In this document: in pieces, positions 1 to 64,000 of the stretch | Numbering within the stretch: position 1 is the stretch's first letter | How the letters are laid out: every line of letters starts with the position of its first letter | Virus record (IMG/VR): IMGVR_UViG_3300023184_000026 | Coordinates: 233,259 to 297,258 of that record | Source: a virus | Length of the DNA stretch: 64,000 nucleotides | Reading direction: 5' to 3' (one strand) | The notes under the pieces: generated by a model | Databases searched by the model: none | Seen by the model: only the letters and a program-made list of their open reading frames with translations | Told to the model about the DNA's origin: nothing | Position numbers and translations under genes: made by a program

Positions 1-1
1 T

Positions 2-223
2 GCAAAAAATCCAATCCTCAATCAGATTCTGAATGAAACTGTCGGTGGAGTTCCATATGAAGAAGAATCCGCACCATCGGCAATGGATGTCATCAAAACT
101 CTTCCAATTGAAACATTGAATGAAAATAAAGAAATGGCGGCAGTTGCGAATGCACTGTCGCGCGATTATTCCAAATTACTAAAGGCTGTTGACGCCAAGG
201 CAACAGCAAAACGTCAGGTATAA
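2..223 (+). CDS. C-terminal part of an unidentified virion-region protein (5' truncated)
   Basis: An open frame enters from the left edge and ends with TAA at 221-223, two bases before the gp25-like start. The visible 73 residues are hydrophilic and helix-prone. They begin AKNPILNQILNET and end with the basic tail KATAKRQV. There is no recognisable domain. Its tight coupling to the baseplate genes suggests a tail or baseplate protein, but this is from context only. The N terminus lies outside the window. Confidence 0.6.
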   Translation, partial: AKNPILNQILNETVGGVPYEEESAPSAMDVIKTLPIETLNENKEMAAVANALSRDYSKLLKAVDAKATAKRQV

Positions 224-225
224 AA

Positions 226-636
226 ATGGTAACTCCGTCACAGACATATGGAATATTATTGCCTATAACTCATGGGCCGCAGGGATTTTTTAATTCAAGC
301 TATGACATTCTCGAACAGATAAAAAGCAACCTTAATGTACTTTTGAGAACGAGAAAAGGCGAGCGTAGAATGAATCCGGAATTTGGATCTGGTTTGTGGA
401 ACATCTTGTTTGAAAATTATACAGATGATATTACCCCTATGGTAAAAAATTCCATACAAAGAGATATTGCAAAATGGATGAGTTATGTAAAAATTCAAGA
501 CATTCAAATTTATACCAGTAGCGCGGAATACAAAGACAAAAACAAAGTTGGAGTAAAAGTATTATTCACGGTACCAAGTGCGGGTATCAACAAAACACAA
601 ACCATCGAAGTTGCCGTAAATTCTGGAAATATATGA
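226..636 (+). CDS. 25: Baseplate wedge protein, gp25-like (GPW/gp25 family)
   Basis: This 136-aa protein has the size and sequence character of the GPW/gp25 family, the wedge protein that contacts the inner baseplate and the start of the sheath in contractile tails. The diagnostic centre is at residues 43-63: RKGERRMNPEFGSGLWNILF, a variant of the family's GER...P.FG..L signature. An N-terminal Y-LP-...G segment and a C-terminal beta-rich region (VGVKVLFTVP) follow the usual order. The stop overlaps the next start by 4 nt (ATGA at 633-636), so it is probably translationally coupled to the gp6-like gene, which is also its structural partner in T4. I see no SD close to this ATG; it sits three bases after the previous stop. 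Confidence 0.9.
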   Translation: MVTPSQTYGILLPITHGPQGFFNSSYDILEQIKSNLNVLLRTRKGERRMNPEFGSGLWNILFENYTDDITPMVKNSIQRDIAKWMSYVKIQDIQIYTSSAEYKDKNKVGVKVLFTVPSAGINKTQTIEVAVNSGNI

Positions 637-2588
637 TACTAGATACACCAAAATCATTTCAGCCGGATAAAAAAGATGTAAAATATCTCAATAAAGATTT
701 CACTCAGTTGAAACAATCGTTGATGGATTTTGCTAAAACATACTATCCAAACACATACAAGGATTTTAGCGATGCTTCTGCGGGCATGATGTTTATTGAA
801 ATGGCTGCATATGTTGGAGATGTGTTGTCGTATTATATAGATTATCAATTTAAAGAATCTATGTTGGTTAATTCGGAAGAACGTAAGAACATAATCGATG
901 CCGCTAGATCGATGGGATATAAGATGAAGCCAATATCACCATCAGTCACAAAGTTGGATGTATATCAACTTGTGCCATCGAAGATGAACACAGGCGGTCA
1001 AATGGTTCCCGACCTAAACTATTCTCAAATCATAAAAGCTGGTATGTCAACTACCAGTGATAGCGGAATATCATTTTTAACAAATTCTCCTGTAGATTTT
1101 ACAGTGGATACAAAAAACGATCCACTGGAGGTATCCGTGTTTCAACGCAATGCAGCCGGTCAACCCGATTTTTTTGTGTTAAAAAAGACGGTTGATGCAT
1201 TTTCTGGTAGAATTGTTACAAAAACGGTGTCTATTGGAAATCCGTCTCCATTCTTAAAAGTATATTTGGACGAACCAAATGTAATTGAGGTAATGGATAT
1301 ATACGATTCCGATGGAAATCGCTGGCATGAAACGGATTATCTCGCACAAGATCTTGTACCGGTCAACTACGAGAACATTTATAAAAACGATAATACTCTA
1401 TCGGTATACAGAGATACTTCTCCGTTTTTGTTGAGATACTTGCGCACAGCAAAAAGATTCGTGACAGGAGTTGGTGCCGACAATACCACATTTTTGGAAT
1501 TTGGGTCTGGCACAAGTATCAAAGAAGACGAACTCATTGTTCCAAACGCATTCACCGTTAGTAAGCCTACCACATTCAGAGCTGAAAATATTGCATATGA
1601 TCCATCTAACTTTCTGTCGTCAAAGTCATTCGGCCAGGCTCCATCAAACACCACCCTGACAATTAGATATGTTGTTGGTGGAGGAATAACTAGCAATATA
1701 AATTCCAACTCCATAAAAAATATTAGCTCGGTGGAATTTTTCGGAGATTTGACCGAGATAGGAAAGCTTGAATTGGATCTTACAAATCTCGTGCGCCGTT
1801 CCGTCAAAGTAAATAATCCCATTTCCGCGTCGGGTGGAAGAAGCGCCGAAACAAACGATGAAATAAGAAATAACGCACTTGCTTATTTCGCCGCACAAAA
1901 CAGAGTTGTTACTCAGGGAGATTACGAGGTAAGAACATTTGCAATGCCATCAAAATATGGATCTATAGCAAAAGTTTATGCAGTAACTGATACGCAACTT
2001 GATATGGCAAACATACAAGCGACTCCGACGGAAACTCAATCGGGCCGTTTTTCTCCGGGCACAATTAACAAAGTCAACCCAAATAAAAATAATCAGTTCG
2101 CTATAAATCTTTATATATTATGTTATGACAACAACCAGCGGTTAATCACATCAAACGAAGCTATTCGCCAAAATTTGAAAAATTATCTAAATCAATATAG
2201 AATGTTGACAGACAGTGTAAATATGATTGATGGATATATCATAAATATAGGAATAGATTTTACGGTAATTGTATACAAGAATTATAATAAACGAGAAGTT
2301 CTGGCAAATTGTTTAACATTGGTTCAACAATTTTTTGATATTAATAACATTAAATTCTGTCAACCTATTAATTTAAGTCGCCTTCAATTGGAAATCGCAA
2401 AAGTGGATGGAGTACAATCTGTGACATATTTGAATGTCAAGAATTTAACCTTAAAAGATGGGGATTATTCTCCGCATGAGTATAATATAGGAAAAGCTAC
2501 TGTCGATGGAGTTATATATCCATCAATTGATCCAAGTGTATTTGAAGTCCGCTTTCCATCAAAAGATATAGTGGGGCGTGTAGCGTAA
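633..2588 (+). CDS. 6: Baseplate wedge protein, gp6-like (baseplate J family)
   Basis: This 651-aa protein matches the length of T4 gp6 (about 660 aa), which forms the ring of the baseplate wedge. The N terminus (DVKYLNKDFTQLKQSLMDFAKTYYPN, read in parts) and the downstream DASAGMMFIEMAAYVGDVLSYY segment, residues about 45-70, are typical of the T4-type gp6 and baseplate-J start. The segment near residues 395-425 (ASGGRSAETNDEIRNNAL followed by RVVTQGDYEV) is the conserved baseplate-J core motif. The C-terminal third (TVIVYKNYN, then VDGVQSVTYLNV) fits the same family. It directly follows the gp25-like gene with a 4-nt overlap, as expected for baseplate operons. Confidence 0.9.
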   Translation: MILDTPKSFQPDKKDVKYLNKDFTQLKQSLMDFAKTYYPNTYKDFSDASAGMMFIEMAAYVGDVLSYYIDYQFKESMLVNSEERKNIIDAARSMGYKMKPISPSVTKLDVYQLVPSKMNTGGQMVPDLNYSQIIKAGMSTTSDSGISFLTNSPVDFTVDTKNDPLEVSVFQRNAAGQPDFFVLKKTVDAFSGRIVTKTVSIGNPSPFLKVYLDEPNVIEVMDIYDSDGNRWHETDYLAQDLVPVNYENIYKNDNTLSVYRDTSPFLLRYLRTAKRFVTGVGADNTTFLEFGSGTSIKEDELIVPNAFTVSKPTTFRAENIAYDPSNFLSSKSFGQAPSNTTLTIRYVVGGGITSNINSNSIKNISSVEFFGDLTEIGKLELDLTNLVRRSVKVNNPISASGGRSAETNDEIRNNALAYFAAQNRVVTQGDYEVRTFAMPSKYGSIAKVYAVTDTQLDMANIQATPTETQSGRFSPGTINKVNPNKNNQFAINLYILCYDNNQRLITSNEAIRQNLKNYLNQYRMLTDSVNMIDGYIINIGIDFTVIVYKNYNKREVLANCLTLVQQFFDINNIKFCQPINLSRLQLEIAKVDGVQSVTYLNVKNLTLKDGDYSPHEYNIGKATVDGVIYPSIDPSVFEVRFPSKDIVGRVA

Positions 2589-2616
2589 ATATAGCTCAAA
2601 TTTATTTGAGGCGGCG

Positions 2617-2626
2617 TATATTTATA
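2617..2626 (+). promoter_or_regulatory. TATATTTATA element, putative late promoter
   Basis: A perfect TATATTTATA lies 18 nt upstream of the ATG at 2645, in the gap after the gp6-like gene. The same 10-mer recurs before most unit starts in the window. By analogy with T4, whose late promoters consist of one AT-rich octamer near -10, I read it as the late promoter of this phage. Confidence 0.5.
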
Positions 2627-2644
2627 ATGTGAATAATATAGCAC

Positions 2645-3931
2645 ATGCACTACTTTTTATATCCAACTAAAGACGCATACATAAGCAATCTTCCAGCCTA
2701 TATGTATAAAAATACAGGATTGGACGAACTGCTTGAAGTGGAAAAGCGAATATCTACCAACGGATGCTCCAGCGTAGTTCAATATACGGAACTGGTCGGA
2801 TACACGGCATCAAGTTGCGAATTGTTGAGTGGTTCATTTTCGGGATCATTTAATCCGGAGTCAACCAGTTCTGTTGTCATTTCCAGTTCATACGAACCAA
2901 GATACACCAACACAATGAGTTCGGTTGTTTCAAGAGCACTACTTCGTTTTGATTTGGACGATGTTGCAACCGCAATAACAAATAACGAAATAATAAACCC
3001 TAAATTTTACCTCAATCTGAAAATATGTGAGTCCGTTGAAGTTCCAACAAAATACACATTATTTGCTTATCCAATTTCTCAATCTTGGGATATGGGCACC
3101 GGTTATAAATATGACGGATCAACCTCACCGGATGGTGTAAATTGGAAATTCAGTAGAGCGGATCAGATTGAAAAGTGGTGGAGTACAGGATCATTCACGG
3201 ATTGTGGTGGCGGCGGTGTGTGGTGGATAGACAGCAATACCAAAAAATCCGGTTCAGCCATTGACACACATATATATATTTCTGGAAGCTATAGTGCCAA
3301 ACAGGACTTTGATTATCAAACAAGCGATGTTAAAATGGAAGTAACTAGCATGGTGCTTGGGTGGTTAAATGAAGAAATTCAAAATAATGGTTTAATTTTG
3401 ATGCACAGCGATGAATCAAGTTCTGTTGAATATGGAACTTTGAAATTCTTCAGCAAAGAAACAAATACTATATATTCACCATATCTGGATGTTGCGTGGG
3501 ATGACTCTGTTTTAAGTTGGGAGTCACCAGGATTTGATACAGGAAGTGCCAGCCCAATTCAAATTCGAGATGCCGTAGTTGGCATAAAAAACATGGCCAC
3601 GGAATATAAGTTTGGATCAATCATCAGACTGGATGTTAGTCCCAGAAAAAGATATCCTCAAAAGACATTTACGAACAAACTTTCCGATTATTTATCACAG
3701 TACTATCTACCATCATCTAGTTTTTATCAAATAAAGGACGCCGAGAGCGAGGAAAATATATTGCCATATGATAATTTTACTCGTTTGAGCTTTGATTCAA
3801 ATGGAAATTATTTCATGCTAGACACAACTGGTCTACCGTCAGAAAGATACTACAAGGTTCAAATAAGAACAGAGCAAAGCGGGTCTATAATGACATTTGA
3901 TATCCCAACACCATTTAAGATTTCAAGATGA
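2645..3931 (+). CDS. DNRLRE-like beta-sandwich virion protein, probable baseplate or tail component
   Basis: This 428-aa protein sits between the gp6-like gene and a giant wedge-like protein. Residues about 95-300 resemble the DNRLRE/CBM-like beta-sandwich found in surface proteins: SRALLRFDLDD, then LFAYPISQSWDMG, EVTSMVLGWLNE, GLILM, and a closing LKFFSKETN....PYLDVAW. It is rich in Ser, Thr and Gly (many SGS steps), like the fibre genes in this window. The segment CGGGGVWWI near residue 190 is unusual. No enzyme signature is visible. Position suggests the role of T4 gp7 or gp8 neighbours, or an attached adhesin; the function is inferred only. Start: the ATG lies 18 nt after a TATATTTATA element. 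Confidence 0.7.
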   Translation: MHYFLYPTKDAYISNLPAYMYKNTGLDELLEVEKRISTNGCSSVVQYTELVGYTASSCELLSGSFSGSFNPESTSSVVISSSYEPRYTNTMSSVVSRALLRFDLDDVATAITNNEIINPKFYLNLKICESVEVPTKYTLFAYPISQSWDMGTGYKYDGSTSPDGVNWKFSRADQIEKWWSTGSFTDCGGGGVWWIDSNTKKSGSAIDTHIYISGSYSAKQDFDYQTSDVKMEVTSMVLGWLNEEIQNNGLILMHSDESSSVEYGTLKFFSKETNTIYSPYLDVAWDDSVLSWESPGFDTGSASPIQIRDAVVGIKNMATEYKFGSIIRLDVSPRKRYPQKTFTNKLSDYLSQYYLPSSSFYQIKDAESEENILPYDNFTRLSFDSNGNYFMLDTTGLPSERYYKVQIRTEQSGSIMTFDIPTPFKISR

Positions 3932-4149
3932 ATCCAAACCCAACTTTGCAAGGATACAATCAAACCGACATAGAAAAAATAACTCGCAGCGGTTCGATCA
4001 TTCCAAATATTGATAGTAGTGGAAATTTGATAATACAGAATGCTCCTGATCAGATATATAGTTCATCTATTACAATAGAGTTGATAAATGCTGTGTATAT
4101 TCCAACTAAAGTAGAAACGAAGATTGATCCTACATTTTACGAATTATAA
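3928..4149 (+). CDS. Small hypothetical baseplate-region protein (73 aa)
   Basis: This short ORF overlaps the preceding stop by 4 nt (ATGA) and ends 5 nt before the next ATG, which strongly suggests coupled translation within the baseplate unit. It is polar, with IIPNIDSSGNLIIQNAPDQIY in the middle and a possible beta-strand SITIELINAVYIPTK near the C terminus. I recognise no family. It may be a small wedge or assembly factor; this is positional inference. Confidence 0.65.
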   Translation: MNPNPTLQGYNQTDIEKITRSGSIIPNIDSSGNLIIQNAPDQIYSSSITIELINAVYIPTKVETKIDPTFYEL

Positions 4150-4154
4150 GTTAT

Positions 4155-7100
4155 ATGGAAAATTTGAATAATAGTTTGCAATTCATATCATATCCCTCGA
4201 AATCTTTGGGTCATGGATCTACATTGTCTCGGTCGGACATTATTTTTTACACAGAAAATCAAACTTCCAGTAATTTTCCGTTCGGTAAATCGGAAAAAGA
4301 CATCATAAATGTTGGCGTATATGAGCTAAGTGGTGAATTTGTTGCTTCCACAACCATTTATTCCAGTGGTTCTTACACAAAACACACCGCGTCATATTAT
4401 GATTCTTTTAATCAGTATAATCAATACTCATACAAGAAATATAATAGTGATTTTTTCATTGTTGGTAGCGACCAAAAGTCACTGCTATTTGATGTAAGCA
4501 GATGCTTGAATTCTATTGGAGTGCAGGATGGAAACTACAAGCTATATGTTGAATTAAATAGAAATATTGTTGGAAATGAAAAACAAAACGGCGAGAGACT
4601 TATCATCAATACTATTTCTACCGGAAGACAAGAAATAACATTGATACCTCAAACGCTGAGAGGTACCGATTCGGAAATAAATCGAGAATATGATATATTT
4701 TCCAACAGTCGACTTCAATTGAAAGATGTTGTTGAAGAAATATCAACGAATATTTCCAATCCCCAAATATACAACATTTATAATCTAGTGATGGAATCCA
4801 ATCCAAGTGGATCGGCTGCTCTGAAGTATAATTATGGACTCAAAACGGACGTTGACGTAATAAACTTTTTGACCGACATATATTACGGAGTATCAACCGG
4901 AAATTACAAATCAAATAGACAAATTGCCAACAATAATATTCTTGGAATATATAATCAGTTCAATAATTGGATGTATCAGAATTATGAAGCTGGAGTTACA
5001 TTCCAAATTATACAGGATTATTATTACAGTTTGTTTTTGTTTATTGTTGATAGAGAACTCAACAATATCACAAACAAACGTCCAGATAGTTTTCCCCAAA
5101 TTGTTGAATTTTTACAAACTATATTTTACAACGAAATATTTTATCCCGCGATTTATGAGGCAGAACTCAAGCGAAATATAGATTTATCCGGGTATTTTAA
5201 GTATTACTTAAATTTTACAAATGGTCAAAAAATATCGATAATCAATCAAAAATTGATTCCAACTCAAGATCCAAGGTTCTATGATTATTTAGCACTTAAA
5301 ATAATAGATCCATTGCCACAAAATTTTGACTTGGGTGCAGAGGCGTGGATCACATGTGATTTTGGATTCTTGCCAATTGTACAGAATTTATTTTATTTTT
5401 CAAAGACGGAAATTAAAACAATACCGTTGAGAGGACCAAATTTTCTTGTAAAAATAGAAAATGAGGGAAATTCCACGCAAGCTTTGTCGATGGATGAGCT
5501 AATTTCTGTCACCGGAAGTGCATACAATGAATTGGCAAAGAAGATAAGTTCGCGTGAAAACCAACTGATTGATACTACGAATTACAGAAACTTTGAAAAT
5601 TTTGTAAATTTTTCTTCGGCGGATATTAGACTTCAAGCATTTGGTGGTAAAAGAAAGCAAATCGATTCTTTGTATTATGAAATAGACACCGTTAACGCCA
5701 AACTTGTTTCGAATCCAAATGATGCATTTTATTTAAAAGAAAAATCCGATGCAAATTCTCAAATAGATGAGTTGGAGGCTGGAATGGATGGATATGAAAG
5801 ATTTTTGTATGAAAATCCCGGTTGGTATATAAAACATGGAGAGGGAGTTGATGGATACACGTCGGCATCATTCTATGATAAAAATAATGGAGGTTCATTG
5901 ATAAATAATTTGCCACAGTTCATTATAGAGGATGCAAGCAACAATGCCGATTATATAAAGTTTGTGGCCATGGTTGGTCATTTTTTTGATAATATTTCAT
6001 TGACTATAAAACAGTTAACTGAAAAAAATAATTATTCAAGTTCTCCAAATTTTGGAATATCCTTGGATATTGTTGGAGATATGCTTCGTTCACTTGGGTG
6101 GGATGCGGAAATATCAAAAGATAACCTTCCGCTTATTCTGGCGTCATTCTCAAAAAACGATTTTGACCCAGAATCTGAATTTTATTCTCAAGCCAGAAAT
6201 CTTTCCGAAGAACAAAGAAACCAAATAATATGGAAAAGATTATTGAATAGTCTTCCTTTCATATACAAAGCAAAGGGGACGGAAGCATCATTGAATGCAT
6301 TAATTTCATGCTTTGGCGTTCCAAAGAATATCATTAAAATAAAAGAATATGGCGGAATATTAAATACGAGCAATCTTACCGATACTACAGAACATATCGT
6401 GGAAGAAGTAAAATACGAGCCATATTTCAGCGGAAGTTTTGAGTATTTCGTTCTTAATTGGACCGGTAGTGCAAAGACAATTGAATTCAATTTCAGATTT
6501 GATCCAGCAAAAACAAGTGAATCTGGTACGGTTTTTAGATTGGCAAATTGTTCTGATAATTGGGTGGTTGGTGCTGTTCGCGACAGAGGAAATGATTGGG
6601 GGAAATTATTTTTCAGTATAGATGATGGGTATGGAAATGTTAAGACCGCAGTTACATCACGCGCCCCAATATTTGATGGAAATTCTTACCACGCAATGGT
6701 AAAGAGAAACGATGTTGATGTTCATTTCAATGCAACTATAAATTTGGATGAATATCCAACCAGATATGACCTACTTCTTCAAAAATCGGAAGATGATAGA
6801 ATAACTTACAGTGTAACTTCCAGTATGTTCGTGAGTGGAAGTTTCAATAATTCTTTTGGTACTGGTGAGTATCTGTATATAGGAAATTACAATCAAAGTA
6901 CTGCGTCTTTAAATATCGACCCAGAGGCTTTTTTTGGAAATATTGACGATATACGAGTATGGGAAACTCCATTATCGACCGCACGTTTTGAGGCACACAC
7001 ACTTCATAGAAATGCATATGACCTCGAAGATCCTATGGAAATGATTTCTGATAATTTGTATAGAATATCATTTGAGCGACCAGTCGATCTTTATAGTACC

Positions 7101-8885
7101 GAATCATACGCGGTGAACTTGAATAATTTATCATTTAGAAAAGATTTTCCAACATTTGGAGCCGCAAACTTTCCAGAATCTTTTGGTAAATTGGAGAGAT
7201 TGTCATATTGCGACCCATCCGAAGGCCCGTCGTTTCCATATCAGTTTTCTCGCAAGGACGTGCGAATGATAATGAAAATTCCCGATTATGGGTCCAGTAA
7301 ATTCAGAAGTAATAAAATTAATTATGTAGAACAAGAACTTTCCACAAATCTTTCTCCAGATACACGAGCGTCATATATGACGAGTGAACTGATAAGTACA
7401 GATTCAAACAAGCTCGGAATATTTTTCTCTCCGTCGGAAATGCAAAATACGGAAATCATTAAGTTCTTTGGTGAATTTCCATTGGGAGATTTGATTGGAG
7501 ATCCAGCATCCGTTTACAAAAATTCTTACGATAAATTTGAAAGATTTAGACAGATATATTATGACCAAGGATTTGGAAATATTGATTTCACATTCTTCAT
7601 GAATATTGTTCGATTCTATTTTGACAAGGCAATGTTCAAATATATAAAGGGGATAATTCCGGCCAGAGCAAAATTGGTGGACGGTATATTGATTGAACCG
7701 AGCATACTGGAAAGACCAAAGTTACAATTGAAGCCGCTGGTGAAAGAGAACATAGATCAAAAAACTGGCGAAACTTATTCAAAAAGTAAAATTAGCGTTG
7801 TAAAAGATCCGGATAGAGTTGGAATATTGAGACAGGAATACAGAGGAATTGCAACATATTCGGATGTAAATCAAGTATTTTTTCCGGCGGAACAAGATCA
7901 ATATGGTTTTGAAATTTATGGAAATAACGGATTGACATATTATAATGGAAATTATTATAGGGCGGATGTAATACCATACACGAAAAAATATCAAGTGTCG
8001 CAAAAATACGTTGCTCCATATTCTCAATTGAATGAAAACCAGATAGTGAATGATTTTTCGGGAAAAACGGAAACAATCACAAACACTTATTATAAGGTTA
8101 ATATTGCAAAATTGCCGGTTGTGGACAGATATCCAATGACTGCATCGGTTTCTCCAAGAGGCCAAGCTATACCAAAAACATATTTCAGCGGAAGTTTATA
8201 TTTTGATGCCGGTATGCGCGGTTGGCAAGATTATGCTACAACCAATTCTCACAAGCTTATGGGAATAATATCCGGTTCGGTAAATGGATTGGATGTAGTG
8301 CAGTATCCTTACATAGATCCAATATACGGTGCAATTACGAATGGTACGATTGTAAATCCAGGAATTATTATATCGGGAAGTATGTTCCAAAATGGATGTC
8401 CAGTTACATATTCTGGATATTTTGATGTTGATGGTGGTGTTCAATCGTTTGAAGGCTATATATACGGGCATTTCAGTGGAAGTTTTTTTGCTGGGAATTA
8501 TTCAAGTTCAATATATGAACGAACGGTGTATAATATTCAATTTATATCAGAAGCTCCCACATCGTCGATATTTAATATATTTTCCACACATGGTTCGGGC
8601 GATTTATTTGCGCCGCTGGCTTCTGGTCTAAATTATCGCAAGATTTACTCCATGGAATACTATCCAACAAGCTCCAAATTATTGAATGGTTACATGGAAA
8701 CTCATCACAAATATAGCAAATTGCAGTTTTCTCAAAAAGAAATTAACGCATATCAAACAAATCCAATAACCAAAGTCCAAACCAATTATAAATGGAAACG
8801 TAGTAGTCAAAATAAAAAAACTACTGTAGATCCAAAGACTGGATTGACCGACAATACTGATGCGGTTATTGTGAAAACTATATAA
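4155..8885 (+). CDS. Giant baseplate wedge-like protein with LamG/concanavalin-type domain (gp7 position)
   Basis: This 1576-aa protein is the largest gene of the window. It follows the gp25-gp6 pair where T4 carries gp7 (1032 aa), so a wedge role is likely by context; I cannot show direct gp7 homology. Residues about 480-560 are helical and charged with a coiled-coil look (KQIDSLYYEIDTVNAKL). Residues about 755-985 form a concanavalin A-like/LamG domain: FNFRFDPAKTSESGTVFRL, YLYIGNYN and the hallmark FFGNIDDIRVWETPLS. The last third is rich in Tyr, Ser and Gly (YFSGSLYFDAG, ISGSMFQNGC, HFSGSFFAG), like receptor-contacting tail proteins. It has no signal peptide or enzyme motif. The lectin-like insert could bind a host glycan. 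Confidence 0.7.
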   Translation: MENLNNSLQFISYPSKSLGHGSTLSRSDIIFYTENQTSSNFPFGKSEKDIINVGVYELSGEFVASTTIYSSGSYTKHTASYYDSFNQYNQYSYKKYNSDFFIVGSDQKSLLFDVSRCLNSIGVQDGNYKLYVELNRNIVGNEKQNGERLIINTISTGRQEITLIPQTLRGTDSEINREYDIFSNSRLQLKDVVEEISTNISNPQIYNIYNLVMESNPSGSAALKYNYGLKTDVDVINFLTDIYYGVSTGNYKSNRQIANNNILGIYNQFNNWMYQNYEAGVTFQIIQDYYYSLFLFIVDRELNNITNKRPDSFPQIVEFLQTIFYNEIFYPAIYEAELKRNIDLSGYFKYYLNFTNGQKISIINQKLIPTQDPRFYDYLALKIIDPLPQNFDLGAEAWITCDFGFLPIVQNLFYFSKTEIKTIPLRGPNFLVKIENEGNSTQALSMDELISVTGSAYNELAKKISSRENQLIDTTNYRNFENFVNFSSADIRLQAFGGKRKQIDSLYYEIDTVNAKLVSNPNDAFYLKEKSDANSQIDELEAGMDGYERFLYENPGWYIKHGEGVDGYTSASFYDKNNGGSLINNLPQFIIEDASNNADYIKFVAMVGHFFDNISLTIKQLTEKNNYSSSPNFGISLDIVGDMLRSLGWDAEISKDNLPLILASFSKNDFDPESEFYSQARNLSEEQRNQIIWKRLLNSLPFIYKAKGTEASLNALISCFGVPKNIIKIKEYGGILNTSNLTDTTEHIVEEVKYEPYFSGSFEYFVLNWTGSAKTIEFNFRFDPAKTSESGTVFRLANCSDNWVVGAVRDRGNDWGKLFFSIDDGYGNVKTAVTSRAPIFDGNSYHAMVKRNDVDVHFNATINLDEYPTRYDLLLQKSEDDRITYSVTSSMFVSGSFNNSFGTGEYLYIGNYNQSTASLNIDPEAFFGNIDDIRVWETPLSTARFEAHTLHRNAYDLEDPMEMISDNLYRISFERPVDLYSTESYAVNLNNLSFRKDFPTFGAANFPESFGKLERLSYCDPSEGPSFPYQFSRKDVRMIMKIPDYGSSKFRSNKINYVEQELSTNLSPDTRASYMTSELISTDSNKLGIFFSPSEMQNTEIIKFFGEFPLGDLIGDPASVYKNSYDKFERFRQIYYDQGFGNIDFTFFMNIVRFYFDKAMFKYIKGIIPARAKLVDGILIEPSILERPKLQLKPLVKENIDQKTGETYSKSKISVVKDPDRVGILRQEYRGIATYSDVNQVFFPAEQDQYGFEIYGNNGLTYYNGNYYRADVIPYTKKYQVSQKYVAPYSQLNENQIVNDFSGKTETITNTYYKVNIAKLPVVDRYPMTASVSPRGQAIPKTYFSGSLYFDAGMRGWQDYATTNSHKLMGIISGSVNGLDVVQYPYIDPIYGAITNGTIVNPGIIISGSMFQNGCPVTYSGYFDVDGGVQSFEGYIYGHFSGSFFAGNYSSSIYERTVYNIQFISEAPTSSIFNIFSTHGSGDLFAPLASGLNYRKIYSMEYYPTSSKLLNGYMETHHKYSKLQFSQKEINAYQTNPITKVQTNYKWKRSSQNKKTTVDPKTGLTDNTDAVIVKTI

Positions 8886-8912
8886 AAAAATAAGAAAAAA
8901 GAGAATGGCGTA

Positions 8913-8922
8913 TATATTTATT
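8913..8922 (+). promoter_or_regulatory. TATATTTATT element, putative late promoter
   Basis: This is a one-mismatch copy of TATATTTATA, 16 nt upstream of the ATG at 8939. It lies in the 53-bp gap after the giant wedge-like gene and is preceded by an A-rich tract. Its position relative to the start matches the other copies. Confidence 0.45.
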
Positions 8923-8938
8923 AGGAAAGTAACACTAT

Positions 8939-9568
8939 ATGGCGTATATCAATAATCAGACAATCACTGTGGATGCGGTTCTCACAAAAAAGGGCAGAGA
9001 ATTGCTGGCGGCAAAAGGCGGTCTTAATATCACATCGTATGCTCTTTCGGATGATGAAATTGATTATAGTTTGTATCAACCAAATCACCCACAGGGATCG
9101 GCATATTATGACCTCGCCGTTCGTAATACTCCGGTGTTTGAAGCATTCACAGATGAAACTCAAGCTTTAAAATATAAGCTAGTAACATTGCCTTCTGGAC
9201 AGACTTCAATCCCAGTTATCAGTCTTGGTCAAAGTTCCATCAACGTTGACAATGATTACAAAGGAGAGGTTGTTGTTGTTCCAAGCACAAATCCAGCGTA
9301 CAACACCACACTTGGATACACTGCAATTTTAGCTAATAAAACCGTTGGCACTATTGTTGGAGAGCAGCTTCAGACCGCAACAACTGCAACAATTCCAACA
9401 TTCATTGGGGATGTTTCGTCCACAACTGCACAAGTAGCACTTGGATTAAGATTTAGATTTGTACCAAATATGTCATTGACCACTACAACTGGAACTACTC
9501 TAACAATCATTGGCAACGAGAGTGGTGGGTCAATTTCGATCCCAGTCACTGTTAACGTAAGAAATTAA
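8939..9568 (+). CDS. Putative virion structural protein (209 aa)
   Basis: The N terminus MAYINNQTITVDAVLTKKGRELLA, read in two parts, has the look of short phage structural proteins whose first segment describes a helix ending in KKGRELLA. This is followed by ITSYALSDDEIDYSLY. The C-terminal half is a Thr/Val-rich beta domain (TTTTGTTLTIIGNESGGSISIP). It has no Cys, no enzymatic motif and no signal peptide. It lies between the wedge genes and two tail-module proteins, so a baseplate or tail role is likely. The exact role is unknown. Confidence 0.65.
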   Translation: MAYINNQTITVDAVLTKKGRELLAAKGGLNITSYALSDDEIDYSLYQPNHPQGSAYYDLAVRNTPVFEAFTDETQALKYKLVTLPSGQTSIPVISLGQSSINVDNDYKGEVVVVPSTNPAYNTTLGYTAILANKTVGTIVGEQLQTATTATIPTFIGDVSSTTAQVALGLRFRFVPNMSLTTTTGTTLTIIGNESGGSISIPVTVNVRN

Positions 9569-9578
9569 TTAAAATCAT

Positions 9579-10688
9579 ATGATCTTCAAGCAATTTGATC
9601 AAACGGACATAGTGGCGGGAAGATCCCAGCCAGTGTCCACCGGAATGTGGAGCGACGGCGAAACGAACTGGTCTCAGTTTTATACCAGCAGTATTCAAAC
9701 GACGCAGTCATCATCGCTGTATGAACCGTTAAATGGACTGTATTATACCAACGTTTATGATTATCCAGTAGCGTCCGCCAGTTCCGACGTATATTTTTCG
9801 ATTACGTATGGTCACTCCGCAGGATCGGGTTCTTCAACATTCGACAAAAACGCGTCACAGGGAAGTTTGATATATCCAACAAAGGCAATATACAATCAAT
9901 ACCGAAATTTACTGTTGGCACCCGGTGATTCTAAATTTACATTTGTTAAATCGGATAATAACGGAAACCAGACACAGATTGATTCTGATGATATTTACGC
10001 AATTTCATTTAGAGGCACAAAATACAAAGATCGTTTAGATCCCGGCCAATTTGAATTTACACTAAGTGGGTCCAGTGGAGCAAATGGAAAAATTACACTG
10101 ATAGATGATTCCAGAATTAATCCGGAAACTGGTGTGCAGACTGGTGGAAAGCGTTATAATCTTATACGAGGTTCGATTGAAAGCGGATCTTTGTCCACGA
10201 CAAAAAATTACGAAGCAATTGGATCTATATACCCAGACTTGGGAATAATCATATTGAACCCGACAGTTCTTCAGTCGTTGGTTGGAAATGTTGGTGGAAT
10301 ATCCTTGAACGATTATACTTCAAACTATTGGGGTGATGGATTTGCACGAATGCAGAATGTTCTCTTCGCATCTATAAAACAGGGTGCGGCTGCGTTGCCA
10401 ATGAAAGCGAGAGTAACTGAATATGTTCCCGCTCGTCATTATTTTGTGAGAGTAAAGAACCAAGAGTATAATTACAGCAACAATCCAACATTTATTATAT
10501 CTGACAAATCTAGTTCGGAGTATGGTAAATTGAGATTCACCGATTTTTATACCAATCCAAAAGTATATGTAACCTCGGTTGGTCTATATAATGAAACAAA
10601 CGACTTGGTTGCTGTTGCAAAACTGAGTCAGCCGTTATTAAAAGACTTTACCAACGAGTGTCTTATAAAAATTAAGATAGATGTTTAA
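9579..10688 (+). CDS. Tail/baseplate-associated protein with the NYSxNPT...VGLY C-terminal module
   Basis: This 369-aa protein has no recognised enzyme domain. Its C terminus carries a module also present at the end of the next large gene: EYNYSNNPTF near residue 300, then about 35 residues later VTSVGLYNETNDLVAVAKLSQP (read in parts) and a closing IKIKIDV. The shared module suggests that both proteins dock to the same site of the particle. The N terminus (MIFKQFDQTDIVAGRSQPVS) resembles the following protein's start (MIKQFSAGDITVRPFKTF), supporting paralogy at both ends. It begins 10 nt after the previous stop, so it probably shares a transcript. Confidence 0.7.
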   Translation: MIFKQFDQTDIVAGRSQPVSTGMWSDGETNWSQFYTSSIQTTQSSSLYEPLNGLYYTNVYDYPVASASSDVYFSITYGHSAGSGSSTFDKNASQGSLIYPTKAIYNQYRNLLLAPGDSKFTFVKSDNNGNQTQIDSDDIYAISFRGTKYKDRLDPGQFEFTLSGSSGANGKITLIDDSRINPETGVQTGGKRYNLIRGSIESGSLSTTKNYEAIGSIYPDLGIIILNPTVLQSLVGNVGGISLNDYTSNYWGDGFARMQNVLFASIKQGAAALPMKARVTEYVPARHYFVRVKNQEYNYSNNPTFIISDKSSSEYGKLRFTDFYTNPKVYVTSVGLYNETNDLVAVAKLSQPLLKDFTNECLIKIKIDV

Positions 10689-10803
10689 CTAATAAAAGTT
10701 AAATTTTACATTGTTTAAGTAGTGTGTTTTGGGATGGGTTATAAAGAAATGTTGTCAATTGTAAAAACTCGCTCTATCGGCAAGTGAATACTCAAACATT
10801 GAT

Positions 10804-10813
10804 TATATTTATC
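10804..10813 (+). promoter_or_regulatory. TATATTTATC element, putative late promoter
   Basis: A near-perfect copy of the recurring 10-mer lies in the 130-bp gap before the 1120-aa gene. It ends only 5 nt before the ATG at 10819, so a T4-like start point would give an essentially leaderless message. The rest of the gap shows no other clear signal. Confidence 0.4.
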
Positions 10814-10818
10814 TATAT

Positions 10819-13800
10819 ATGATAAAGCAGTTCTCCGCAGGAGATATCACAGTAAGACCATTTAAGACTTTCAAACACTGGAGCGTTCAGAGTGTACATC
10901 TTGGTCATAAGGATGCATATGGATTTAATACTTATTATGATAATCTGTGTGAAGTTAATGAGGGAATAAAAAATACTTCCATATTTTATCCATCTGGGAG
11001 TTCATATTATACAGCGTCAGTTGAATTGATTAATCCATCTGGAAAATATGCCAGAAATATATACAGCCTCACAGACTCCATGTTTTATCGCAACAAGAAA
11101 AATTTTATGGAGTTGTTTGGTGTTGAAAGTATTGTAACGGACACGGCAACTGGAAAAAAGGAAGTAAGAAATATACACGATAGAGTTGTTACTTTGGCAC
11201 TAAATCAAACAAATTTTGGTGAAAAAATAAGACCGGAAACCGTTGAAATAGTGGACAATTCCAATCCACATGCCACATATATCATCAAAGATGATGGATA
11301 TACCAATCTTTATATCACGGGATCACATTTTTCTGAATACACATATTTGAGTGCAATGAGGAACATATATCCTCGACCGTATTGGAACACTTCAAGTGGG
11401 GAATTTCATTTGAATTTATTAGACGGAGAATCCAAGCATATAGATGTTGATACCGCAAAAGAATATCTTAAACTTGGCATGAATGTTTCGTATACCGGTA
11501 CATCCGATTATTTATACGATTCAAGTTCGTTGGTTGATACATTTCAATCGGATAATGAACATTTTGGAGAAGCAGTTAGCTCGTGGTATAAATATGTTGT
11601 GGCCGGTTCATCTATAGACAAATATAATTTGAATACGGGAAGTCAAGGCTATGCGGCCATATTCAAATATGATGATAATTTGGGAATTCACAGACCAATA
11701 AAGAAATTTACATCGCCGTTGAGAGACGTTGGATTCTTGCAAGACTTTGATATAGACAAGACATTTCCATACACTGTGGAGAATTTGCAAAATAGTGGTT
11801 CGTATTTTACTGACACATTTGGACAGTCTGTGTCTGTCCGTGATAACTTTTTGGCAGTTGGGTCATCGTCCGGTTCAATATGTTTTCCAACCGGTTCATA
11901 TCCAGGATATGTGTTTGTGTATGATAAATACAAAGGCGGAACCGATAATTGGGGGTTGATAAATATTATACAAGGAAATTCAAATGGAGATAATTTTGGT
12001 AAATCGGTTTCATTGGACAGAGATACCCTCGCCATAGGCGCACCGGGAGTCAGCGGTTCGGGTGCCGTGTATATCTTCAGACGAAAACAATACATGAGCG
12101 GTGGATGCGATGCAATTGAAACAAGTTCGTTTTGGCAAACATTATCTCCGGAAACGGACTTGTGCGACGAAATTATATCAGAATCCGGTTCTTTGATTAT
12201 ATACAGCGAAAGACCAATTCCTTGGACATACTCGTCGATGGCATATACAAGTTCAAGCATCGAACTTTTAAGCGGATCAATGTCGGCATCTTATGATCCA
12301 AATTCTACGGATACAAGAAGAGTATCAAGTTCATATTATCGAGTCGAAAATGGCGCTTGGTCTGGAAGTTATAGTTGGGAATATGAAGCCATCCTCACTT
12401 CCAGTGTTTTATCACTGGGAGACAACTTTGGATGGTGCGTTGCACTTGATTCTGGCAGCTTGTTTGTTGGAACAAACAAGACCGGAAATGGATATGCAAC
12501 ATTGTTTACATGCTCTTATTACTCATCTTCCGTCGGCGATTGTCCAACGGCTTCTTGGGGAGAAGCAAAAACATTCAGAAGAGATGGTACATATGGTGAC
12601 TTGGATATGTCTTCTCAATTCTATTCAATTGACGTGACGGGTGTATCAATATCGGACGATGGATTTGGTACGTCGGTTGCGATTGGTGGAAAAAACCTTG
12701 TAATTGGATGTCTTCGCGACAAGGCATTTATTCCATATGCGTCATATACAGGATCACCGACCAGTCTGGGTTCTGCGTATTTTTATAGAAATGACTATCG
12801 CTGCGGTTCTCTGGGATATTGGCAAGTGTTGAAAACATTTGGCGATAGAAAATATCAGTATAATAATAATTTTGGGAAATCCGTGTCTCTGGGAGGATTA
12901 TATAGCGCGATCACTTCTTGGTCCGACAAAGTTGGAAGAAATGTTGATTACTTCAATGGTGAATATATCATAGACGATTTATTATACCAAGCAAGTTCAT
13001 CGGATGATCCAAATGGAGTGCTGGGTAGAGTTGCCATATACAAATACAGTGATGTAAATGAAACATGGCAATTGACAGAAACCATACGACGCAACAAAGA
13101 AGCAAATAAGCCATCAAATATTTATGGATATTCAGTTTGCTTATGCTCAGATTTCATGGTTGTGGGTGCGCCGGTTGTTCATTTTGCAACTGCGAGTGCC
13201 ACGGCTTCGGTGTACGATCCAAACAACCTTGTTGATTTTCCGGCAAATTGCTCCGGTTCTGTGTATGTTTACAACGTCACAAATCTTGAGGACAATCCGC
13301 TTATAGGAAATGTATTTTACAAAAATGGATATTTTGCACTTACTCACACGGGATCAAATTATCGCGATATATTTACAAAAACCGGATCGGGTGGGTTTGA
13401 CCTAACGTATCAAGGATCACATACAATCTATGAACACGAATATCTGACATCTATTCGACCGGGCGAATTTAATTATAGTACAAATCCAACATCATTGGTA
13501 AAAACTCCATTAATGTTTGACGTAAACCAAGATGGTGTGTTTGATTTTCTTGACGTTGATTTGATAATGAGATTTTTTCAAAAAAGAAAATTCTTTGAAG
13601 AATTTATTTTCGACGATAATGGTGTAGTACTTGAACAAAGTTCAAACGCTGATAATAGTTGGTGGGGAGATGATATTCTACAACTTGAATCCGAAGACGT
13701 ACTGCTTCAGGAACAAACAGGCAGTGCAGCTTATATTGCAAGTTCTTCATTCAATGCTTTCACAAAAACTGCATATGACTATATTCAGAGCAATCTTATT

Positions 13801-14181
13801 GACACGGAATTGCTTGATATAGATGGTGACGGTAAAATCAACATGAATGATGCGAACATACTTGCATTATATTATTTAGAACGACTTGTTCCACAAAATC
13901 TGATACCTTTATTATCACCGGCCTCAACAAGAAAATATGTAAGGGATATAAATGATTATCTCAATCCATATTGCCATACTGATATTCACAAGGTCAATCC
14001 ACATTTCTTGGAATATGAATATAGTTCATCATATGATCCCACCGGTTCATATCTGGCACCATTTATAACAACTGTTGGATTATATGATGGAAATGAGCTT
14101 GTGGCGGTTGGAAAATTGGGCAGACCTGTTAAAAATTTAATAGATTGGCCCGTTAATATCATTGTTCGTTTTGATACATGA
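10819..14181 (+). CDS. FG-GAP-like beta-propeller virion protein with inserted dockerin-like Ca-binding pair
   Basis: This 1120-aa protein contains, from about residue 250 to 840, at least six repeats of the form (F/Y)GxSVSxxxxxLxVGxP...GxVYxY, for example FGKSVSLDRDTLAIGAPGVS and YGYSVCLCSDFMVVGAPVV. This is typical of FG-GAP/integrin-alpha-type propeller blades. Two 12-residue loops at 901-912 (DVNQDGVFDFLD) and 1000-1011 (DIDGDGKINMND) match the calcium loop of type I dockerins and EF-hands, each followed by a helix. The C terminus (TVGLYDGNELVAVGKLGRP) is shared with the preceding protein. In that paralogue the conserved NPT and VGLY blocks are about 35 residues apart; here the dockerin-like segment separates them. 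It is probably an exposed tail or baseplate adhesin; the ligand is unknown. Confidence 0.75.
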   Translation: MIKQFSAGDITVRPFKTFKHWSVQSVHLGHKDAYGFNTYYDNLCEVNEGIKNTSIFYPSGSSYYTASVELINPSGKYARNIYSLTDSMFYRNKKNFMELFGVESIVTDTATGKKEVRNIHDRVVTLALNQTNFGEKIRPETVEIVDNSNPHATYIIKDDGYTNLYITGSHFSEYTYLSAMRNIYPRPYWNTSSGEFHLNLLDGESKHIDVDTAKEYLKLGMNVSYTGTSDYLYDSSSLVDTFQSDNEHFGEAVSSWYKYVVAGSSIDKYNLNTGSQGYAAIFKYDDNLGIHRPIKKFTSPLRDVGFLQDFDIDKTFPYTVENLQNSGSYFTDTFGQSVSVRDNFLAVGSSSGSICFPTGSYPGYVFVYDKYKGGTDNWGLINIIQGNSNGDNFGKSVSLDRDTLAIGAPGVSGSGAVYIFRRKQYMSGGCDAIETSSFWQTLSPETDLCDEIISESGSLIIYSERPIPWTYSSMAYTSSSIELLSGSMSASYDPNSTDTRRVSSSYYRVENGAWSGSYSWEYEAILTSSVLSLGDNFGWCVALDSGSLFVGTNKTGNGYATLFTCSYYSSSVGDCPTASWGEAKTFRRDGTYGDLDMSSQFYSIDVTGVSISDDGFGTSVAIGGKNLVIGCLRDKAFIPYASYTGSPTSLGSAYFYRNDYRCGSLGYWQVLKTFGDRKYQYNNNFGKSVSLGGLYSAITSWSDKVGRNVDYFNGEYIIDDLLYQASSSDDPNGVLGRVAIYKYSDVNETWQLTETIRRNKEANKPSNIYGYSVCLCSDFMVVGAPVVHFATASATASVYDPNNLVDFPANCSGSVYVYNVTNLEDNPLIGNVFYKNGYFALTHTGSNYRDIFTKTGSGGFDLTYQGSHTIYEHEYLTSIRPGEFNYSTNPTSLVKTPLMFDVNQDGVFDFLDVDLIMRFFQKRKFFEEFIFDDNGVVLEQSSNADNSWWGDDILQLESEDVLLQEQTGSAAYIASSSFNAFTKTAYDYIQSNLIDTELLDIDGDGKINMNDANILALYYLERLVPQNLIPLLSPASTRKYVRDINDYLNPYCHTDIHKVNPHFLEYEYSSSYDPTGSYLAPFITTVGLYDGNELVAVGKLGRPVKNLIDWPVNIIVRFDT

Positions 14182-14184
14182 CAT

Positions 14185-14194
14185 TATATTTATA
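14185..14194 (+). promoter_or_regulatory. TATATTTATA element, putative late promoter
   Basis: A perfect copy begins 4 nt after the preceding stop and lies 24 nt upstream of the ATG at 14219. Here a clear Shine-Dalgarno sequence sits between the element and the start, which fits a promoter rather than a translation signal. Confidence 0.55.
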
Positions 14195-14204
14195 ATAAAC
14201 AAAT

Positions 14205-14209
14205 AGGAG
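14205..14209 (+). promoter_or_regulatory. Shine-Dalgarno AGGAG for the 108-aa gene
   Basis: AGGAG ends 9 nt before the ATG at 14219. It is one of the few strong SD sequences in the window; most starts lack one. Confidence 0.7.
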
Positions 14210-14218
14210 AATATCATT

Positions 14219-14545
14219 ATGCCAGAAATACTAGGACCAACGCCAAGACCATCATCAACAGAATCGCTGCTTGATCTATATAAAAATATTCGCACCAGTC
14301 AACCATTTGGTATACGCTCACATCTTACACGAAATACTATAAACAGTATGGCTTGGGGTCTGGGCAAACAGGCAGGTGCTCCAAATTATATGACAACACG
14401 TCGTAATGCAGATACGCAGTATGAACGCACATTCCAGCCAAGTCAATTTTTAGTATATGCTCCACTAAGAGTCACATCATTCAATGGATATTCACTGAAA
14501 TATGCTCAAAATGCATACAATCACGATAATCGTAATTATTATTAA
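14219..14545 (+). CDS. Small basic hypothetical protein (108 aa), probably virion
   Basis: The start is fixed by AGGAG 9 nt upstream and by an upstream TATATTTATA. The protein is Pro-, Asn- and Arg-containing (MPEILGPTPRPSSTESLLDL, then RTSQPFGIRSHLTRNTINSM), without predicted membrane segments. It ends in NAYNHDNRNYY. I recognise no family. A good SD and its own promoter element suggest abundant expression, as for structural proteins. It is the last gene of the tail block before the DNA-metabolism genes. Confidence 0.65.
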   Translation: MPEILGPTPRPSSTESLLDLYKNIRTSQPFGIRSHLTRNTINSMAWGLGKQAGAPNYMTTRRNADTQYERTFQPSQFLVYAPLRVTSFNGYSLKYAQNAYNHDNRNYY

Positions 14546-14565
14546 TTAAAATAAAAAAAGGTTAT

Positions 14566-15057
14566 ATGAAAGTATTGGGATTGGATTTATCCACCACAAC
14601 TTGTGGTTGGGCTGTAGCAGAAAATAAGATTATTATTGGTGCTGGATTTGTTGATATTTCTGATGTGATTGAGTATGCTGCCAAAGCAGAACTTATTATA
14701 ACTGCTTTAAAAGGTCAAACTTTTGAGAAAATAATGATTGAAGAAAGCTTGTTTGGATTTGCTGGCGGAGGCACTTCGCAGCAAGTTATAATCAAACTTG
14801 TGAAAAACAAGGCAGTTGTTGGTTATATCTTAGAAAACCATTATAAATTGAAAGTAGAAAGCATACATGCTCAAACAGCACGAAAGAAAGCATTTGGAAT
14901 TGCAAGAATCAAAGGAATAAAGTCAAAAGTGTTTGTAAAAGAGCAAGTTGAGAAACTATATGACATGAAGCCTTGGACTATTCTTAATAAAAAGGGCAAT
15001 GAAGAAAAAAGAATGGAGGACGTAAGAGACGCTATAGTATTAAGTTTAGCGGGTTGA
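14566..15057 (+). CDS. RuvC-like Holliday-junction resolvase (RNase H fold)
   Basis: This 163-aa protein has the size of a RuvC-type nuclease and its acidic residues in order: MKVLGLDLSTTTCGWAV (D7, strand 1), KIMIEESLFG (E59/E60), and a C-terminal EDVRDAIVLSLAG (D152 and D155 in the final helix). The remainder fits the family: a glycine-rich loop FAGGGT at 65-70 and a basic stretch ARKKAFGIARIKG. Such enzymes resolve branched DNA before packaging; in T4 this role belongs to the unrelated endonuclease VII (gp49), so this would be a functional replacement. AAAAAAAGG precedes the ATG as a possible SD. Substrate specificity cannot be read from sequence. Confidence 0.8.
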   Translation: MKVLGLDLSTTTCGWAVAENKIIIGAGFVDISDVIEYAAKAELIITALKGQTFEKIMIEESLFGFAGGGTSQQVIIKLVKNKAVVGYILENHYKLKVESIHAQTARKKAFGIARIKGIKSKVFVKEQVEKLYDMKPWTILNKKGNEEKRMEDVRDAIVLSLAG

Positions 15058-15128
15058 TATATATTTCGTTTTTTTTTGATATTATCATATACTTATTGAT
15101 ATAAGATTTAACAGATAAACATAATATT

Positions 15129-15695
15129 ATGAAAAGAAGCGAACTAAAACAATTGATCAGAGAAACGATTGAAGAGCAAATGATCCAAGAATCAGAAGCC
15201 GTTGACAACTTGATAAAACATATCCAAGCATTGTCAAAAGAAGAACAGGGAATTCTTCAAAATAAATTGACCAACTTGTTCAAAACATCAAAGTCTGGTT
15301 CCTTGCAGGACGCATATAATGAGCTTGCAAAAAATGGTAAGATAGTTATCATGCGCAGCGAAAAAAATAGAAATCAATTGATGGGATTTTTACAGTATAA
15401 AGATCAATTTTTGAACGACGAAAAATGCATAACCAGTAAAGAATACGTAAAATATAATGCAAACGCATTTGCAGAAGAATATCCAAACCTTGCGTTTGCG
15501 TTTAAAAATAATCCAGAATTGATGATTCCGTCGGTAGGTCTTGATGACGAAAGAGTTCCCAGCCCGCTCAGAGGACATGGCACTTCTATGAAAGACCAAA
15601 TAAGGGGTATCACGGGGTCTTGGAAAAAAAGACTTGGTGGGGCAGACATAAAAGTGGAACTTGATAAAAATCTTGAGCGCGACATGCCGAAGTAA
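15129..15695 (+). CDS. Hypothetical protein with N-terminal LKQLIRET tag, candidate packaged protein
   Basis: This 188-aa protein starts MKRSELKQLIRETIEEQM. Residues 6-13 (LKQLIRET) are identical, at the same position, to those of the small head-region protein at 41129, and resemble the predicted cleavage site of the major capsid protein (AKQLIDEA). In T4, N-terminal capsid-targeting peptides of internal proteins end in a gp21 cleavage site of the type I/L-x-E. By analogy this protein may be packaged and clipped after E12. The rest is polar: a helical part to about residue 60, then a mixed domain (NPELMIPSVGLDDERVPSPL). No catalytic motif is recognised. A strong terminator follows. Confidence 0.6.
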   Translation: MKRSELKQLIRETIEEQMIQESEAVDNLIKHIQALSKEEQGILQNKLTNLFKTSKSGSLQDAYNELAKNGKIVIMRSEKNRNQLMGFLQYKDQFLNDEKCITSKEYVKYNANAFAEEYPNLAFAFKNNPELMIPSVGLDDERVPSPLRGHGTSMKDQIRGITGSWKKRLGGADIKVELDKNLERDMPK

Positions 15696-15738
15696 AAGCG
15701 CCGATATTATAACTTCTTAACAGCATTATCGGTTCATA

Positions 15739-15765
15739 AACCCGCCAAAATACGGCGGGTTTTTT
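15739..15765 (+). terminator. Rho-independent terminator after the LKQLIRET-tagged gene
   Basis: A perfect 8-bp stem, AACCCGCC (15739-15746) and GGCGGGTT (15754-15761), has a 7-nt loop and is followed by a T run. It is GC-rich in an AT-rich context and sits 43 bp after the stop at 15695. It separates the upstream unit from the primase/recombination unit. Confidence 0.9.
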
Positions 15766-15770
15766 ATTGG

Positions 15771-15798
15771 TTGACTGATTGAATGTTTTGTGTATAGT
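15771..15798 (+). promoter_or_regulatory. Sigma70-type promoter for the primase unit
   Basis: TTGACT (15771-15776) and TATAGT (15793-15798) are separated by 16 bp, with TG directly before the -10 hexamer as in extended -10 promoters. It lies immediately after the terminator and 10 bp before the primase ATG. A normal start point would fall at about 15804-15806, leaving almost no leader. This host-type promoter differs from the TATATTTATA elements, which suits an early or middle replication gene. Confidence 0.7.
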
Positions 15799-15808
15799 GA
15801 CTATGTAA

Positions 15809-16780
15809 ATGTCGTCGCTAAAAACATCAGAACTCACAATTTTAGTAAATAATGTTCTAAAAGACACAGGACGACTGCGTAAAGGAAATAATTTACAATA
15901 TCATTGTCCAAAATGTCATCATCGCAAGCGAAAATTGGAAGTGTGTCTTGATGCTCCAAATGCTTGGCATTGTTGGACATGTAATATAAAAGGCAGAGGA
16001 TTATATTGGTTGTTGAAACTTGCACAAGCCACGCAAGAACAGTTCAACAAGTTGGAATCTCTTGTAGGAGCACATGTTTCTAAAAATAGTTTATCAGAGT
16101 TTGATAAAAAAATTGCGTCACTAACTTCAAATAAAGTATATGAAGATTATAGTGAAATATTATGTTTGCCAGATGAGTTTAAAAGTTTGGCGGAAAATGA
16201 TGCTAGTATAGAATATCGCATTGCATTGAACTATGCAAAAAAACGCAAACTATCATTTTGTGATATTATAAAATACAACATTGGATATTGCAGCAAAGGA
16301 CCATTTGCCAATCGTATTGTATTTCCGTCATATGATAAAAACAATAACTTAAACTTTTATAGTTGTCGCAGTTATTATGATGATGGTTACAAATACAAAA
16401 ACAGCGAGTTTAGTAAAAATATTGTAGGATTTGAAAACCTTGTTGATTTTGATTTTCCAATTTATTTATGCGAGGGTGCTTTGGATGCCATCTCAATAAA
16501 AAGAAATGCAATTCCACTTTTTGGAAAAACTTTGAGCGCAAAACTAAAAGCAACAATTGTACAAAGCAAATGTCCAGAAGTGAATATTGTGTTGGATGAT
16601 GATGCATTGAATAATGCAATTCGCATCGCAGAATATATAAACTCTATTGGTAAAGTATCCAAGTTGATACAACTGCAAGGCAAAGATCCAAATGTTTTGG
16701 GTTTTGCTGCAACAATGGAAAAGATTAGAAAAACAGATGTGCTTGACTTTAGAGCACTGACCATGCTAAGATTGGAATAA
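15809..16780 (+). CDS. 61: DnaG/gp61-type DNA primase (zinc ribbon + Toprim)
   Basis: This 323-aa protein has the length of T4 gp61 (342 aa). The N-terminal zinc motif is C33-x2-C36 ... C55-x2-C58 (YHCPKCHHRKRK, then AWHCWTCN), the CHC2-type ribbon that reads the priming site. The Toprim part has YLCEGALDAISI near residue 222 (catalytic Glu) and NIVLDDDALNNAI near 261 (acidic metal-binding residues). It would make RNA primers for lagging-strand synthesis with a gp41-type helicase not present here. No SD is seen; the promoter lies so close that the message may be leaderless. It ends 3 nt before the next ATG, so both are likely co-transcribed. Confidence 0.85.
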   Translation: MSSLKTSELTILVNNVLKDTGRLRKGNNLQYHCPKCHHRKRKLEVCLDAPNAWHCWTCNIKGRGLYWLLKLAQATQEQFNKLESLVGAHVSKNSLSEFDKKIASLTSNKVYEDYSEILCLPDEFKSLAENDASIEYRIALNYAKKRKLSFCDIIKYNIGYCSKGPFANRIVFPSYDKNNNLNFYSCRSYYDDGYKYKNSEFSKNIVGFENLVDFDFPIYLCEGALDAISIKRNAIPLFGKTLSAKLKATIVQSKCPEVNIVLDDDALNNAIRIAEYINSIGKVSKLIQLQGKDPNVLGFAATMEKIRKTDVLDFRALTMLRLE

Positions 16781-16783
16781 CAT

Positions 16784-19700
16784 ATGATAGATACATACGA
16801 AAAACTGAATACATCCCTTACTCGCGTAGATTATATTGTTCATGTATCCGACATTCATATTCGATTGACCAAACGGCATGTAGAATATAGAGAAGTGTTT
16901 GCCAAACTATATGAAGAAATCAAAAAGACACCAGCAAACACAATCATTATAAATACAGGAGATAGTTTTCATTCAAAATGTGACCTTTCACCCGAGGCTG
17001 TGCAGATTGCAAGTGAGTTCTTCAAGGGTTTGTCTGATTTGCGTCCTACGATTGTTATTGCTGGTAATCATGATTGTTTGCTCACAAACACAACGAGATT
17101 AGATAGTTTGACTCCTATTGTAGATAATCTGGCACATGACAATCTTTATTATCTAAAAGAAAGCAAGTTGTATTCATTTGCTAATATTCTTATAAATAAC
17201 ATGTCTATTTTCACTGACCATACTTCATTCATAAAAATGAAAGATGTGACCAAGAAAATCAAGACAGAGTTTGATACAAAGATTGCTTTATTTCATGGTG
17301 GTGTATTTGACGCCAAGACTGATGTAGGTTATACTGTGACCAACAAGAGTATCATGAATGATATGTTTGATGGTCATGACATGGCACTGCTTGGAGATAT
17401 ACACATGGCACAAAATCTGCAAATGTATGATCCGGCAGCAGAAAAGCCAATCATTCGTTATGCTGGTTCGTGCATACAACAAAATCACGGCGAAGCATTG
17501 CTTGGCCACGGTATTTGTTTGTGGGACGTAAAGAACAAAGCATACAAGCATGTAGAAATACCAAATGATTATGGTTATTTTACTATTGATATTGATGACG
17601 GCAAGTTGATGACTGATATAATCACAATGCCCAAGAAGCCAAAACTTCGTGTGCGTTGCAAAGAAACCATTGCTACTGAACTAAAAAAGGTAGTAAATGA
17701 AATCAAAAAGACGCATGAAATCAGCGATATTATTTATATGCGAGTTGATGGCGATGACGCTTCTAAAGTCGTAAGTGTTCAAGCTGCTGCCAACTTGAGT
17801 CAGATTGGCAATGTTGATTATCAAAATAAACTTATTAGTGAAGCACTCAAAGCTAAATATCCAGATATTATGGATGATGACACACTTGAGTCTGTTCATA
17901 AAATCAATAAAGAACTCAATGCGGATTTGAGCAAAGATGATGCTTCACGCAACATTCGTTGGAAGCCAATCAAGTTTGAGTTTAGCAATATGTTTAGTTA
18001 TGGTGAAAACAATGTTATTGACTTTACCAAACTAGAATCTGTGTATGGATTGTTCGCAAATAATGCGAGCGGAAAATCATCATTGATGGACGCATTATGC
18101 TTTACAGCATTTGATAAAAGTGCCAGAGCATTCAAAGCAACTCATGTGATGAACTCACAAAAAATGTCTTTTCATGGCAAGTTTACATTTGAGATAAATG
18201 ACATACAATATGTTATTGAGCGCAAAGGCATCAGAGATAAAAAGGGCAATGTCAAAGTTGATGTAAACTTCTATAAGATGGAGAAAGAAGAAAAGATTAG
18301 CCTCAATAGTGAAGCTCGCAGAAGCACAAACGAAATCATTCGTGATTATATCGGCGATTATGATGACTTTGTACTCACTTCTCTTGCATTACAAGGAAAT
18401 CAAGGGTCGTTTGTTGAAATGGGTCAAACTGAACGCAAGGATTTGTTGTGTCAGTTCATTGGTCTGAATGTGTTTGATAAACTTGTGGCCAAGGGCAATG
18501 ACAAACTAAAAGAACTAACAGGTGCTATCAAGTCATTCAACAAAGAAAACAATCAAGTCAAGATTGAGTCCAATAAAAATGATTTGGGATTGGCAGAGTC
18601 CAAACTTATTGATTTGACTGGTCAACGCGATCAATATTCATCAAAAAAGAATGAACTTGATAATAAAATCGTTGAACAACAAGCCAAGATTATAAAACTT
18701 GAAAATGTGCCAACAAATGTATTTGCTCTAAAAAAAGAGCGCGAAACTTTAGAAACAAAAAATAGTCAAGCTGTTGATGCCATTTCAGTTATTGACACAA
18801 ACACAGAGTCAAAGAAAAAAGAATATGTGGATGCGTCTAATAAACTATCTGCATTTCCAGATGATCTAAAAGAAAAATCAGACAAGCATGCAAGTTTTGT
18901 TCGTCAAAAAACTCGTCTTGAGCAAGAATTGGAAAAATTTAAGCTCGTGGTCAAAGAAAAACTCAAGAAGATAGAACATCTATCCAACCACAAATATGAT
19001 CCAAATTGTGAATATTGCTGTGATAATGCGTTTGTAAAAGATGCTATATCTGCAAAAAATAGTTTGGAATCCGACAAAACTGATGCAAGAGAATTGTTTG
19101 ACGCCATATCAACCATAAAAACACAGATTATAGAAGTTGAACCATTTGTAGCTCAATATGAACAAAGTGTGCTGCTCAAAGAAACTATCAATACACTCAC
19201 AGCATTCATTTCCAAGAAAGAATTGGAAAAGTCTAATCTCAATAATTTAATTTCTAAAAACTCTAATAGAATAGTTGATATTGACAATCTGGTTGAGTTG
19301 TATGAAAAATCCAAAGAAATTGTAGAAAGCAACAAGATTGTTGAGGTTGTTTTATCCAAACTAAAGGATGAAAATACTGTCATTGTGTCAAAGCTAAAGA
19401 ATATTGAGCGAGAATATGTGGATGCGTATAGCCGCAAAGTGTCATTGACAGACCAAATAAAAAACATCGAAGAACAAATCAAGAAAATAGAAGAGCATGA
19501 AAACGAACTTGCTGCTTATCAATATTATCTAACTTCTATTGGAAAAGACGGCGTGCCATATAAAATTATTTCGGACGCCATTCCAAGAATTGAGCAAGAA
19601 GTAAATAATATATTGTCTCAGATGGTTGAGTTTAGTATGGGTATTGAAACAGATGGTAAGAATGTCAATGTATATATCAAATATGATGACAAAAAATGGC

Positions 19701-19990
19701 CATTGGAACTATGTTCTGGTATGGAAAAGTTTGTTAGTGCTTTGGCTTTACGAGTATCTTTGATCAACATCAGCAATCTACCGCGTTCCAACTTTTTGGT
19801 AGTTGACGAAGGAATGTCGGCTTTGGATGCGTCAAATCTTCCTATGCTACATACATTGTTTGACTATCTAAAGAGCAGCTTCGATTTCATTATTATAATA
19901 AGTCATCTTGATGCCATGAGAGACATGGTAGACAAACAACTGGAAATCAAAAAAGAAAACGGTTTTAGCAAGATTGATAACAGCGTCTAA
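16784..19990 (+). CDS. Fused Mre11/SbcD-Rad50/SbcC recombination nuclease (gp47-gp46 fusion)
   Basis: This 1068-aa protein joins two normally separate subunits. Residues 1 to about 390 are a calcineurin-like nuclease: D23-I-H25, NTGDSFH near 65, AGNHDC near 105 and ALFHGGVFD further on, as in Mre11/SbcD/gp47. From about 400 the Rad50/SbcC/gp46 ATPase begins: FSNMFSYGENNVIDF, then Walker A NNASGKSS near 427. A long coiled coil carries the zinc-hook CEYC near 742. It returns to the signature LCSGMEKF, Walker B NFLVVDEGMSALD near 1003, and the H-loop IIISHLD. Such complexes resect DNA ends for recombination-dependent replication. T4 encodes gp47 and gp46 as adjacent genes in this order, so loss of the intervening stop explains the fusion. 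Confidence 0.9.
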   Translation: MIDTYEKLNTSLTRVDYIVHVSDIHIRLTKRHVEYREVFAKLYEEIKKTPANTIIINTGDSFHSKCDLSPEAVQIASEFFKGLSDLRPTIVIAGNHDCLLTNTTRLDSLTPIVDNLAHDNLYYLKESKLYSFANILINNMSIFTDHTSFIKMKDVTKKIKTEFDTKIALFHGGVFDAKTDVGYTVTNKSIMNDMFDGHDMALLGDIHMAQNLQMYDPAAEKPIIRYAGSCIQQNHGEALLGHGICLWDVKNKAYKHVEIPNDYGYFTIDIDDGKLMTDIITMPKKPKLRVRCKETIATELKKVVNEIKKTHEISDIIYMRVDGDDASKVVSVQAAANLSQIGNVDYQNKLISEALKAKYPDIMDDDTLESVHKINKELNADLSKDDASRNIRWKPIKFEFSNMFSYGENNVIDFTKLESVYGLFANNASGKSSLMDALCFTAFDKSARAFKATHVMNSQKMSFHGKFTFEINDIQYVIERKGIRDKKGNVKVDVNFYKMEKEEKISLNSEARRSTNEIIRDYIGDYDDFVLTSLALQGNQGSFVEMGQTERKDLLCQFIGLNVFDKLVAKGNDKLKELTGAIKSFNKENNQVKIESNKNDLGLAESKLIDLTGQRDQYSSKKNELDNKIVEQQAKIIKLENVPTNVFALKKERETLETKNSQAVDAISVIDTNTESKKKEYVDASNKLSAFPDDLKEKSDKHASFVRQKTRLEQELEKFKLVVKEKLKKIEHLSNHKYDPNCEYCCDNAFVKDAISAKNSLESDKTDARELFDAISTIKTQIIEVEPFVAQYEQSVLLKETINTLTAFISKKELEKSNLNNLISKNSNRIVDIDNLVELYEKSKEIVESNKIVEVVLSKLKDENTVIVSKLKNIEREYVDAYSRKVSLTDQIKNIEEQIKKIEEHENELAAYQYYLTSIGKDGVPYKIISDAIPRIEQEVNNILSQMVEFSMGIETDGKNVNVYIKYDDKKWPLELCSGMEKFVSALALRVSLINISNLPRSNFLVVDEGMSALDASNLPMLHTLFDYLKSSFDFIIIISHLDAMRDMVDKQLEIKKENGFSKIDNSV

Positions 19991-19992
19991 GT

Positions 19993-20002
19993 CATATTTA
20001 TA
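19993..20002 (+). promoter_or_regulatory. CATATTTATA element, putative late promoter
   Basis: A one-mismatch copy of the recurring 10-mer lies 2 nt after the stop of the recombination gene and 22 nt before the ATG at 20025. It marks the switch from DNA-metabolism genes back to presumed late genes. Confidence 0.5.
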
Positions 20003-20024
20003 GCCATAGGCGTATATATAACCT

Positions 20025-22154
20025 ATGTCACAAATATTAGATTCGGAATATAACTCAAATTCATATTTTTTCCTGACAAACATCAGCGAAACGTTGAATG
20101 CTGGGCGGAATTCGTTCACAATAAACCCCACAAATTTAATTGTTCCAAATAAACCTATATTTGTAAAAGCATATGATCCGAATGGAAACGAGCTTCATTG
20201 CGGTGAAATAAAACCCACAAATGCCAGGTTTTTTGAACAAACCAATACAGGAAAGCTTTATTTTGTAAATATAGAAAAAGCAACGTTAAATGGAATAGGA
20301 AATATAAAAATACGAGCTATTGGGGTAGATTTGGCTGATTACACGGGCAGTATTGCTTATTACAAAGATCAAGCATACAAAGTGAGCGTGGACCAAAAAC
20401 TCCCACTTGTGTCTGCACCGTCTATGGGATTGCTGACAACTTCCGAGGTAATTTGGAATAGAAATTTCTTGATAGACACAACAAGAAAAACTGACTCGGA
20501 AGTCAGATTTTTTGATTCTCCATATACCCGAATTCGTTCGGAAATATATGCAGTGGCAAAATATCCAACATTATCATACTCACTGGCATCCGGAAATTTT
20601 TCTTCTGTAGCAGTATCTCCAAAGCACAATGATAATGGAGATTATGATTATCAGTTTGATGAAGCCATATATCAACTTCATTGGAAATCGGGAACCAAGT
20701 TTAGTTCATCAATGGAAGGACAATCAATTCGTTTAAAAAATCCAACAATTACAAAATTTAAATATGACGAATATCAAGATCCATATCAAGGAACATTAAA
20801 TACAGACTTTATAGCCACAATAAAAAAAGTAGTTAATGAAAATTCATTGTTGATTAATATACCATTCATTACCGTATTTGAACTTATTAATAGAACAAAT
20901 GAAGATTCTCCGTATTCAAAAAATAATTTGGTAAAAATTAAAGGATTTGCAGTAAATGACAATCCTTATAAACAAACAGTTTTTCATAAAAATAATTTTT
21001 ATGCACTGAGTATTACTGATGGTGAATTTGAAATATTTTATAACAACATTCCCATAGAGCTTCCAAGAGCTACGATATCTGGTTCAACTTATATGGCATC
21101 GTTGGTAAATATAGAGTTTAACAATACCAGAGTTTTGTGTGGTGCATTGGATTCATACAAGATATATGGTAGAAAACTTGATACGCCAGAATCCAAGCGA
21201 CTTTTAACACAGGGTAGGATATATGCCGATAGTTCTATAATATCCAATAAATTTGATAATGCGGTCAGGGGAAATCCCGCTGGATTTTATAGTCAAGCGT
21301 TTATGAACAAGCACTGGTTTATTTCTGGTGGATGTACATTTTACCAGGACAATACTCTTTTGATAGATGGTGCTGTCATAGGACATGGTGATAATTCCAA
21401 TCTTTTCGATTATGTTATATACAAAGATAATACAGACGCCGCGTCTTTAAATTCTACATATGTTTCTTATAATCTACTGCCAAGTTCATATTGGTATGGC
21501 AACGCAGACGCCTTTATAAATTATGCGCCCATGCCAACGGCGTCATATATGGGAATAACTGGGATATCACCACTTTCTGCATATACCAATTCTCAAGAAA
21601 ATCTATTGAGTGGAACTGCGCATGACAGCAATTCTATCAAACTGCGTGCCAATTCACTTTATAAATTTAGTATGAAAGTGAAAGCATTTCCAACCAACGT
21701 GGATTCATCCAAACTTTATTTTTATTATATTAGTGGAAAAAACAAAACTTTGATTGGATATGTGGATAATTCATATAGTTATGGCGCAAATGAGCTGTAT
21801 GAGAATACGTTCTTTTCGGACACAGAAACTTTTGGAACAATAATACTGGTGCCTTCGTATGGAAATTGGTATATATCTTCAATTGATTTAAAACCACATA
21901 TGAATATCGATTATTCGGTGGACAGTTTTGCAATCAAGGTTCCTATAAAACCGTCCACGGCAAACGAATTGTATGAAATAGAAGCTGAGTTGTATGATGT
22001 CAAAGGTGGTCTAGCATATGGAGAAAATTCATATACATTTACTTATAATAAAAAATTCATGCCGCTCAAGAATAATGTATTTATTGATCCGACTGGATTG
22101 GTGACGAGCGGCACTTCATTCACGCCAAGTATTATTGACGGTGGATATCCATGA
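20025..22154 (+). CDS. Large hypothetical virion protein (709 aa)
   Basis: The protein is beta-rich and Tyr/Asn/Ser-rich, without signal peptide, membrane helices or Cys clusters. Its composition resembles the tail and fibre proteins of this window. The N terminus (MSQILDSEYNSNSYFFLTNI) and a segment with ITGISPLSAYTNSQ near residue 510 give no family. The C-terminal half (KVKAFPTNVDSSKLYFYYIS, then GTIILVPSYGNWYISSIDL) reads like a carbohydrate-binding or jelly-roll beta-sandwich. It has a late-type element upstream. I infer a structural or adhesin role but cannot place it in the particle. Confidence 0.6.
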   Translation: MSQILDSEYNSNSYFFLTNISETLNAGRNSFTINPTNLIVPNKPIFVKAYDPNGNELHCGEIKPTNARFFEQTNTGKLYFVNIEKATLNGIGNIKIRAIGVDLADYTGSIAYYKDQAYKVSVDQKLPLVSAPSMGLLTTSEVIWNRNFLIDTTRKTDSEVRFFDSPYTRIRSEIYAVAKYPTLSYSLASGNFSSVAVSPKHNDNGDYDYQFDEAIYQLHWKSGTKFSSSMEGQSIRLKNPTITKFKYDEYQDPYQGTLNTDFIATIKKVVNENSLLINIPFITVFELINRTNEDSPYSKNNLVKIKGFAVNDNPYKQTVFHKNNFYALSITDGEFEIFYNNIPIELPRATISGSTYMASLVNIEFNNTRVLCGALDSYKIYGRKLDTPESKRLLTQGRIYADSSIISNKFDNAVRGNPAGFYSQAFMNKHWFISGGCTFYQDNTLLIDGAVIGHGDNSNLFDYVIYKDNTDAASLNSTYVSYNLLPSSYWYGNADAFINYAPMPTASYMGITGISPLSAYTNSQENLLSGTAHDSNSIKLRANSLYKFSMKVKAFPTNVDSSKLYFYYISGKNKTLIGYVDNSYSYGANELYENTFFSDTETFGTIILVPSYGNWYISSIDLKPHMNIDYSVDSFAIKVPIKPSTANELYEIEAELYDVKGGLAYGENSYTFTYNKKFMPLKNNVFIDPTGLVTSGTSFTPSIIDGGYP

Positions 22155-22254
22155 TATGGCACCAAACCGACCAACCCACTCTATCCAACACGGAATCCGC
22201 TAAATTATTATCCTTACTAATATAACGTATCCTTTATTTTTGAAGCTATATTTG

Positions 22255-22264
22255 TGTATTTATA
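22255..22264 (+). promoter_or_regulatory. TGTATTTATA element, putative late promoter
   Basis: This one-mismatch copy lies 13 nt before ATG 22278. It overlaps the in-frame GTG at 22254, which is one reason to reject that earlier start. Confidence 0.45.
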
Positions 22265-22277
22265 TATACTTATAGGC

Positions 22278-25200
22278 ATGGACATTTCTATAAAAAACCT
22301 AAAAAAGTATATTTTTGAGCCAAAAACAGAGTCACTGCGTCTAAAAAGAGCCAATGAAATACTAAGTCAGAACATGGTCATCACCGAAAAGGTAGATGGA
22401 ACAAAACTAACATTGGTACGTACACAGCAAGTTGATAAAGCAGATTATACCAAGAATTGGGTTGTGGCATATAAAGGAACTGTATTGTATGCCAAAGAGT
22501 TTGCTCATTTAAATGATAAAGAAAAGGGTGATATATCTCAATCTTCTGTTGGCATTGGTCAATATTCCATGATATTTGATCATTTGTCCAAGATAAACAA
22601 TAAGATTAACAGTATTCCAAAGAGCACTGAGTTTAGCGTTGAGTTTGCTCAAAACAAAGACACATTAACTCGTACATATGTCAACAAGGGTGGCTTGTTC
22701 TTGAGAAGTTATGGTGAAGTGCAGTATCGTGTGGTTGGTGGAGATTTGCATACCATTCCGAAACAAGAAATAACAGACTACAAATCTGTGAAAAAGATGG
22801 CAGACTTGTTGGAAATATCATCATTTCCCATATTCTTTCAAGGAAAACTCAGCAAGGAAAATCTGCTGAAGAATCCTTTATTTGGATCAAAACTAACAAA
22901 TGTTGATTGGACCAATCCGACTGATGTTGTAACAAAATTTTCGGAGGCTATTCTGGCTGTTCCATCTACATTGGGTGGCACAACAGAAGGTGTGGTAATG
23001 AAGCTTGATAATGGAGAGTTCTTCAAGTTGGTGCAAGCCGATCAATATGATGCTGGAGTTCGTGGTGCAAAGAAGGACGCATATAAACTTGAACCAGAAG
23101 CCGCTTCAGCATACTTTCAACAAATCAGAGCATTGATACAAAATATTTTTGCTGCAATTGGTACTGAAGGAAAATCCGAAGAAGACGTTATTTCAGATTC
23201 AAATTTTTATGTTGCCAAGAATCAACCAAAGTTAAAAAAGTTCTTTGATGCTCTAAAACAGATTGCTGGTGACAAAAAGAATATTGTTCAAATCAAAGAT
23301 GATATTCATGATACAATTCGTTTGATGACATCCAAACAAGGTCTGTTGGGATCAACCAACAAAACGCTTGGTCTTATTCCAATTGCTGGCAAGCCATTGC
23401 ACATTGGTCATTGGAAGCTTATTGAAAAAGCAGCCAATGAAAATGATCGAGTCATTGTTTATACATCATCTTCCGACAGAATAAAGAAGGGTGAGTTTCC
23501 TATAAAGGGCGATGACTTTGTAAAACTATGGAGTGATGTGTTTATTCCATCTTTGCCAAAAAATGTAAAAGTAAAGTTTGTTGATTCTCCTGTTCGAGCT
23601 ATTATGCATGAACTTGGATGGTTGGAACAAAGATTGACTCAAGACGCCGCAGATATGCCAACCATAAATTTGTATTCTGACAAAGATGATGTTGAAATAA
23701 ACTTCAAAGACGAAGATTTAAAAAAGTATCCAGAGTTGTTGGCTGCTAATAAAATTAAAAAAATTGGTGTTGAAAGAACTACCACAGTGAATGTAAGTGG
23801 CACAAAAATGCGTGAATTTTTGATGAACAATGATAAAGAATTATTCTTGAAAAATCTTCCACCGGTCGGCAACAAAGACAAAGAAGAAATTTGGAATACT
23901 CTCATAGCAAACAAGCCAGAGCCGGTATCAGAAGTTAATCCATATATAAACTTTGCTGAGGAAGTTATAAATGAAATGGAAAAAGAAATGTTTAATGAAG
24001 GTGGTTGGAGATCTACTGCCACACAATCAACTATTATAACTCCAAAAAAAGTATCAAATATTTTGAGTGCAATGGATAAATTTGTATCAGAATTCAATTC
24101 ATATTCAAATCTTCCTCCAATAAAATCCAATGGACCGGTAGGTTCAGCAATGTATTATAAACAAGATTTGGAAAAAGATGATGTAGAATATGGTGATATA
24201 GATATTCAAATTATATTACCAGAAGAAACTAATGATAGAACATCACAACTAGCATCTAATAAAAAATATTCGGAAAAGATTATTCAATTTATTCAAGAAA
24301 AAAAACCAAGTTATATATATCCAAACTTTCAAGACGAAGACTTTGGTACGGGATATTTAATATTCAACGTTGGTGGTGAAAAAATTCAAGTTGATTTAGT
24401 TTTGTCATATAAAGTATCAGCAGAATGGACAAAAATTAGAACAACTCCGGAAAAAGGACTAAAAGGATTTGTTACTGGAAATCTATTGAGTGCATTATCC
24501 GATGCTCTTAATGTTGTGTTGGGATCAAACACCAATCCGTATGTAAATACGATAGATAATAAAGTTGCGTCATCTCTGATTAAAACAAACTCAAAGCATG
24601 TGTTCTTTAATCCAAATCAAGTATTTTTGGATATATTGAAGTTCTATGGCAATCTTGCTGGCGTTTCAAAAATAAATTCATCATTATTACAAGGTCATTA
24701 TGGATTGGATGCAAATGATCCATCATTAAAGAAAAAATGCGAAACCGTGGTTGCTTTGAGTAAAGCACTTGATAATAATAGAGCATTTGATAATGGAGTT
24801 GTTGTATCAAAAAATGGAACAACATTTAAATCCAGAGAAGAATTTGTAAAATATGTGCTGGATACATTCATAAAAAATATGAAATCGGCCAGCACTGCAA
24901 AAAAATTAGAAAAAGCAGAAACACCAGAAGCTATGAAAAATATTGAAAAGATAAAACGTGACGCAAATCTTGGTATAGAACTGGCCAAGCAACTTATTCG
25001 TGAAGAAATTGCATTATTGAATGAATCCGGTCAATCTGTTGCTGCTGTAGATGACAAAACGTCAAAGACCGTAAATGGTCAACCAGCCCAAGCCACCACC
25101 AAACTCAAGATTGTTGATCCACAAGGTAAAGACATTCGTTCTTCTGTATCTGCCGACATAAAAGAACTTATATATGCACTAAATAATAAGGTGGGTTTTT

Positions 25201-26198
25201 GGAAGAAAAATAATCCATATATTGAAAACGGATTTGTTTTCAATGGAAGTTCTCAATATCTAATGAGCGGCGATGAAAAATATAAAGATTTGTCCAAATA
25301 TAAATCTGGATTCGGTGATGTTGATGTGATTGTTCCAAAAGAAAAGTTGGACACAATGGAAGCATACCTAGATAGCATTGATGACAAGAAAGTTGAATGG
25401 AATGCAACATCAAAAAATAAAGTAAGCAAGAATTTTTATTATGTTGGTCGTACAAAAAATCAACGTGCCTTAGCCGGTCAAACAGTCACATTGTGGTATT
25501 ATGCTCCAGTAAAACAGGTTGTTCAAATTGACTTTGAAGGAGATGAAATGACATTGGACCCGCAAGGCTATGAAAAGCCATCTGAGTGGAACAAGTTTAT
25601 CAAAGATTCTCCATGGCAAGATTTGACAGCTGGCATCAAAGGATTGGCAGGAGCTATTTTATTACGCGGTTTGACACGAGCAGCAACCGCACTACCAAAT
25701 GCAGTGTATGTCACCAACTCAACTGCACTCAAGATACAATCTGGTCAGTTGAAGAGTTTGGTTGATGCCAAAGGCAAGAGTGTTGTATCAGTCAATGCTA
25801 CACATGCTCTACCAGCAGAATATACCCTCAATACAAGCGGTTCTGGTCATGCTGGTGTGCGCAAGGCATATCGTCTTGTAGCCAAGAATATGGACTATCA
25901 AGGTAAAAAAGTAGATGTTTATACCGACATTGCTGCCAGTGAAAGCAAACCAGAAGACCGTATCAACAGCGTAAATAAAGTATTTGAATTAATTTTTAAA
26001 CGCAAGCCAAGTGGTCAAGATATTGAAAATTTCAGAAGTTATGTTGGATTGCTAACACTCATGAAGACTCTACCAAAAGATGTTCAAGTAAAAGCACTGG
26101 AAAGAGCCAAAGAAGGTCTTGCTCAAGCGGGGTTGGAACCAGCAGAATATGCTCCAATTCAAAAAGCGGCTAAAACTATACTGGGAATATCCATATAA
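22278..26198 (+). CDS. Four-module nucleotidyltransferase fusion: ligase-like + HIGH-type + two Pol-beta-type domains
   Basis: ATG 22278 gives 1306 aa. Four modules can be read. (a) Residues 1 to about 300 look like a covalent nucleotidyltransferase/RNA ligase: TEKVDGTKL with candidate nucleophile K38, motif IV EGVVMKL at 237-243, motif V FFKLVQ at 248-253. (b) Residues about 360-560 look like a HIGH-type nucleotidyltransferase: GKPLHIGHWK (H375-H378) and VSGTKMREF at 506-514, the ISSTxxR-like block. (c) Near 619-645, GPVGSAMYY and YGDIDIQI (D640, D642) fit a Pol-beta-type nucleotidyltransferase. (d) Near 989-1016, NGSSQYL and FGDVDVIV (D1014, D1016) give a second Pol-beta-type domain. Between c and d, AKQLIREE (903-910) matches the predicted prohead-protease tag. 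Substrates are unknown; RNA repair, tRNA modification or a delivered effector are possible. Confidence 0.75.
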   Translation: MDISIKNLKKYIFEPKTESLRLKRANEILSQNMVITEKVDGTKLTLVRTQQVDKADYTKNWVVAYKGTVLYAKEFAHLNDKEKGDISQSSVGIGQYSMIFDHLSKINNKINSIPKSTEFSVEFAQNKDTLTRTYVNKGGLFLRSYGEVQYRVVGGDLHTIPKQEITDYKSVKKMADLLEISSFPIFFQGKLSKENLLKNPLFGSKLTNVDWTNPTDVVTKFSEAILAVPSTLGGTTEGVVMKLDNGEFFKLVQADQYDAGVRGAKKDAYKLEPEAASAYFQQIRALIQNIFAAIGTEGKSEEDVISDSNFYVAKNQPKLKKFFDALKQIAGDKKNIVQIKDDIHDTIRLMTSKQGLLGSTNKTLGLIPIAGKPLHIGHWKLIEKAANENDRVIVYTSSSDRIKKGEFPIKGDDFVKLWSDVFIPSLPKNVKVKFVDSPVRAIMHELGWLEQRLTQDAADMPTINLYSDKDDVEINFKDEDLKKYPELLAANKIKKIGVERTTTVNVSGTKMREFLMNNDKELFLKNLPPVGNKDKEEIWNTLIANKPEPVSEVNPYINFAEEVINEMEKEMFNEGGWRSTATQSTIITPKKVSNILSAMDKFVSEFNSYSNLPPIKSNGPVGSAMYYKQDLEKDDVEYGDIDIQIILPEETNDRTSQLASNKKYSEKIIQFIQEKKPSYIYPNFQDEDFGTGYLIFNVGGEKIQVDLVLSYKVSAEWTKIRTTPEKGLKGFVTGNLLSALSDALNVVLGSNTNPYVNTIDNKVASSLIKTNSKHVFFNPNQVFLDILKFYGNLAGVSKINSSLLQGHYGLDANDPSLKKKCETVVALSKALDNNRAFDNGVVVSKNGTTFKSREEFVKYVLDTFIKNMKSASTAKKLEKAETPEAMKNIEKIKRDANLGIELAKQLIREEIALLNESGQSVAAVDDKTSKTVNGQPAQATTKLKIVDPQGKDIRSSVSADIKELIYALNNKVGFWKKNNPYIENGFVFNGSSQYLMSGDEKYKDLSKYKSGFGDVDVIVPKEKLDTMEAYLDSIDDKKVEWNATSKNKVSKNFYYVGRTKNQRALAGQTVTLWYYAPVKQVVQIDFEGDEMTLDPQGYEKPSEWNKFIKDSPWQDLTAGIKGLAGAILLRGLTRAATALPNAVYVTNSTALKIQSGQLKSLVDAKGKSVVSVNATHALPAEYTLNTSGSGHAGVRKAYRLVAKNMDYQGKKVDVYTDIAASESKPEDRINSVNKVFELIFKRKPSGQDIENFRSYVGLLTLMKTLPKDVQVKALERAKEGLAQAGLEPAEYAPIQKAAKTILGISI

Positions 26199-26255
26199 TA
26201 ATATTCTTGTCCAATTATTGTGCGAGTTTCCGCATATATATGTAAAAGGTTATAT

Positions 26256-26897
26256 ATGAAACACGCAAAAAATACATCAAACATAGATATAGTTCGCTCA
26301 TATTTGAATAATGAGCGACCATTTTTACAAGTCGGATATACCGGAGATCATGACAAATATATAATCCGTAAAGAGGGAGAAAAATGGTCCGATTCGAGCG
26401 GCAAGCAGTGGATACAAACTGCGACCGGCCCACGCTCTGTTACGCGAGTAATGGATATAATACGAGATGAGGTTGATGATAAATGCTCTTGCTGTGGAAG
26501 AGAAATACGATGGGGTACGAAGCAAGACAGAAAGATGTTTCATAAAACCAAAAAATGTCTTGATTGTGTTTCCGAAGAAGAAACATCTCTTAGAATAAAA
26601 GGACAATTCAAATTGTATGAAACTAAAAAAATGATTGAGAACGAAATTTCATATTTAGCCGACATTAAACAAAAACTACGAGAAAGTAAGGATTATCTCG
26701 AAAGCGATGATTCAAAAATTCTCACGTGGGCAAACCAAACCGGCATGGTGGAGGAATGGAGCAATGAAGCGAGAGGAGAATTGAAAGAACGTATTCAAAA
26801 AGATTGGTCCACTTGCCTTAAAAAAATAAAAACTGCCGAAAAAGAATTGAAAAAAGTGAACGAAAAAATAAATGAAATTTTAAAAGAAAAAAATTGA
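26256..26897 (+). CDS. Zinc-motif coiled-coil protein of unknown function (213 aa)
   Basis: I chose ATG 26256 over the in-frame GTG 26220 because AAAAGGT lies 6 nt upstream and the extra 12 codons look non-conserved. A treble-clef or zinc-ribbon-like motif is C77-x2-C80 ... H96 ... C101-x2-C104 (CSCCGREI and HKTKKCLDC). Residues about 118-213 are highly charged and helical (KQKLRESKDYLES, then KKIKTAEKELKKVNEKINEI), probably a coiled coil. The N terminus (SNIDIVRSYLNNERPFLQVG) gives no family. It could bind nucleic acid or act as an adaptor; this is inference from the zinc motif alone. Confidence 0.65.
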   Translation: MKHAKNTSNIDIVRSYLNNERPFLQVGYTGDHDKYIIRKEGEKWSDSSGKQWIQTATGPRSVTRVMDIIRDEVDDKCSCCGREIRWGTKQDRKMFHKTKKCLDCVSEEETSLRIKGQFKLYETKKMIENEISYLADIKQKLRESKDYLESDDSKILTWANQTGMVEEWSNEARGELKERIQKDWSTCLKKIKTAEKELKKVNEKINEILKEKN

Positions 26898-26922
26898 CAT
26901 AATAAATAAATATCTCAATATA
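26894..26922 (+). promoter_or_regulatory. Possible sigma70-type promoter before the glycan island
   Basis: TTGACA (26894-26899) overlaps the stop of the zinc-motif gene and is followed after 17 bp by AATATA (26917-26922), five bases before the ATG at 26928. The consensus -35 is convincing; the -10 is weak. An AT-rich ATAAATAAATAT between them could alternatively be the active element. Confidence 0.4.
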
Positions 26923-26927
26923 CGGTT

Positions 26928-28862
26928 ATGAAGATTCTTTATATAGCACCTCACCTTTCAACCGGTGGATGTCCCCAGTTCTTGCTCAAGAAAATACAAG
27001 TTTTACACAAAGATCATGAAATTTATTGTGTTGAATACTCAAATCATGGCGGCTTTACTGTTCAAAGAAACCAAATAAAGGAGATTCTTGGAAACAGATT
27101 CATAGAACTTGGTGAAGATAAAATGAATCTTCCGAATATCATAGACCGAATAAATCCGGAAATTGTTCATTTGGAAGAAATGCCAGAATATTTCATGGAT
27201 GGCAATTTGGCAGTAAAATTGTATGACAAAAACAGAAAATATAAAATAATTGAAACATCCCACGACAGCAGTTTCGACGCAAGAAATAAAACATTTTTCC
27301 CTGATAAGATACTGTTCGTAAGCAAGTATCAACTTGAATCTTTGAAATCATTGGATGTAGCAATGGATGTGTGTGAATATCCAATAGTAATTAAGCCAAG
27401 AAAGCCTCGGGCGGAAGCGTTGAAGGTACTTGGACTTGACCCAAATAAGAAACATATTATAAATGTTGGATTATTTACTCCAAGAAAAAATCAAGCTGAG
27501 ATAATTAGGTATGCTAAGATGTTGAAGGACTATCCAGTCCAGTTTCATTTCATCGGCAATCAGGCGGATAATTTTAAGTTTTATTGGGAACCATTGATGA
27601 AAGATTTTCCGAGCAATTGTGTGTGGTGGAACGAACGTAAAGACGTTGAAAATTTTTACCAAATTGCGGATCTTTTTCTATTCACTTCGCGAGGAACCAT
27701 ACATGATAAAGAAACAAGTCCTCTTGTGATTAGAGAAGCTATATCGTTCAATGTTACGTCGTTAATATATAATCTACCAGTGTATCTTGGAATGTATGAC
27801 AAATATGAAAATATAAACTATCTCAATTTTGAAAGTATGCAAGACAACTGCTCAAAAATACTAAACTCTCTGAAAATTAAACCAAACAATATTATGCCAG
27901 AATTTATAGAAAAACAAGAAGATATCAAGATAGGATACGACCGTTCAGAAAACAAGATTGAATATCTGTCCAAACACGATATTCCAAATGCAATCGTGTC
28001 GGTAAAGGACATAGACTCAAAAACGGTGTTGTATGCAGCACAACATGAAATTTTGAACGCCAATATAAATTATTGGATTATTCCCGTACACAAGAGTCAT
28101 AGAGATTTTGAAACAGATATCCTTTTTGGTGGAATGACTGTTGATGTATATAGTGGAGAAAATTTATTACACTCCAAAGATTTCAGAATACGGGTCGTCA
28201 ATGTAGAAAAGCCAGTACTGAAAACAAAGAATAATATCACTCCAACATATAATAACTATATGGAGTTTTTTGTTCACGGTGAATACAATGAATATTTGAA
28301 AGGAAAAGAGTTTAACACCGTTGTTGATGTTGGTGCCAACGCCGGTATCTGGGTTGAATATATCAAGTATGTAGCCAAATGCAAAAAGATATATGCAATA
28401 GAACCAAACACACAAGCATTAAAAACATTGAGAGATACATATACATCGGATGAATTGACCATAATAGACAAAGCATTGTGTGATAAAGATGGTGAATTGG
28501 AGTTTTTCATAGATCCCAGCAATTCTACCATAGGATCAATCAAGAAAAATCATCAAGACAGTTTGGTTGTTTCTCACAAAATACAAGGAATTTCATTTCG
28601 CACTTTTATCAAGGAAAATAATATTGATCATATAGATTTGATGAAAATGGACATAGAAGGTGGCGAATATCCATTTTTTGATAGCATGCAGAAAGAAGAT
28701 CTGGATAAAATTGGAACAATATTGGTTGAATATCACATGCAAGGTGGTCAAACCATAGACAAAGAAGTTGCAATATTATTGGCATTGTTGCGCGGGTCTG
28801 GATTCAAATACACCATAAAACATCAACACTCTGGCGGTGGGTTTATAGTTGCAACCAAATAA
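26928..28862 (+). CDS. Bifunctional GT4-type glycosyltransferase + FkbM-type methyltransferase
   Basis: This 644-aa protein has two parts. Residues 1 to about 310 resemble GT-B/GT4 enzymes: MKILYIAPHLSTGGCPQFLL at the N-terminal nucleotide fold, HIINVGLFTPRKNQAEII at the hinge, and FTSRGTIHDKETSPLVIREA as a version of the GT4 E-x7-E region. Residues about 430-640 are a class I SAM methyltransferase of the FkbM family: NTVVDVGANAGIWVEYI (SAM loop), YAIEPNTQALKTL and DLMKMDIEGGEYPFF. A small beta-rich linker domain joins them (GGMTVDVYSGENLL). Such fusions build and O-methylate surface or protein-linked glycans. It is the first gene of the glycan island; the next ATG is 6 nt after the stop. Confidence 0.8.
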   Translation: MKILYIAPHLSTGGCPQFLLKKIQVLHKDHEIYCVEYSNHGGFTVQRNQIKEILGNRFIELGEDKMNLPNIIDRINPEIVHLEEMPEYFMDGNLAVKLYDKNRKYKIIETSHDSSFDARNKTFFPDKILFVSKYQLESLKSLDVAMDVCEYPIVIKPRKPRAEALKVLGLDPNKKHIINVGLFTPRKNQAEIIRYAKMLKDYPVQFHFIGNQADNFKFYWEPLMKDFPSNCVWWNERKDVENFYQIADLFLFTSRGTIHDKETSPLVIREAISFNVTSLIYNLPVYLGMYDKYENINYLNFESMQDNCSKILNSLKIKPNNIMPEFIEKQEDIKIGYDRSENKIEYLSKHDIPNAIVSVKDIDSKTVLYAAQHEILNANINYWIIPVHKSHRDFETDILFGGMTVDVYSGENLLHSKDFRIRVVNVEKPVLKTKNNITPTYNNYMEFFVHGEYNEYLKGKEFNTVVDVGANAGIWVEYIKYVAKCKKIYAIEPNTQALKTLRDTYTSDELTIIDKALCDKDGELEFFIDPSNSTIGSIKKNHQDSLVVSHKIQGISFRTFIKENNIDHIDLMKMDIEGGEYPFFDSMQKEDLDKIGTILVEYHMQGGQTIDKEVAILLALLRGSGFKYTIKHQHSGGGFIVATK

Positions 28863-28868
28863 AATATT

Positions 28869-29498
28869 ATGGCAAACGGAGTATACAGAATAACAGAAGA
28901 GTTTGAGGAAAAATTGGCAAAATATACTGGTGCTCCATATGTAGTCACCGTGGATAATCAAAGCAATGCTTTGTTTTTATCATTATATTATCAAAATATA
29001 AAAGGACAGTCTATTAGCATTCCTTCCCGCACGTACCCGAGTGTACCATGTGAGATCATACATGCTGGCGGAAAGGTAAACTTTGAACCGGTTGAAGGCA
29101 AGACCATCAAGGGTGCATATCAGCTCAAGCCCACGCGCACGTGGGACAGCGCATTGCGCTTTACTGCCAACATGTATATTCCAAATTCGTTCATGTGCAT
29201 ATCTTTTACCGGTCCATATAAGCACTTCAAATTAAGCAAGGGTGGTGCTATTCTTACAGACGATCTTCATGCATATCATTGGTTTAAGCGTGCCAGATAC
29301 AGCGGCAGAAGAGAATGTTCATATCATGATGACAATCTGGATATGCTAGGTTGGAATTTTTACATGATGCCGGAACTTGCTGCCAGAGGATTGTTGCTTA
29401 TGGGTCAGTTTTATAACATGGACGGCACACCAAAACATAATGAAGATTTGGAGCTACCATATCCAGACTTATCCAAATTTGATGTGTATAAGCAATGA
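28869..29498 (+). CDS. Short DegT/DnrJ/EryC1-type sugar aminotransferase
   Basis: The sequence follows the DegT/DnrJ/EryC1/StrS PLP fold: VTVDNQSNALFLSLYY (cofactor phosphate region), ISIPSRTYPSVPCEIIHAGG, a WDSA around D93 in place of the usual EDAAQ, and SFTGPYKHFKLSKGGAILTD, where K118 aligns best with the PLP-linking lysine. At 209 aa it is far shorter than the usual 360-400 aa. The C-terminal small domain is missing, and the connection between the sugar-binding loops is shortened. The gene is intact and overlaps the next start by 4 nt, so I read it as a compact or specialised form rather than a broken gene. It probably pairs with the following acyltransferase to make an acylated amino sugar. 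Confidence 0.7.
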   Translation: MANGVYRITEEFEEKLAKYTGAPYVVTVDNQSNALFLSLYYQNIKGQSISIPSRTYPSVPCEIIHAGGKVNFEPVEGKTIKGAYQLKPTRTWDSALRFTANMYIPNSFMCISFTGPYKHFKLSKGGAILTDDLHAYHWFKRARYSGRRECSYHDDNLDMLGWNFYMMPELAARGLLLMGQFYNMDGTPKHNEDLELPYPDLSKFDVYKQ

Positions 29499-30052
29499 TT
29501 AGAAAATTCCAAAACTATACAGAGGATGAAATGAATGAGTCTGGTATGACTTTTGGTAAAAATGTATATATTGCCAATGATGTTATCATTCATAATGCCC
29601 AGAATATAATCATAGGAGACAATGTTCGCATAGATACTCAATGTGTATTGATTGCTGGAAAAAATCACAAAATAAAAATTGGAAATAGCGTACATATTTC
29701 GGCAGGATGCTATTTTTATGGCAATTCCGGAAATATAACTCTGGGAGATTGTTGTTGCACTTCCGGTCGCTGCATTCTTTATACCGCAAATGATGATTAT
29801 ACAGACGGCTATATGGCCAATTCTGTGATAGATGATAAGTACAAAAAGGTGGTTGCTGGAAACATAGAGTTAAAAAAACATGCGTTGGTTGGATGTTATA
29901 CAGTAATACTTCCAAATGTTGTTTTGGAGCATGCCACGTCTGTAGGCGCACACTCGCTGATTACAAAATCTACTTCTCATTTTGATGTTGTGGCGGGTTG
30001 CCCAGCTAAATTTATAAAGAAAAGAAAAAATGTTTATTTGACAGATGTATAA
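29495..30052 (+). CDS. Left-handed beta-helix (hexapeptide) acyltransferase
   Basis: This 185-aa protein shows hexapeptide turns throughout: NVYIANDVIIHNAQNIIIGD, NVRIDTQCVLIAG, KIKIGNSVHISAGCYF. After an insert loop (TANDDYTDGYM) come the typical C-terminal HALVGCYTVILPNVVLEHAT and DVVAGCPAKFIKK, the CoA-binding end of WbbJ/maa-type O- or N-acetyltransferases. It overlaps the aminotransferase by 4 nt and the next gene by 8 nt. The pairing suggests N-acetylation of an amino sugar, or O-acetylation of a glycan; the substrate cannot be told. Confidence 0.85.
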   Translation: MIRKFQNYTEDEMNESGMTFGKNVYIANDVIIHNAQNIIIGDNVRIDTQCVLIAGKNHKIKIGNSVHISAGCYFYGNSGNITLGDCCCTSGRCILYTANDDYTDGYMANSVIDDKYKKVVAGNIELKKHALVGCYTVILPNVVLEHATSVGAHSLITKSTSHFDVVAGCPAKFIKKRKNVYLTDV

Positions 30053-30845
30053 AGGAAAAAAAGTCATACTTACTACGACAGCGTGCAAAAGAATAAATCT
30101 TCTTAAAGCCGCAATACAAAGTTTTAGTATATTCTGCCAAGATAAGAATATAATAGATGAAATACACTATTATGACGACTCTTCGCAGCCACACGAAAGA
30201 TCAACGGCGATTGAGTATTATCATAAGCATATACCAAGTGCCAATTTGATATTCAGATTTTTTGAGAAGGAGACATTTCCAGACAACTATAGACATGCGA
30301 GAGTATTGAACTTCTGGAGAAATGGTATAGAAAGTTCAAATGCCGATTATGTATTTCATCTGGAAGATGATCATCAGTTTTATAATATGTTTAATATAGG
30401 TGAAGCTATAGATATTATGGAACAATATCCAGAGTATGCTTATATGGGCTATTGTCAAAGTTGGAAAAATTTTCCAGTTGATATGATGCCAAAGAAAATA
30501 ATAGGGAACTTTTGGGAGACGATTTATCTTGACAACAGGCCAATGAATGATTTATTATTCTTGGATGATGTTATGGCTATGCATACTGGACTAGATTGGT
30601 GGATGTATTATATTAATTGGCCGTATTTTTCTTTGCGGCCTGGAGTACATCATGTCAAGAAGCTGCTTTCCGTGGGAGATTTTTCCACAACATATGATCG
30701 TGAAAAAACAAGCGTTGAGTTGGAGTTTGCCATACGATGGAAAAATATGGGGTACAAAAGCATGATGTGCAAGTATTTTACTTCTCTACACACTGGTCAA
30801 GATCCAGAACTTAGCGCATACAAAATCAACAACTCAGCAAGATGA
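30045..30845 (+). CDS. GT-A-type glycosyltransferase (266 aa)
   Basis: The start KKVILTTTACKRINLLKAAI and the later IDEIHYYDDSSQP look like the first strands of a GT-A fold. The DxD-type metal/nucleotide motif is in YVFHLEDDHQF near residue 105. The central AYMGYCQSWKNFPVD and the final part DREKTSVELEFAIRWKNMGY suit a small single-domain glycosyltransferase. It overlaps the acyltransferase by 8 nt and the next gene by 4 nt, showing compact organisation of the island. The family number is uncertain. Confidence 0.65.
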   Translation: MYKGKKVILTTTACKRINLLKAAIQSFSIFCQDKNIIDEIHYYDDSSQPHERSTAIEYYHKHIPSANLIFRFFEKETFPDNYRHARVLNFWRNGIESSNADYVFHLEDDHQFYNMFNIGEAIDIMEQYPEYAYMGYCQSWKNFPVDMMPKKIIGNFWETIYLDNRPMNDLLFLDDVMAMHTGLDWWMYYINWPYFSLRPGVHHVKKLLSVGDFSTTYDREKTSVELEFAIRWKNMGYKSMMCKYFTSLHTGQDPELSAYKINNSAR

Positions 30846-32149
30846 ACGAACAAACATTTCAAAATATATGGACAGAATGCCTTGGGTTCAATATTGAACA
30901 AAAGCCAGAAGAATATAAACAGCTGCTTTCACTGCTTGATGATAGAAAGAACAAGCGTTATGCTCTTGAAATAGGCTCAAATTATGGCGGAACCACTGCT
31001 GGATTTTGTCAGTTATTTGATACGGTAATAACAATAGACATCAAACACCATATCAATTTTGATAGACTTAAACGGAAGCATCCCACATACCAATATATTA
31101 TTTCGGATTCCAAGAGCAATGATACATTGGAATATATCAAAAGTCTTGGAATTAAATTTGATTTCATCTTTATTGATGGCGACCATTCATACAATGGGGC
31201 AAAAAATGATTATGACAAATATAAGCAATTTTTGGCATATGATGGGCATATAGGATTTCATGACATCATCTCAAGCGACCTTAATCGCCAATACGACATA
31301 AATGTGGACATTCTTTGGAAAGAAATAAAAGACACATATAACGATGTTCACGAATTTGTGGCTACATCAAAACACTCTGATTATAGCAGGCAGAATGAAT
31401 TTCATGAAATAGTTGGAAAAAACGATTATTCACAATGGGGAGGTATTGGAGTATTAAAAAATACACCAATTGGAGTTTTTTCTCATAACTATCTTACCAA
31501 TCATTGGTATGACATTGTTAATAGCCAGCTTTTAAAACTGAGCAATTCTGGTCTATACAAGCGAGCGGACAAAATTGTTTATGGAGTCAATGTTGATAAG
31601 GATGACGTATATCATAGTTTTATTGGGCTGTTGGACAAATATGATATAGACAGAAAGATAGAAGTATATCGTTATACAAAAAACATGTATGAGTTTCCCA
31701 CACTTATTCATCTACAGAATTATTGTGCCAACAATCCAAATGCATCCGTAGTGTATTATCACGCAAAAGGAACATCTCGCTCGTATGATCGCAACATAGA
31801 GTCTTGGAGAGAATGTCTTGAATATTTTAACATAGAACAATGGAAAAAATGTCACACTGAAATTATTACAGGAAAACACGATGTGTGTGGAGCATTGCAT
31901 GTTGATAAATTTGAGTTTTTGGATAAAGTACTTACAAACTATTATTCTGGCAATTTCTGGTGGGCAAGTGCAAAGTATATAAATACACTTGACAATATAA
32001 CCGCAAAAATGATAGAAGTAAATATGGAAAGAGCCGAAGCTGAAAGATGGATAGGTAGAAAACCACATCGCTGGGCCAGCCTATATAATGAAAATATATC
32101 GGATTGGTATATGCATTACTTTGATCCAAAATTATATAAACGACCATGA
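30842..32149 (+). CDS. Methyltransferase_24-like domain fused to an unknown HAKG-type domain
   Basis: Residues about 35-145 form a SAM-dependent methyltransferase: YALEIGSNYGGTTAGFCQLF (SAM loop), VITIDIKHH, and FDFIFIDGDHSYNGAKNDYD followed by DGHIGFHDI, as in cephalosporin-hydroxylase/Methyltransferase_24 proteins. Residues about 235-435 carry a second domain with VVYYHAKGTS, DVCGALHVD and YYSGNFWWASAKYI. I have the impression of this pattern in glycosyltransferase-like proteins, but I cannot name the family. It overlaps both neighbours by 4 nt. The methyl acceptor is presumably a sugar of the same glycan. Confidence 0.7.
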   Translation: MNEQTFQNIWTECLGFNIEQKPEEYKQLLSLLDDRKNKRYALEIGSNYGGTTAGFCQLFDTVITIDIKHHINFDRLKRKHPTYQYIISDSKSNDTLEYIKSLGIKFDFIFIDGDHSYNGAKNDYDKYKQFLAYDGHIGFHDIISSDLNRQYDINVDILWKEIKDTYNDVHEFVATSKHSDYSRQNEFHEIVGKNDYSQWGGIGVLKNTPIGVFSHNYLTNHWYDIVNSQLLKLSNSGLYKRADKIVYGVNVDKDDVYHSFIGLLDKYDIDRKIEVYRYTKNMYEFPTLIHLQNYCANNPNASVVYYHAKGTSRSYDRNIESWRECLEYFNIEQWKKCHTEIITGKHDVCGALHVDKFEFLDKVLTNYYSGNFWWASAKYINTLDNITAKMIEVNMERAEAERWIGRKPHRWASLYNENISDWYMHYFDPKLYKRP

Positions 32150-33909
32150 AACTATCCGTCATAATCACATCATATAAGTTTAAAGATTTCATTTCACAAT
32201 GTATTGATAGTATATTGTCACAAAAAACCGACTTTGGATTTGAAGTGTTGATCAGAGATGACGGCACAAATGATGGTACATTTGAATTGTTAAATGAGAA
32301 ATACAAAGCAAATACCAATATCAGAATATTGGACTCTTCCACGAATGTGGGTGCAGTCGAAAATCTTCTTATATTGGTCAATGAAGCCAAGGGTAAATAT
32401 ATCGCACATATAGATGGCGACGATTATCTCACAGACGATGGATATTATCAGCGTTCTATTAATTATTTGGATGAAAATCCATCATATGCCTTATACTGCT
32501 CCGGTTGTAGATATCTTGAAAATGGAGTTGTGTCGCCCGAAAACCATTGGATAGTGAGTGCCAAACCAGATATTGAGTTAAAAGATTTACTTGTTGAAAA
32601 CTATGTGTCATTTGCGCGAGTATTTAAAAAAACAGAATTTAGAAGAGAGATATTCAAAGACATTATATATCCCGACTGGGTTTTTAACTTTGAAATATTA
32701 AAATACGGTAAAGGTTATTGTGATACCAATCATTGTGCAGGAATGTATAGAATACATAAAAATGGAATGTTTTCTATGACGCCAGCCGAAGAAAAGTTGG
32801 AAAATAAAAATATTATTAAATCGGAGTTGAAAAAAAGATATGCAAGATTTCAACACAAGGTTATTACCATAGTTGATAGTTTTGTATACAACGACTCAAT
32901 TCGGTCCAAATTATTGAATACAATAAATTGGATGAAAGAAGATGGTCACGAAGTATTGCTTGTATCCAATACCATGGTAGACAAGGAGATTTTAAAATAT
33001 GTAAAGTTTTATTTGTATGATAGTCGCAATCAACTATTTCAAGAAAAGTATGACGATGTTGGTCTTGTAGATTTTTGGAAATCTCTCGCTGATGGATTTT
33101 ATATACACGACGTTGTTCCAGTATTACAAAAGCACGGACTGTCTGTGATGATAAATCTTTTTAATGCATTATTATACGCAAAGTCGCAAGGATATACACA
33201 TTTTCAAAGATTTGAAGTTGATGATCTATTTGGAGAAAAATCGAGAGAATATATAAAGCAGGTTCCATATGTGTGCGCAAATGAAAATAAACACGGGTTG
33301 TTCTATTACAACGAAGGTAATAATCCACCGGATATGTCGTTTCATTATTTTTATTGCAACATAGATGAATTTTTATCCAAAGTTCCGAGATTATCCAACG
33401 AGCAAGATTATGTGAATTATCTAAGACAATATCACGATGACAATAAGTTCCGTATAGTTGAGGTTTATGTATATGAAAGTTTAAAAAGAAATAATGACTC
33501 AAAGTTTTTAATAAAGTTTGATGAAAATGCCATGACATTGGACTTTCCAGACACACGTTGGAATACAGAAACATCTATCAGCAGTTTTGATCCCAAATAC
33601 GGAAAGTGTACTACTCGACTTTATTATATCAACGAACACAATAAAGAAACTAATACATTCAATCGCGGATCATCGTATGCCGTTTACACGCACTCATATC
33701 ACTCCGGATCTACGTTTAGAAAAATAGTTGTAGAAAAGATTGATGGTGGAAAATACGAATTTATTCACAATACAGAAGTAGCGAATGGCTGGGCGTGGAA
33801 TGAAGTTTTTTCGGATGTTAAATCCATTTCTGTATATGAAGATGATAAGTTTTTATATAGAGAGCATGTTGCGGATTGTATATCATATATCAATCTAATA
33901 AGAAAATGA
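32146..33909 (+). CDS. GT2-type glycosyltransferase with second GT-like C-terminal region
   Basis: Residues 1 to about 230 are a clear GT2 domain: MKLSVIITSYKFKDFISQCI, VLIRDDGTNDGTFELL, and the DxD in KYIAHIDGDDYLTDDG. Residues about 240-420 look like another transferase domain: KVITIVDSFVYNDSIRSKL, EVLLVSNTMVD and a possible DxD-like HFQRFEVDDLFGEKS. The last 100 residues are beta-rich (STFRKIVVEKIDGGKYEF). An open, frameshifted stretch follows the stop. It overlaps the previous gene by 4 nt. It may be a processive or two-step transferase; acceptor unknown. Confidence 0.75.
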   Translation: MKLSVIITSYKFKDFISQCIDSILSQKTDFGFEVLIRDDGTNDGTFELLNEKYKANTNIRILDSSTNVGAVENLLILVNEAKGKYIAHIDGDDYLTDDGYYQRSINYLDENPSYALYCSGCRYLENGVVSPENHWIVSAKPDIELKDLLVENYVSFARVFKKTEFRREIFKDIIYPDWVFNFEILKYGKGYCDTNHCAGMYRIHKNGMFSMTPAEEKLENKNIIKSELKKRYARFQHKVITIVDSFVYNDSIRSKLLNTINWMKEDGHEVLLVSNTMVDKEILKYVKFYLYDSRNQLFQEKYDDVGLVDFWKSLADGFYIHDVVPVLQKHGLSVMINLFNALLYAKSQGYTHFQRFEVDDLFGEKSREYIKQVPYVCANENKHGLFYYNEGNNPPDMSFHYFYCNIDEFLSKVPRLSNEQDYVNYLRQYHDDNKFRIVEVYVYESLKRNNDSKFLIKFDENAMTLDFPDTRWNTETSISSFDPKYGKCTTRLYYINEHNKETNTFNRGSSYAVYTHSYHSGSTFRKIVVEKIDGGKYEFIHNTEVANGWAWNEVFSDVKSISVYEDDKFLYREHVADCISYINLIRK

Positions 33910-34003
33910 TAAGTTTTTGATTGAAATTGGGTCAAATAAGTTTCATCATGATAAATTAGAAATATTTGCAGATTCAAATAAAAGTTTTATAAAATTAAAA
34001 TAA
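33902..34003 (+). pseudogene. Possible frameshifted C-terminal remnant in the gap after the GT2 gene
   Basis: The 95-bp gap contains a start-less open stretch from 33902 to TAA at 34001, in a different frame from the upstream gene. It reads in part NDKFLIEIGSNKFHHDKL and EIFADSNKSFIKLK. Composition and strand pattern look protein-like, and NDKFL echoes DDKFL near the end of the upstream protein. It could be the lost tail of that protein after a frameshift, or chance. Confidence 0.25.
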
Positions 34004-34004
34004 T

Positions 34005-36125
34005 ATGAAAGTAATTAATGTAAATCCTGGCATACTTCCTATTCCACCAAATGGTTGGGGCGCTGTTGAAAAGATAATTTGGGACTATCACCAAGAAATT
34101 TTAAAAGTTGGCATTCGCAGCGAAATCAAATATCTCGATGATATAAAATATGACGAAAGTATGGTTGTTCATGTGCACGTCGCCAATTTGGCAATTATAT
34201 GCCATGAGCGCGGCATTCCTTATATTTTTAGTATTCATGATCATCATGCATATTTGTATGGTAAAGATTCCGATGTATTTAGAAAAAATTTACAAGCAAT
34301 TGAAAACAGCGTATTTTCATTGTCGCCTTGCAAATATCTTATTCCATATTTTGGAAGCAAGAAGCTTCGTTACTTCAGTCACGCTGTTAACACGGATATA
34401 TTTAAGTTCAATGGTCATCAGAGACGACATGTGCCAAGACTGTTGTGTGTTGCAAATAACGGATATGCATATGATCAAAGCATAGACCGAAAAGGTTTCA
34501 AAATAGCTATTGAGTCGGCAATGAAACTAGCGTTGCCTATTACTATAGCCGGACCCAGCAACAACAAGAATTTTTTTAAAACAATGTCTCCGGAAATTAA
34601 CGGATATACAGGTCTCACAAAGTTATTCGACCTTGATGAAAAATGGCTTGTTGATCTTTATAACGAAAATGATATATTCCTCCATTTTTCGGAATTAGAA
34701 GCCGGACATCCAAACCTAACACTGCTTGAGGCAATGTCATGCGGTTTGCCGGTTGTTGGTACGTTCGAAGAGGTATTGTATAAAGGAATGTATGTGACTG
34801 ATAGAAATCTTGATAATGCAGTCGCCGGAATAAAAACTGTCGTGGGTAGTTTTGACCAATATCGACAGGATGCTTTAAATACTGCAAATTCCAATTCATA
34901 TGGAATCAGAGTAAATGAACTTGCAAAATTGTATAGTGAATATCGCGAACAGATATTTGCCAATGGAATAATAAATCATTATCAAACTTCTCAACAAACA
35001 CTAAAAGAACCAAAAAATAAAATAAATATATCGTTTTTGCGTGGACCAAAAGTAGAAATACTTGGACCAGTCAATAAAAAATATAAAGTCAAGTTTTATG
35101 ATATGGATACAAATAGTGTCATATACGAAACGACACTCAGAAATAATATGTGGTCCGTTTCAAATAAAAGATATTTTGTAAAATGGAAAATTGAAGTTTA
35201 TGAAGTTGTGAATGAAAATTGGGAAATGCTTATTGAAACCCGCGTTTTGGATTTAGCTAAAAAGTCGATAAAAGTGGTATTTGATACCAATAGCTTGGGA
35301 GATATTATTTCATATATTGGCACAACCGATGCCTTCCAGAAAAAACACAATTGCGAACTTACGTGTGTTGTTTTTAATACGGAACTAGTTGAATTATTCA
35401 GCAAAAATTACAAAAATATAAAGTTCTCAAGAACAAACGACGGCGATGACAATTATTACTCCACGTATTATATTGGTTATTATGATCAAGAAAATTGGGA
35501 CGGTAATATGAAAAAAAATCCAAAGCATTTATCACTTGCGTTGGTGGCGGCAAATATACTGGGATTGCCAGAGGTGGAAATTCCACCATCTTTGAATATA
35601 ACCCCTTTGAAGCATAATAAAAAATATGTATGTATTGCAACACAAAGCACTACACAGGCAAAATATTGGAACAATCCAAATGGCTGGAACCTTGTTGTGG
35701 ATTATATCAAATCCAAAGGATATGAAGTGTGGTGCATAGATTTACACAACAGTTTTGGGTCTGGTGGTAAAATGAATTATATGCCAGCGGGTGCCATCGA
35801 TAAGACTGGAAAATTCCCGTTGGAAGAAAGAATGTCTCAGGTTGCAGGTGCGGAGTTTTTTATTGGACTTGGATCTGGATTATCTTGGCTGGCATGGGGA
35901 GTTCATCAAAAAGTTATACTTATCAGTGGATTTAGCGAGGAGTTTGCCGAATTCAAAAATCCTTATAGAGTTATCAATAAAAACGTGTGTCATGGATGTT
36001 GGAATGATGCAAGTTGTATATTTGACAAATCCGATTGGAACTGGTGCCCCAGAAATAAAGATTTTGAATGTACTAAAGAGATATATCCAGAGGATGTTAT
36101 AAAAATGATAGACAAAATAATTTGA
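34005..36125 (+). CDS. GT4 glycosyltransferase fused to a BAHT-type autotransporter O-heptosyltransferase
   Basis: Residues 1 to about 315 are a GT4 enzyme: INVNPGILPIPPNGWGAVEK, YIFSIHDHHAYLYG, and ELEAGHPNLTLLEAMSCGLP (E-x7-E region). From about 340 the protein follows the bacterial autotransporter heptosyltransferase family (TibC/Aah type). First comes the strand-loop-strand domain (NISFLRGPKVEILGPVNKKY; YETTLRNNMWSVSNKRYFV). Then the GT9-like catalytic part with KYVCIATQSTTQAKYWNNP and FFIGLGSGLSWLAWG. The C-terminal metal finger is C662-x2-C665 ... C681 ... C689 (NVCHGCWND, WNWCPRNK, FECT). In TibC such cysteines bind iron and the enzyme adds heptose to serines of autotransporters. A target in this phage is unknown. 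Confidence 0.85.
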   Translation: MKVINVNPGILPIPPNGWGAVEKIIWDYHQEILKVGIRSEIKYLDDIKYDESMVVHVHVANLAIICHERGIPYIFSIHDHHAYLYGKDSDVFRKNLQAIENSVFSLSPCKYLIPYFGSKKLRYFSHAVNTDIFKFNGHQRRHVPRLLCVANNGYAYDQSIDRKGFKIAIESAMKLALPITIAGPSNNKNFFKTMSPEINGYTGLTKLFDLDEKWLVDLYNENDIFLHFSELEAGHPNLTLLEAMSCGLPVVGTFEEVLYKGMYVTDRNLDNAVAGIKTVVGSFDQYRQDALNTANSNSYGIRVNELAKLYSEYREQIFANGIINHYQTSQQTLKEPKNKINISFLRGPKVEILGPVNKKYKVKFYDMDTNSVIYETTLRNNMWSVSNKRYFVKWKIEVYEVVNENWEMLIETRVLDLAKKSIKVVFDTNSLGDIISYIGTTDAFQKKHNCELTCVVFNTELVELFSKNYKNIKFSRTNDGDDNYYSTYYIGYYDQENWDGNMKKNPKHLSLALVAANILGLPEVEIPPSLNITPLKHNKKYVCIATQSTTQAKYWNNPNGWNLVVDYIKSKGYEVWCIDLHNSFGSGGKMNYMPAGAIDKTGKFPLEERMSQVAGAEFFIGLGSGLSWLAWGVHQKVILISGFSEEFAEFKNPYRVINKNVCHGCWNDASCIFDKSDWNWCPRNKDFECTKEIYPEDVIKMIDKII

Positions 36126-36144
36126 TACGCAATATATATAGGAT

Positions 36145-36531
36145 ATGGAATTGCAGCAGTTTATACCGTCAGATCAAATTATTTTAGCTATTGCCGAAAA
36201 AGTTAAAAAAAAATTTCCGTCCTCAAATGGCAAGTGTGAATTTATGTCGCAAGAACTGGTTTCTGATTTGAATAAAAAAGGAATACGATCCAATCATGTA
36301 ATGGGAATATTCACACTTGATGAACCCGGTGCATGGAAATACAGATCAGAAGAGGATGAAGAATTTGATGAGTATCAAGTTAATCATGATTGGGTAAATG
36401 TGGAAGGAAAAATATTAGACATATCCGCCGATCAATTTAAAAAGTACGTAAATCAAAATATACCAAATGTAGTATATATAAGATACTCAGATCCATTATA
36501 TAAATATTACACGGAGATGGGTTATGTCTGA
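36145..36531 (+). CDS. Transglutaminase/papain-like fold protein upstream of terminase (128 aa)
   Basis: This small protein shows a possible Cys-His-Asp triad in the order of transglutaminase-like cysteine proteases: C31 in NGKCEFMSQELVSDL at the start of a helix, H81 in QVNHDWVNVEGKILDISADQ, and D92 shortly after. The HDW-V-V-G--LDxSADQF block is the part that most resembles the family. It overlaps the terminase gene by 8 nt. AGG lies very close to its ATG. A terminase small subunit would be expected near here, but I see no HTH or coiled-coil TerS pattern. Whether it is catalytic is unproven. Confidence 0.55.
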   Translation: MELQQFIPSDQIILAIAEKVKKKFPSSNGKCEFMSQELVSDLNKKGIRSNHVMGIFTLDEPGAWKYRSEEDEEFDEYQVNHDWVNVEGKILDISADQFKKYVNQNIPNVVYIRYSDPLYKYYTEMGYV

Positions 36532-38179
36532 GTCTAGCACTCAAAATTTAAAGGACATAATCAAGATAGAATATGTCAAGTGTTTGAAAGATCCGATATA
36601 CTTCATGAAGAAGTATGTGAAAATTCAACATCCTATTCGCGGTACACTATCATTTCTTACTTATCCATTTCAAGACAAAACTTTGGCCGACTTGATCAAG
36701 TATGACCAAAACATTATTCTCAAGAGTCGTCAGATGGGTATTACTACACTGGTTGCTGCGTATTCATTGTGGCTCATGACGTTTCATGAAAACAAAGAAA
36801 TCATTTGTTTGAGTATCACGCAAGAAACATCCAAAGCAATTGTAACCAAGGTTCGTTTTGCCAATGACAATCTACCAAGTTGGTTGAAACTGAAAGAATC
36901 GGAAGACAATCGACTATCATTGAAACTATCCAACGGTTCAAAGATTGTTGCTATTTCATCGGCAGGTACAGCGGGTCGTTCGGGTGCCGCATCTTTGTTG
37001 ATAATCGACGAAGCCGCGTTCATCGACAATATTGACGAAATATGGTTGTCTTCTCAATACACTTTGGCTACTGGTGGTAAAGCGGTTGTGCTATCTACAC
37101 CAAATGGCGTAGGTAATTGGTTTCACAAAATGTGGACAGAAAGCGAATCTGGACTAAACAACATGAATCGTATCAGTTTGCCTTGGCATCATCATCCAGA
37201 ACGCAACCAAAAATGGCGTGACGATCAAACAAAGTTGTCTGGAGAAAAAGGTGCAGCACAAGAATGCGATTGTGAATTTAGCACATCAGGTAATACCGTT
37301 ATTGATATTTCACTACTTCAATGGTATGAAAAAAATCACGCGATTGATCCAATAGAAAAGCGTGGAATCGACAAAGGTTATTGGATATTCAAGTATCCAG
37401 TTGCCGGTAAATCATATATGGTTAGTGCGGACGTTGCTCGTGGAGATGCATCGGACTTTAGTGCCGCCCAGATATTTGATATAGAAACAATGGAACAAGT
37501 TGCAGAATATAAAGGAAAAATTCCAACAAAGGAATATGCCAGAGCATTGATGACGATGGCAACCGAGTACAACAACGCGCTACTTGTTATAGAAAATGCC
37601 AATGTTGGATGGGCTGTGATACAAGAAGTGTTAGATAATAATTATCCAAACTTATTTTATAGTTCTTCAGATTTGCAATATGTCGATGTAGAAACGCAAA
37701 TGACCAACAAAATAAACGCGTTGGAGAAAAAAATGACTCCCGGATTTACGACATCAAATAAAACCAGACCACTTGTTATATCAAAGTTGGAAAGTTATTT
37801 TAGAAATAAAGAAGTTATCGTACACAGCAAGCGTCTTATTGAGGAACTTCAGGTCTTTATATGGAAGTCTGGTGCTGTTTCCGCAAAAGCCGAAGCAATG
37901 GACGGATATAATGACGATCTTGTAATGGCAATTGGAATTGGATTGTGGATCAGAGATGTTGCATTGCGTCTCAGAAAAGAATCAAATGCCGCAACCATGG
38001 CAATTGTTGATCGAATAGGCACCAGCCAAGCGCAACAGGCATACAATAACATAAAGCTTATAAATGCAGGAAAAAGTGTCAATCCATTTGGAGTATACAA
38101 CAATCCGTGGCAAATGCATATTGGCGGACCCAGTATTCATGGTTCAAAGGCAGAAGATCTCACATGGTTATTGCATTAA
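36524..38179 (+). CDS. 17: Terminase large subunit, gp17-like
   Basis: This 551-aa protein is the DNA-packaging motor. The ATPase part has IILKSRQMGITTLVAAYSLW (Walker A region, residues 68-75), SLLIIDEAAFIDNI (Walker B D162, E163) and VVLSTPNGVGNWF (motif III). The RNase H-fold nuclease has MVSADVARGDASDFS (D303), LVIENANVGWAV, and YNDDLVMAIGIGLW near residue 465. The Walker A is SRQMGITT, so the usual lysine (SRQLGKTT in T4) is Ile. It is somewhat shorter than T4 gp17 (610 aa). It overlaps the preceding gene by 8 nt and is followed by the portal gene after 61 bp. Confidence 0.92.
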   Translation: MSESSTQNLKDIIKIEYVKCLKDPIYFMKKYVKIQHPIRGTLSFLTYPFQDKTLADLIKYDQNIILKSRQMGITTLVAAYSLWLMTFHENKEIICLSITQETSKAIVTKVRFANDNLPSWLKLKESEDNRLSLKLSNGSKIVAISSAGTAGRSGAASLLIIDEAAFIDNIDEIWLSSQYTLATGGKAVVLSTPNGVGNWFHKMWTESESGLNNMNRISLPWHHHPERNQKWRDDQTKLSGEKGAAQECDCEFSTSGNTVIDISLLQWYEKNHAIDPIEKRGIDKGYWIFKYPVAGKSYMVSADVARGDASDFSAAQIFDIETMEQVAEYKGKIPTKEYARALMTMATEYNNALLVIENANVGWAVIQEVLDNNYPNLFYSSSDLQYVDVETQMTNKINALEKKMTPGFTTSNKTRPLVISKLESYFRNKEVIVHSKRLIEELQVFIWKSGAVSAKAEAMDGYNDDLVMAIGIGLWIRDVALRLRKESNAATMAIVDRIGTSQAQQAYNNIKLINAGKSVNPFGVYNNPWQMHIGGPSIHGSKAEDLTWLLH

Positions 38180-38205
38180 TATATTTTTATAAAATATAAT
38201 GGCTT

Positions 38206-38215
38206 TATATTTATA
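38206..38215 (+). promoter_or_regulatory. TATATTTATA element, putative late promoter
   Basis: A perfect copy lies in the gap between terminase and portal genes, 25 nt before the portal ATG at 38241. Confidence 0.55.
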
Positions 38216-38240
38216 CTTTATGCTCTCATATATATAGACT

Positions 38241-40202
38241 ATGGCAAACACAAAAGATTTATTTGGTAGACTGAAGAAAATGTTCAGCACGGACGTTATC
38301 GTTCGTAATGTGGGTGGCAAGAAGCTTAAGATAATAGATACCGATGAAATTCAGTATGCAACGGATAGGAATAGTTTGCGTGATCGTTTTAATAGATTAA
38401 GAAGCAGTACATACAATTTGCATAATCGCGATATGTCTATGGCATATCAAGCAAGTCGTTTGGAACTGTTCAGAGATTATGATGTTATGGACATGGACCC
38501 AATCATTGCCTCTGCATTGGACATTTACTCAGATGAGTGCCTCGTCCCGTCAGAATATGGCAAAGTTCTCACCATTAAATCTAATAATGAAAATATTAAA
38601 AAGATTTTAGAAAATTTGTTTTATGATATTTTGAATGTTGAATTCAACATGTGGAGTTGGACAAGAAACATGTGTAAGTATGGAGATTTTTTCTTGAGGT
38701 TGGAAATATCACCAGAATATGGTGTATTTCTTGTACATCCAATCAGTCCATATGAATTGACTCGCATTGAAGGTAGCGATCCAAAAAATCTAAACTATGT
38801 CAAATATCAACATGATGGTATGGGTGGTGGTATGGAATATGAAAACTTTGAAATTGCTCATTTTAGATTATTGAGCGATAGTAATTTCTTACCATATGGT
38901 AAGAGTATGATTGAGCCAGCACGTCGTGTGTGGAAGCAATTGAGCCTCATGGAAGATGCCATGTTGATTCATCGTATCATGCGTGCGCCAGAAAAGCGTA
39001 TTTTTTCCATAGACGTAGGTAATATTCCACCGGCGGATATTGATGCCACGATGCAAAAAATAATGGGACAGGTAAAAAAGATGCCGTATATTGACGAGAG
39101 AACTGGAGATTATAATCTTCGTTTCAATTTAAACAACATGGTTGAAGATTTTTATCTACCGGTTCGTGGCAGCGACAGTGGAACAAAAATCGATACATTG
39201 CCAGGTATGGAATTTACTGGTATAGATGACTTGGAATATGTTCGTAATAAAATGATGGCGGCGCTAAAGATTCCAAAGGCGTTTCTGGGATATGAAGAAG
39301 GATTATCTGGCAAAGCCACGTTGGCTGCTGAAGATGTTCGATTCTCACGCACCATTGGTCGTATACAGCGCATTTTAGTTTCAGAACTTACTAAAATTGC
39401 CATTGTACATTTGTATGTACAAGGATATCAAGATTCATCGCTTGTTGATTTTGAACTAGAACTAAGTAATCCATCCACAATTTTTGAACAAGAAAAGTTG
39501 GAGATTTGGAAAAATAAAATTAATCTGTCCACGGACATGATGGAAAGTACCATGTTTAGTAGAAATTGGATATATGAAAATGTATTCAAACTGTCTGAGG
39601 ATGAGATTGAATATATCAAAAAAGATGTTGTGCAGGATAAAAAAGATATTTGGAGATTTAAACAAATTGAGGAAGAAGGAAGTGATCCAGCATTTGCCTC
39701 AAGTGAAGAAGGTGGTGGGGGTGACGGTGGAGATATGGGCGGTGGGGGTGGTGAACTTCCAGACCTCGGCGGTGGTGAAGACTCTGGTGGTGGAGGTGGA
39801 GACTCTGGCGGCGAAAACGCTGGTGGTGAAGAAGCCGGTGGTTTGCCACCTTTGGAAGAAGAAAAGAACGCAGATGAACCAGTTCTGGACGAAGAAACTC
39901 GCAAAGAGCGCGAACTCGGAATTCGTCCAAGTCAGGACGGAAAAAAAGAAGAATATAGTGACACATTCACAAAAACACGCGGCGAAGATATTCTTGGCAA
40001 CGGACAAAACAAAGAAAAGTCTAAATCTGATCGCAGAACGACTCATATATATAGAGGAGGCGCTTTGAGCATGGACGAAGATTTGAAACGTATAAAAAAG
40101 TCATTGATGGACAAGTATAATAATAAAAACAAGAAAATAATAACCGAAAAAAAATCTATTATGGATGAGTCTAATATAATTGATGATGATAAACCACTCT
40201 AA
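38241..40202 (+). CDS. 20: Portal protein, gp20-like
   Basis: This 653-aa protein is the T4-type portal, the dodecameric vertex through which DNA enters. Typical blocks are SRLELFRDYDVMDMDPIIAS near residue 70, SALDIYSDECLVPS, VWKQLSLMEDAMLIHRIMRA near 235, KRIFSIDVGNIPP, and LGYEEGLSGKATLAAEDVRF near 350. From about residue 490 to 550 there is a Gly/Asp/Glu-rich linker (GGGGDGGDMGGGGG, then AGGLPPLEEE) not usual in T4. A short basic tail follows (RIKKSLMDKYNNKNKK). The AGGLPPL motif recurs in the head protein at 44289. Confidence 0.92.
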   Translation: MANTKDLFGRLKKMFSTDVIVRNVGGKKLKIIDTDEIQYATDRNSLRDRFNRLRSSTYNLHNRDMSMAYQASRLELFRDYDVMDMDPIIASALDIYSDECLVPSEYGKVLTIKSNNENIKKILENLFYDILNVEFNMWSWTRNMCKYGDFFLRLEISPEYGVFLVHPISPYELTRIEGSDPKNLNYVKYQHDGMGGGMEYENFEIAHFRLLSDSNFLPYGKSMIEPARRVWKQLSLMEDAMLIHRIMRAPEKRIFSIDVGNIPPADIDATMQKIMGQVKKMPYIDERTGDYNLRFNLNNMVEDFYLPVRGSDSGTKIDTLPGMEFTGIDDLEYVRNKMMAALKIPKAFLGYEEGLSGKATLAAEDVRFSRTIGRIQRILVSELTKIAIVHLYVQGYQDSSLVDFELELSNPSTIFEQEKLEIWKNKINLSTDMMESTMFSRNWIYENVFKLSEDEIEYIKKDVVQDKKDIWRFKQIEEEGSDPAFASSEEGGGGDGGDMGGGGGELPDLGGGEDSGGGGGDSGGENAGGEEAGGLPPLEEEKNADEPVLDEETRKERELGIRPSQDGKKEEYSDTFTKTRGEDILGNGQNKEKSKSDRRTTHIYRGGALSMDEDLKRIKKSLMDKYNNKNKKIITEKKSIMDESNIIDDDKPL

Positions 40203-40227
40203 AATATGAGTTTTTATTACCCACACA

Positions 40228-40237
40228 CATATTTATA
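40228..40237 (+). promoter_or_regulatory. CATATTTATA element, putative late promoter
   Basis: A one-mismatch copy lies 14 nt upstream of the ATG at 40252, in the 49-bp gap after the portal gene. Confidence 0.5.
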
Positions 40238-40251
40238 AATAATAAAACCGT

Positions 40252-41127
40252 ATGAAGAAGCTGAAACACTCTAAGTATAAGAATGCCGGAATACTATTTG
40301 AACTGTTGGTGCGTCAAGTAACCGCCGACATTCTTAACGGTCAGGGGGATTCAAAAGCCAACGCAATATTGCGTGATTATTTTTCAGAATCTACTGAACT
40401 TGGTAGAGAAAATAGATTATATCGCATAATCATGGAAGATAAGACCAAGGATCAAACTTCCGCTGATAGATTGCTTGAACAAATTATTCGCACTCGCAAA
40501 AAATTGGATGAACGCGCATTAAATTTACAAAAGTATAATTTGATAAAAGAAATTCGTGAAAACTATCCATTGGATGATTTTCTCAAAGGTAGTATTTCAA
40601 ACTATAAATTGCTTGCTAGTATTTATAAAGTATTTGAAGAAAGTGTAAATTCGGTTGATTGTGATCCTCGTGAAATTTTTAAAGCACGCACATGTATTGT
40701 AGAAAGCATTGCCGCACCAAAAACACCAACTCGTTTGGTTAGTGAAGATGAAAAGAAAGATTTGGTCAAAGTATATCAGCAACAAAATGAAGATGTTCGT
40801 TTGCTTGCTTATAAATTGCTTGTTGATTCATTCAATGAAAAATATAAAGGATTGGATGAAAAGCAAAAAATTCTTATTCGCGAATATATCAATAATATCA
40901 GCAACACAAACTCGTTGCGTCAATATATCAACAATGAAGTTCCTTTGGTTCGCAAAGAAATCAATGAACTCAAATCATATGTGAACAATGATGTTGTTCG
41001 CATCAAATTGGATGAAACATTGAATCAATTGGACAAGATATCCAAGGGTACATTGGTCAAAGAAAATCAAATCATGGCTCTCATGTTGAGTTATGAACTT
41101 GTAAAAGAACTAAAAAACCTAAAGTAA
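40252..41127 (+). CDS. Conserved-type head-region protein (291 aa), function unknown
   Basis: The strongly basic N terminus (MKKLKHSKYKNAGILFELLV) and the segment RQVTADILNGQGDSKAN resemble hypothetical proteins I associate with the portal-protease interval of T4-like phages from aquatic environments; this is recollection, not a search. The protein is almost all helical and highly charged (RTRKKLDERALNLQKYNLIK; LVRKEINELKSYVNND). It may be a prohead core component or assembly factor. It ends one base before the next ATG. Confidence 0.65.
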   Translation: MKKLKHSKYKNAGILFELLVRQVTADILNGQGDSKANAILRDYFSESTELGRENRLYRIIMEDKTKDQTSADRLLEQIIRTRKKLDERALNLQKYNLIKEIRENYPLDDFLKGSISNYKLLASIYKVFEESVNSVDCDPREIFKARTCIVESIAAPKTPTRLVSEDEKKDLVKVYQQQNEDVRLLAYKLLVDSFNEKYKGLDEKQKILIREYINNISNTNSLRQYINNEVPLVRKEINELKSYVNNDVVRIKLDETLNQLDKISKGTLVKENQIMALMLSYELVKELKNLK

Positions 41128-41128
41128 T

Positions 41129-41440
41129 ATGACAAAATCACAACTAAAACAACTAATCAGAGAAACAATAAATGATTATGAATCCACACAGCCACAAAAG
41201 GTTGTTGGAAAATACATCTATTTTGTTGATTCTAAAGAGTTGTATAGTTTAAAGCCGTATAAACTTGTCAAAGATGGTGGATGCGATATATCTCTGTCAA
41301 ATAATTGGACAAAAGCAACAGTGATGCAAGGACAAGATGTTAGAGATATGGGAATCGACAGCGTTACAGACATATCGGCTTGGTATATTGTAAACAATGC
41401 TCCATCAGATCATGCATATACTGCATATATTGGAAAATAA
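41129..41440 (+). CDS. Small LKQLIRET-tagged head-region protein, candidate internal protein
   Basis: This 103-aa protein starts MTKSQLKQLIRETINDY. Residues 6-13 are identical to the start of the protein at 15129, and resemble the predicted capsid cleavage site AKQLIDEA. I read it as a capsid-targeting/protease-cleaved tag with cutting after E12, by analogy with T4 internal proteins. The remainder is a small mixed domain (VVGKYIYFVDSKELYSLKPY; DISLSNNWTKATVMQGQDV). Neighbours are portal and prohead protease genes. No catalytic motif is seen. Confidence 0.6.
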   Translation: MTKSQLKQLIRETINDYESTQPQKVVGKYIYFVDSKELYSLKPYKLVKDGGCDISLSNNWTKATVMQGQDVRDMGIDSVTDISAWYIVNNAPSDHAYTAYIGK

Positions 41441-41443
41441 AAA

Positions 41444-41935
41444 ATGAACGACACCAAGCAAATCATCCGTGAATTAGTTGAAGAAGTCATTGAAGAAATG
41501 ACATCAACGGGTGCTGTTGCTGGTTATCAAACACCAGCAGCATTTCGTGGTCATAAAAGCAAAAAGAAATCAGCAGAACGTAGTATGCCAGGTGGCAAAG
41601 TTGTAGGCAAAGAAGACACAGATAATACAACAGTTGGCGAAGGTGAAACACTAACATTGCGTCGTGATATTGGTATTATGGAAGGTCGCAGCCGCTATCG
41701 TAATTTTAAAGATAGTGACATGATGAAAAATCATGCTAAAATTTCGTATGGTATCAATCAAGCAAAAAAAATGCTTGGTGAAGTTGAATATCTATTAAAC
41801 ATCTGTGAACGTCTCAAGACCGAAGCAGATGTTCCAGCCACAAGTTTGTGGGCACGTACTCAACCAGACATGAAAGAAATTCATGGTCGATTGAAAGAAA
41901 TTGCCAAAAGAATCAACAGAATGGGAAAAAAATAA
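41444..41935 (+). CDS. Small basic head-region protein with KQIIRE tag (163 aa)
   Basis: It begins MNDTKQIIRELVEEVIEEMT, a variant of the KQLIRE tag with E10 as possible cut site. A basic, flexible segment follows (TPAAFRGHKSKKKSAERSMP), then a helical half (MKNHAKISYGINQAKKMLGE; DMKEIHGRLKEIAKRINRMG). The lysine-rich middle suits a DNA-associated internal head protein. It lies 3 nt after the preceding gene and 5 nt before the next. Function is inferred from context only. Confidence 0.6.
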   Translation: MNDTKQIIRELVEEVIEEMTSTGAVAGYQTPAAFRGHKSKKKSAERSMPGGKVVGKEDTDNTTVGEGETLTLRRDIGIMEGRSRYRNFKDSDMMKNHAKISYGINQAKKMLGEVEYLLNICERLKTEADVPATSLWARTQPDMKEIHGRLKEIAKRINRMGKK

Positions 41936-41940
41936 AATTT

Positions 41941-42489
41941 ATGAATCTAACAGACATTGCTAAAAAGATTTTGAAAGAGGACAGCTGGGGGAACAAAACG
42001 TCCGATGCTGGTGGTATGTCACTTGGACGAACACCAACTGCCGTTCAACCACCACCGGCTCAAAGTGGAAATATTGTTGATATTTCTCAATCGTTCAGAA
42101 ACTTCAAACTTGAATTAGAAAAGCAAGAAGATGTCACTATCAAGAAGTTTACCGAACAACTCAAGAAACAATTTCTAAAAAAAATAGCTACCGTAAAAGC
42201 CTCCAAAGGCAGTATTGGTCAAATTGAGAAAGAATATACTATCACAGTCACCAACGTCGAGACTCGTTATATGAAAGATAAGTACTATGTAGTATTTGTC
42301 GGAAAAGAAGGCAATGCTGGCGAGTCTGAATATTATCTAGATGATTCACAAATTAAAGTAAATCCGGCAACATCGCAGACCTCTGCGGGGGCGCAACAGT
42401 CTGCACTGAAGAATGTTGGTGGCGTTATTCCAATGCAGCCAAGCAATCAACCGGTACAAACCGCAAAAAACATTCTTCCACAAGGATAA
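41941..42489 (+). CDS. Head-region hypothetical protein with IAKKILKE start (182 aa)
   Basis: I start at ATG 41941 rather than the earlier GTG at 41848, because the latter overlaps the upstream gene by about 90 nt and MNLTDIAKKILKED matches an internal segment (NLSNIAKKMIKEN) of the protein at 43128. A Pro/Gln linker follows (TPTAVQPPPAQSG). A compact domain runs from about residue 45 to 140 (FRNFKLELEKQEDVTIKKF; ETRYMKDKYYVVFVGKEG). The tail is Gln/Pro/Ala-rich. No known family. It is probably a prohead or internal protein. Confidence 0.6.
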   Translation: MNLTDIAKKILKEDSWGNKTSDAGGMSLGRTPTAVQPPPAQSGNIVDISQSFRNFKLELEKQEDVTIKKFTEQLKKQFLKKIATVKASKGSIGQIEKEYTITVTNVETRYMKDKYYVVFVGKEGNAGESEYYLDDSQIKVNPATSQTSAGAQQSALKNVGGVIPMQPSNQPVQTAKNILPQG

Positions 42490-42494
42490 TACAC

Positions 42495-43121
42495 ATGAGC
42501 AAACAACTATTAGTAGATTTTATTCCATTTGACATCACTCCGCAGATGCTTACAGAAGCAAAAGCAAATACTGGTGGTCCATTGGTTCTCAAAGGTCCAT
42601 TACAAAAAGCCGGTGAAAAGAATCACAATGGTCGTGTATATCCACGCGAAGTATTGGAGCGTGAAGTTGAAAAATATCAACAAATCATCAAAGAACGTCG
42701 TGCTTTGGGTGAACTTGATCATCCAGAATCCAGTATCATCAATCTAAAGAATGTATGTCACAATGTTACAGAATGTCACTGGGAAGGTGATACTGTGGTT
42801 GGTACTATTGAAATTCTAACCACACCAAGTGGTAATATTGCAAGAGATTTGATTAAAAACAATATTCGCATTGGTATTAGCAGTCGCGGTTTGGGAAGTG
42901 TTCGCAATGTGAATGAAAATACTGTTGAAGTACAAGATGACTTTGAACTATTGTGTTTTGACCTTGTATCTTCACCAAGCACACGTGGTGCTTATATGAA
43001 TCTTGCCGAAGGCATAAATCGTGAAAAACAATTGATTGGTGGCAATCAAGATCGCAAAGACATCAACAAATATTTAAAAATTGAAAATATCATTCGTGAT
43101 ATATTATCAGAAACCCGTTAA
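42495..43121 (+). CDS. 21: Prohead maturation protease, gp21-like (family S77)
   Basis: This 208-aa protein matches the length of T4 gp21 (212 aa). It has the family's motifs: NHNGRVYPREVLEREV near residue 43, LGELDHPESS with the likely catalytic H76, IRIGISSRGLGSVR with S129 or S130 as nucleophile, and FELLCFDLVSSPSTRGAYM with acidic D156. The enzyme cleaves scaffold, capsid and internal proteins after I/L-x-E before DNA packaging. Its C-terminal RKDINKYLKIENIIRDILSE could be self-processed. It lies in the usual portal-protease-scaffold-capsid order. Confidence 0.92.
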   Translation: MSKQLLVDFIPFDITPQMLTEAKANTGGPLVLKGPLQKAGEKNHNGRVYPREVLEREVEKYQQIIKERRALGELDHPESSIINLKNVCHNVTECHWEGDTVVGTIEILTTPSGNIARDLIKNNIRIGISSRGLGSVRNVNENTVEVQDDFELLCFDLVSSPSTRGAYMNLAEGINREKQLIGGNQDRKDINKYLKIENIIRDILSETR

Positions 43122-43127
43122 AAAATT

Positions 43128-44255
43128 ATGAACGAAGCAACAATACCAAACGAAACAGAAATCAAGAAAATTGTGCAATATCTTGCTATAGAAGCCACCA
43201 AGTACCAAGATATGATTGGTCTTGATGCTGCACACGACATTGATATTTCTGGGCTAGAATCTGCAATTGAAGATTCCAACAACAAGAAGATTCTAAATTT
43301 TTGGAACAAATTGAGCAGCAAGCAGAAGAACGAAATACATGATATGGTGTCAACATATTTGTATAATAAAGCACTGAAAGCAGACCCAGATTATTATGGT
43401 GACGACCAACCAACTCCAGTAAATTACAAACTTTCATCAAAAACAACAACTCCAACCAAGGCTCCTGCTGGTGGTAATGAAGCCAAGTTGATAAAATCTC
43501 TTGCAAAAAAAGCAGAAGATTGGATGAACTATGTTGATGTAGATTCTCCAGAAAACATATCTTATGATGATTTCGAGGAATTTGTCATAAACGATCCAAA
43601 AAACAAAAAGCTTCAAGCATTTTGGAATTCAATGGGAAATAAAAAACAAGAAAATTTGTTCTATAAAGTAGTTGATGTTTTGGAAAAAAAATATGGAGAT
43701 GGCGATGACATGTATGAGGGTCGCAATCTTTCCAACATCGCAAAGAAGATGATCAAAGAAAATAAATCAACACCTCTTATGCTAAATGGCAAAGAAGTTG
43801 ATGAAAAATCAATTGAAATTGACGGAGTTGATCGTAGAGATTATCCAGATTTTTCTGATGCTTATATCTCTGCTGCAAATTATATGGACGGTACACCACT
43901 CAGCGATAAAGAAATTGAAGAGTTGGATGCTCAAAATAATGAATTGGTTCATGAAAAAATTCAAGACGATCAATTGTATATGCAAGAAGGTGAAGAAGAA
44001 AAACTTGGCAGTTCTGCATATGACAAAGAAGACAAAGAAGAAAGAGGGCAATACTCCAACAAACCAAAGATGGCTGGTATTACATTTTTCAATGTTCCGT
44101 CTGGTAAAGAATCAATTGCTACACAATATGGTTTGACTCAATTCAAGAGTGGCAAATGGGGAATCAAACATAAAATTGGTAGAGACTATACTAGTGCAGT
44201 TTCTGCGGCTGAAAGAATACTTGGTAAAGGTCGTTATTGGCAACCAAATAACTAA
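43128..44255 (+). CDS. Head-region protein with internal duplication (375 aa)
   Basis: Two similar helical units can be aligned: residues about 7-90 (IKKIVQYLAIEATKYQDMIG ... NKKILNFWNKLSSKQKNEIH) and about 122-205 (LIKSLAKKAEDWMNYVDVDS ... NKKLQAFWNSMGNKKQENLF). Each ends in an acidic D/YGDD-type turn. Between the second unit and the C terminus is NLSNIAKKMIKENKST, like the N terminus of the protein at 41941, possibly marking a domain border or protease site. The C-terminal 60 residues form a small domain (FNVPSGKESIATQYGLTQFK; YTSAVSAAERILGKGRYW). Function unknown. It sits between protease and scaffold genes. Confidence 0.6.
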   Translation: MNEATIPNETEIKKIVQYLAIEATKYQDMIGLDAAHDIDISGLESAIEDSNNKKILNFWNKLSSKQKNEIHDMVSTYLYNKALKADPDYYGDDQPTPVNYKLSSKTTTPTKAPAGGNEAKLIKSLAKKAEDWMNYVDVDSPENISYDDFEEFVINDPKNKKLQAFWNSMGNKKQENLFYKVVDVLEKKYGDGDDMYEGRNLSNIAKKMIKENKSTPLMLNGKEVDEKSIEIDGVDRRDYPDFSDAYISAANYMDGTPLSDKEIEELDAQNNELVHEKIQDDQLYMQEGEEEKLGSSAYDKEDKEERGQYSNKPKMAGITFFNVPSGKESIATQYGLTQFKSGKWGIKHKIGRDYTSAVSAAERILGKGRYWQPNN

Positions 44256-44273
44256 TTTTTATACCACCGCATA

Positions 44274-44283
44274 TATATTTATA
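44274..44283 (+). promoter_or_regulatory. TATATTTATA element, putative late promoter
   Basis: A perfect copy ends 5 nt upstream of the ATG at 44289. Like the copy before 10819, its spacing would leave practically no leader. Confidence 0.5.
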
Positions 44284-44288
44284 ACAAT

Positions 44289-45158
44289 ATGAGCAACAAA
44301 ATCACAAATCCATTTCTAAAACAACTTATCTCTGGTATATCTCAAAAAGCTACTCAAGGTCGTATAACAGGTGTTGACTGGAATATTCTTGAAGAAGCCA
44401 AGAAAAATAAAAAAGTTGCAAAGAAAACTTTGAAAAAAGAAAGTGATGAAAAAAAACCATCACAACAACCAGAAGACAGATATGAATGGGAAAATGATCC
44501 ATATCATTCAAGACAATTTGAAAAGTCTGATGTGTCTTGGAAAGAATATGACAAGAAAATGAATCCTGAAAGCTATCGTGTAAAAGAAGCAGATGAAAAA
44601 AAGAATCCAGAGGATGATGCTGGTAAAGAAGATGCTGGCGGATTACCACCACTGGGAGGCAAAGATGAAGCACCGGCTGGCGACCAAGATTCCAAAAAAT
44701 CTCTACCACCATTGAACAAAAAGTCCGGTGGAATTGAAAAAAAACCAAATCCTGTTGCAGAACCATCCGAGAAGCCAGTTGACGATACTTCCCCAGAAGA
44801 TGTTGAAAAAGCAAAGCAGGACGCAACAAAGGCAAAGGCCGAACTTGAAAAATCAAAAGCCGAAACTTCCGCCGCTGAAAAAGAGCTTAAAAAACATGGA
44901 TATATAAGACTTGCATCTCAAGGTGGAATAACATTTTTATTAAACAAACTTGTAGCACCGGCGGTTATGAAAAATACTCTTGATGCTCTTGTTCCAGAGA
45001 TGATGGCGGGGCTCAATATCAAAACAAAAAAAGATGTTGATGCATTCAAAGCAGACTCTGCGCTTCATATGACAGTTGATGGCATGCCAGAACTAATTGA
45101 AAAGATGGAATTATTGGCTGAAGAAACTCCCGAAAATACAGAAGAAGTTCCTGAATAA
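44289..45158 (+). CDS. Charged, low-complexity prohead-associated protein (289 aa)
   Basis: The first part is Lys/Glu/Asp/Pro-rich and probably disordered (KKNKKVAKKTLKKESDEKKP). It holds AGGLPPLGGKDEAPAG and SLPPLNKK, related to the AGGLPPL motif in the portal's C-terminal linker. A helical stretch follows (DVEKAKQDATKAKAELEKSK), then a folded C-terminal part (ASQGGITFLLNKLVAPAVMK) ending in an acidic tail. The N terminus FLKQLISGISQKA is tag-like. I suspect a scaffold-associated or portal-binding core protein; no homology is recognised. Confidence 0.6.
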   Translation: MSNKITNPFLKQLISGISQKATQGRITGVDWNILEEAKKNKKVAKKTLKKESDEKKPSQQPEDRYEWENDPYHSRQFEKSDVSWKEYDKKMNPESYRVKEADEKKNPEDDAGKEDAGGLPPLGGKDEAPAGDQDSKKSLPPLNKKSGGIEKKPNPVAEPSEKPVDDTSPEDVEKAKQDATKAKAELEKSKAETSAAEKELKKHGYIRLASQGGITFLLNKLVAPAVMKNTLDALVPEMMAGLNIKTKKDVDAFKADSALHMTVDGMPELIEKMELLAEETPENTEEVPE

Positions 45159-45167
45159 TATATAATT

Positions 45168-45617
45168 ATGAATACACTCAAACTCAAATATTTAATTGAA
45201 AGAATTGTTGACGAGCAATCAAATAGTGTTCATCAAGAAACCGAATGGAGTAATGAAGAGAAGAAAGTCGCACTTGAGGCTATTGGTCGATATAATGAAT
45301 ATGGTGGTCAACTTCGCCGCGAATATAATTTAATGGAAATTGCGCACACTCTGGCAAAAATTACAGAATCTGCTGAAAAATTTACTATGACCGAAACCGA
45401 GGACTGGTTTGATAAACGAACTGTTTCTGAAAATATGAAACAACTTCGCAAAGTTTCAGATGAATTTAATAAGTTGGCCAAAGATGCACATGTTATGCAG
45501 CAGCGCATGGAGTCTTTGTATGAAGATGCTGGGCATTTACTGGGTCGTTATTTTGAGATTAATGATCTCAATGAGGGACTTGCACCTGCAATTTCCAAAA
45601 TTAAAAAGGCTGAATAA
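45168..45617 (+). CDS. Helical head-region protein (149 aa)
   Basis: It begins MNTLKLKYLIERIVDEQS, a weaker relative of the KQLIRE tag. The whole protein is alpha-helical and charged (EWSNEEKKVALEAIGRYNEY; AKDAHVMQQRMESLYEDAGH), suggesting a coiled-coil core or accessory protein. It starts 9 nt after the preceding stop and so shares the transcript beginning near 44289. No family is recognised. Confidence 0.6.
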   Translation: MNTLKLKYLIERIVDEQSNSVHQETEWSNEEKKVALEAIGRYNEYGGQLRREYNLMEIAHTLAKITESAEKFTMTETEDWFDKRTVSENMKQLRKVSDEFNKLAKDAHVMQQRMESLYEDAGHLLGRYFEINDLNEGLAPAISKIKKAE

Positions 45618-45660
45618 ATTATAAAATAAGTAAATAATTTATATTTTTCGTACATATCTA

Positions 45661-45670
45661 TATATTTATT
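45661..45670 (+). promoter_or_regulatory. TATATTTATT element, putative late promoter of the scaffold-capsid unit
   Basis: A one-mismatch copy starts the 144-bp gap before the scaffold gene. It lies 91 nt upstream of the ATG at 45762, so the message would have an unusually long leader for this genome. Confidence 0.45.
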
Positions 45671-45718
45671 TATTATAAAATGCGTCATTCTTTGATGCGA
45701 AGATAATAACAACCATCT

Positions 45719-45737
45719 TGAAACTCTAATAGTTTCA
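45719..45737 (+). promoter_or_regulatory. Hairpin in the 5' leader of the scaffold gene
   Basis: TGAAACT (45719-45725) and AGTTTCA (45731-45737) form a perfect 7-bp stem with loop CTAAT. It lies 24 nt upstream of the scaffold ATG and has no T run, so it is more likely a leader structure affecting stability or translation than a terminator. Confidence 0.45.
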
Positions 45738-45761
45738 TCAACCAAAAAGATAAAAACTATT

Positions 45762-47147
45762 ATGTCAGATCTATTAAAACAAGCTATCGCAGACGCAAAA
45801 GCGGTGCGTGCTACTGCCCTAGCCAATGCCAAAGCTGCATTGGAAGAAGCATTCACACCAAAAATACAAAGCATGCTGGCTGAAAAGCTAAAGCAAGAAA
45901 TTGAAGGGGACGAAGAAGCTCCCGAAACCACACAAGCCCCAGCACCGGAAGCTCCATTGCCAACCGACGATATGGGTGGCGAAGAAGTTCACGCCGATGC
46001 CGCGCAAGATATGGCTATGGCAGCGGGCGGCGCACCAGAAGGTCACGCCGATGCTGCTCAAGACGCAGCTATGGGTGCTCCAGTTGAAGAACCATCGGCT
46101 GAGATGTCGTCCACACCTGTTGGTGACGAAGCTGAATTGTCCGAACTGGAAGGCGAAATTGGCGAAGACGCTGGATATATGGCTGAAGGCGAAAAGGCTT
46201 CTGGTGATTACAAGAAGACCACCAAGGGTCACAATACCGAAGATCCGGGTAAAAATATGGTAAAGTCGGTTGGAACCGCAATCGGCGGAACCAAGGGTTC
46301 TTTATCAGCTACCAAGAAAAACGCAAAAGCGTCTTCAGACTACACCAAGACCACAACTGGTCACAAGACTGATGACCCACAAGGTCAAGGAAATGAAGTA
46401 TCCAAAGGTGGATATGACAATGACACAGCAGCCTTGAAGGAAAACGAAGAAGTTGATGAAGCTTCTTTAGATGAAATCCTAAAGGAATTGGAAGACGGCT
46501 TAAATAACGATAATGACATGCAAGAAATGCACGGTGTAGAAACCACAGAAGCCCACGAAACGGGGGCCGAAGAAGAAATTGACCTAAACGAACTTCTATC
46601 CGAAACGGACGACGATGACGATGACGAAGAAATCGAAGAAGGCAAACTTCCAAAAGGTCTGGCCGATTACCAAGCTAAGAAAGCTGGTAAATCAAAAGAC
46701 GACGATGAAGAAAAAGAAACCGTCAAAGAAAATATTTCGTTGAAAAAGGAACTAGCAGAATACCGTAGCGCAGTCGAATATCTACGGACCCAGATCAATG
46801 AAGTGAATCTGCTCAATGCAAAGCTTCTCTACACGAACAAATTGTTCAAACAGACTAGCCTAAACAATGCGCAGAAAATGAAAGTAATCGAAAGCTTTGA
46901 TCTCACGAAATCAATTCGTGAAGCAAAGCTTGTTTATGCTACACTGGCCGAATCATTTAATTTCGGTGGAAAAAAGACCGTACAAGCTGCTCCTGTAAAG
47001 AAGCAAATGTCTGGTACAGTCAAAACCATCACCGAAGGACTTGCCAGCAAACCAATTGCATCAACAAAGCCTACAAAACCAATAGTTCTTACAGAAGGTG
47101 CCGAAATGGCCAACCGCTTTAAGAAGTTGGCGGGTATTCGCAGTTAA
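45762..47147 (+). CDS. 22: Prohead core scaffold protein, gp22-like
   Basis: This 461-aa protein lies directly before the capsid gene, as gp22 does in T4. It is Ala/Glu/Asp-rich, helical and acidic, as expected for a core that is degraded during maturation: KAVRATALANAKAALEEAF near residue 15, an acidic run SETDDDDDDEEIEEGK near 285, and a coiled coil ELAEYRSAVEYLRTQINEVN near 330. The end (EMANRFKKLAGIRS) resembles the conserved tail of gp22-type scaffolds that meets the shell. Two related repeats (SGDYKKTTKGHNTEDPGK; SSDYTKTTTGHKTDDPQG) occur at about 146 and 190. Codon use is richer in C-ending codons than in its neighbours. Confidence 0.8.
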   Translation: MSDLLKQAIADAKAVRATALANAKAALEEAFTPKIQSMLAEKLKQEIEGDEEAPETTQAPAPEAPLPTDDMGGEEVHADAAQDMAMAAGGAPEGHADAAQDAAMGAPVEEPSAEMSSTPVGDEAELSELEGEIGEDAGYMAEGEKASGDYKKTTKGHNTEDPGKNMVKSVGTAIGGTKGSLSATKKNAKASSDYTKTTTGHKTDDPQGQGNEVSKGGYDNDTAALKENEEVDEASLDEILKELEDGLNNDNDMQEMHGVETTEAHETGAEEEIDLNELLSETDDDDDDEEIEEGKLPKGLADYQAKKAGKSKDDDEEKETVKENISLKKELAEYRSAVEYLRTQINEVNLLNAKLLYTNKLFKQTSLNNAQKMKVIESFDLTKSIREAKLVYATLAESFNFGGKKTVQAAPVKKQMSGTVKTITEGLASKPIASTKPTKPIVLTEGAEMANRFKKLAGIRS

Positions 47148-47168
47148 AAAATCAACAACAAAAATTAC

Positions 47169-47172
47169 AGGA
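47169..47172 (+). promoter_or_regulatory. Shine-Dalgarno AGGA for the major capsid gene
   Basis: AGGA (in ACAGGATAAT) ends 7 nt before the ATG at 47180. No TATATTTATA precedes this start, so the capsid gene is probably transcribed together with the scaffold gene. Confidence 0.55.
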
Positions 47173-47179
47173 TAATATT

Positions 47180-48793
47180 ATGTCAATTAAATCATTACTA
47201 ACTGAGACAACCAATCCAATGGTTAAGCTCATGACCGAAACTCGCGGTCTTGTCTCCAAGTGGGAAAAGACCGGACTTCTAGAAGGCATCAAGAGCGACA
47301 TGGAAAAGTCACACATGTCCATCCTTCTGGAAAATCAAGCAAAACAACTGATCGACGAAGCAACCCGCACGGGTACTTCATCGAACTCCGAACAATGGGC
47401 TGGCGTTGCTCTCCCACTAGTTCGCCGTGTTTTCGCAGAAATCGCCGCGAAGGAATTCGTGTCGGTTCAACCAATGAATCTTCCTTCTGGTCTGGTGTTC
47501 TATCTGGACTTCAAGTATGGTTCTGGCCAATCTGGCAAGCCAAGTTTCAAGGACAATTCTTTGTTCGGTGGAACAGGTACTAAATTGGGTTCTACCGACA
47601 GCGCAACCAACGGTCTATATGGCCAAGGTCGTTTCGGTTACACCATCAATGATGTTCTCGCAACACCAGCTATGGTCACAGGTTCTCTTAGCACAGCAAA
47701 TGCTCCAACTTGGGAAAACATCAACTTCACTGAAGAACTGAGTGCTTCATTGTCAAACGGCGGAATCCAATCCGTTACTGTATCGTTGAGTGGAACAAAC
47801 TTCGACGCCAATGGCGCTCGTGCGTTTACCGTTTCTGGTTCGGGCATCGTCGATTTCTATCCTGCGTTTACACGAGTTTCTGGTACAAGCGTAATCTTTT
47901 ACGTTTCTGGATCAGCCATCAGTGGAAACTCTCTGGTTGGATATCACAAACAACCGGGCGACGCAAGTCGTGGCGACTTCGAAGATAAAGGTGACGGATT
48001 GCCAAACACCACGGGTGTTGCGGACGACATCGGAATTCCAGAAGTTAACTTGGAACTGAAGAGCGAAGCTATTGTAGCTAAGACCCGCAAGCTGAAAGCC
48101 GTCTGGACACCAGAATTGGCCCAAGACTTGAATGCATACCACAGCATCGATGCTGAAGCCGAATTGACGGCTCTTCTATCGGAATACGTTTCAATGGAAA
48201 TCGACCTAGAAATCCTTGACATGTTGATCACCAATGCTCCGGCGACCACAACCGACTTCTGGTCTGCACGCATTGGATCTGAATATGACGTGACAACCCG
48301 TCTGTTCAAGGACACAGCTGCTAACCGCACTGCATATGTCAAGAGCACATGGTTCCAAACCTTGGGCAACAAGATCCAAAAGGTCTCGAACAAGATTCAC
48401 CAATTGACACTGCGCGGTGGTGCAAACTTCCTAGTTTGCTCCCCAGACGTTGCTACAATCATTGAATCCATTCCAGGCTTCAGCACCAACACGGACGGCG
48501 ACCAAGCCAAGTTCGCAATGGGTGTGGCCAAAGTTGGCGCTCTGAGCAACCGTTGGACAGTATACAAGAACCCATACATGACAGACAATGTTATGTTGGT
48601 AGGTTTCCGTGGAACAAACTTCCTAGAAACCGGCGCTGTGTACGCTCCATACATCCCACTGATTCAAACACCGTTGGTGTATGACCCAGTGAACTTTACA
48701 CCACGTCGTGGCGTAATGACACGTTATGCCAAGAAGATGATAAGACCTGAGTTCTACGGCAAGATCATCATTGGCAACTTAAACGAAGTCTAA
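47180..48793 (+). CDS. 23: Major capsid protein, gp23-like
   Basis: This 537-aa protein is close in length to T4 gp23 (521 aa). The N-terminal propeptide (SIKSLLTETTNPMVKLMTE) ends in ENQAKQLIDE60/A61TRTG, a good I-x-E/A gp21 cleavage site at nearly the same place as in T4 (after E65). The shell part follows: QWAGVALPLVRRVFAEIAAK, FVSVQPMNLPSGLVFYLDFK, AKTRKLKAVWTPELAQDLNA, and near the end TRYAKKMIRPEFYGKIII. A Ser/Gly/Val-rich insert at about residues 160-260 (TVSLSGTNFDANGARAFTVS) may be the gp23/gp24-type insertion domain. Codon choice is C- and G-enriched, as expected for the most abundant protein. A strong terminator follows. Confidence 0.95.
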   Translation: MSIKSLLTETTNPMVKLMTETRGLVSKWEKTGLLEGIKSDMEKSHMSILLENQAKQLIDEATRTGTSSNSEQWAGVALPLVRRVFAEIAAKEFVSVQPMNLPSGLVFYLDFKYGSGQSGKPSFKDNSLFGGTGTKLGSTDSATNGLYGQGRFGYTINDVLATPAMVTGSLSTANAPTWENINFTEELSASLSNGGIQSVTVSLSGTNFDANGARAFTVSGSGIVDFYPAFTRVSGTSVIFYVSGSAISGNSLVGYHKQPGDASRGDFEDKGDGLPNTTGVADDIGIPEVNLELKSEAIVAKTRKLKAVWTPELAQDLNAYHSIDAEAELTALLSEYVSMEIDLEILDMLITNAPATTTDFWSARIGSEYDVTTRLFKDTAANRTAYVKSTWFQTLGNKIQKVSNKIHQLTLRGGANFLVCSPDVATIIESIPGFSTNTDGDQAKFAMGVAKVGALSNRWTVYKNPYMTDNVMLVGFRGTNFLETGAVYAPYIPLIQTPLVYDPVNFTPRRGVMTRYAKKMIRPEFYGKIIIGNLNEV

Positions 48794-48821
48794 TCTTTAG
48801 ACTGAAAATCAATGCTATCAG

Positions 48822-48852
48822 AGGGGCCACTCTTTCGAGTGGCCCCTTTTTT
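48822..48852 (+). terminator. Strong rho-independent terminator after the capsid gene
   Basis: The stem AGGGGCCACTC (48822-48832) and GAGTGGCCCCT (48837-48847) is perfect, with loop TTTC and a run of T. It begins 28 bp after the capsid stop and is the strongest terminator in the window, fitting a highly transcribed capsid gene. Confidence 0.95.
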
Positions 48853-48906
48853 GTCAAAATATTTTGATGTTTGAGATTTATGATTGATATATATAGATAT
48901 AATTCT

Positions 48907-49659
48907 ATGGATAAATCAGGCATATATAAAATAACAAACATCATAAATGGCAAATTCTACATCGGATCTTCTATTGATATATCACGCAGATTAAATGCTC
49001 ACAAATCAATGTTGATAAATAACACACATCGAAACCCGATATTGCAGCGGGCATGGAATAAATATGGCTCTGACAAATTTACATTTGAGATAATAGAAGA
49101 ATGTGCCAATGACCAAAAAATTTGTTTTGAACGAGAACAATATTACTTGGATTTGTTGAAACCATATTTGGCAATTGGATATAATATAGAAACGAAGGCT
49201 TCGGGGGGTGATACTTTTACTCTCAATCCAAACAAAGAAGCTATACGAGAAAAGATGCGTATATTGAACGCGGGTGATAAGAATGGAATGTTTGGCAGAA
49301 CTCACAATGATTCTACAAAAAATGGAATGAAAAACAAAGCAAAGGGTCGTTTTTCTCTTGAATGGTTTGTAGAACGAAATGGTCAAGAATTTGGTACTCA
49401 AAAATATCAAGAACGTCGTAAAATGCTATCATCTCGTAAAATCAATTATAAACACGATAATGGGCTAAAAGGAAAATCACGTGTGGTTGAATCTACCAGA
49501 GGTTCTAGTGTAAGTCGTGGAAGAAATGCACTAAAAGGTAGAAAAGAAGAATTTTTACTTGATATATCTAATCAAGAAATATCCAGTAAACAGATTGCTG
49601 ATAAATATACAATATCAACTGCGGCAGTAAAGTATCACAGAAACAAGTTGAAAAAGTAA
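48907..49659 (+). CDS. GIY-YIG homing endonuclease (free-standing, SegA-like type)
   Basis: I choose ATG 48907 because SGIYKITNIINGKFYIGSS then begins at the normal place; the in-frame TTG 48871 adds 12 unlikely residues. The 250-aa protein has GIY (residues 5-7), YIG (18-20), the arginine in DISRRLNAH and the catalytic Glu in FEREQYYLDLL near 75. A NUMOD3-like DNA-contact motif follows (AGDKNGMFGRTHNDSTKNGM). At the end is a helix-turn-helix (SSKQIADKYTISTAAVKYH). Such enzymes spread by cutting alleles that lack them. It sits behind the capsid terminator. T4 carries comparable seg genes between late genes. Confidence 0.88.
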   Translation: MDKSGIYKITNIINGKFYIGSSIDISRRLNAHKSMLINNTHRNPILQRAWNKYGSDKFTFEIIEECANDQKICFEREQYYLDLLKPYLAIGYNIETKASGGDTFTLNPNKEAIREKMRILNAGDKNGMFGRTHNDSTKNGMKNKAKGRFSLEWFVERNGQEFGTQKYQERRKMLSSRKINYKHDNGLKGKSRVVESTRGSSVSRGRNALKGRKEEFLLDISNQEISSKQIADKYTISTAAVKYHRNKLKK

Positions 49660-49684
49660 CCGTATATATAATATATATTGTACC

Positions 49685-50479
49685 ATGCTTATGAAGAAAA
49701 TATATTACTATTCATTGTGTTTGTTAACATTGGTTACTGTTTTGGTTGCCAATCCAATTGATGACAAGGCATCTCAATTTGTTGTGAATGGTGCGCCAAT
49801 CAGCAAAATTGTAAAAGATACTCAGTATATAATCAAAAAGAATTATGCTATACATTATCGCTATGATACCAAAACAGCTGAGTATGTTGTAGAACATCCA
49901 ACACTTGAAAAGATTAATGGAAAATCAAAACGTAAAGATGATTTTAGACCAGATCCAGAAATAGCAAAGCAACATCAATCATTATTAAGTGATTATTCCG
50001 GTCAACCATTTGATCGCGGCCATCTTGTGCCTGCTGGAGACAATACTCAAAATGATGATGTTATGAGTGAAAGTTTTTTTCTTTCTAATATGGTTCCTCA
50101 AGTTCCAAATCATAATAGAGGAATTTGGAAACAATTGGAAACTGCTGTCAGAAACTGGGTAATTGAAGGCAAAGATGTGTATGTTATAACTGGCACATTT
50201 TATAACAAAGGATATAAAGAAATTGGTAATAACAAAGTTGGTATTCCAGATTATATGTGGAAAGTTATTGTAGATGCAAAGTCAAATAAAGCTATTGCAT
50301 TTATGTTTCCCAATGCTCCACTACCCGTTGAAGACCTTCATAAATATATTGTATCCATATCAGAGATAGAAGTCAAGACTGGAATAAATTTCAATCCAAA
50401 ATTATCAGAAAAACAACAAAATGAATTGGAAAAGTCAAAAGCAGATCAAAAAGATTGGTCTAGCTTAACAAAGAAATAA
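49685..50479 (+). CDS. Secreted non-specific DNA/RNA endonuclease (NUC1/EndoG-like)
   Basis: The N terminus (MLMKKIYYYSLCLLTLVTVL, then VANPID) is a typical Sec signal peptide: two Lys, a hydrophobic core and a small-residue exit. ATG 49691 is an equally good start. The mature part has the NUC1 active site PFDRGHLVPAGDN with catalytic H113 (numbered from 49685) and the metal-binding Asn in FFLSNMVPQVPNHNRGIW, then DVYVITGTFYNKG and VPDYMWKV-like IPDYMWKVIVD. Secretion points to the periplasm or outside, where it may degrade host or competitor DNA, or recycle nucleotides. A phage gene for an exported nuclease is uncommon. It ends one base from the convergent lysozyme gene. Confidence 0.85.
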   Translation: MLMKKIYYYSLCLLTLVTVLVANPIDDKASQFVVNGAPISKIVKDTQYIIKKNYAIHYRYDTKTAEYVVEHPTLEKINGKSKRKDDFRPDPEIAKQHQSLLSDYSGQPFDRGHLVPAGDNTQNDDVMSESFFLSNMVPQVPNHNRGIWKQLETAVRNWVIEGKDVYVITGTFYNKGYKEIGNNKVGIPDYMWKVIVDAKSNKAIAFMFPNAPLPVEDLHKYIVSISEIEVKTGINFNPKLSEKQQNELEKSKADQKDWSSLTKK

Positions 50480-50480
50480 T

Positions 50481-51140
50481 TTAACCAGCTGCTTTAAATA
50501 CAGCAGCGTTCCAGTCCATACGTTTTTTTACACCACGATTGTTTGTGCTGCGATATTCTCCGTGGTTTAAATATTCCTTTGCAGCATCAGCAAACTTGTT
50601 TTGGTTCAACAACTTTATTGTTTTTGGTCCTATATCACCGCGATATAATGCATTGATTGTTGCAATTCTCACGGTCAATGGCAAACTATCAAATTTTTCT
50701 ATATGTTTTTTAGCAACATCAATCTTTTTATTAGCGTCTTTTTCAAGTAATTTCAATGCATCATCGTCAGTTATTCCCTTGCTAAAATCTTCATTTGGTT
50801 GAATTTTGTGACCATAAGCAATTGTGTCACTGCCACCTTCAACACTTTTATGTGGAAACCACAATTTCTTGACTTTATTATATCCACCTTTTGGATTGTT
50901 GATGTTGTTTTCAAATTGCTTGATTATATTCACAGCGCGAGTATTTAAGTTGCCTGTGTCTCCAGTATCGCTAAAATCAATATTATGCTGAGTATATGGC
51001 TTTCCTGCACCATCCCCTGCTGGCTGTGCATATGCATGTTGTGCGGGTGGCATAACAAACGTTACTGGAGGCGGTTGGTCTGCCATGGCTTCTTTTAATT
51101 GAATTTCATGCAACAAATCTCTCAGCTTTATTATACTCAT
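50481..51140 (-). CDS. GH24 (T4-type) lysozyme with tag-like N terminus; only reverse-strand gene
   Basis: This 219-aa protein combines a Pro/Ala-rich N-terminal region (PPPVTFVMPPAQHAYAQPAG) with a lysozyme domain from about residue 65. NIIKQFENN carries the likely catalytic E77, EGGSDTIAYGHKI carries T106 and H111 of the GH24 signature, and GITDDDALKLLEKD continues it. The Asp equivalent to T4 lysozyme D20 is not evident (FPHKSVEGG). The start MSIIKLRDLLHEIQLKEA is related to the KQLIRE-type tags, so it may be a virion-carried rather than a lysis enzyme. It has no signal peptide or transmembrane anchor. It is transcribed towards the NUC1 gene and has its own reverse-oriented TATATTTATA. Confidence 0.82.
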   Translation of the reverse strand: MSIIKLRDLLHEIQLKEAMADQPPPVTFVMPPAQHAYAQPAGDGAGKPYTQHNIDFSDTGDTGNLNTRAVNIIKQFENNINNPKGGYNKVKKLWFPHKSVEGGSDTIAYGHKIQPNEDFSKGITDDDALKLLEKDANKKIDVAKKHIEKFDSLPLTVRIATINALYRGDIGPKTIKLLNQNKFADAAKEYLNHGEYRSTNNRGVKKRMDWNAAVFKAAG

Positions 51141-51144
51141 ATAT

Positions 51145-51154
51145 TATAAATATA
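51145..51154 (-). promoter_or_regulatory. TATATTTATA element in reverse orientation, putative late promoter of the lysozyme
   Basis: Read on the - strand this is a perfect TATATTTATA, ending 4 nt before the lysozyme ATG. It is the only unit start on this strand, and it has the element in the matching orientation. Confidence 0.55.
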
Positions 51155-51212
51155 AGCCAGCCGGTTATTATCCTTCTATAATAAATATTGCGGCACAAAC
51201 ACACAGCATCTA

Positions 51213-51222
51213 CATATTTATA
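51213..51222 (+). promoter_or_regulatory. CATATTTATA element, putative late promoter of the neck unit
   Basis: A one-mismatch copy ends 4 nt before the neck-gene ATG at 51227. With the reverse copy at 51145-51154 it forms a divergent pair in the intergenic space. Confidence 0.5.
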
Positions 51223-51226
51223 TAAT

Positions 51227-52444
51227 ATGGCAGATACATCGATTAATTACAATATTGACCAAGATAGAAACCGCTGGCCCGGTTCTGGTTCCTTAATCAC
51301 AACCGGCAGCACTCCATTTGGTTTTTATGAAACCGACTTGCAGTTCAAAATAGAAGCACCAAATGCTGCAAAATGGGCAGCAACTCGTTTGGGCTATCCT
51401 ATTGTTGATATTGAAATGATAGATGTAAATTTTTATGCATGTTTTGAAGAAGCTGTGAATGAATATGGCGCACAAGTAAATCAATTTAATATTCGTAATA
51501 ATATTGGTGTATTACAGGGTAGTAATGCAAATGTAAATCTTACTCAAACAAATGTGGCTGGAAGCGGATTGCCACAACTCATAAAATTGACACAAGGTTA
51601 TGGTACAGAATTTGGTGTGGGTGGAAATGTTGATTGGAAAAAAGGTTATGTTCATGTGCAACAAGGACAACAATCATATGACCTGCAAGCATTGTGGGGA
51701 GATGTGAGTGAAAGTTTTGATAGAATTGAAATTCGCAGAATTTTTCACAATGCTCCTCCGGCGGCTGCTCGTATATATGATCCATTCAGCATGACAGGCA
51801 TGAGCTATAGTAATGTTCTTAATGAAATGGGATTTGCTGGTTATTCTCCCGCTACTCAATTCTTGATGACTCCAATCTTTGAAGACTTGCTGCGCATGCA
51901 AGCAATTGAATTCAATGACTTGGTACGTAAATCCGGATATGGATTTGAACTTGTAAATAATAAAGTTAAAATATTTCCAATTCCTACATATGATTTTAAG
52001 ATGTATTTTGAATATCTGCTTGTTAAAGACAGAGATAGTCAGGGCATTTATAACTCCGGTTCATTTTACAATTCAAGTGGATCGTATATTGGCTCAAATA
52101 CTATTGGTGATTATAGTAATGTTCCGTATAATAATATTCCATACAGTGGCATCAACAGTGTTGGCAAGCAATGGATTCGTAAATACTTTTTAGCATTGTG
52201 CAAAGAACTGCTGGGAAGTGTTCGTCAAAAATATTCAACCATTCCAATACCTGGTGCAGAAGTTACATTGGATGGTGCCGAATTGAGACAAGAAGCATCT
52301 GCTGAAAAAACAGATTTGATTACACAGTTGAGAGAGAATTTGGAAGCAACAGGTCGCAAAGCTCAAATGGAATTGCGTGCAGAAGAGTCTCGACAAATTC
52401 AAGAAACACTTACGCGCGTTCCAATGGGAATTTATATTGGTTAA
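51227..52444 (+). CDS. 13: Neck protein, gp13-like
   Basis: I start at ATG 51227 (MADTSINYNIDQDRN); the upstream TTG 51188 would run through the promoter element. The 405-aa protein has AAKWAATRLGYPIVDIEM and IDVNFYACFEEAVNEYGAQV, a pattern I associate with gp13-type neck or head-completion proteins. Further on are IFEDLLRMQAIEFNDLVRKS and KQWIRKYFLALCKELLGSVR. It is longer than T4 gp13 (309 aa), mainly through Gly/Ser-rich loops (NSGSFYNSSGSYIGSNTIGD). The gp14- and gp15-like genes downstream support the call. Confidence 0.65.
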   Translation: MADTSINYNIDQDRNRWPGSGSLITTGSTPFGFYETDLQFKIEAPNAAKWAATRLGYPIVDIEMIDVNFYACFEEAVNEYGAQVNQFNIRNNIGVLQGSNANVNLTQTNVAGSGLPQLIKLTQGYGTEFGVGGNVDWKKGYVHVQQGQQSYDLQALWGDVSESFDRIEIRRIFHNAPPAAARIYDPFSMTGMSYSNVLNEMGFAGYSPATQFLMTPIFEDLLRMQAIEFNDLVRKSGYGFELVNNKVKIFPIPTYDFKMYFEYLLVKDRDSQGIYNSGSFYNSSGSYIGSNTIGDYSNVPYNNIPYSGINSVGKQWIRKYFLALCKELLGSVRQKYSTIPIPGAEVTLDGAELRQEASAEKTDLITQLRENLEATGRKAQMELRAEESRQIQETLTRVPMGIYIG

Positions 52445-52447
52445 AAA

Positions 52448-52855
52448 ATGAAACCTTTTTCTATATTAGATCAGATATTTTCTAAAAATGAACGAAGACA
52501 TCTCAAGCATGTTGGTATAAAAAAAACATTAAAGCCAAGTTCAAATTTCACATCTCTTGAAATAAAATATTACGCTATGCTCAAAGAAATTGGAGTTTAT
52601 TATGTTCCTCAATATCCAATGGGTGGTAGATTTTATGATGCTTATTTACCAGATGAAAATATTTTATTTGAATTTGATGGATCTTTTTGGCATCCAAAGA
52701 ATGAAGCGGCGTGTAAATATCCATTTCAAAAAAGAAGTATTGTGGTTGATAAGTTGAAGAATGAAATGGCACTTAAAAAAGGAATCAAAATAATTCGCAT
52801 CCGAGAAGATGAGCCTATTACAACAGAACAAATGAAGGGTCTTATATGGGATTAA
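52448..52855 (+). CDS. Vsr/DUF559-like PD-(D/E)XK nuclease inserted between neck genes
   Basis: This 135-aa protein has the compact restriction-like fold of Vsr or DUF559 proteins: TSLEIKYYAMLKEIGVYYVP, then GGRFYDAYLPDENILFEFDG with metal-binding acidic residues, FWHPKNE, and VVDKLKNEMALKKGIKIIRI. It lies 3 nt after the gp13-like gene and overlaps the gp14-like gene by 10 nt. Vsr-like homing endonucleases are known in phages, and its place between two conserved morphogenesis genes is typical of such intruders. A repair or DNA-processing role for the phage itself cannot be excluded. Confidence 0.75.
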   Translation: MKPFSILDQIFSKNERRHLKHVGIKKTLKPSSNFTSLEIKYYAMLKEIGVYYVPQYPMGGRFYDAYLPDENILFEFDGSFWHPKNEAACKYPFQKRSIVVDKLKNEMALKKGIKIIRIREDEPITTEQMKGLIWD

Positions 52856-53319
52856 GAGGTAGATATTTCTCACAAAGAGATTTAAACTTGATTGCACAGT
52901 TCAACGGTGAACTCATGGGCGATATTATTGAAAATCTAATTCAGATATTTAAAATTGCGCCAAATGAAACAAAAACAAATATATATGGTGAAACTGCCGC
53001 AGAAACTGGTAAATGGTATTTTCCAGCTATTCAAATATCCGCACTTATAGAAAGATCCGAAATGACTGCTGAGATGGACGACTTTGGACCAAGTCGTAAT
53101 CAAGATCATATATTCAAAATGCGTGAAAAAATGCTGCGTCAATTGGAATTTTATCCAGAAATTGGCGACGTAGTATCTTGGAATGATAGATATTATGAAA
53201 TTGATAATGTAATACAAGAACAACTACTTGGCGGTCAGGCTGAAAAGAGTCATAGCATTATTTGCAATACTCACTACACAAAATATACATCACTCAATAT
53301 AATGGAGAGAAATAATTAA
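52846..53319 (+). CDS. 14: Neck protein, gp14-like
   Basis: This 157-aa protein carries IAQFNGELMGDIIENLIQIF, KIAPNETKTNIYGETAAETG, and EMDDFGPSRNQDHIFKMREK, followed by EIGDVVSWNDRYYEIDNVIQ. This is the pattern of T4-like neck/head-completion gp14. It is shorter than T4 gp14 (256 aa). It overlaps the nuclease gene by 10 nt, so its own start region is inside the invader's coding sequence. It joins the head to the tail after packaging. Confidence 0.75.
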   Translation: MGLRGRYFSQRDLNLIAQFNGELMGDIIENLIQIFKIAPNETKTNIYGETAAETGKWYFPAIQISALIERSEMTAEMDDFGPSRNQDHIFKMREKMLRQLEFYPEIGDVVSWNDRYYEIDNVIQEQLLGGQAEKSHSIICNTHYTKYTSLNIMERNN

Positions 53320-53324
53320 TATTT

Positions 53325-54641
53325 ATGGCATGGCGTGGACCAACAGTTAAACCGATACTAAATAGACCACCGAACAAAGTAAGTTCTGGTCCAGAAATGT
53401 CGGACAAGAAACAGGAAGTTTCATCAATTTCCGGACCACCTATATTTGGTCCAGAAGCAAATCGTGGCAGAGAACATAATATTCGAAGAGACACTGATGA
53501 TAGAAAAGATTTTGCCATCAAACTCATAGATATTGATGCGGCCATACTTGGTCATATGGACAATGTTATAAGTCCAACGATAGTAGATTCTGGCAGACAG
53601 ATAAAAGTTCCTATAAATTATGCTTCTCCGGAACGCTGGAAAGCTATTCGCAAAGATGGCTCACTTCGCGACAAAAATGGAAAAGTACAAACTCCTGCTA
53701 TTGCATTTCGTCGCAGCACTGTGCAAAGAAACGACAATTTGATAACATTAAATCGCTATCTTCAATATCCAGTGATGAGAAAGTTCAGCGAAAAAAATAA
53801 ATATGACAAATTTTCAGTAATGAACGGATTTGCGCCACGAAAAGAAATTTATAGTGTGGCAATGCCAGATCATGTGATAATAAATTACGAATTTATCATC
53901 TGGACAGAATTGGTTGAACAATGCAACTCAGTCATAGAAGCAATAAATTTTGCTACTGAAGATTACTGGGGAGATAAAAATAGATTTAAATTCAGAACAA
54001 GCATCAGCGATTATAATTTTGAAACAACAAATGATGCTGGTCAAGACAGAATTGTCAAAGCTACTTTTGGTTTAATATGCAATGCATATCTACTTCCGGA
54101 AAAATTTGAGAATTATAAATCTACTACACAAAAAGCATTTACACCAAGAAAAGTTGTATTTGATGTTCATGAAAAGATTATGAATGGAACAGCCGAAAGA
54201 GCCGTCGGTGCAGCTGTTTCTATTAATGATGGTAATACAATTCCGGCTGTGATATCACCAACCATAACTTATAATATTATAAATCAAAACAGTACATTGG
54301 AAGTATTGAATATTGTTGGTGGAGGAGATGGTGGAGCTACTGGATCATTCACCGCAAACTCTGTAACAATTTCTGGTTCTGCTGATATAGATTCTCAATT
54401 GATTGGTGATGGAAATGCAGCAAGATGGTTGGTTTCTATTTCTAATGGATCTGACATCAAAGTTAATGAAGTTATGTCAAGTTGGAACAATGTGTCTTCC
54501 AGTTTTTATGTAACAGAAGTAAGTCAAATTGGATATGTGCCAGTATCATTATCTGTAAATAATGTGGGTGGTAGCATACACTTGTTGGCCACTCCTTTAT
54601 CTGGAACATGGACACTTAAATATATAAAGATGGTTGTATGA
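53325..54641 (+). CDS. 15: Tail sheath stabiliser, gp15-like, with C-terminal extension
   Basis: Residues about 55-300 follow T4 gp15, which caps the tail and binds the neck: FAIKLIDIDAAILGHMDNVI, GRQIKVPINYASPERWKAI (compare the VP-YAS-E pattern in gp15), AIAFRRSTVQRNDNLI, VIINYEFIIWTELVEQCNSV and KATFGLICNAYLLPE. The first 55 residues are Pro-rich. From about 325 there is an extra beta-rich domain (GSFTANSVTISGSADIDSQL; SSFYVTEVSQIGYVPVSL) absent from T4 gp15 (272 aa), similar in style to fibre domains. It overlaps the fibre gene by 4 nt. Confidence 0.75.
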   Translation: MAWRGPTVKPILNRPPNKVSSGPEMSDKKQEVSSISGPPIFGPEANRGREHNIRRDTDDRKDFAIKLIDIDAAILGHMDNVISPTIVDSGRQIKVPINYASPERWKAIRKDGSLRDKNGKVQTPAIAFRRSTVQRNDNLITLNRYLQYPVMRKFSEKNKYDKFSVMNGFAPRKEIYSVAMPDHVIINYEFIIWTELVEQCNSVIEAINFATEDYWGDKNRFKFRTSISDYNFETTNDAGQDRIVKATFGLICNAYLLPEKFENYKSTTQKAFTPRKVVFDVHEKIMNGTAERAVGAAVSINDGNTIPAVISPTITYNIINQNSTLEVLNIVGGGDGGATGSFTANSVTISGSADIDSQLIGDGNAARWLVSISNGSDIKVNEVMSSWNNVSSSFYVTEVSQIGYVPVSLSVNNVGGSIHLLATPLSGTWTLKYIKMVV

Positions 54642-57600
54642 TTCAAAACGCATTTATAGCTTCAAATGGCTTGATTGTAAATGGAAATGCCGAAATTAAC
54701 GGAGATTTGACCGTGAGCGGCTTTGCATATGCTTCATCAAGTTATGCTATCACAGCATCATATGCACTAAATTTTTCAGGAACTAGCGGCATAAATGGTA
54801 CTGATGGAACTTCCGGAACGAGCGGTCAAAATGGTACAAGTGGTACAGGTGGAAATTCTGGCACAGATGGCACGTCCGGATCAAGTGGAGAATCTGGCAC
54901 CAGTGGAACAAACGGCTTGTCGGGAACAAGTGGTACGAGTGGAGAAAGTGGTACCAGTGGAACAACTGGCACAAGCGGAACGAGTGGAGCGACTGGCTCA
55001 TCTGGTCAATCTGGTAGCGATGGTACCAGTGGTACAAGTGGTACGAGTGGGGTAAGCGGGGCGACTGGTTCTTCTGGCACGAGTGGTACTGATGGCACGA
55101 GCGGCTCTTCTGGTTCTACAGGAATAAGTGGCACAAGCGGAACGAGCGGAGCGACTGGCTCATCTGGTCAATCTGGTAGCGATGGTACCAGTGGTACGAG
55201 TGGTACAAACGGTGCCAGTGGCACGAGCGGAATAAATGGTACATCCGGTTCTTCCGGAACAAGCGGAACGAGTGGAGAAACAGGTACAAGTGGTACAAGT
55301 GGCGCTACTGGTTCTTCTGGCACGAGTGGCACGGATGGCATTAGCGGTACAACGGGTGCAAGTGGCACATCAGGTTCAAGTGGCACCAGCGGTGCAACAG
55401 GCTCAAGTGGCACAAGCGGTGCAACTGGCGCATCAGGTTCAAGTGGCACAAGCGGTGCAACTGGCGCATCAGGTTCAAGTGGCACAAGCGGTGCAACTGG
55501 CGCATCAGGTTCAAGTGGCACCAGCGGTGTAACGGGTGCAAGTGGCACATCGGGTTCAAGTGGCACCAGCGGTGCAACTGGCGCATCAGGTTCAAGTGGC
55601 ACCAGCGGCACATCAGGTTCAAGTGGCACCAGCGGCACATCAGGCTCAAGTGGCACCAGCGGTGCAACTGGCGCATCAGGTTCAAGTGGCACCAGCGGTG
55701 TAACGGGTGCAAGTGGCACATCAGGTTCAAGTGGCACCAGCGGCACATCAGGTTCAAGTGGCACCAGCGGTGCATCGGGTTCAAGTGGCACCAGCGGCAC
55801 ATCAGGTTCAAGTGGCACCAGCGGTGCGGGAACCATTTCTGGCGGCACAGCAAATTATGTTGCAAGATTTACTGGCGCAACAACACTAACTACTGGTTCA
55901 ATATTTGACAATGCAACAAATGTGGGAATTGGAAAAGCAACGCCAAACGCAAATCTTGATGTATATGGTGATACAATAATTACAGGTAGTTTATCAGTGA
56001 CTGGTAACATTACTAATATAGGTAATGTCAGTGCAAACAGCATAACGGTTGCTGGGCAACCAACAACTTATGGTACAGTAAATCCTGATTATATTAACGC
56101 AGGTAGAATAACTTCCGACCAAACCGGTGCAGGTTCAGGTAGTGATATTATATTTAATTATGCACCTGTAAGTAGTGGTATATCTCTTAACACATCAACG
56201 GGTGTATTCACATTAACCGCAGGTAAAACATACAGTTTATTTGCAGAATTAAGTTTCAGCAATTTTAGTGATACAGCAAATGGTTATGAAATATACGATT
56301 GGGTAGATGCAACAACAAATACTAGATTAGTCACAACTGGTATAGGTGCTGGTATAGGTGAGAATATCAATAGAAATACAAATGAATTTAATGCAACATC
56401 TACTACTTTAATTTATACCCCAACTACAAACCAAACTGTAAAAGTTCGTATTGTAGAGGCGGCGGGAACAGTAACTGTCAGAGCAGGTATTGGAACAAAA
56501 GCAATTATTCAACAAATAAATCCCGTCATAGCGGTTCAAGCAACTGCTACTGGTACGGTTAGCACGAACTATGCAAAATACACAAGGTCTGCACAACAAA
56601 CTGGGTTATCAAATGGATCGGTTGTTGTTTGCAATGTAATAGAAAATACAGGTGGATCAGCAATATCAGTCAATACAGGAAGTGGTCAAGTTACATTGGC
56701 CGCTGGTAAAACTTATAGATTAAAAGGAATGATTCCCGGTTTCACTACTAGCGGTGCGAACGTAAGACCACAGTTCTGTTGGTATAATGAAACTACATTA
56801 ACATATATAGGTTCGTCTGCCGAATCGTACAGTCCGAGCGATGCTGTTGGATACGGAGCATTTGGCGGCGCAGCTGAAGCAATTATTACCACAGCTGCAA
56901 CAACCGTGACATCGTTTAGATTATTAGCAGGTGCGACCAATTTAGCAGGTATAGGCGGTAATACCGATTTTTCTACTACAGGAAGTTATCCGTGGATTGA
57001 CATACAAGAAATAGGAGCAACCTTCGCACTCAACGCACTTGACACAATGACTCTAACCGGCGCTGTTTCAGCCAGCGGTAATGTAACCGGACAAAACTTA
57101 ATATCATCAAACGCAAGTGGTAATGAAGGTGGAGAAATACAACTTGCTAAATCTCCAAATAGTACCTTATCTGGAAGTAATGTTGTCATTGATCAATACA
57201 TTGATAGAATTAGATTTTTTGAAAGCGGCGGTAGCTCAAGAGGTGCATATATTGATCTATCAACAGCACCGGCGGGGGTAGGTTTTTTAATTAATAATAG
57301 AGCAAGTGGCATTGTTGATGCCGGTACAGACGTTACATTAGGAAATTTGAAAGTAAGATTATCAACATCGGGAAATAGAAGTTTGCAAGTATCAACTGTT
57401 TCAGGAACATATTCAGTTTATGGCAGTAGTGTATATAGTACGGGAGGTCCAGGCGGTACATCAATAACAGACAATGCGCCATTAACAATTACAACCACGC
57501 CCACATATATTAATGCGGCATATAGTTTTGGTCTGGGAGGATATACTGATACTTGGTTGCTTATGTCCACGGCCAGTAACATTGCTTGGAGAATAACATT

Positions 57601-57655
57601 GATAGTTGGTAGTAGTTACAACAACAATATGATATGTATTGAAAGATTGGTATAA
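54638..57655 (+). CDS. Collagen-like tail fibre with two C1q-like/jelly-roll repeats
   Basis: This 1005-aa protein begins with a short beta module (LIVNGNAEINGDLTVSGF) and ASSYAITASYALNFSGTSG. Residues about 47-398 are collagen-like G-x-y repeats, almost all GTSG/GSSG/GATGASG. Then comes a fibre-type segment (TGSIFDNATNVGIGKATPNA). Two tandem beta domains of C1q/TNF style start at about residues 475 and 640: GVFTLTAGKTYSLFAELSF and GQVTLAAGKTYRLKGMIPGF, each with the same LxAGKTY strand. The C terminus (DTWLLMSTASNIAWRITLIV) is hydrophobic, perhaps a trimerisation tip. It is probably a receptor-contacting fibre. Confidence 0.8.
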   Translation: MIQNAFIASNGLIVNGNAEINGDLTVSGFAYASSSYAITASYALNFSGTSGINGTDGTSGTSGQNGTSGTGGNSGTDGTSGSSGESGTSGTNGLSGTSGTSGESGTSGTTGTSGTSGATGSSGQSGSDGTSGTSGTSGVSGATGSSGTSGTDGTSGSSGSTGISGTSGTSGATGSSGQSGSDGTSGTSGTNGASGTSGINGTSGSSGTSGTSGETGTSGTSGATGSSGTSGTDGISGTTGASGTSGSSGTSGATGSSGTSGATGASGSSGTSGATGASGSSGTSGATGASGSSGTSGVTGASGTSGSSGTSGATGASGSSGTSGTSGSSGTSGTSGSSGTSGATGASGSSGTSGVTGASGTSGSSGTSGTSGSSGTSGASGSSGTSGTSGSSGTSGAGTISGGTANYVARFTGATTLTTGSIFDNATNVGIGKATPNANLDVYGDTIITGSLSVTGNITNIGNVSANSITVAGQPTTYGTVNPDYINAGRITSDQTGAGSGSDIIFNYAPVSSGISLNTSTGVFTLTAGKTYSLFAELSFSNFSDTANGYEIYDWVDATTNTRLVTTGIGAGIGENINRNTNEFNATSTTLIYTPTTNQTVKVRIVEAAGTVTVRAGIGTKAIIQQINPVIAVQATATGTVSTNYAKYTRSAQQTGLSNGSVVVCNVIENTGGSAISVNTGSGQVTLAAGKTYRLKGMIPGFTTSGANVRPQFCWYNETTLTYIGSSAESYSPSDAVGYGAFGGAAEAIITTAATTVTSFRLLAGATNLAGIGGNTDFSTTGSYPWIDIQEIGATFALNALDTMTLTGAVSASGNVTGQNLISSNASGNEGGEIQLAKSPNSTLSGSNVVIDQYIDRIRFFESGGSSRGAYIDLSTAPAGVGFLINNRASGIVDAGTDVTLGNLKVRLSTSGNRSLQVSTVSGTYSVYGSSVYSTGGPGGTSITDNAPLTITTTPTYINAAYSFGLGGYTDTWLLMSTASNIAWRITLIVGSSYNNNMICIERLV
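54780..55829 (+). repeat. Collagen-like GTSG-coding repeat tract
   Basis: About 1 kb of imperfect tandem units of 9, 12 and 36 bp (for example GGTTCAAGTGGCACCAGCGG repeated many times) encode Gly-x-y triplets. Similarity between units increases towards the 3' half, suggesting recent expansion there. Long open frames on the opposite strand here are a by-product of the repeat. Confidence 0.9.
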
Positions 57656-57671
57656 TCAAACATATTCAAAT

Positions 57672-57689
57672 ACTGAGAACATTCTCAGT
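57672..57689 (+). terminator. Intergenic hairpin, possible weak terminator
   Basis: ACTGAGAA (57672-57679) and TTCTCAGT (57682-57689) are perfectly complementary across a 2-nt spacer, so a realistic loop is AACATT. It lies 17 bp after the fibre stop. No T run follows, so termination is uncertain. Confidence 0.4.
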
Positions 57690-57768
57690 TAAATAACTGA
57701 CGCCACATTGTTTGTATAATTTCTTCGTAATATTATAAATAATTTCCAGAGCATATGTGTTTCTTGGA

Positions 57769-57778
57769 GATATTTATA
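57769..57778 (+). promoter_or_regulatory. GATATTTATA element, putative late promoter
   Basis: A one-mismatch copy lies 13 nt before the ATG at 57792, in the 136-bp gap after the collagen-like fibre. Confidence 0.5.
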
Positions 57779-57791
57779 TAATATAAAACTT

Positions 57792-60155
57792 ATGCCTACT
57801 TCACTTCCAACAAAAATGTCCATGTTTGAGAATGCAGTTTCACTCTCAACTTCGAGTTATATAATAGGATTGGATATGTATGGTGGGCAACTATCCAACG
57901 TAAAAGTTTCTGCATCAATTGCTGGATATGAACTTTCAAGAAAAAGATGGATACTTAATCCACCGGTAACATCATCAAACGATGTTCGCGGAGATGATGG
58001 TGCGGAATCGTATAATAGTGGTCAATATTGGATAAAATCTGGCAGTGTTTGGTTGGAGCTTGTTGTGACTGGTTCGAACAGTAGCGGCACAATTTCAAGC
58101 AGTTATCAGCTGTCAGATGGTGGTGGAGAAGAATTTGGAGCGGGAAATAATGTAACTTTTGGTAGAGCAAATATTGGTGCCATAACTGGCTCAAAAATCA
58201 ACATTGTAGCACAGGCAAATATCGGCACTAGTATATTAGATGAACATTTTGTTACTGGCAGCTTGAACGTTTCTGGTTCGTTGAGAACCACTGGAACAGC
58301 AACCATACGAGCAAAAACATATATAAAATTTGACGCTGCTGCCGACGGAATATATTTCATAAGTGGCAGCGGTTTTACTCAGGCTGCGTCCATAATCTTG
58401 GCAAATTCAAGAGTAAACTTCAGTTCCACTGCGGGTACTACGCCAAATGGTTTCACGTTCAATACAGGTACTGTTAGCAATGCAGTTTTGGTACGAGACA
58501 ACGGTTCGTTGAATGTTTTTGGTAGCGGAAGTTTTGGTAAAACTACATCAAATGCGGTATTGGATGTTAATGGAAATACAATAGTAACAGGGTCATTGAC
58601 TGTGACTACCGGAAGTATTGTAATAACCGGTTCTTCTGTATATCCTTTGGATATAACATCTACAACCGGTAACGCTAATTTTAGAGTCATAGACACCAAT
58701 AACTCAACTGCGTTTGGATATTTTACAAATGGATTTGGTACTGGAAGAGTTGGCGTGGGTAATCTGAGTATGTTTGTCGGTGGGCAAGCTGGTATGTCAA
58801 CGATAATACAAGCTGGCAACATCATTTCCATGATAATCAATACATCTGGCAGCGTTGTCATTGGAAACGCGGCATCAAGTGCAAGATTGAACATAAGCGG
58901 AAGTGCTGTTGTTACGGGTTCAATATACATAAATAACGGAACATTAATTGGAACTGCGTCATATGCATTAAATGCAAAATCAAATAATGTATATAATGTT
59001 AAAGATTATGGAGCCGTTGGAGATGGAACAACTAATGACACGACCGCAATACAAACTGCAATTAACGCAGTCAAAGTTGCTGGCTTTGGAACAGTATATT
59101 TTCCGGATGGTACATTTGTAATAACCGGTTCATTGACCATTCCATCAAATCCACAATGTGATATTTCTTTGGAAGGTGAAGGTTCAAACATATCTATTAT
59201 CAAACAAACATCAAATGCAAATGCAATTTACTTTGATATGAATGATGGTAGTGGTTGGGCGAATGATTATCAAGTAGCAATAAAGAGTCTTGCATTCAAA
59301 ACTTCTGGACAAGCCAGCACAGCAATACATGTTACATATGGCACTTTACAGTACTCACAGCACTCAAATATATCAGTTGATATAAATGATGTTCATATCT
59401 ATTCCGATGGTTCAAATTATTGGAACAATGGAATTGTTCTTGAGTCGGCATGGAATTTTAGAATTTCAAACACGATGGTGATTGGAAAAACGGGATCGTC
59501 TCCATATAATGGCACAGGGTTGGAAATACGCAGAATGTGCGTAAATGGATCAATTAATCAATCGCAGTTCAATTTTTGGAAAACTGGAATATTTGTAAAT
59601 ACTGTAGATTATACATCAGCTGGAATGAACACAGAAGGATTGTTCCTTGATCAAATATATATGGTGCCTGTTAATTATGGGGTGTATGTAAAAGGCAATA
59701 AAACATTCTACAATGCTCCATTTAATTCAAATGATTGGGCGGGCAGACCAATTGCTGGAAGAATGGTGTTGTTTTCGTTCAATGACAGTCACATCGATTC
59801 GCGAGATTCTGGTAATGCACTGTTGCTTGAAAACGTACAAAGCCATTATATATCAAATAATCTTATGATATCAGATGGTACTGGTTCCGTGGTTTATGGT
59901 TCAAATGCATATGAAGGAACATTTACCGGAAATACATTATTTAATGCAGGCAGTGCGCCGTCAATTTATATTGGTGGATACAGCGGATCTGCTAATATAG
60001 TAACAGGAAATGTATTTCGCGGAGGATCTACACATGTATTACTTGAATCAAGTTCAATATACAATAAAGTGTATGGAAATATTGCATATGATGCTCTTAA
60101 TATTTCCGTGACCAATGCTGGTTCAAATAATTTGGTTGGAAGTGTAGGCAACTAA
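57792..60155 (+). CDS. Tail spike with pectate-lyase-type beta-helix
   Basis: The first 390 residues of this 787-aa protein are fibre-like, with many TGS/SGS steps and repeated short modules (VTGSLNVSGSLRTTGTATIR; IVTGSLTVTTGSIVITGSS), ending in the shared TASYALNAKS. At about 400 the beta-helix begins with NVKDYGAVGDGTTNDTTAIQ, the Pectate_lyase_3 opening, and continues as GTVYFPDGTFVITGSLTIPS and rungs to about residue 760 (SHYISNNLMISDGTGSVVYG; GNVFRGGSTHVLLESSSIYN). Such spikes bind and often cut surface polysaccharides. I cannot point to a catalytic pair with certainty. Confidence 0.82.
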   Translation: MPTSLPTKMSMFENAVSLSTSSYIIGLDMYGGQLSNVKVSASIAGYELSRKRWILNPPVTSSNDVRGDDGAESYNSGQYWIKSGSVWLELVVTGSNSSGTISSSYQLSDGGGEEFGAGNNVTFGRANIGAITGSKINIVAQANIGTSILDEHFVTGSLNVSGSLRTTGTATIRAKTYIKFDAAADGIYFISGSGFTQAASIILANSRVNFSSTAGTTPNGFTFNTGTVSNAVLVRDNGSLNVFGSGSFGKTTSNAVLDVNGNTIVTGSLTVTTGSIVITGSSVYPLDITSTTGNANFRVIDTNNSTAFGYFTNGFGTGRVGVGNLSMFVGGQAGMSTIIQAGNIISMIINTSGSVVIGNAASSARLNISGSAVVTGSIYINNGTLIGTASYALNAKSNNVYNVKDYGAVGDGTTNDTTAIQTAINAVKVAGFGTVYFPDGTFVITGSLTIPSNPQCDISLEGEGSNISIIKQTSNANAIYFDMNDGSGWANDYQVAIKSLAFKTSGQASTAIHVTYGTLQYSQHSNISVDINDVHIYSDGSNYWNNGIVLESAWNFRISNTMVIGKTGSSPYNGTGLEIRRMCVNGSINQSQFNFWKTGIFVNTVDYTSAGMNTEGLFLDQIYMVPVNYGVYVKGNKTFYNAPFNSNDWAGRPIAGRMVLFSFNDSHIDSRDSGNALLLENVQSHYISNNLMISDGTGSVVYGSNAYEGTFTGNTLFNAGSAPSIYIGGYSGSANIVTGNVFRGGSTHVLLESSSIYNKVYGNIAYDALNISVTNAGSNNLVGSVGN

Positions 60156-60162
60156 TATTATT

Positions 60163-60873
60163 ATGGGTGCAAGAACAGACGAATTCAATAAAAAATTTTT
60201 ATACACGGAAACTAATCCGGAAGGAATAATTGCGGGCAAAAAAGGAATATTCTTTTTTAGAAAAGGTAACGAATTTTTTGTAAATTATAGTGGAAATCTT
60301 GAATCCGGTGCTTGGGAAAAATTATCATATCGAACAGTCATTATACCCGTTCCACCAGCTTCTAAAGTCATACAATATAAGAAACCGCATGAAATATGGT
60401 TAAAAACCACTGATGGATTTTATAGTAATGAAACTAATAAAATCATGCCAAAAACTGGCTGGAAGTTTTTTTCGTACGATGATGCATTTGCAATGTTGGT
60501 GTTCAGAAAAATTACTTGGCACTTTCCAGTACCAACATCTTCATATTATTTGGGTGGAGTGGATGGAAACAGAAGCTACGATGATGACTTCTTTTATGCT
60601 AAAATAGGCGGAATATGGTATAGAACTCCAGTTACACTATGGAATTTTTTAGACACTCCTGCTCCTGTCGAAGATCCAAGTATATCAACAAGTCTTCCTT
60701 TTGTTGATCTTCCCCTCGCTGGTATTGGTTTGAATTCATATGACACGGGGTGTTCTCAAGTGGGCGACCAAACATACGACGTTGGATTTTTCTACATAAA
60801 AGTAAATAAAACAAACTGGAAAAGATCTAGACTAAGTTTATACAAAATATTACCGAAAATGGCTTTATTCTAA
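60163..60873 (+). CDS. Hypothetical fibre-region protein with an internal repeat (236 aa)
   Basis: No family is recognised. Two related segments occur in the C-terminal half: RSYDDDFFYAKIGGIWYRTP followed by VTLWNFL, and QTYDVGFFYIKVNKTNWKRS followed by LSLYKIL. The first half contains GIFFFRKGNEFFVNYSGNLE and a segment HEIWLKTTDGFYSNET. The aromatic-rich repeats suggest a small beta domain repeated for surface binding, or a fibre chaperone. It lies 7 nt after the spike gene, so it is probably co-transcribed. Confidence 0.6.
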   Translation: MGARTDEFNKKFLYTETNPEGIIAGKKGIFFFRKGNEFFVNYSGNLESGAWEKLSYRTVIIPVPPASKVIQYKKPHEIWLKTTDGFYSNETNKIMPKTGWKFFSYDDAFAMLVFRKITWHFPVPTSSYYLGGVDGNRSYDDDFFYAKIGGIWYRTPVTLWNFLDTPAPVEDPSISTSLPFVDLPLAGIGLNSYDTGCSQVGDQTYDVGFFYIKVNKTNWKRSRLSLYKILPKMALF

Positions 60874-60890
60874 TAATTATATAAAACTAA

Positions 60891-63104
60891 ATGAGCATTA
60901 ATCCAAAAGATATTTATTTTACACAGAGAAATGCAGCAAATACTGCATTTACCGAAGTGTATGTCAGTGGAAGTAATTTATTAATACAGACCAATGCTGA
61001 TGGTATAATAACCGGTTCTAACGTATTACCGGCCAACATAAGCGCAGTCAGTGCTTCATATGCTCTCACGGCATCGTATGTTTTGGGTGGATCAATTTCT
61101 GGATCTATTGATTCGGCATCATATGCAGTAAGTGCGTCGTATTCTGCGTATGCACTAACTGCGTCGTATGTTTTGGGTGGATCAATTTCCGGTTCTGTTG
61201 ATTCGGCTTCATATGCGTTAAGTGCATCGTATGCATCAACTGCATCAAAAGCCGAGTCGTTGATTGCTGGAATAAATATAAATGTTGGCCAAATAACTGC
61301 GTCTTCAATATTGGTTGATAAATTGACCGTAAATATTGTCACCAGCAGCATTGCATATATAACTGGCAGTACAATTTTTGGAAGTAGTCTTTCTGATACT
61401 CATCGATTCACAGGCAGTGTGTCAATCACTGGATCAATTTCATTTGCGGGTTTGCTTGAGGGAGATGGTAGTAAATTGCGCAATGTTGGTGAAATTGATA
61501 AAATATTTTATGTGGCAGAAGATGGCAGCGATTCCAACGATGGAAAAACATTAAATACTCCATTCAGAACAATCAAACACGCATCTATTGTAGTGTCTTC
61601 GTCAATTGTGCTATATGGAACTGGGTCGGCTCCTTGGAGAAGCACAATCAGAATACAAAGCGGATATTATATTGAAGAGGCTCCGGTAATTATTCCACAA
61701 TGGACTTCTATTGTTGGAAATGATCTTAGAACAACAGTTATTCGCCCAACCGCCGGTACAAAAACTGAAAATATGTTTTTGATGAATAACGGAACATACG
61801 CATATAATCTGCGCTTTGAAGGTTCAACAATTGACAATCTTGAAGATCCGCGCAAAGGATTTTTCTTTGCATTTCAACCCGGAGCATTCATAACAACATC
61901 CCCGTATATTCAAAACTGCTCTTGTATCAACACTCCGTTTGATAAGTTTTATGTACCATTAAGTCCAAATTCAAGTCCTCCAAATTATCTAGTTGGAAAT
62001 GGTCCAGGTGGCATGATCGTGGATGACAGCGTACTAGATCCATATAGTCCATTGAAATCAATGATTGTTGACGCATACACACAAGTTGCGTTCAATGGTA
62101 TTGGATTGTGTGTTCGCGGCAGAGGTTATGCACAACAAGTTTCGTTCTTCACAAATTTTAGCAGAGTAGGTATATTTGCCATGGATGGCGGTCATGCTTC
62201 TTTGCTGAACTCCAATACAACATTTGGTGATTATGGATTAAGAGCATCTGGTTCTCGTATAATAATTGTACCTAATATAAATCCTATAAGCTCTTCTGTG
62301 GACGCTTCTGCATCTGTTCTTCTTTTGTCAAATGCGTCGGCCATTCAAGATTATATGATGGACCAGCTTAAAATTCATGGCTGGTATAGTTCATCATATC
62401 TTATACCAACATCATCGGCATATCTTTCTACAATTAAAGACAGCAGTATTCTTATATCATCTCTTGCATCAGACTTGCTTGTTGAAAAAGCTGCTTTAAC
62501 ATCTACATTCCTTCAAGGACAATTTAAAGGACAAGATATATCGGGCGACAAAAGATATACGCTTCCCACGGCATCTGCTGACTTTAGAAAAGGTGCTATA
62601 GCTGCCTTTAGAGTCAACGATGGCAAAAAGATGGCAATGGACTATACATCATCATATCTGTATATAAAGGAATATATCAACAGTGATCCAGATATACTTT
62701 TTGCAACCATGACTTCTCAAGCCAAGGATAAAGTAAATCAAATGCTTGATCTTGCCATTGATGTTATAAGAAGCGTTGCTATTGATGTTGAGCCTACATA
62801 TCTACAAGAATTTGGTTCACTTATTACAGCAACTTCTCAAGATCTTTCATACGCAGGATCTGGAGTCAATTTTCTTGGATTGCCTGTGAATCAGGGCGGC
62901 ATAGGTCAAACAAACTATGATATTCGCATATATGAAGAAGCAGGTGGAAGAGTATATCATACAGCAGGAGATGAAACAGGAGACTTTTTTGCTGGTACGG
63001 ATTTTGTAATAAGACAAGCAACTGGTACAATAGAAGGCAGAACATTTGATAAAGCGATGGCCGCGAGAATTGTTCCATTAAATTTAGCGTTGGAGAGCGT
63101 TTAA
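60891..63104 (+). CDS. Tail fibre with SASYALTASY repeats and parallel beta-helix domain
   Basis: Residues about 40-125 of this 737-aa protein hold duplicated modules: SASYALTASYVLGGSISGSI and again ALTASYVLGGSISGSVDSAS. From about 205, IFYVAEDGSDSNDGKTLNTP opens a beta-helix of a kind I associate with T4-like phages from aquatic samples: SGYYIEEAPVIIPQWTSIVG, AYNLRFEGSTIDNLED, GIGLCVRGRGYAQQVSFFTN and GHASLLNSNTTFGDYGLRAS. The last 230 residues are helical then mixed (QAKDKVNQMLDLAIDVIRSV; TGDFFAGTDFVIRQATGTIE) and probably form the tip or attachment site. Its function as a fibre is inferred from architecture. Confidence 0.78.
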   Translation: MSINPKDIYFTQRNAANTAFTEVYVSGSNLLIQTNADGIITGSNVLPANISAVSASYALTASYVLGGSISGSIDSASYAVSASYSAYALTASYVLGGSISGSVDSASYALSASYASTASKAESLIAGININVGQITASSILVDKLTVNIVTSSIAYITGSTIFGSSLSDTHRFTGSVSITGSISFAGLLEGDGSKLRNVGEIDKIFYVAEDGSDSNDGKTLNTPFRTIKHASIVVSSSIVLYGTGSAPWRSTIRIQSGYYIEEAPVIIPQWTSIVGNDLRTTVIRPTAGTKTENMFLMNNGTYAYNLRFEGSTIDNLEDPRKGFFFAFQPGAFITTSPYIQNCSCINTPFDKFYVPLSPNSSPPNYLVGNGPGGMIVDDSVLDPYSPLKSMIVDAYTQVAFNGIGLCVRGRGYAQQVSFFTNFSRVGIFAMDGGHASLLNSNTTFGDYGLRASGSRIIIVPNINPISSSVDASASVLLLSNASAIQDYMMDQLKIHGWYSSSYLIPTSSAYLSTIKDSSILISSLASDLLVEKAALTSTFLQGQFKGQDISGDKRYTLPTASADFRKGAIAAFRVNDGKKMAMDYTSSYLYIKEYINSDPDILFATMTSQAKDKVNQMLDLAIDVIRSVAIDVEPTYLQEFGSLITATSQDLSYAGSGVNFLGLPVNQGGIGQTNYDIRIYEEAGGRVYHTAGDETGDFFAGTDFVIRQATGTIEGRTFDKAMAARIVPLNLALESV

Positions 63105-63106
63105 AG

Positions 63107-63116
63107 TATATTTATA
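63107..63116 (+). promoter_or_regulatory. TATATTTATA element, putative late promoter
   Basis: A perfect copy begins 2 nt after the preceding stop and ends 6 nt before the ATG at 63123. Confidence 0.5.
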
Positions 63117-63122
63117 TAAACC

Positions 63123-63479
63123 ATGCCTACAAATCCTATACCACTTAATAAATTTCGTTTGATTGCAAAAACATTAGATAGCGGAAGCAATCTTATATAC
63201 AGAGAAAATCTGGAAGTTGCTTCTATTTTACTTTCAGCACAAATTACTAATACAACGTCCAGTATCATGAGCACAGATGTGAAAATATTAAAGAGTGGCT
63301 CATTGTCAGATAGTGATGCTATTGCATTATTAAAAGATGCAAAAATTCCACCGGGTGATTCACTAAATCCAATATCTGGAAAAATAGTTCTTGAAAAATA
63401 CGATGCTTTTATAATTACATCTACTGAATCAGGATCATTACAAGTAATATTATCTATATTAGAAAACGCAATTAATTAA
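63123..63479 (+). CDS. Small hypothetical fibre-region protein (118 aa)
   Basis: The protein is polar and beta-prone: NKFRLIAKTLDSGSNLIYRE, then EVASILLSAQITNTTSSI and KIVLEKYDAFIITSTESGSL. The pattern resembles a single small beta-sandwich, perhaps an adaptor or connector of fibre subunits. It has no recognised homologue. It is preceded by a TATATTTATA element and followed after 20 bp by the truncated fibre gene. Confidence 0.6.
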   Translation: MPTNPIPLNKFRLIAKTLDSGSNLIYRENLEVASILLSAQITNTTSSIMSTDVKILKSGSLSDSDAIALLKDAKIPPGDSLNPISGKIVLEKYDAFIITSTESGSLQVILSILENAIN

Positions 63480-63499
63480 CCTCATAGTATCCATACACA

Positions 63500-64000
63500 A
63501 TGTCCAAACTAGTAGGCAGACAACCAATAGAAGTAAAGTTAATTGACAAGGTACATGGATATGTACCAATATATGACAGCGCGTCTGGATATTGGACAAC
63601 AACCGACCTTTATGCTGCTATAACAAGCAGTGTGTCTTCCACCGCAAGTTTTGCAATCAGTGCTTCATATGCACTTACAGCAAGTTATGCATTGAGTTTT
63701 AGCGGAACAAGTGGAACATCTGGTACAAGTGGAACATCCGGTGCCAATGGATCGTCTGGCACAAGTGGAACCAGTGGCACAAGTGGTTCAAGCGGCACAG
63801 CGGGAACAAGTGGCTCTTCTGGTACATCAGGCACGTCTGGTATAGACGGCACAAGCGGTTCAAGTGGAACCAGTGGCACAAGTGGTTCAAGCGGCACAGC
63901 GGGAACAAGTGGCTCTTCTGGTACATCAGGCACGTCTGGTATAGACGGCACAAGCGGTTCAAGTGGAACCAGTGGCACAAGTGGTTCAAGCGGCACAGCG
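63500..64000 (+). CDS. Collagen-like tail fibre, N-terminal part (3' truncated by the window)
   Basis: ATG 63500 opens a frame that runs to the window edge (167 codons seen). The first 50 residues contain KLVGRQPIEVKLIDKVHGYV and YDSASGYWTTTDLYAAI. Then comes SFAISASYALTASYALSFSG, nearly the same as in the fibre at 54638, followed by GTSG/GSSG collagen-like triplets. The triplet part is built of a 99-bp unit repeated almost exactly. It is probably another fibre or a paralogue of the gene at 54638. Confidence 0.8.
   Translation, partial: MSKLVGRQPIEVKLIDKVHGYVPIYDSASGYWTTTDLYAAITSSVSSTASFAISASYALTASYALSFSGTSGTSGTSGTSGANGSSGTSGTSGTSGSSGTAGTSGSSGTSGTSGIDGTSGSSGTSGTSGSSGTAGTSGSSGTSGTSGIDGTSGSSGTSGTSGSSGTA
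63776..64000 (+). repeat. 99-bp tandem repeat within the collagen-like fibre gene
   Basis: The string GGCACAAGTGGTTCAAGCGG recurs at 63776, 63875 and 63974, a period of exactly 99 bp (33 residues, 11 triplets). The sequence between copies is identical as far as I can read, including a single GIDG triplet per unit. The array continues past the right edge. Confidence 0.9.

Follow-up and report, generated by a model that had tools for sequence, protein, structure and literature searches.

A single open reading frame of a viral genome, lying within the 64,000-nt stretch of DNA analyzed here (the window), encodes a polyprotein of 1306 aa (P0001) that joins a ligase/capping-type domain, a HIGH domain and two Pol-β-type domains in one chain, an architecture that is well supported (Table 1). 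We give even chances to the explanation that P0001 is an enzyme set for RNA ends, probably acting in tRNA repair, that is cleaved by the prohead protease, packaged in the head and injected.

Four nucleotidyltransferase-like modules in one chain

The frame starts with the ATG at 22278 and stops at 26196–26198. A sequence-only reading of the window had proposed four modules, each from a distinct superfamily; the modules stand, but their superfamilies number three, the Pol-β type occurring twice. Its motif pairs were located at the proposed residues, namely KVDG/EGVVMKL (K38-V-D-G and E237-G-V-V), HIGH/VSGTKMR (H375-x-G-H378 and S507-G-T-K-M-R512) and the two Pol-β pairs (G622-S623…D640-x-D642 and S991/S992…D1014-x-D1016), to which we add E122 (ligase motif III), K250 (ligase motif V) and the third Pol-β carboxylates D706 and D1085. 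As full-length IMG/VR relatives (59–97% identity) retain all motif residues, the set is demonstrably conserved and not due to chance. Loss of catalytic residues in homologues, which would have refuted the proposal, was not seen in these relatives, in 33 diverse ligase-HIGH sequences (K38, D40, G41, K43, E122, E237, G238, K250, H378 and S507 invariant) or in 42 sequences of module 4 (PolB4; GS, both aspartates of DxD and the third aspartate all invariant). Conservation of all four modules holds for full-length relatives, but not throughout, as module 3 (PolB3) is missing from several (L023, L029/L063, L059, L061 and L062).

Table 1 Features of the polyprotein and of head or tagged genes in the window (↓, candidate cleavage site)
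Feature	Position	Strand	Evidence
Small protein, N-terminal tag MKRSELKQLIRETIEEQMIQE	15129..15695	+	sequence, tag count
Polyprotein ORF P0001, 1306 aa	22278..26198	+	ORF translation, relatives
Module 1 (aa 1–345): Rnl2/tRNA-ligase-type adenylyltransferase domain and helical C-terminal part	22278..23312	+	AF2, PDB, conservation
Module 2 (aa 346–543): HIGH-superfamily nucleotidyltransferase (HIGH, SGTKMR)	23313..23906	+	model, PDB, profiles
Linker 2/3, ending in candidate cleavage site (F/L)-x-E574↓GGWR	23907..23999	+	alignment
Module 3 (aa 575–860): Pol-β-type nucleotidyltransferase (G622S623, D640, D642, D706); absent in some relatives	24000..24857	+	motif conservation, secondary-structure order
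Linker 3/4 with KQLIREE tag (24987–25007) and candidate cleavage site L914-x-E916↓SGQS	24858..25025	+	alignment, tag count
Module 4 (aa 917–1306): Pol-β-type nucleotidyltransferase, phrog_19290 relative (D1014, D1016, D1085)	25026..26195	+	profiles, conservation, model
Small protein, N-terminal tag MTKSQLKQLIRET, head cluster	41129..41440	+	sequence, tag count
Small protein, N-terminal tag MNDTKQIIRELVEEVIEE, head cluster	41444..41935	+	sequence, tag count
T4 gp21-type head maturation protease, candidate processing enzyme, near major head protein gene	42495..43121	+	phrog_207 E 9.1e-53
Major head protein, KQLIDE↓A in N-terminal region	47180..48793	+	phrog_138 E 7e-74, sequence

The AF2 model of residues 1–572 (modules 1 and 2), computed from the 33 sequences, reached a mean pLDDT of 90.5 and a pTM of 0.86. 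Its best match among solved structures was T4 RNA ligase 2 (Rnl2; E = 1.4e-7), followed for module 1 by fungal tRNA ligases, so that the module falls within the Rnl2-like superfamily by fold; the motif I KxDG lysine, the motif III glutamate, the EG of motif IV and the motif V lysine likewise mark it as a covalent nucleotidyltransferase. The curated Pfam cut-off for RNA_ligase (PF09414) was not met by P0001, which scored 21.2 bits against 27 (25 bits in another scan). In the model, the ligase domain continues into a helical part without an OB-fold, the element that DNA ligases have at this position.

PDB matches of module 2 comprised ATP sulfurylase, NMN adenylyltransferase and phosphopantetheine adenylyltransferase (PPAT), and its sequence profile matched NMN adenylyltransferase at 2e-8. 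The fold together with the (H/T)xGH and S(G/A)TxxR motifs places it in the HIGH superfamily; Vibrio and Campylobacter relatives carry changed forms of the HIGH motif (TKDGH, TKAH). Identification of module 2 as a simple NMNAT was rejected as unproven, since similarity cannot give the substrate.

Modules 3 and 4 both possess the GS, DxD and third carboxylate of the Pol-β superfamily. In the model of residues 573–1306 (pLDDT 85.5, pTM 0.56), the two halves were poorly positioned relative to each other, and the best 50 PDB matches were all DNA polymerases β, μ or λ (family X), at modest E-values of 1.6e-3 to 1e-2 and without resolving which half was matched; African swine fever virus Pol X appeared low in the viral list (E = 0.32). 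Fold prediction thus bore out the ligase and HIGH assignments at the proposed positions and gave Pol-β-family matches for the C-terminal half taken as one. Module 3 shows the expected order of strands and helices around GS, DxD and the third aspartate but has no fold match of its own; taken alone, it had no match in tblastn of phage records, no Pfam or PDB profile match and no useful PHROGs match, and its profile comparison with module 4 was negative, for which reason only motif and topology underpin its assignment. A scan of one bacterial genome confirmed no PolB4 relative. Identity with RlaP (PF10127) was rejected, as neither P0001 nor PolB4 matched that family.

Recurrence of the three enzymes in phages

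Module profiles run over fetched phage loci established a recurring linkage of the three enzyme kinds across diverse phages, arranged in one of four ways: as separate genes; as a PolB gene with a ligase-HIGH gene, the two often overlapping; as a ligase-HIGH-(PolB)-PolB chain, the form of P0001; and as a PolB-ligase-HIGH chain. PolB4 and ligase-HIGH genes shared a contig in ~20 distinct loci, where they mostly lie side by side and in many cases overlap by 3–18 nt. The P0001 lineage fuses everything into a single chain, from which PolB3 may be missing, and a lineage of opposite order has PolB4-ligase-HIGH chains of 990–1442 aa, whose ligase part was recognized by a weak profile match (E ~1e-4) and by its motifs. 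In Xanthomonas phage X1 and Stenotrophomonas phage Moby, genes for PolB4, an unknown protein, a ligase-motif protein and a HIGH protein stand in a row. Among annotated phage records, the ligase-HIGH gene was present in 21 and PolB4 in 22; all 21 named ligase-HIGH records belong to Vibrio or Campylobacter lineages that also have PolB4, which is found additionally in X1 with split partners. Campylobacter phages keep both genes ~65 kb apart. The annotated records are closely related within each genus and therefore represent few independent lineages.

Fusions and neighbors of the relatives include an N-terminal P-loop kinase (L131), an HD domain (L103) and, near the Vibrio genes, Rnl1 and tRNA nucleotidyltransferase genes. 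In L023 and L029, the reading frame continues without module 3, which suggests that the unit between the junctions acts as a cassette. Cyanophage DUF6267 was considered as a ligase relative on account of its ligase-like motifs (KWDG, EGxV, KxV), but the profile comparison was negative and the family was not counted. PADLOC returned no usable defense-system match.

The recurring combination of ligase, HIGH and Pol-β domains with apparent head-protease junctions was not found in the literature examined. The earlier remark that no described protein is known with this combination needs correcting in that the cassette occurs widely among phages, in genes left unannotated or labelled 'cytidyltransferase'. 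Genes annotated apart ('hypothetical protein', 'cytidyltransferase') in many T4-like phages may form one functional unit, and the isolated phages Xanthomonas X1, Stenotrophomonas Moby, Vibrio Va1 and Campylobacter CP220 carry the cassette.

Candidate head-protease junctions and virion association of relatives

T4 gp21 cleaves after L/I-x-E (PMC9026906), and it is this prohead-protease consensus that the P0001 junctions and the leaders of stand-alone PolB4 proteins match. At junction 3/4, all rows read L914-x-E916↓SG(Q/K)S and so fulfill the (L/I)xE rule for gp21-processed head proteins; at junction 2/3, the P3 residue is F or L. E574 and E916 were invariant in the aligned rows having the respective junction, with the 2/3 linker diverging otherwise. 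After removal of near-identical sequences, 21 stand-alone PolB4 proteins began exactly with MGGN and 19 carried a leader, at most ~22 aa long, with E↓GGN at its end (a further leader case, a C-terminal fragment, was excluded). All 19 leaders have the terminal glutamate and 17 of them [LI]xE, against a background of 1.2% per position; relatedness makes any formal probability too small, yet the pattern stands. A gp21 homologue is encoded in the window itself, meeting the expectation that the phage should supply the protease.

The KQLIREE tag that the sequence-only reading had placed between modules 3 and 4 is real (residues 904–910) and recurs in the genome: KQLIRE was counted nine times at the N-termini of its 340 ORFs (0.44 expected), small head-cluster proteins among them. 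In a promoter scan, TATAAATA was enriched in the window (22 occurrences vs. 7.7 expected), with its reverse complement directly upstream of P0001 and several structural genes. We did not use this motif as evidence for late expression because translation starts are AT-rich here.

Relatives of module 2 have been detected in virions by mass spectrometry, as HIGH 'cytidylyltransferase' or 'NMNAT' of the cyanophages S-CREM2, S-SCSM1, S-SZBM1 and S-CBWM1 (PMC10665884, PMC9602691). The three of these proteins whose sequences were examined possess leaders (MKNFSSFLTE↓AD, MKSFLQFLKE↓AA and MRFRQFIIE↓A) of the same type as those of PolB4. The S-CREM2 virion 'hypothetical protein' gp156, encoded two genes downstream of the HIGH gene, proved to be a Pol-β nucleotidyltransferase (PF01909, just above the Pfam cut-off). 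The S-CREM2 authors caution that carry-over is possible in their virion proteomics, and for CP220 the ligase-HIGH protein is absent from the legible portion of the legend to the virion bands. The cassette offers a testable reason for these otherwise unexplained HIGH proteins. Head packaging of P0001 is likely, a judgment that draws on the literature on relatives in the absence of proteomics for this phage; among relatives, packaging is not universal, the MGGN-type, Vibrio and X1 proteins being leaderless.

We infer, without having demonstrated it, that P0001 would be made late in infection, brought to the prohead interior through targeting helices within the chain (KQLIREE, for example), and cleaved after E574 and E916 by the gp21-like protease to yield ligase-HIGH, PolB3 and PolB4. 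The products would enter the host with the DNA and, being injected with it, could act before phage gene expression.

Possible function and relation to known systems

P0001 would then represent the fused form of a phage cassette of ATP-dependent RNA-ligase-like, HIGH and Pol-β-type enzymes, whose most likely job is the repair or protection of RNA ends, chiefly of tRNAs cut by host anticodon nucleases. The Pol-β enzyme may restore or add 3′ nucleotides and the ligase domain may seal the RNA; for the HIGH domain, transfer of a nucleotide to the end or to a cofactor is conceivable. To our knowledge, no part in RNA repair has been established for HIGH domains, and both this domain's role and the substrate are inferred. 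We prefer RNA-end repair because the ligase domain resembles RNA and tRNA ligases most and continues into a helical part in place of an OB-fold; because ligase plus Pol-β is the known RNA-repair pairing (RlaP; PMC7824862); because of the P-loop kinase in L131 and the Rnl1 and tRNA nucleotidyltransferase genes near Vibrio relatives; and because the phage invests heavily in translation (36 tRNAs and a tmRNA). Among the roles suggested earlier, RNA repair by an injected effector is the best supported, its packaging half being backed by the (L/I)xE junctions, the gp21 homologue and the cyanophage proteomics, with neither repair nor injection shown for P0001. Should it hold, phages would deliver RNA-end repair or modification enzymes at time zero, before defenses that cut tRNA come into play, and a head protease would split a polyprotein into active enzymes.

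Apart from P0001, the genome encodes, besides the tRNAs and tmRNA, an ordinary PF09414 Rnl2-type ligase (G000:C1:77497) and RlaP, so the fused set would add a further copy of the RNA-repair idea, plausibly the one that arrives at time zero. The same presence of a conventional ligase and RlaP also speaks against RNA-end repair, as the cassette may do something else. Tentatively, one may envisage an unnamed, widespread pathway that takes a single substrate through three kinds of nucleotidyltransferase in turn, with the enzymes supplied as a zymogen-like polyprotein that is pre-loaded into the capsid and activated by the prohead protease exposing a GGN/SGQ N-terminus; its chemistry might be a new modification of RNA ends or cofactors and not plain ligation.

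That the modules instead serve host takeover, by attaching nucleotides to host RNA, proteins or cofactors (e.g. in NAD-related chemistry by the NMNAT-like domain), appears unlikely to us. The HIGH domain is indeed nearest to NMN adenylyltransferases and PPAT, NAD roles were proposed by the cyanophage authors for their virion HIGH proteins (PMC10665884, PMC9602691), and T4 Alt is a packaged modifying enzyme, but takeover is at odds with the stable link to an RNA-ligase-type domain and a Pol-β enzyme, with the Rnl1, tRNA nucleotidyltransferase and kinase contexts, and with the altered HIGH motif of Vibrio and Campylobacter relatives.

Less probable again is repair of the incoming phage DNA, in which the packaged cassette would perform Pol X-like gap filling and ligase sealing as a virion-borne counterpart of base-excision or end-joining repair. 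Gap filling by Pol X with a ligase is established chemistry, and the polymerase β, μ and λ matches of modules 3–4 (best E ~2e-3, modest), which weigh against RNA-end repair, would fit it, as would the low-ranking African swine fever virus Pol X. DNA repair, however, leaves the HIGH domain without a role, agrees poorly with a ligase domain nearest to T4 Rnl2 and tRNA ligases that ends in a helical part, and would lack a nuclease or glycosylase, P0001 having neither domain. An ordinary cytoplasmic RNA-repair set, with linkers as plain flexible joints and leaders due to chance or structure, would suit the leaderless half of PolB4 relatives but is improbable given the near-uniform leader ends, the junction glutamates held invariant while the 2/3 linker diverges, the tag enrichment at N-termini and the relatives detected in virions.

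Each part of P0001 falls into a known superfamily, and there is precedent both for packaged proteins, in T4, and for repair sets that combine a ligase with a nucleotidyltransferase. With Rnl2-type RNA ligases (PF09414), including T4 gp24.1, module 1 has in common the lysine-adenylylation motifs I, III, IV and V, the predicted fold and the helical C-terminal part, whereas P0001 stays below the Pfam cut-off and is fused to HIGH and Pol-β domains. In RlaP and in the modular systems for RNA repair that go back to Burroughs and Aravind, an RNA ligase is likewise combined with a Pol-β nucleotidyltransferase that may restore lost nucleotides; in contrast, PolB3 and PolB4 do not match PF10127, and neither a HIGH domain nor head processing is described in the accessible part of PMC7824862. 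The cyanophage virion proteins share the HIGH domain and, in the three sequences examined, the (L/I)xE leader, yet stand alone, were published as NAD-related and lack the link to ligase and Pol-β. Polyvalent phage proteins (PMC5512222) also unite numerous enzyme domains within a polypeptide that is probably injected, but RNA ligase plus HIGH is not reported in the available text and P0001 has probable processing sites; their signature domains (MuF, portal, peptidase, helicase) were not found in P0001 by Pfam and PHROGs scans. Finally, P0001 resembles T4 Alt, which is cleaved at both ends (ITE-6 and LTE-619; PMC5694885), and the T4 internal proteins with capsid-targeting sequences in its putative short targeting peptide, candidate gp21-type (L/I)xE sites and presumed injection, but differs in that its sites separate several enzymes of one chain.

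Genes and signals around the modular protein

Eight gene starts, including those of the portal gene and of the 1306-aa protein that joins ligase-like, HIGH and two Pol-beta-type modules (P0001), carry TATTTATA within about 35 nt upstream, and TATAAATA is over-represented in the window (22 occurrences vs. 7.7 expected). The neighborhood also encodes an SbcD-like phosphoesterase fused to an SbcC-like ATPase, and a block of sugar- and aminotransfer-type and related genes separates P0001 from the terminase gene. As read from sequence, one of two ORFs following the major head gene resembles a GIY-YIG homing endonuclease, and the other has a signal-like N-terminus along with a DRGHLVPA nuclease motif. 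Elsewhere, RNA genes of the phage include one for a tmRNA plus 36 for tRNAs (the latter in L160, L161 and L165), and an ORF beginning with a KNILKEAVAKE tag is perhaps a tagged HAD phosphatase.

Features and their coordinates
Feature	Location	Remarks
tmRNA	L161:7795-8185 (phage genome G000:C1:107795-108185)	
196-aa ORF	L156:19047-19637	KNILKEAVAKE tag at start, then DMDGV motif
TATTTATA	window, e.g. 22257-22264, 38208-38215, 40230-40237	upstream of gene starts
SbcD-like/SbcC-like, single 1068-aa ORF	window 16784-19990	
Glycosyltransferase, FkbM methyltransferase, aminotransferase and related genes	window 26928-36125	
Two ORFs 3′ of major head gene	window 48871-50479	
Unknown protein, PolB4/ligase-like gene interval	L035:5954-6955 and L171:4722-5663	X1 and Moby
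DUF6267 (PF19782), cyanophages	L172:2272-3501; L177:4478-5671(-); A7	KWDG, EGxV, KxV motifs
S-CREM2 gp156	L175:5513-6226	Pol-beta nucleotidyltransferase

Comparison with other phages

In Xanthomonas phage X1 and Stenotrophomonas phage Moby alike, a single unknown protein, for which a Pfam search returned no match, is encoded between the ligase-like gene and that for PolB4, the stand-alone relative of module 4. In all five cyanophages inspected, the HIGH gene adjoins one for DUF6267, a family with matches in 372 phage records. Its three motifs are invariant in cyanophages, and DUF6267 may represent a divergent ligase-superfamily enzyme; profile comparison with module 1 of P0001 revealed no link. 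S-CREM2 gp156, a 'hypothetical protein' detected in virions, matches PF01909.

Follow-up and report, generated by a model that had tools for sequence, protein, structure and literature searches.

The heptosyltransferases of the BAHT family act, in bacteria, on the strand-loop-strand (SLS) repeats of adhesins (PMC4358343). Much about how such an enzyme works can be read from TibC, which glycosylates serine and not threonine: D110 is its catalytic base, T226, K230, R286 and W305 bind the donor, and the cysteines C339, C342, C358 and C370 form an iron finger (PMC4358343). TibC also assembles into a dodecamer, for which a hydrophobic thumb tip is required (PMC4358343).

Relatives in phages are already present in databases by name, since the 924-aa protein A0A6J5SVC1 of an uncultured Caudovirales phage has been automatically named 'Glycosyltransferase Aah/TibC'; it has the BAHT fold in common with the enzyme described here, at 30% identity. 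A search of open-licence papers returned no study of what phage proteins of that name do, what they are fused to or what they act on, and no paper that joins a phage BAHT to fibres. Another relative, WWT39291.1 of Microcystis phage Mel-JY01, is annotated as an FkbM methyltransferase and carries GT4 and TibC_1st/BAHT in one chain of 1226 aa. Two further systems deserve comparison. The moraphages, at up to 307 kb, are jumbo phages of aquatic origin like the phage studied here; their description covers 25 phages with predicted Bacteroidota hosts and four core glycosyltransferase groups, its text contains neither 'heptosyl' nor 'collagen', and its available part names no BAHT (PMC12619734). In mycobacteriophages, glycosylation of the capsid and tail tube (Freeman 2023, cited in PMC12619734) places glycans on virion proteins, as we propose here; unlike our system it concerns different acceptors, and the available part of the citing text mentions no BAHT module.

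Here we describe a phage gene in which a GT4 glycosyltransferase is fused to a full BAHT module. It lies in a stretch of 64,000 nucleotides (hereafter the window), which comprises bases 233259-297258 of a virus record of 297,258 bp. With the TibC/Aah BAHTs (TIGR04414; PDB 4rap, 4rb4) the enzyme shares the barrel, the catalytic domain, the Asp, the Thr/Lys/Arg/Trp set and the four-Cys finger. It differs from them in being GT4-fused and phage-encoded, in falling into a clade of its own, in having no SLS partner, in its hydrophilic thumb tip and in its place inside what looks like a variable sugar cassette. The Mel-JY01 protein resembles the window enzyme in lying ahead of a terminase with GTS arrays nearby; unlike it, that protein is a longer chain with other domains in between, and its phage has Microcystis elabens as the recorded host.

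Results

Domains and active site

The reading frame opens with ATG, and in a profile search its product matched TIGR04414 (hepto_Aah_TibC), the NCBI equivalog model of the autotransporter strand-loop-strand O-heptosyltransferases, scoring 352.9 bits where the cut-off is 200 (E 1.8e-105). Residues 335-705 cover positions 7-374 of the 374 in that model, and the same residues matched TibC itself in phmmer (E 1e-74). Two other families scored just above their thresholds, namely the GT4 profile PF00534 on the N-terminal part (27.2 bits, cut-off 26.4) and the TibC N-terminal domain PF21129, TibC_1st (27.9 bits, cut-off 27). Spike-protein matches to the GT4 part (phmmer, E 0.02-0.2) were dismissed as chance. 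The domains are listed with the other features in Table 1.

Table 1. Features of the window discussed in the text, with positions in the window and the evidence for each.
Feature	Position	Strand	Evidence or remarks
GT4-FkbM methyltransferase fusion	26928..28862	+	PF00534, PF05050; recurrent partner of GT4-BAHT in related phages
Cassette: short DegT/DnrJ-type aminotransferase piece, 209 aa	28869..29498	+	PF01041
Cassette: hexapeptide-repeat acyltransferase	29495..30052	+	PF00132; NCBIfam WcaF-like
Cassette: 266-aa protein, probable GT-A-type transferase	30045..30845	+	EDDH motif and position; without family match
Cassette: methyltransferase with unassigned second half	30842..32149	+	Methyltransf_24; CmcI-like just under cut-off
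Cassette: GT2 glycosyltransferase with unassigned C-terminal half	32146..33909	+	PF00535
GT4-BAHT fusion enzyme, 706 aa	34005..36125	+	Profiles, phmmer, alignment, model, Foldseek
N-terminal GT4 domain, residues 1-326	34005..34982	+	PF00534; Foldseek MshA/BshA; conservation
TibC-type N-terminal beta-barrel, residues 338-420	35016..35264	+	PF21129; strands in model
BAHT catalytic domain, residues 421-706	35265..36122	+	Base D433; donor contacts T549, K553, R609, W628
Four-cysteine metal finger C662/C665/C681/C689	35988..36071	+	Equivalents of the TibC iron finger
Collagen-like tail fibre, 1005 aa	54638..57655	+	115 G-X-Y triplets, mostly GTS/GSS; 112 Ser in array; proposed acceptor
Start of another collagen-like GTS fibre	63500..64000	+	Runs off the record end

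By alignment, the base and the four donor contacts are the equivalents, in the order of Table 1, of TibC D110, T226, K230, R286 and W305, and the finger cysteines are those of C339, C342, C358 and C370. The catalytic aspartate, all four donor contacts and all four cysteines are invariant in 22 aligned fusions. An AlphaFold2 model was built from 22 homologues (mean pLDDT 79.5, with low confidence in the finger region). The best 21 PDB matches of this model in Foldseek were all TibC chains, with TM 0.80-0.83 on TibC (for 4rap, E 1.6e-32 and TM 0.83), and MshA, BshA and other GT4 enzymes came next. Membership of the BAHT class is therefore near certain. The first-pass annotation of this DNA had proposed both the fusion and the finger, and had set beforehand a structural comparison with TibC as the refuting test; profiles, alignment and structure agree with it on each point, the BAHT fold and the finger both being present. 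Its 'strand-loop-strand domain', however, is the name of the target repeat, and the extra domain of the enzyme is an eight-stranded beta-barrel.

Some positions depart from TibC. The model predicts a thumb hairpin (strands 583-586 and 589-592), and the residues aligned with the thumb tip F265/V266 of TibC are G588/K589. With such a hydrophilic tip, ring assembly and the grip on the acceptor may differ from those of TibC. We rejected the mismatch as proof against ring formation, because the aligned tip is variable among bacterial BAHTs too. P300, the D,D-heptose selectivity residue of TibC, corresponds to G623, at which phages mostly have G, S or P.

Among the fusion homologues, conservation is highest in the GT4 half, where 40% of the columns are invariant; the figure is 22% for the catalytic domain of the BAHT part and 4% for the barrel. 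This suggests that the GT4 half has been kept as a working enzyme, with putative GT4 activity. The E-x7-E motif of GT4 enzymes appears in 22 fusions as an invariant SELEAGHPNLTLLEAM, which carries two extra residues between the pair of glutamates, an unusual spacing that speaks somewhat against such activity.

Architectures and phylogeny

Viral BAHTs are widespread, being found in at least 585 stretches, and they range from stand-alone proteins of 383-400 aa through GT4-BAHT proteins of about 710 aa to chains of up to 1736 aa in which GT4, GT2, FkbM or a dehydrogenase is joined to the BAHT. The first-pass annotation had suggested looking for the same fusion in other phages, and it is indeed common: a whole-protein search returned 61 viral loci, about 50-55 of which hold the whole GT4-BAHT fusion. 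The beta-barrel is duplicated in three of the fusion-bearing loci, and four others (L057-L060) encode a differently built GT4-BAHT protein of 1036 aa. The best 80 bacterial relatives, from Burkholderiaceae, Lentisphaerota, Selenomonadales and others, are mostly 400-500 aa long. As the longest of these 80 has 601 aa, a complete GT4 domain would not fit, and by this criterion of length the fusion is absent from them.

We built a tree of 108 BAHT modules, for which the bacterial set was the best 80 matches to a phage query. In this tree, 63 phage BAHT rows formed one clade with an SH-aLRT of 100, and those of the short BAHTs without barrel that the tree contains formed one clade. The window phage has a second BAHT of this kind outside the window (G000:179752-180624 in the full record, L075:3752-4624 in its locus); at about 290 aa it is without beta-barrel and GT4, and the full finger is present. 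In L184, L200, L202 and L203 such a short form stands directly behind a full-length BAHT.

Gene neighbourhood

In related phages with the fusion, synteny repeatedly places GT4-FkbM shortly upstream of GT4-BAHT, and the sugar genes between the two change, among them the DegT piece, the hexapeptide acyltransferase, the 266-aa transferase-like protein, the methyltransferase, GT2 and others. Judged by gene order, the locus resembles a glycan cassette whose two ends are fixed while its content varies. GT4, FkbM and BAHT are joined in one chain in L226, which supports a shared pathway. We also considered whether the TibC_1st barrel is common to other cassette enzymes such as GT4-FkbM; this is unsupported, with no match beyond BAHT proteins. 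The DegT/DnrJ homologue matches only about the first quarter of its profile, yet it is 85-89% identical in other phages, where the short form is thus retained.

The cassette is placed between tail/baseplate genes and the genes for TerL, portal and major head protein. The closest relatives of the adjoining terminase are those of Microcystis phage Mel-JY01 (52%) and Flavobacterium phages immuto (51%), from which a Bacteroidota or a cyanobacterial host is a guess only. Between the BAHT and the terminase, positions 36145-36531 encode a 128-aa protein that occurs in nearly all relatives keeping the terminase nearby and has a weak match to a papain-like fold (PF15645, E 0.0026, below cut-off). Further upstream, positions 22254-26198 encode a 1314-aa RNA-ligase-like, cytidylyltransferase (NMNAT)-like and nucleotidyltransferase-like protein, a homologue of which (67-97% identity) lies directly downstream of the BAHT in several related phages.

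Donor sugar

Neither gmhA nor rfaE domain II was found in this phage, and the donor must therefore come from the host. The nucleotidyltransferase-like protein at 22254-26198 was set aside as a donor-synthesis enzyme, being RNA-ligase/NMNAT-like. The arginine that contacts adenine in TibC has been lost in 21 of the 89 aligned phage BAHT rows, which suggests that these lineages use donors with another nucleotide. For the window enzyme, the sugar transferred would most likely be heptose, judging from the residues of its donor site.

Survey of candidate targets

SLS repeats (TIGR04415) were not detected in the 297-kb record, while the E. coli control was positive. Overall, 21 of 26 bacterial BAHT genomes contain SLS repeats versus 2 of 42 phage BAHT records. 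Since the SLS target is absent, we file the protein as a BAHT enzyme and not as a member of a BAHT-autotransporter system.

The GTSG-rich fibres to which the earlier reading pointed do exist, at the two places given in Table 1. The product of the complete gene has matches among the tail-fibre and collagen-like minor-tail families of phages, and elsewhere in the record a 1515-aa protein (G000:4718-9262) contains 351 G-X-Y triplets. Of the Y positions in these arrays, 68-84% are serine. The nearest array gene is 18.5 kb from the GT4-BAHT enzyme. A like open GTS frame begins the record (G000:3-1661); as the record thus ends and begins inside GTS arrays, the linear record is probably broken in the repeat.

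To quantify the co-occurrence of arrays and BAHTs, we used a DNA pattern for six (G[ST][ST]) triplets. The pattern was present in 27 of 42 phage BAHT records, in some of them with no more than 1-2 matches, and the reversed pattern in 0. It was present in 0 of 50 random viral records, which were drawn by an arbitrary 15-mer and are shorter than the BAHT records. In the other direction, a BAHT was found in 23 of 50 records chosen solely for their arrays (21 above cut-off) versus 0 of 50 random ones (Fisher p=8.7e-9). When both sets were restricted to records of 20-70 kb, the association gave p=0.004. In records with both, the BAHT is also nearer to the array than uniform placement predicts, at a median of 9.5 kb (combined p ~0.02; 0.003 for records of at least 60 kb). 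On the other hand, 15 of the 42 phage BAHT records show no array, perhaps as fragments or with another target, and 27 of the 50 array records show no BAHT. The pattern is rare in bacterial BAHT genomes (5 of 26, about 115 Mb), where it mostly marks low-complexity repeats. Paraburkholderia unamae (G017, locus L118) has a BAHT, no SLS repeat found and a long Gly-Ser-Ser array, with 43 matches on contig C47.

Only two viral rows of the tree, L215 and L227, stand among the bacteria, next to Lentisphaerota, and they are exactly the two records with SLS repeats and without arrays. Both have an AIDA-repeat protein directly upstream of the BAHT, in which no autotransporter domain was found, and nearby L227 has a collagen tail fibre and L215 an integrase. 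These surroundings suggest that the target in L215 and L227 may be a phage tail protein too.

Discussion

We favour, with moderate confidence, the view that this is a phage protein O-glycosyltransferase which initiates O-glycans on serines of the collagen-like fibres that the phage itself encodes, and lengthens them, using a donor from the host. The BAHT half would take an ADP-activated sugar made by the host, heptose being the likeliest given that R609 is kept, and attach it to Ser side chains, and the fused GT4 half would add the next sugar. The upstream cassette, with its GT4-FkbM, GT2, methyltransferase, acyltransferase and aminotransferase-like piece, would then extend, methylate and acylate the glycan. 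As acceptor, the phage's own (Gly-Thr-Ser/Gly-Ser-Ser)n tail fibres are the most likely, and virions would accordingly bear variable sugar-coated fibres. We infer the activity, the order of steps, the array serines as acceptor and the effect on the virion from the features described above. The first-pass annotation had left the target between the phage's own fibres and a host surface protein. Our survey favours the fibres, because SLS repeats are missing from the phage and BAHTs and arrays co-occur strongly in both directions, and the adhesin target does not carry over. This co-occurrence is an association and not proof of substrate, and large aquatic phages belonging to a single ecological group could simply happen to carry both arrays and BAHT. 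Against the fibre reading, a collagen triple helix is unlike the beta-helix gripped by TibC.

At a broader level, we see even chances that the long-diverged phage BAHT clade has swapped its acceptor, from beta-helical adhesin repeats to collagen-like GTS/GSS fibres, and builds variable glycans on these with a cassette that varies from phage to phage in the manner of a virion serotype locus.

The enzyme might instead glycosylate other virion proteins, such as the Ser-rich baseplate/tail proteins of positions 2645-14181, the capsid or the tail tube, with the arrays as mere companions. The position of the cassette among tail and head genes would fit, as would the Ser-rich tail proteins t3, t6 and t7 (18-22% S+T) and the virion glycosylation known in mycobacteriophages (Freeman 2023, cited in PMC12619734). 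We nevertheless consider this unlikely, since it leaves unexplained both the strong association of BAHTs with arrays and the exchange of arrays for SLS repeats in L215 and L227. A host surface protein, an adhesin or autotransporter modified so as to alter adhesion or block superinfection, is quite unlikely as the target. Such proteins are the usual substrates of bacterial BAHTs (PMC4358343), and the host could have SLS proteins. However, the phage BAHTs form a separate clade, the gene is located among late structural genes, and phage records carry arrays, with SLS repeats only where the BAHT was taken from bacteria.

We regard it as very unlikely that the fibres are glycosylated on Ser by a BAHT-type enzyme using a donor other than ADP-heptose. 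The loss of the arginine in part of the phage rows, the absence of gmhA and rfaE domain II and the change from P300 to G623 point that way, but the window enzyme retains all four donor contacts, R609 included. Least probable of all is an acceptor other than a protein (LPS, capsule or phage DNA), of the kind that other phage enzymes of GT9/GT4 type may use: the catalytic fold is GT9/GT-B, and phage glycosyltransferases are commonly interpreted as modifying DNA or LPS (PMC12619734), but the barrel and cysteine finger that define protein-modifying BAHTs are both conserved and the equivalog score is far above its cut-off.

If glycosylation of the phage's own collagen-like fibres is true, a widespread phage group would sugar-coat its receptor-contacting fibres via a dedicated, swappable glycan locus, and the host range, receptor binding, virion stability and recognition of such phages would be read differently. 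It would also explain the extreme Ser content of phage collagen-like fibres, and it would illustrate the way in which a family of protein glycosyltransferases comes to act on a different acceptor.
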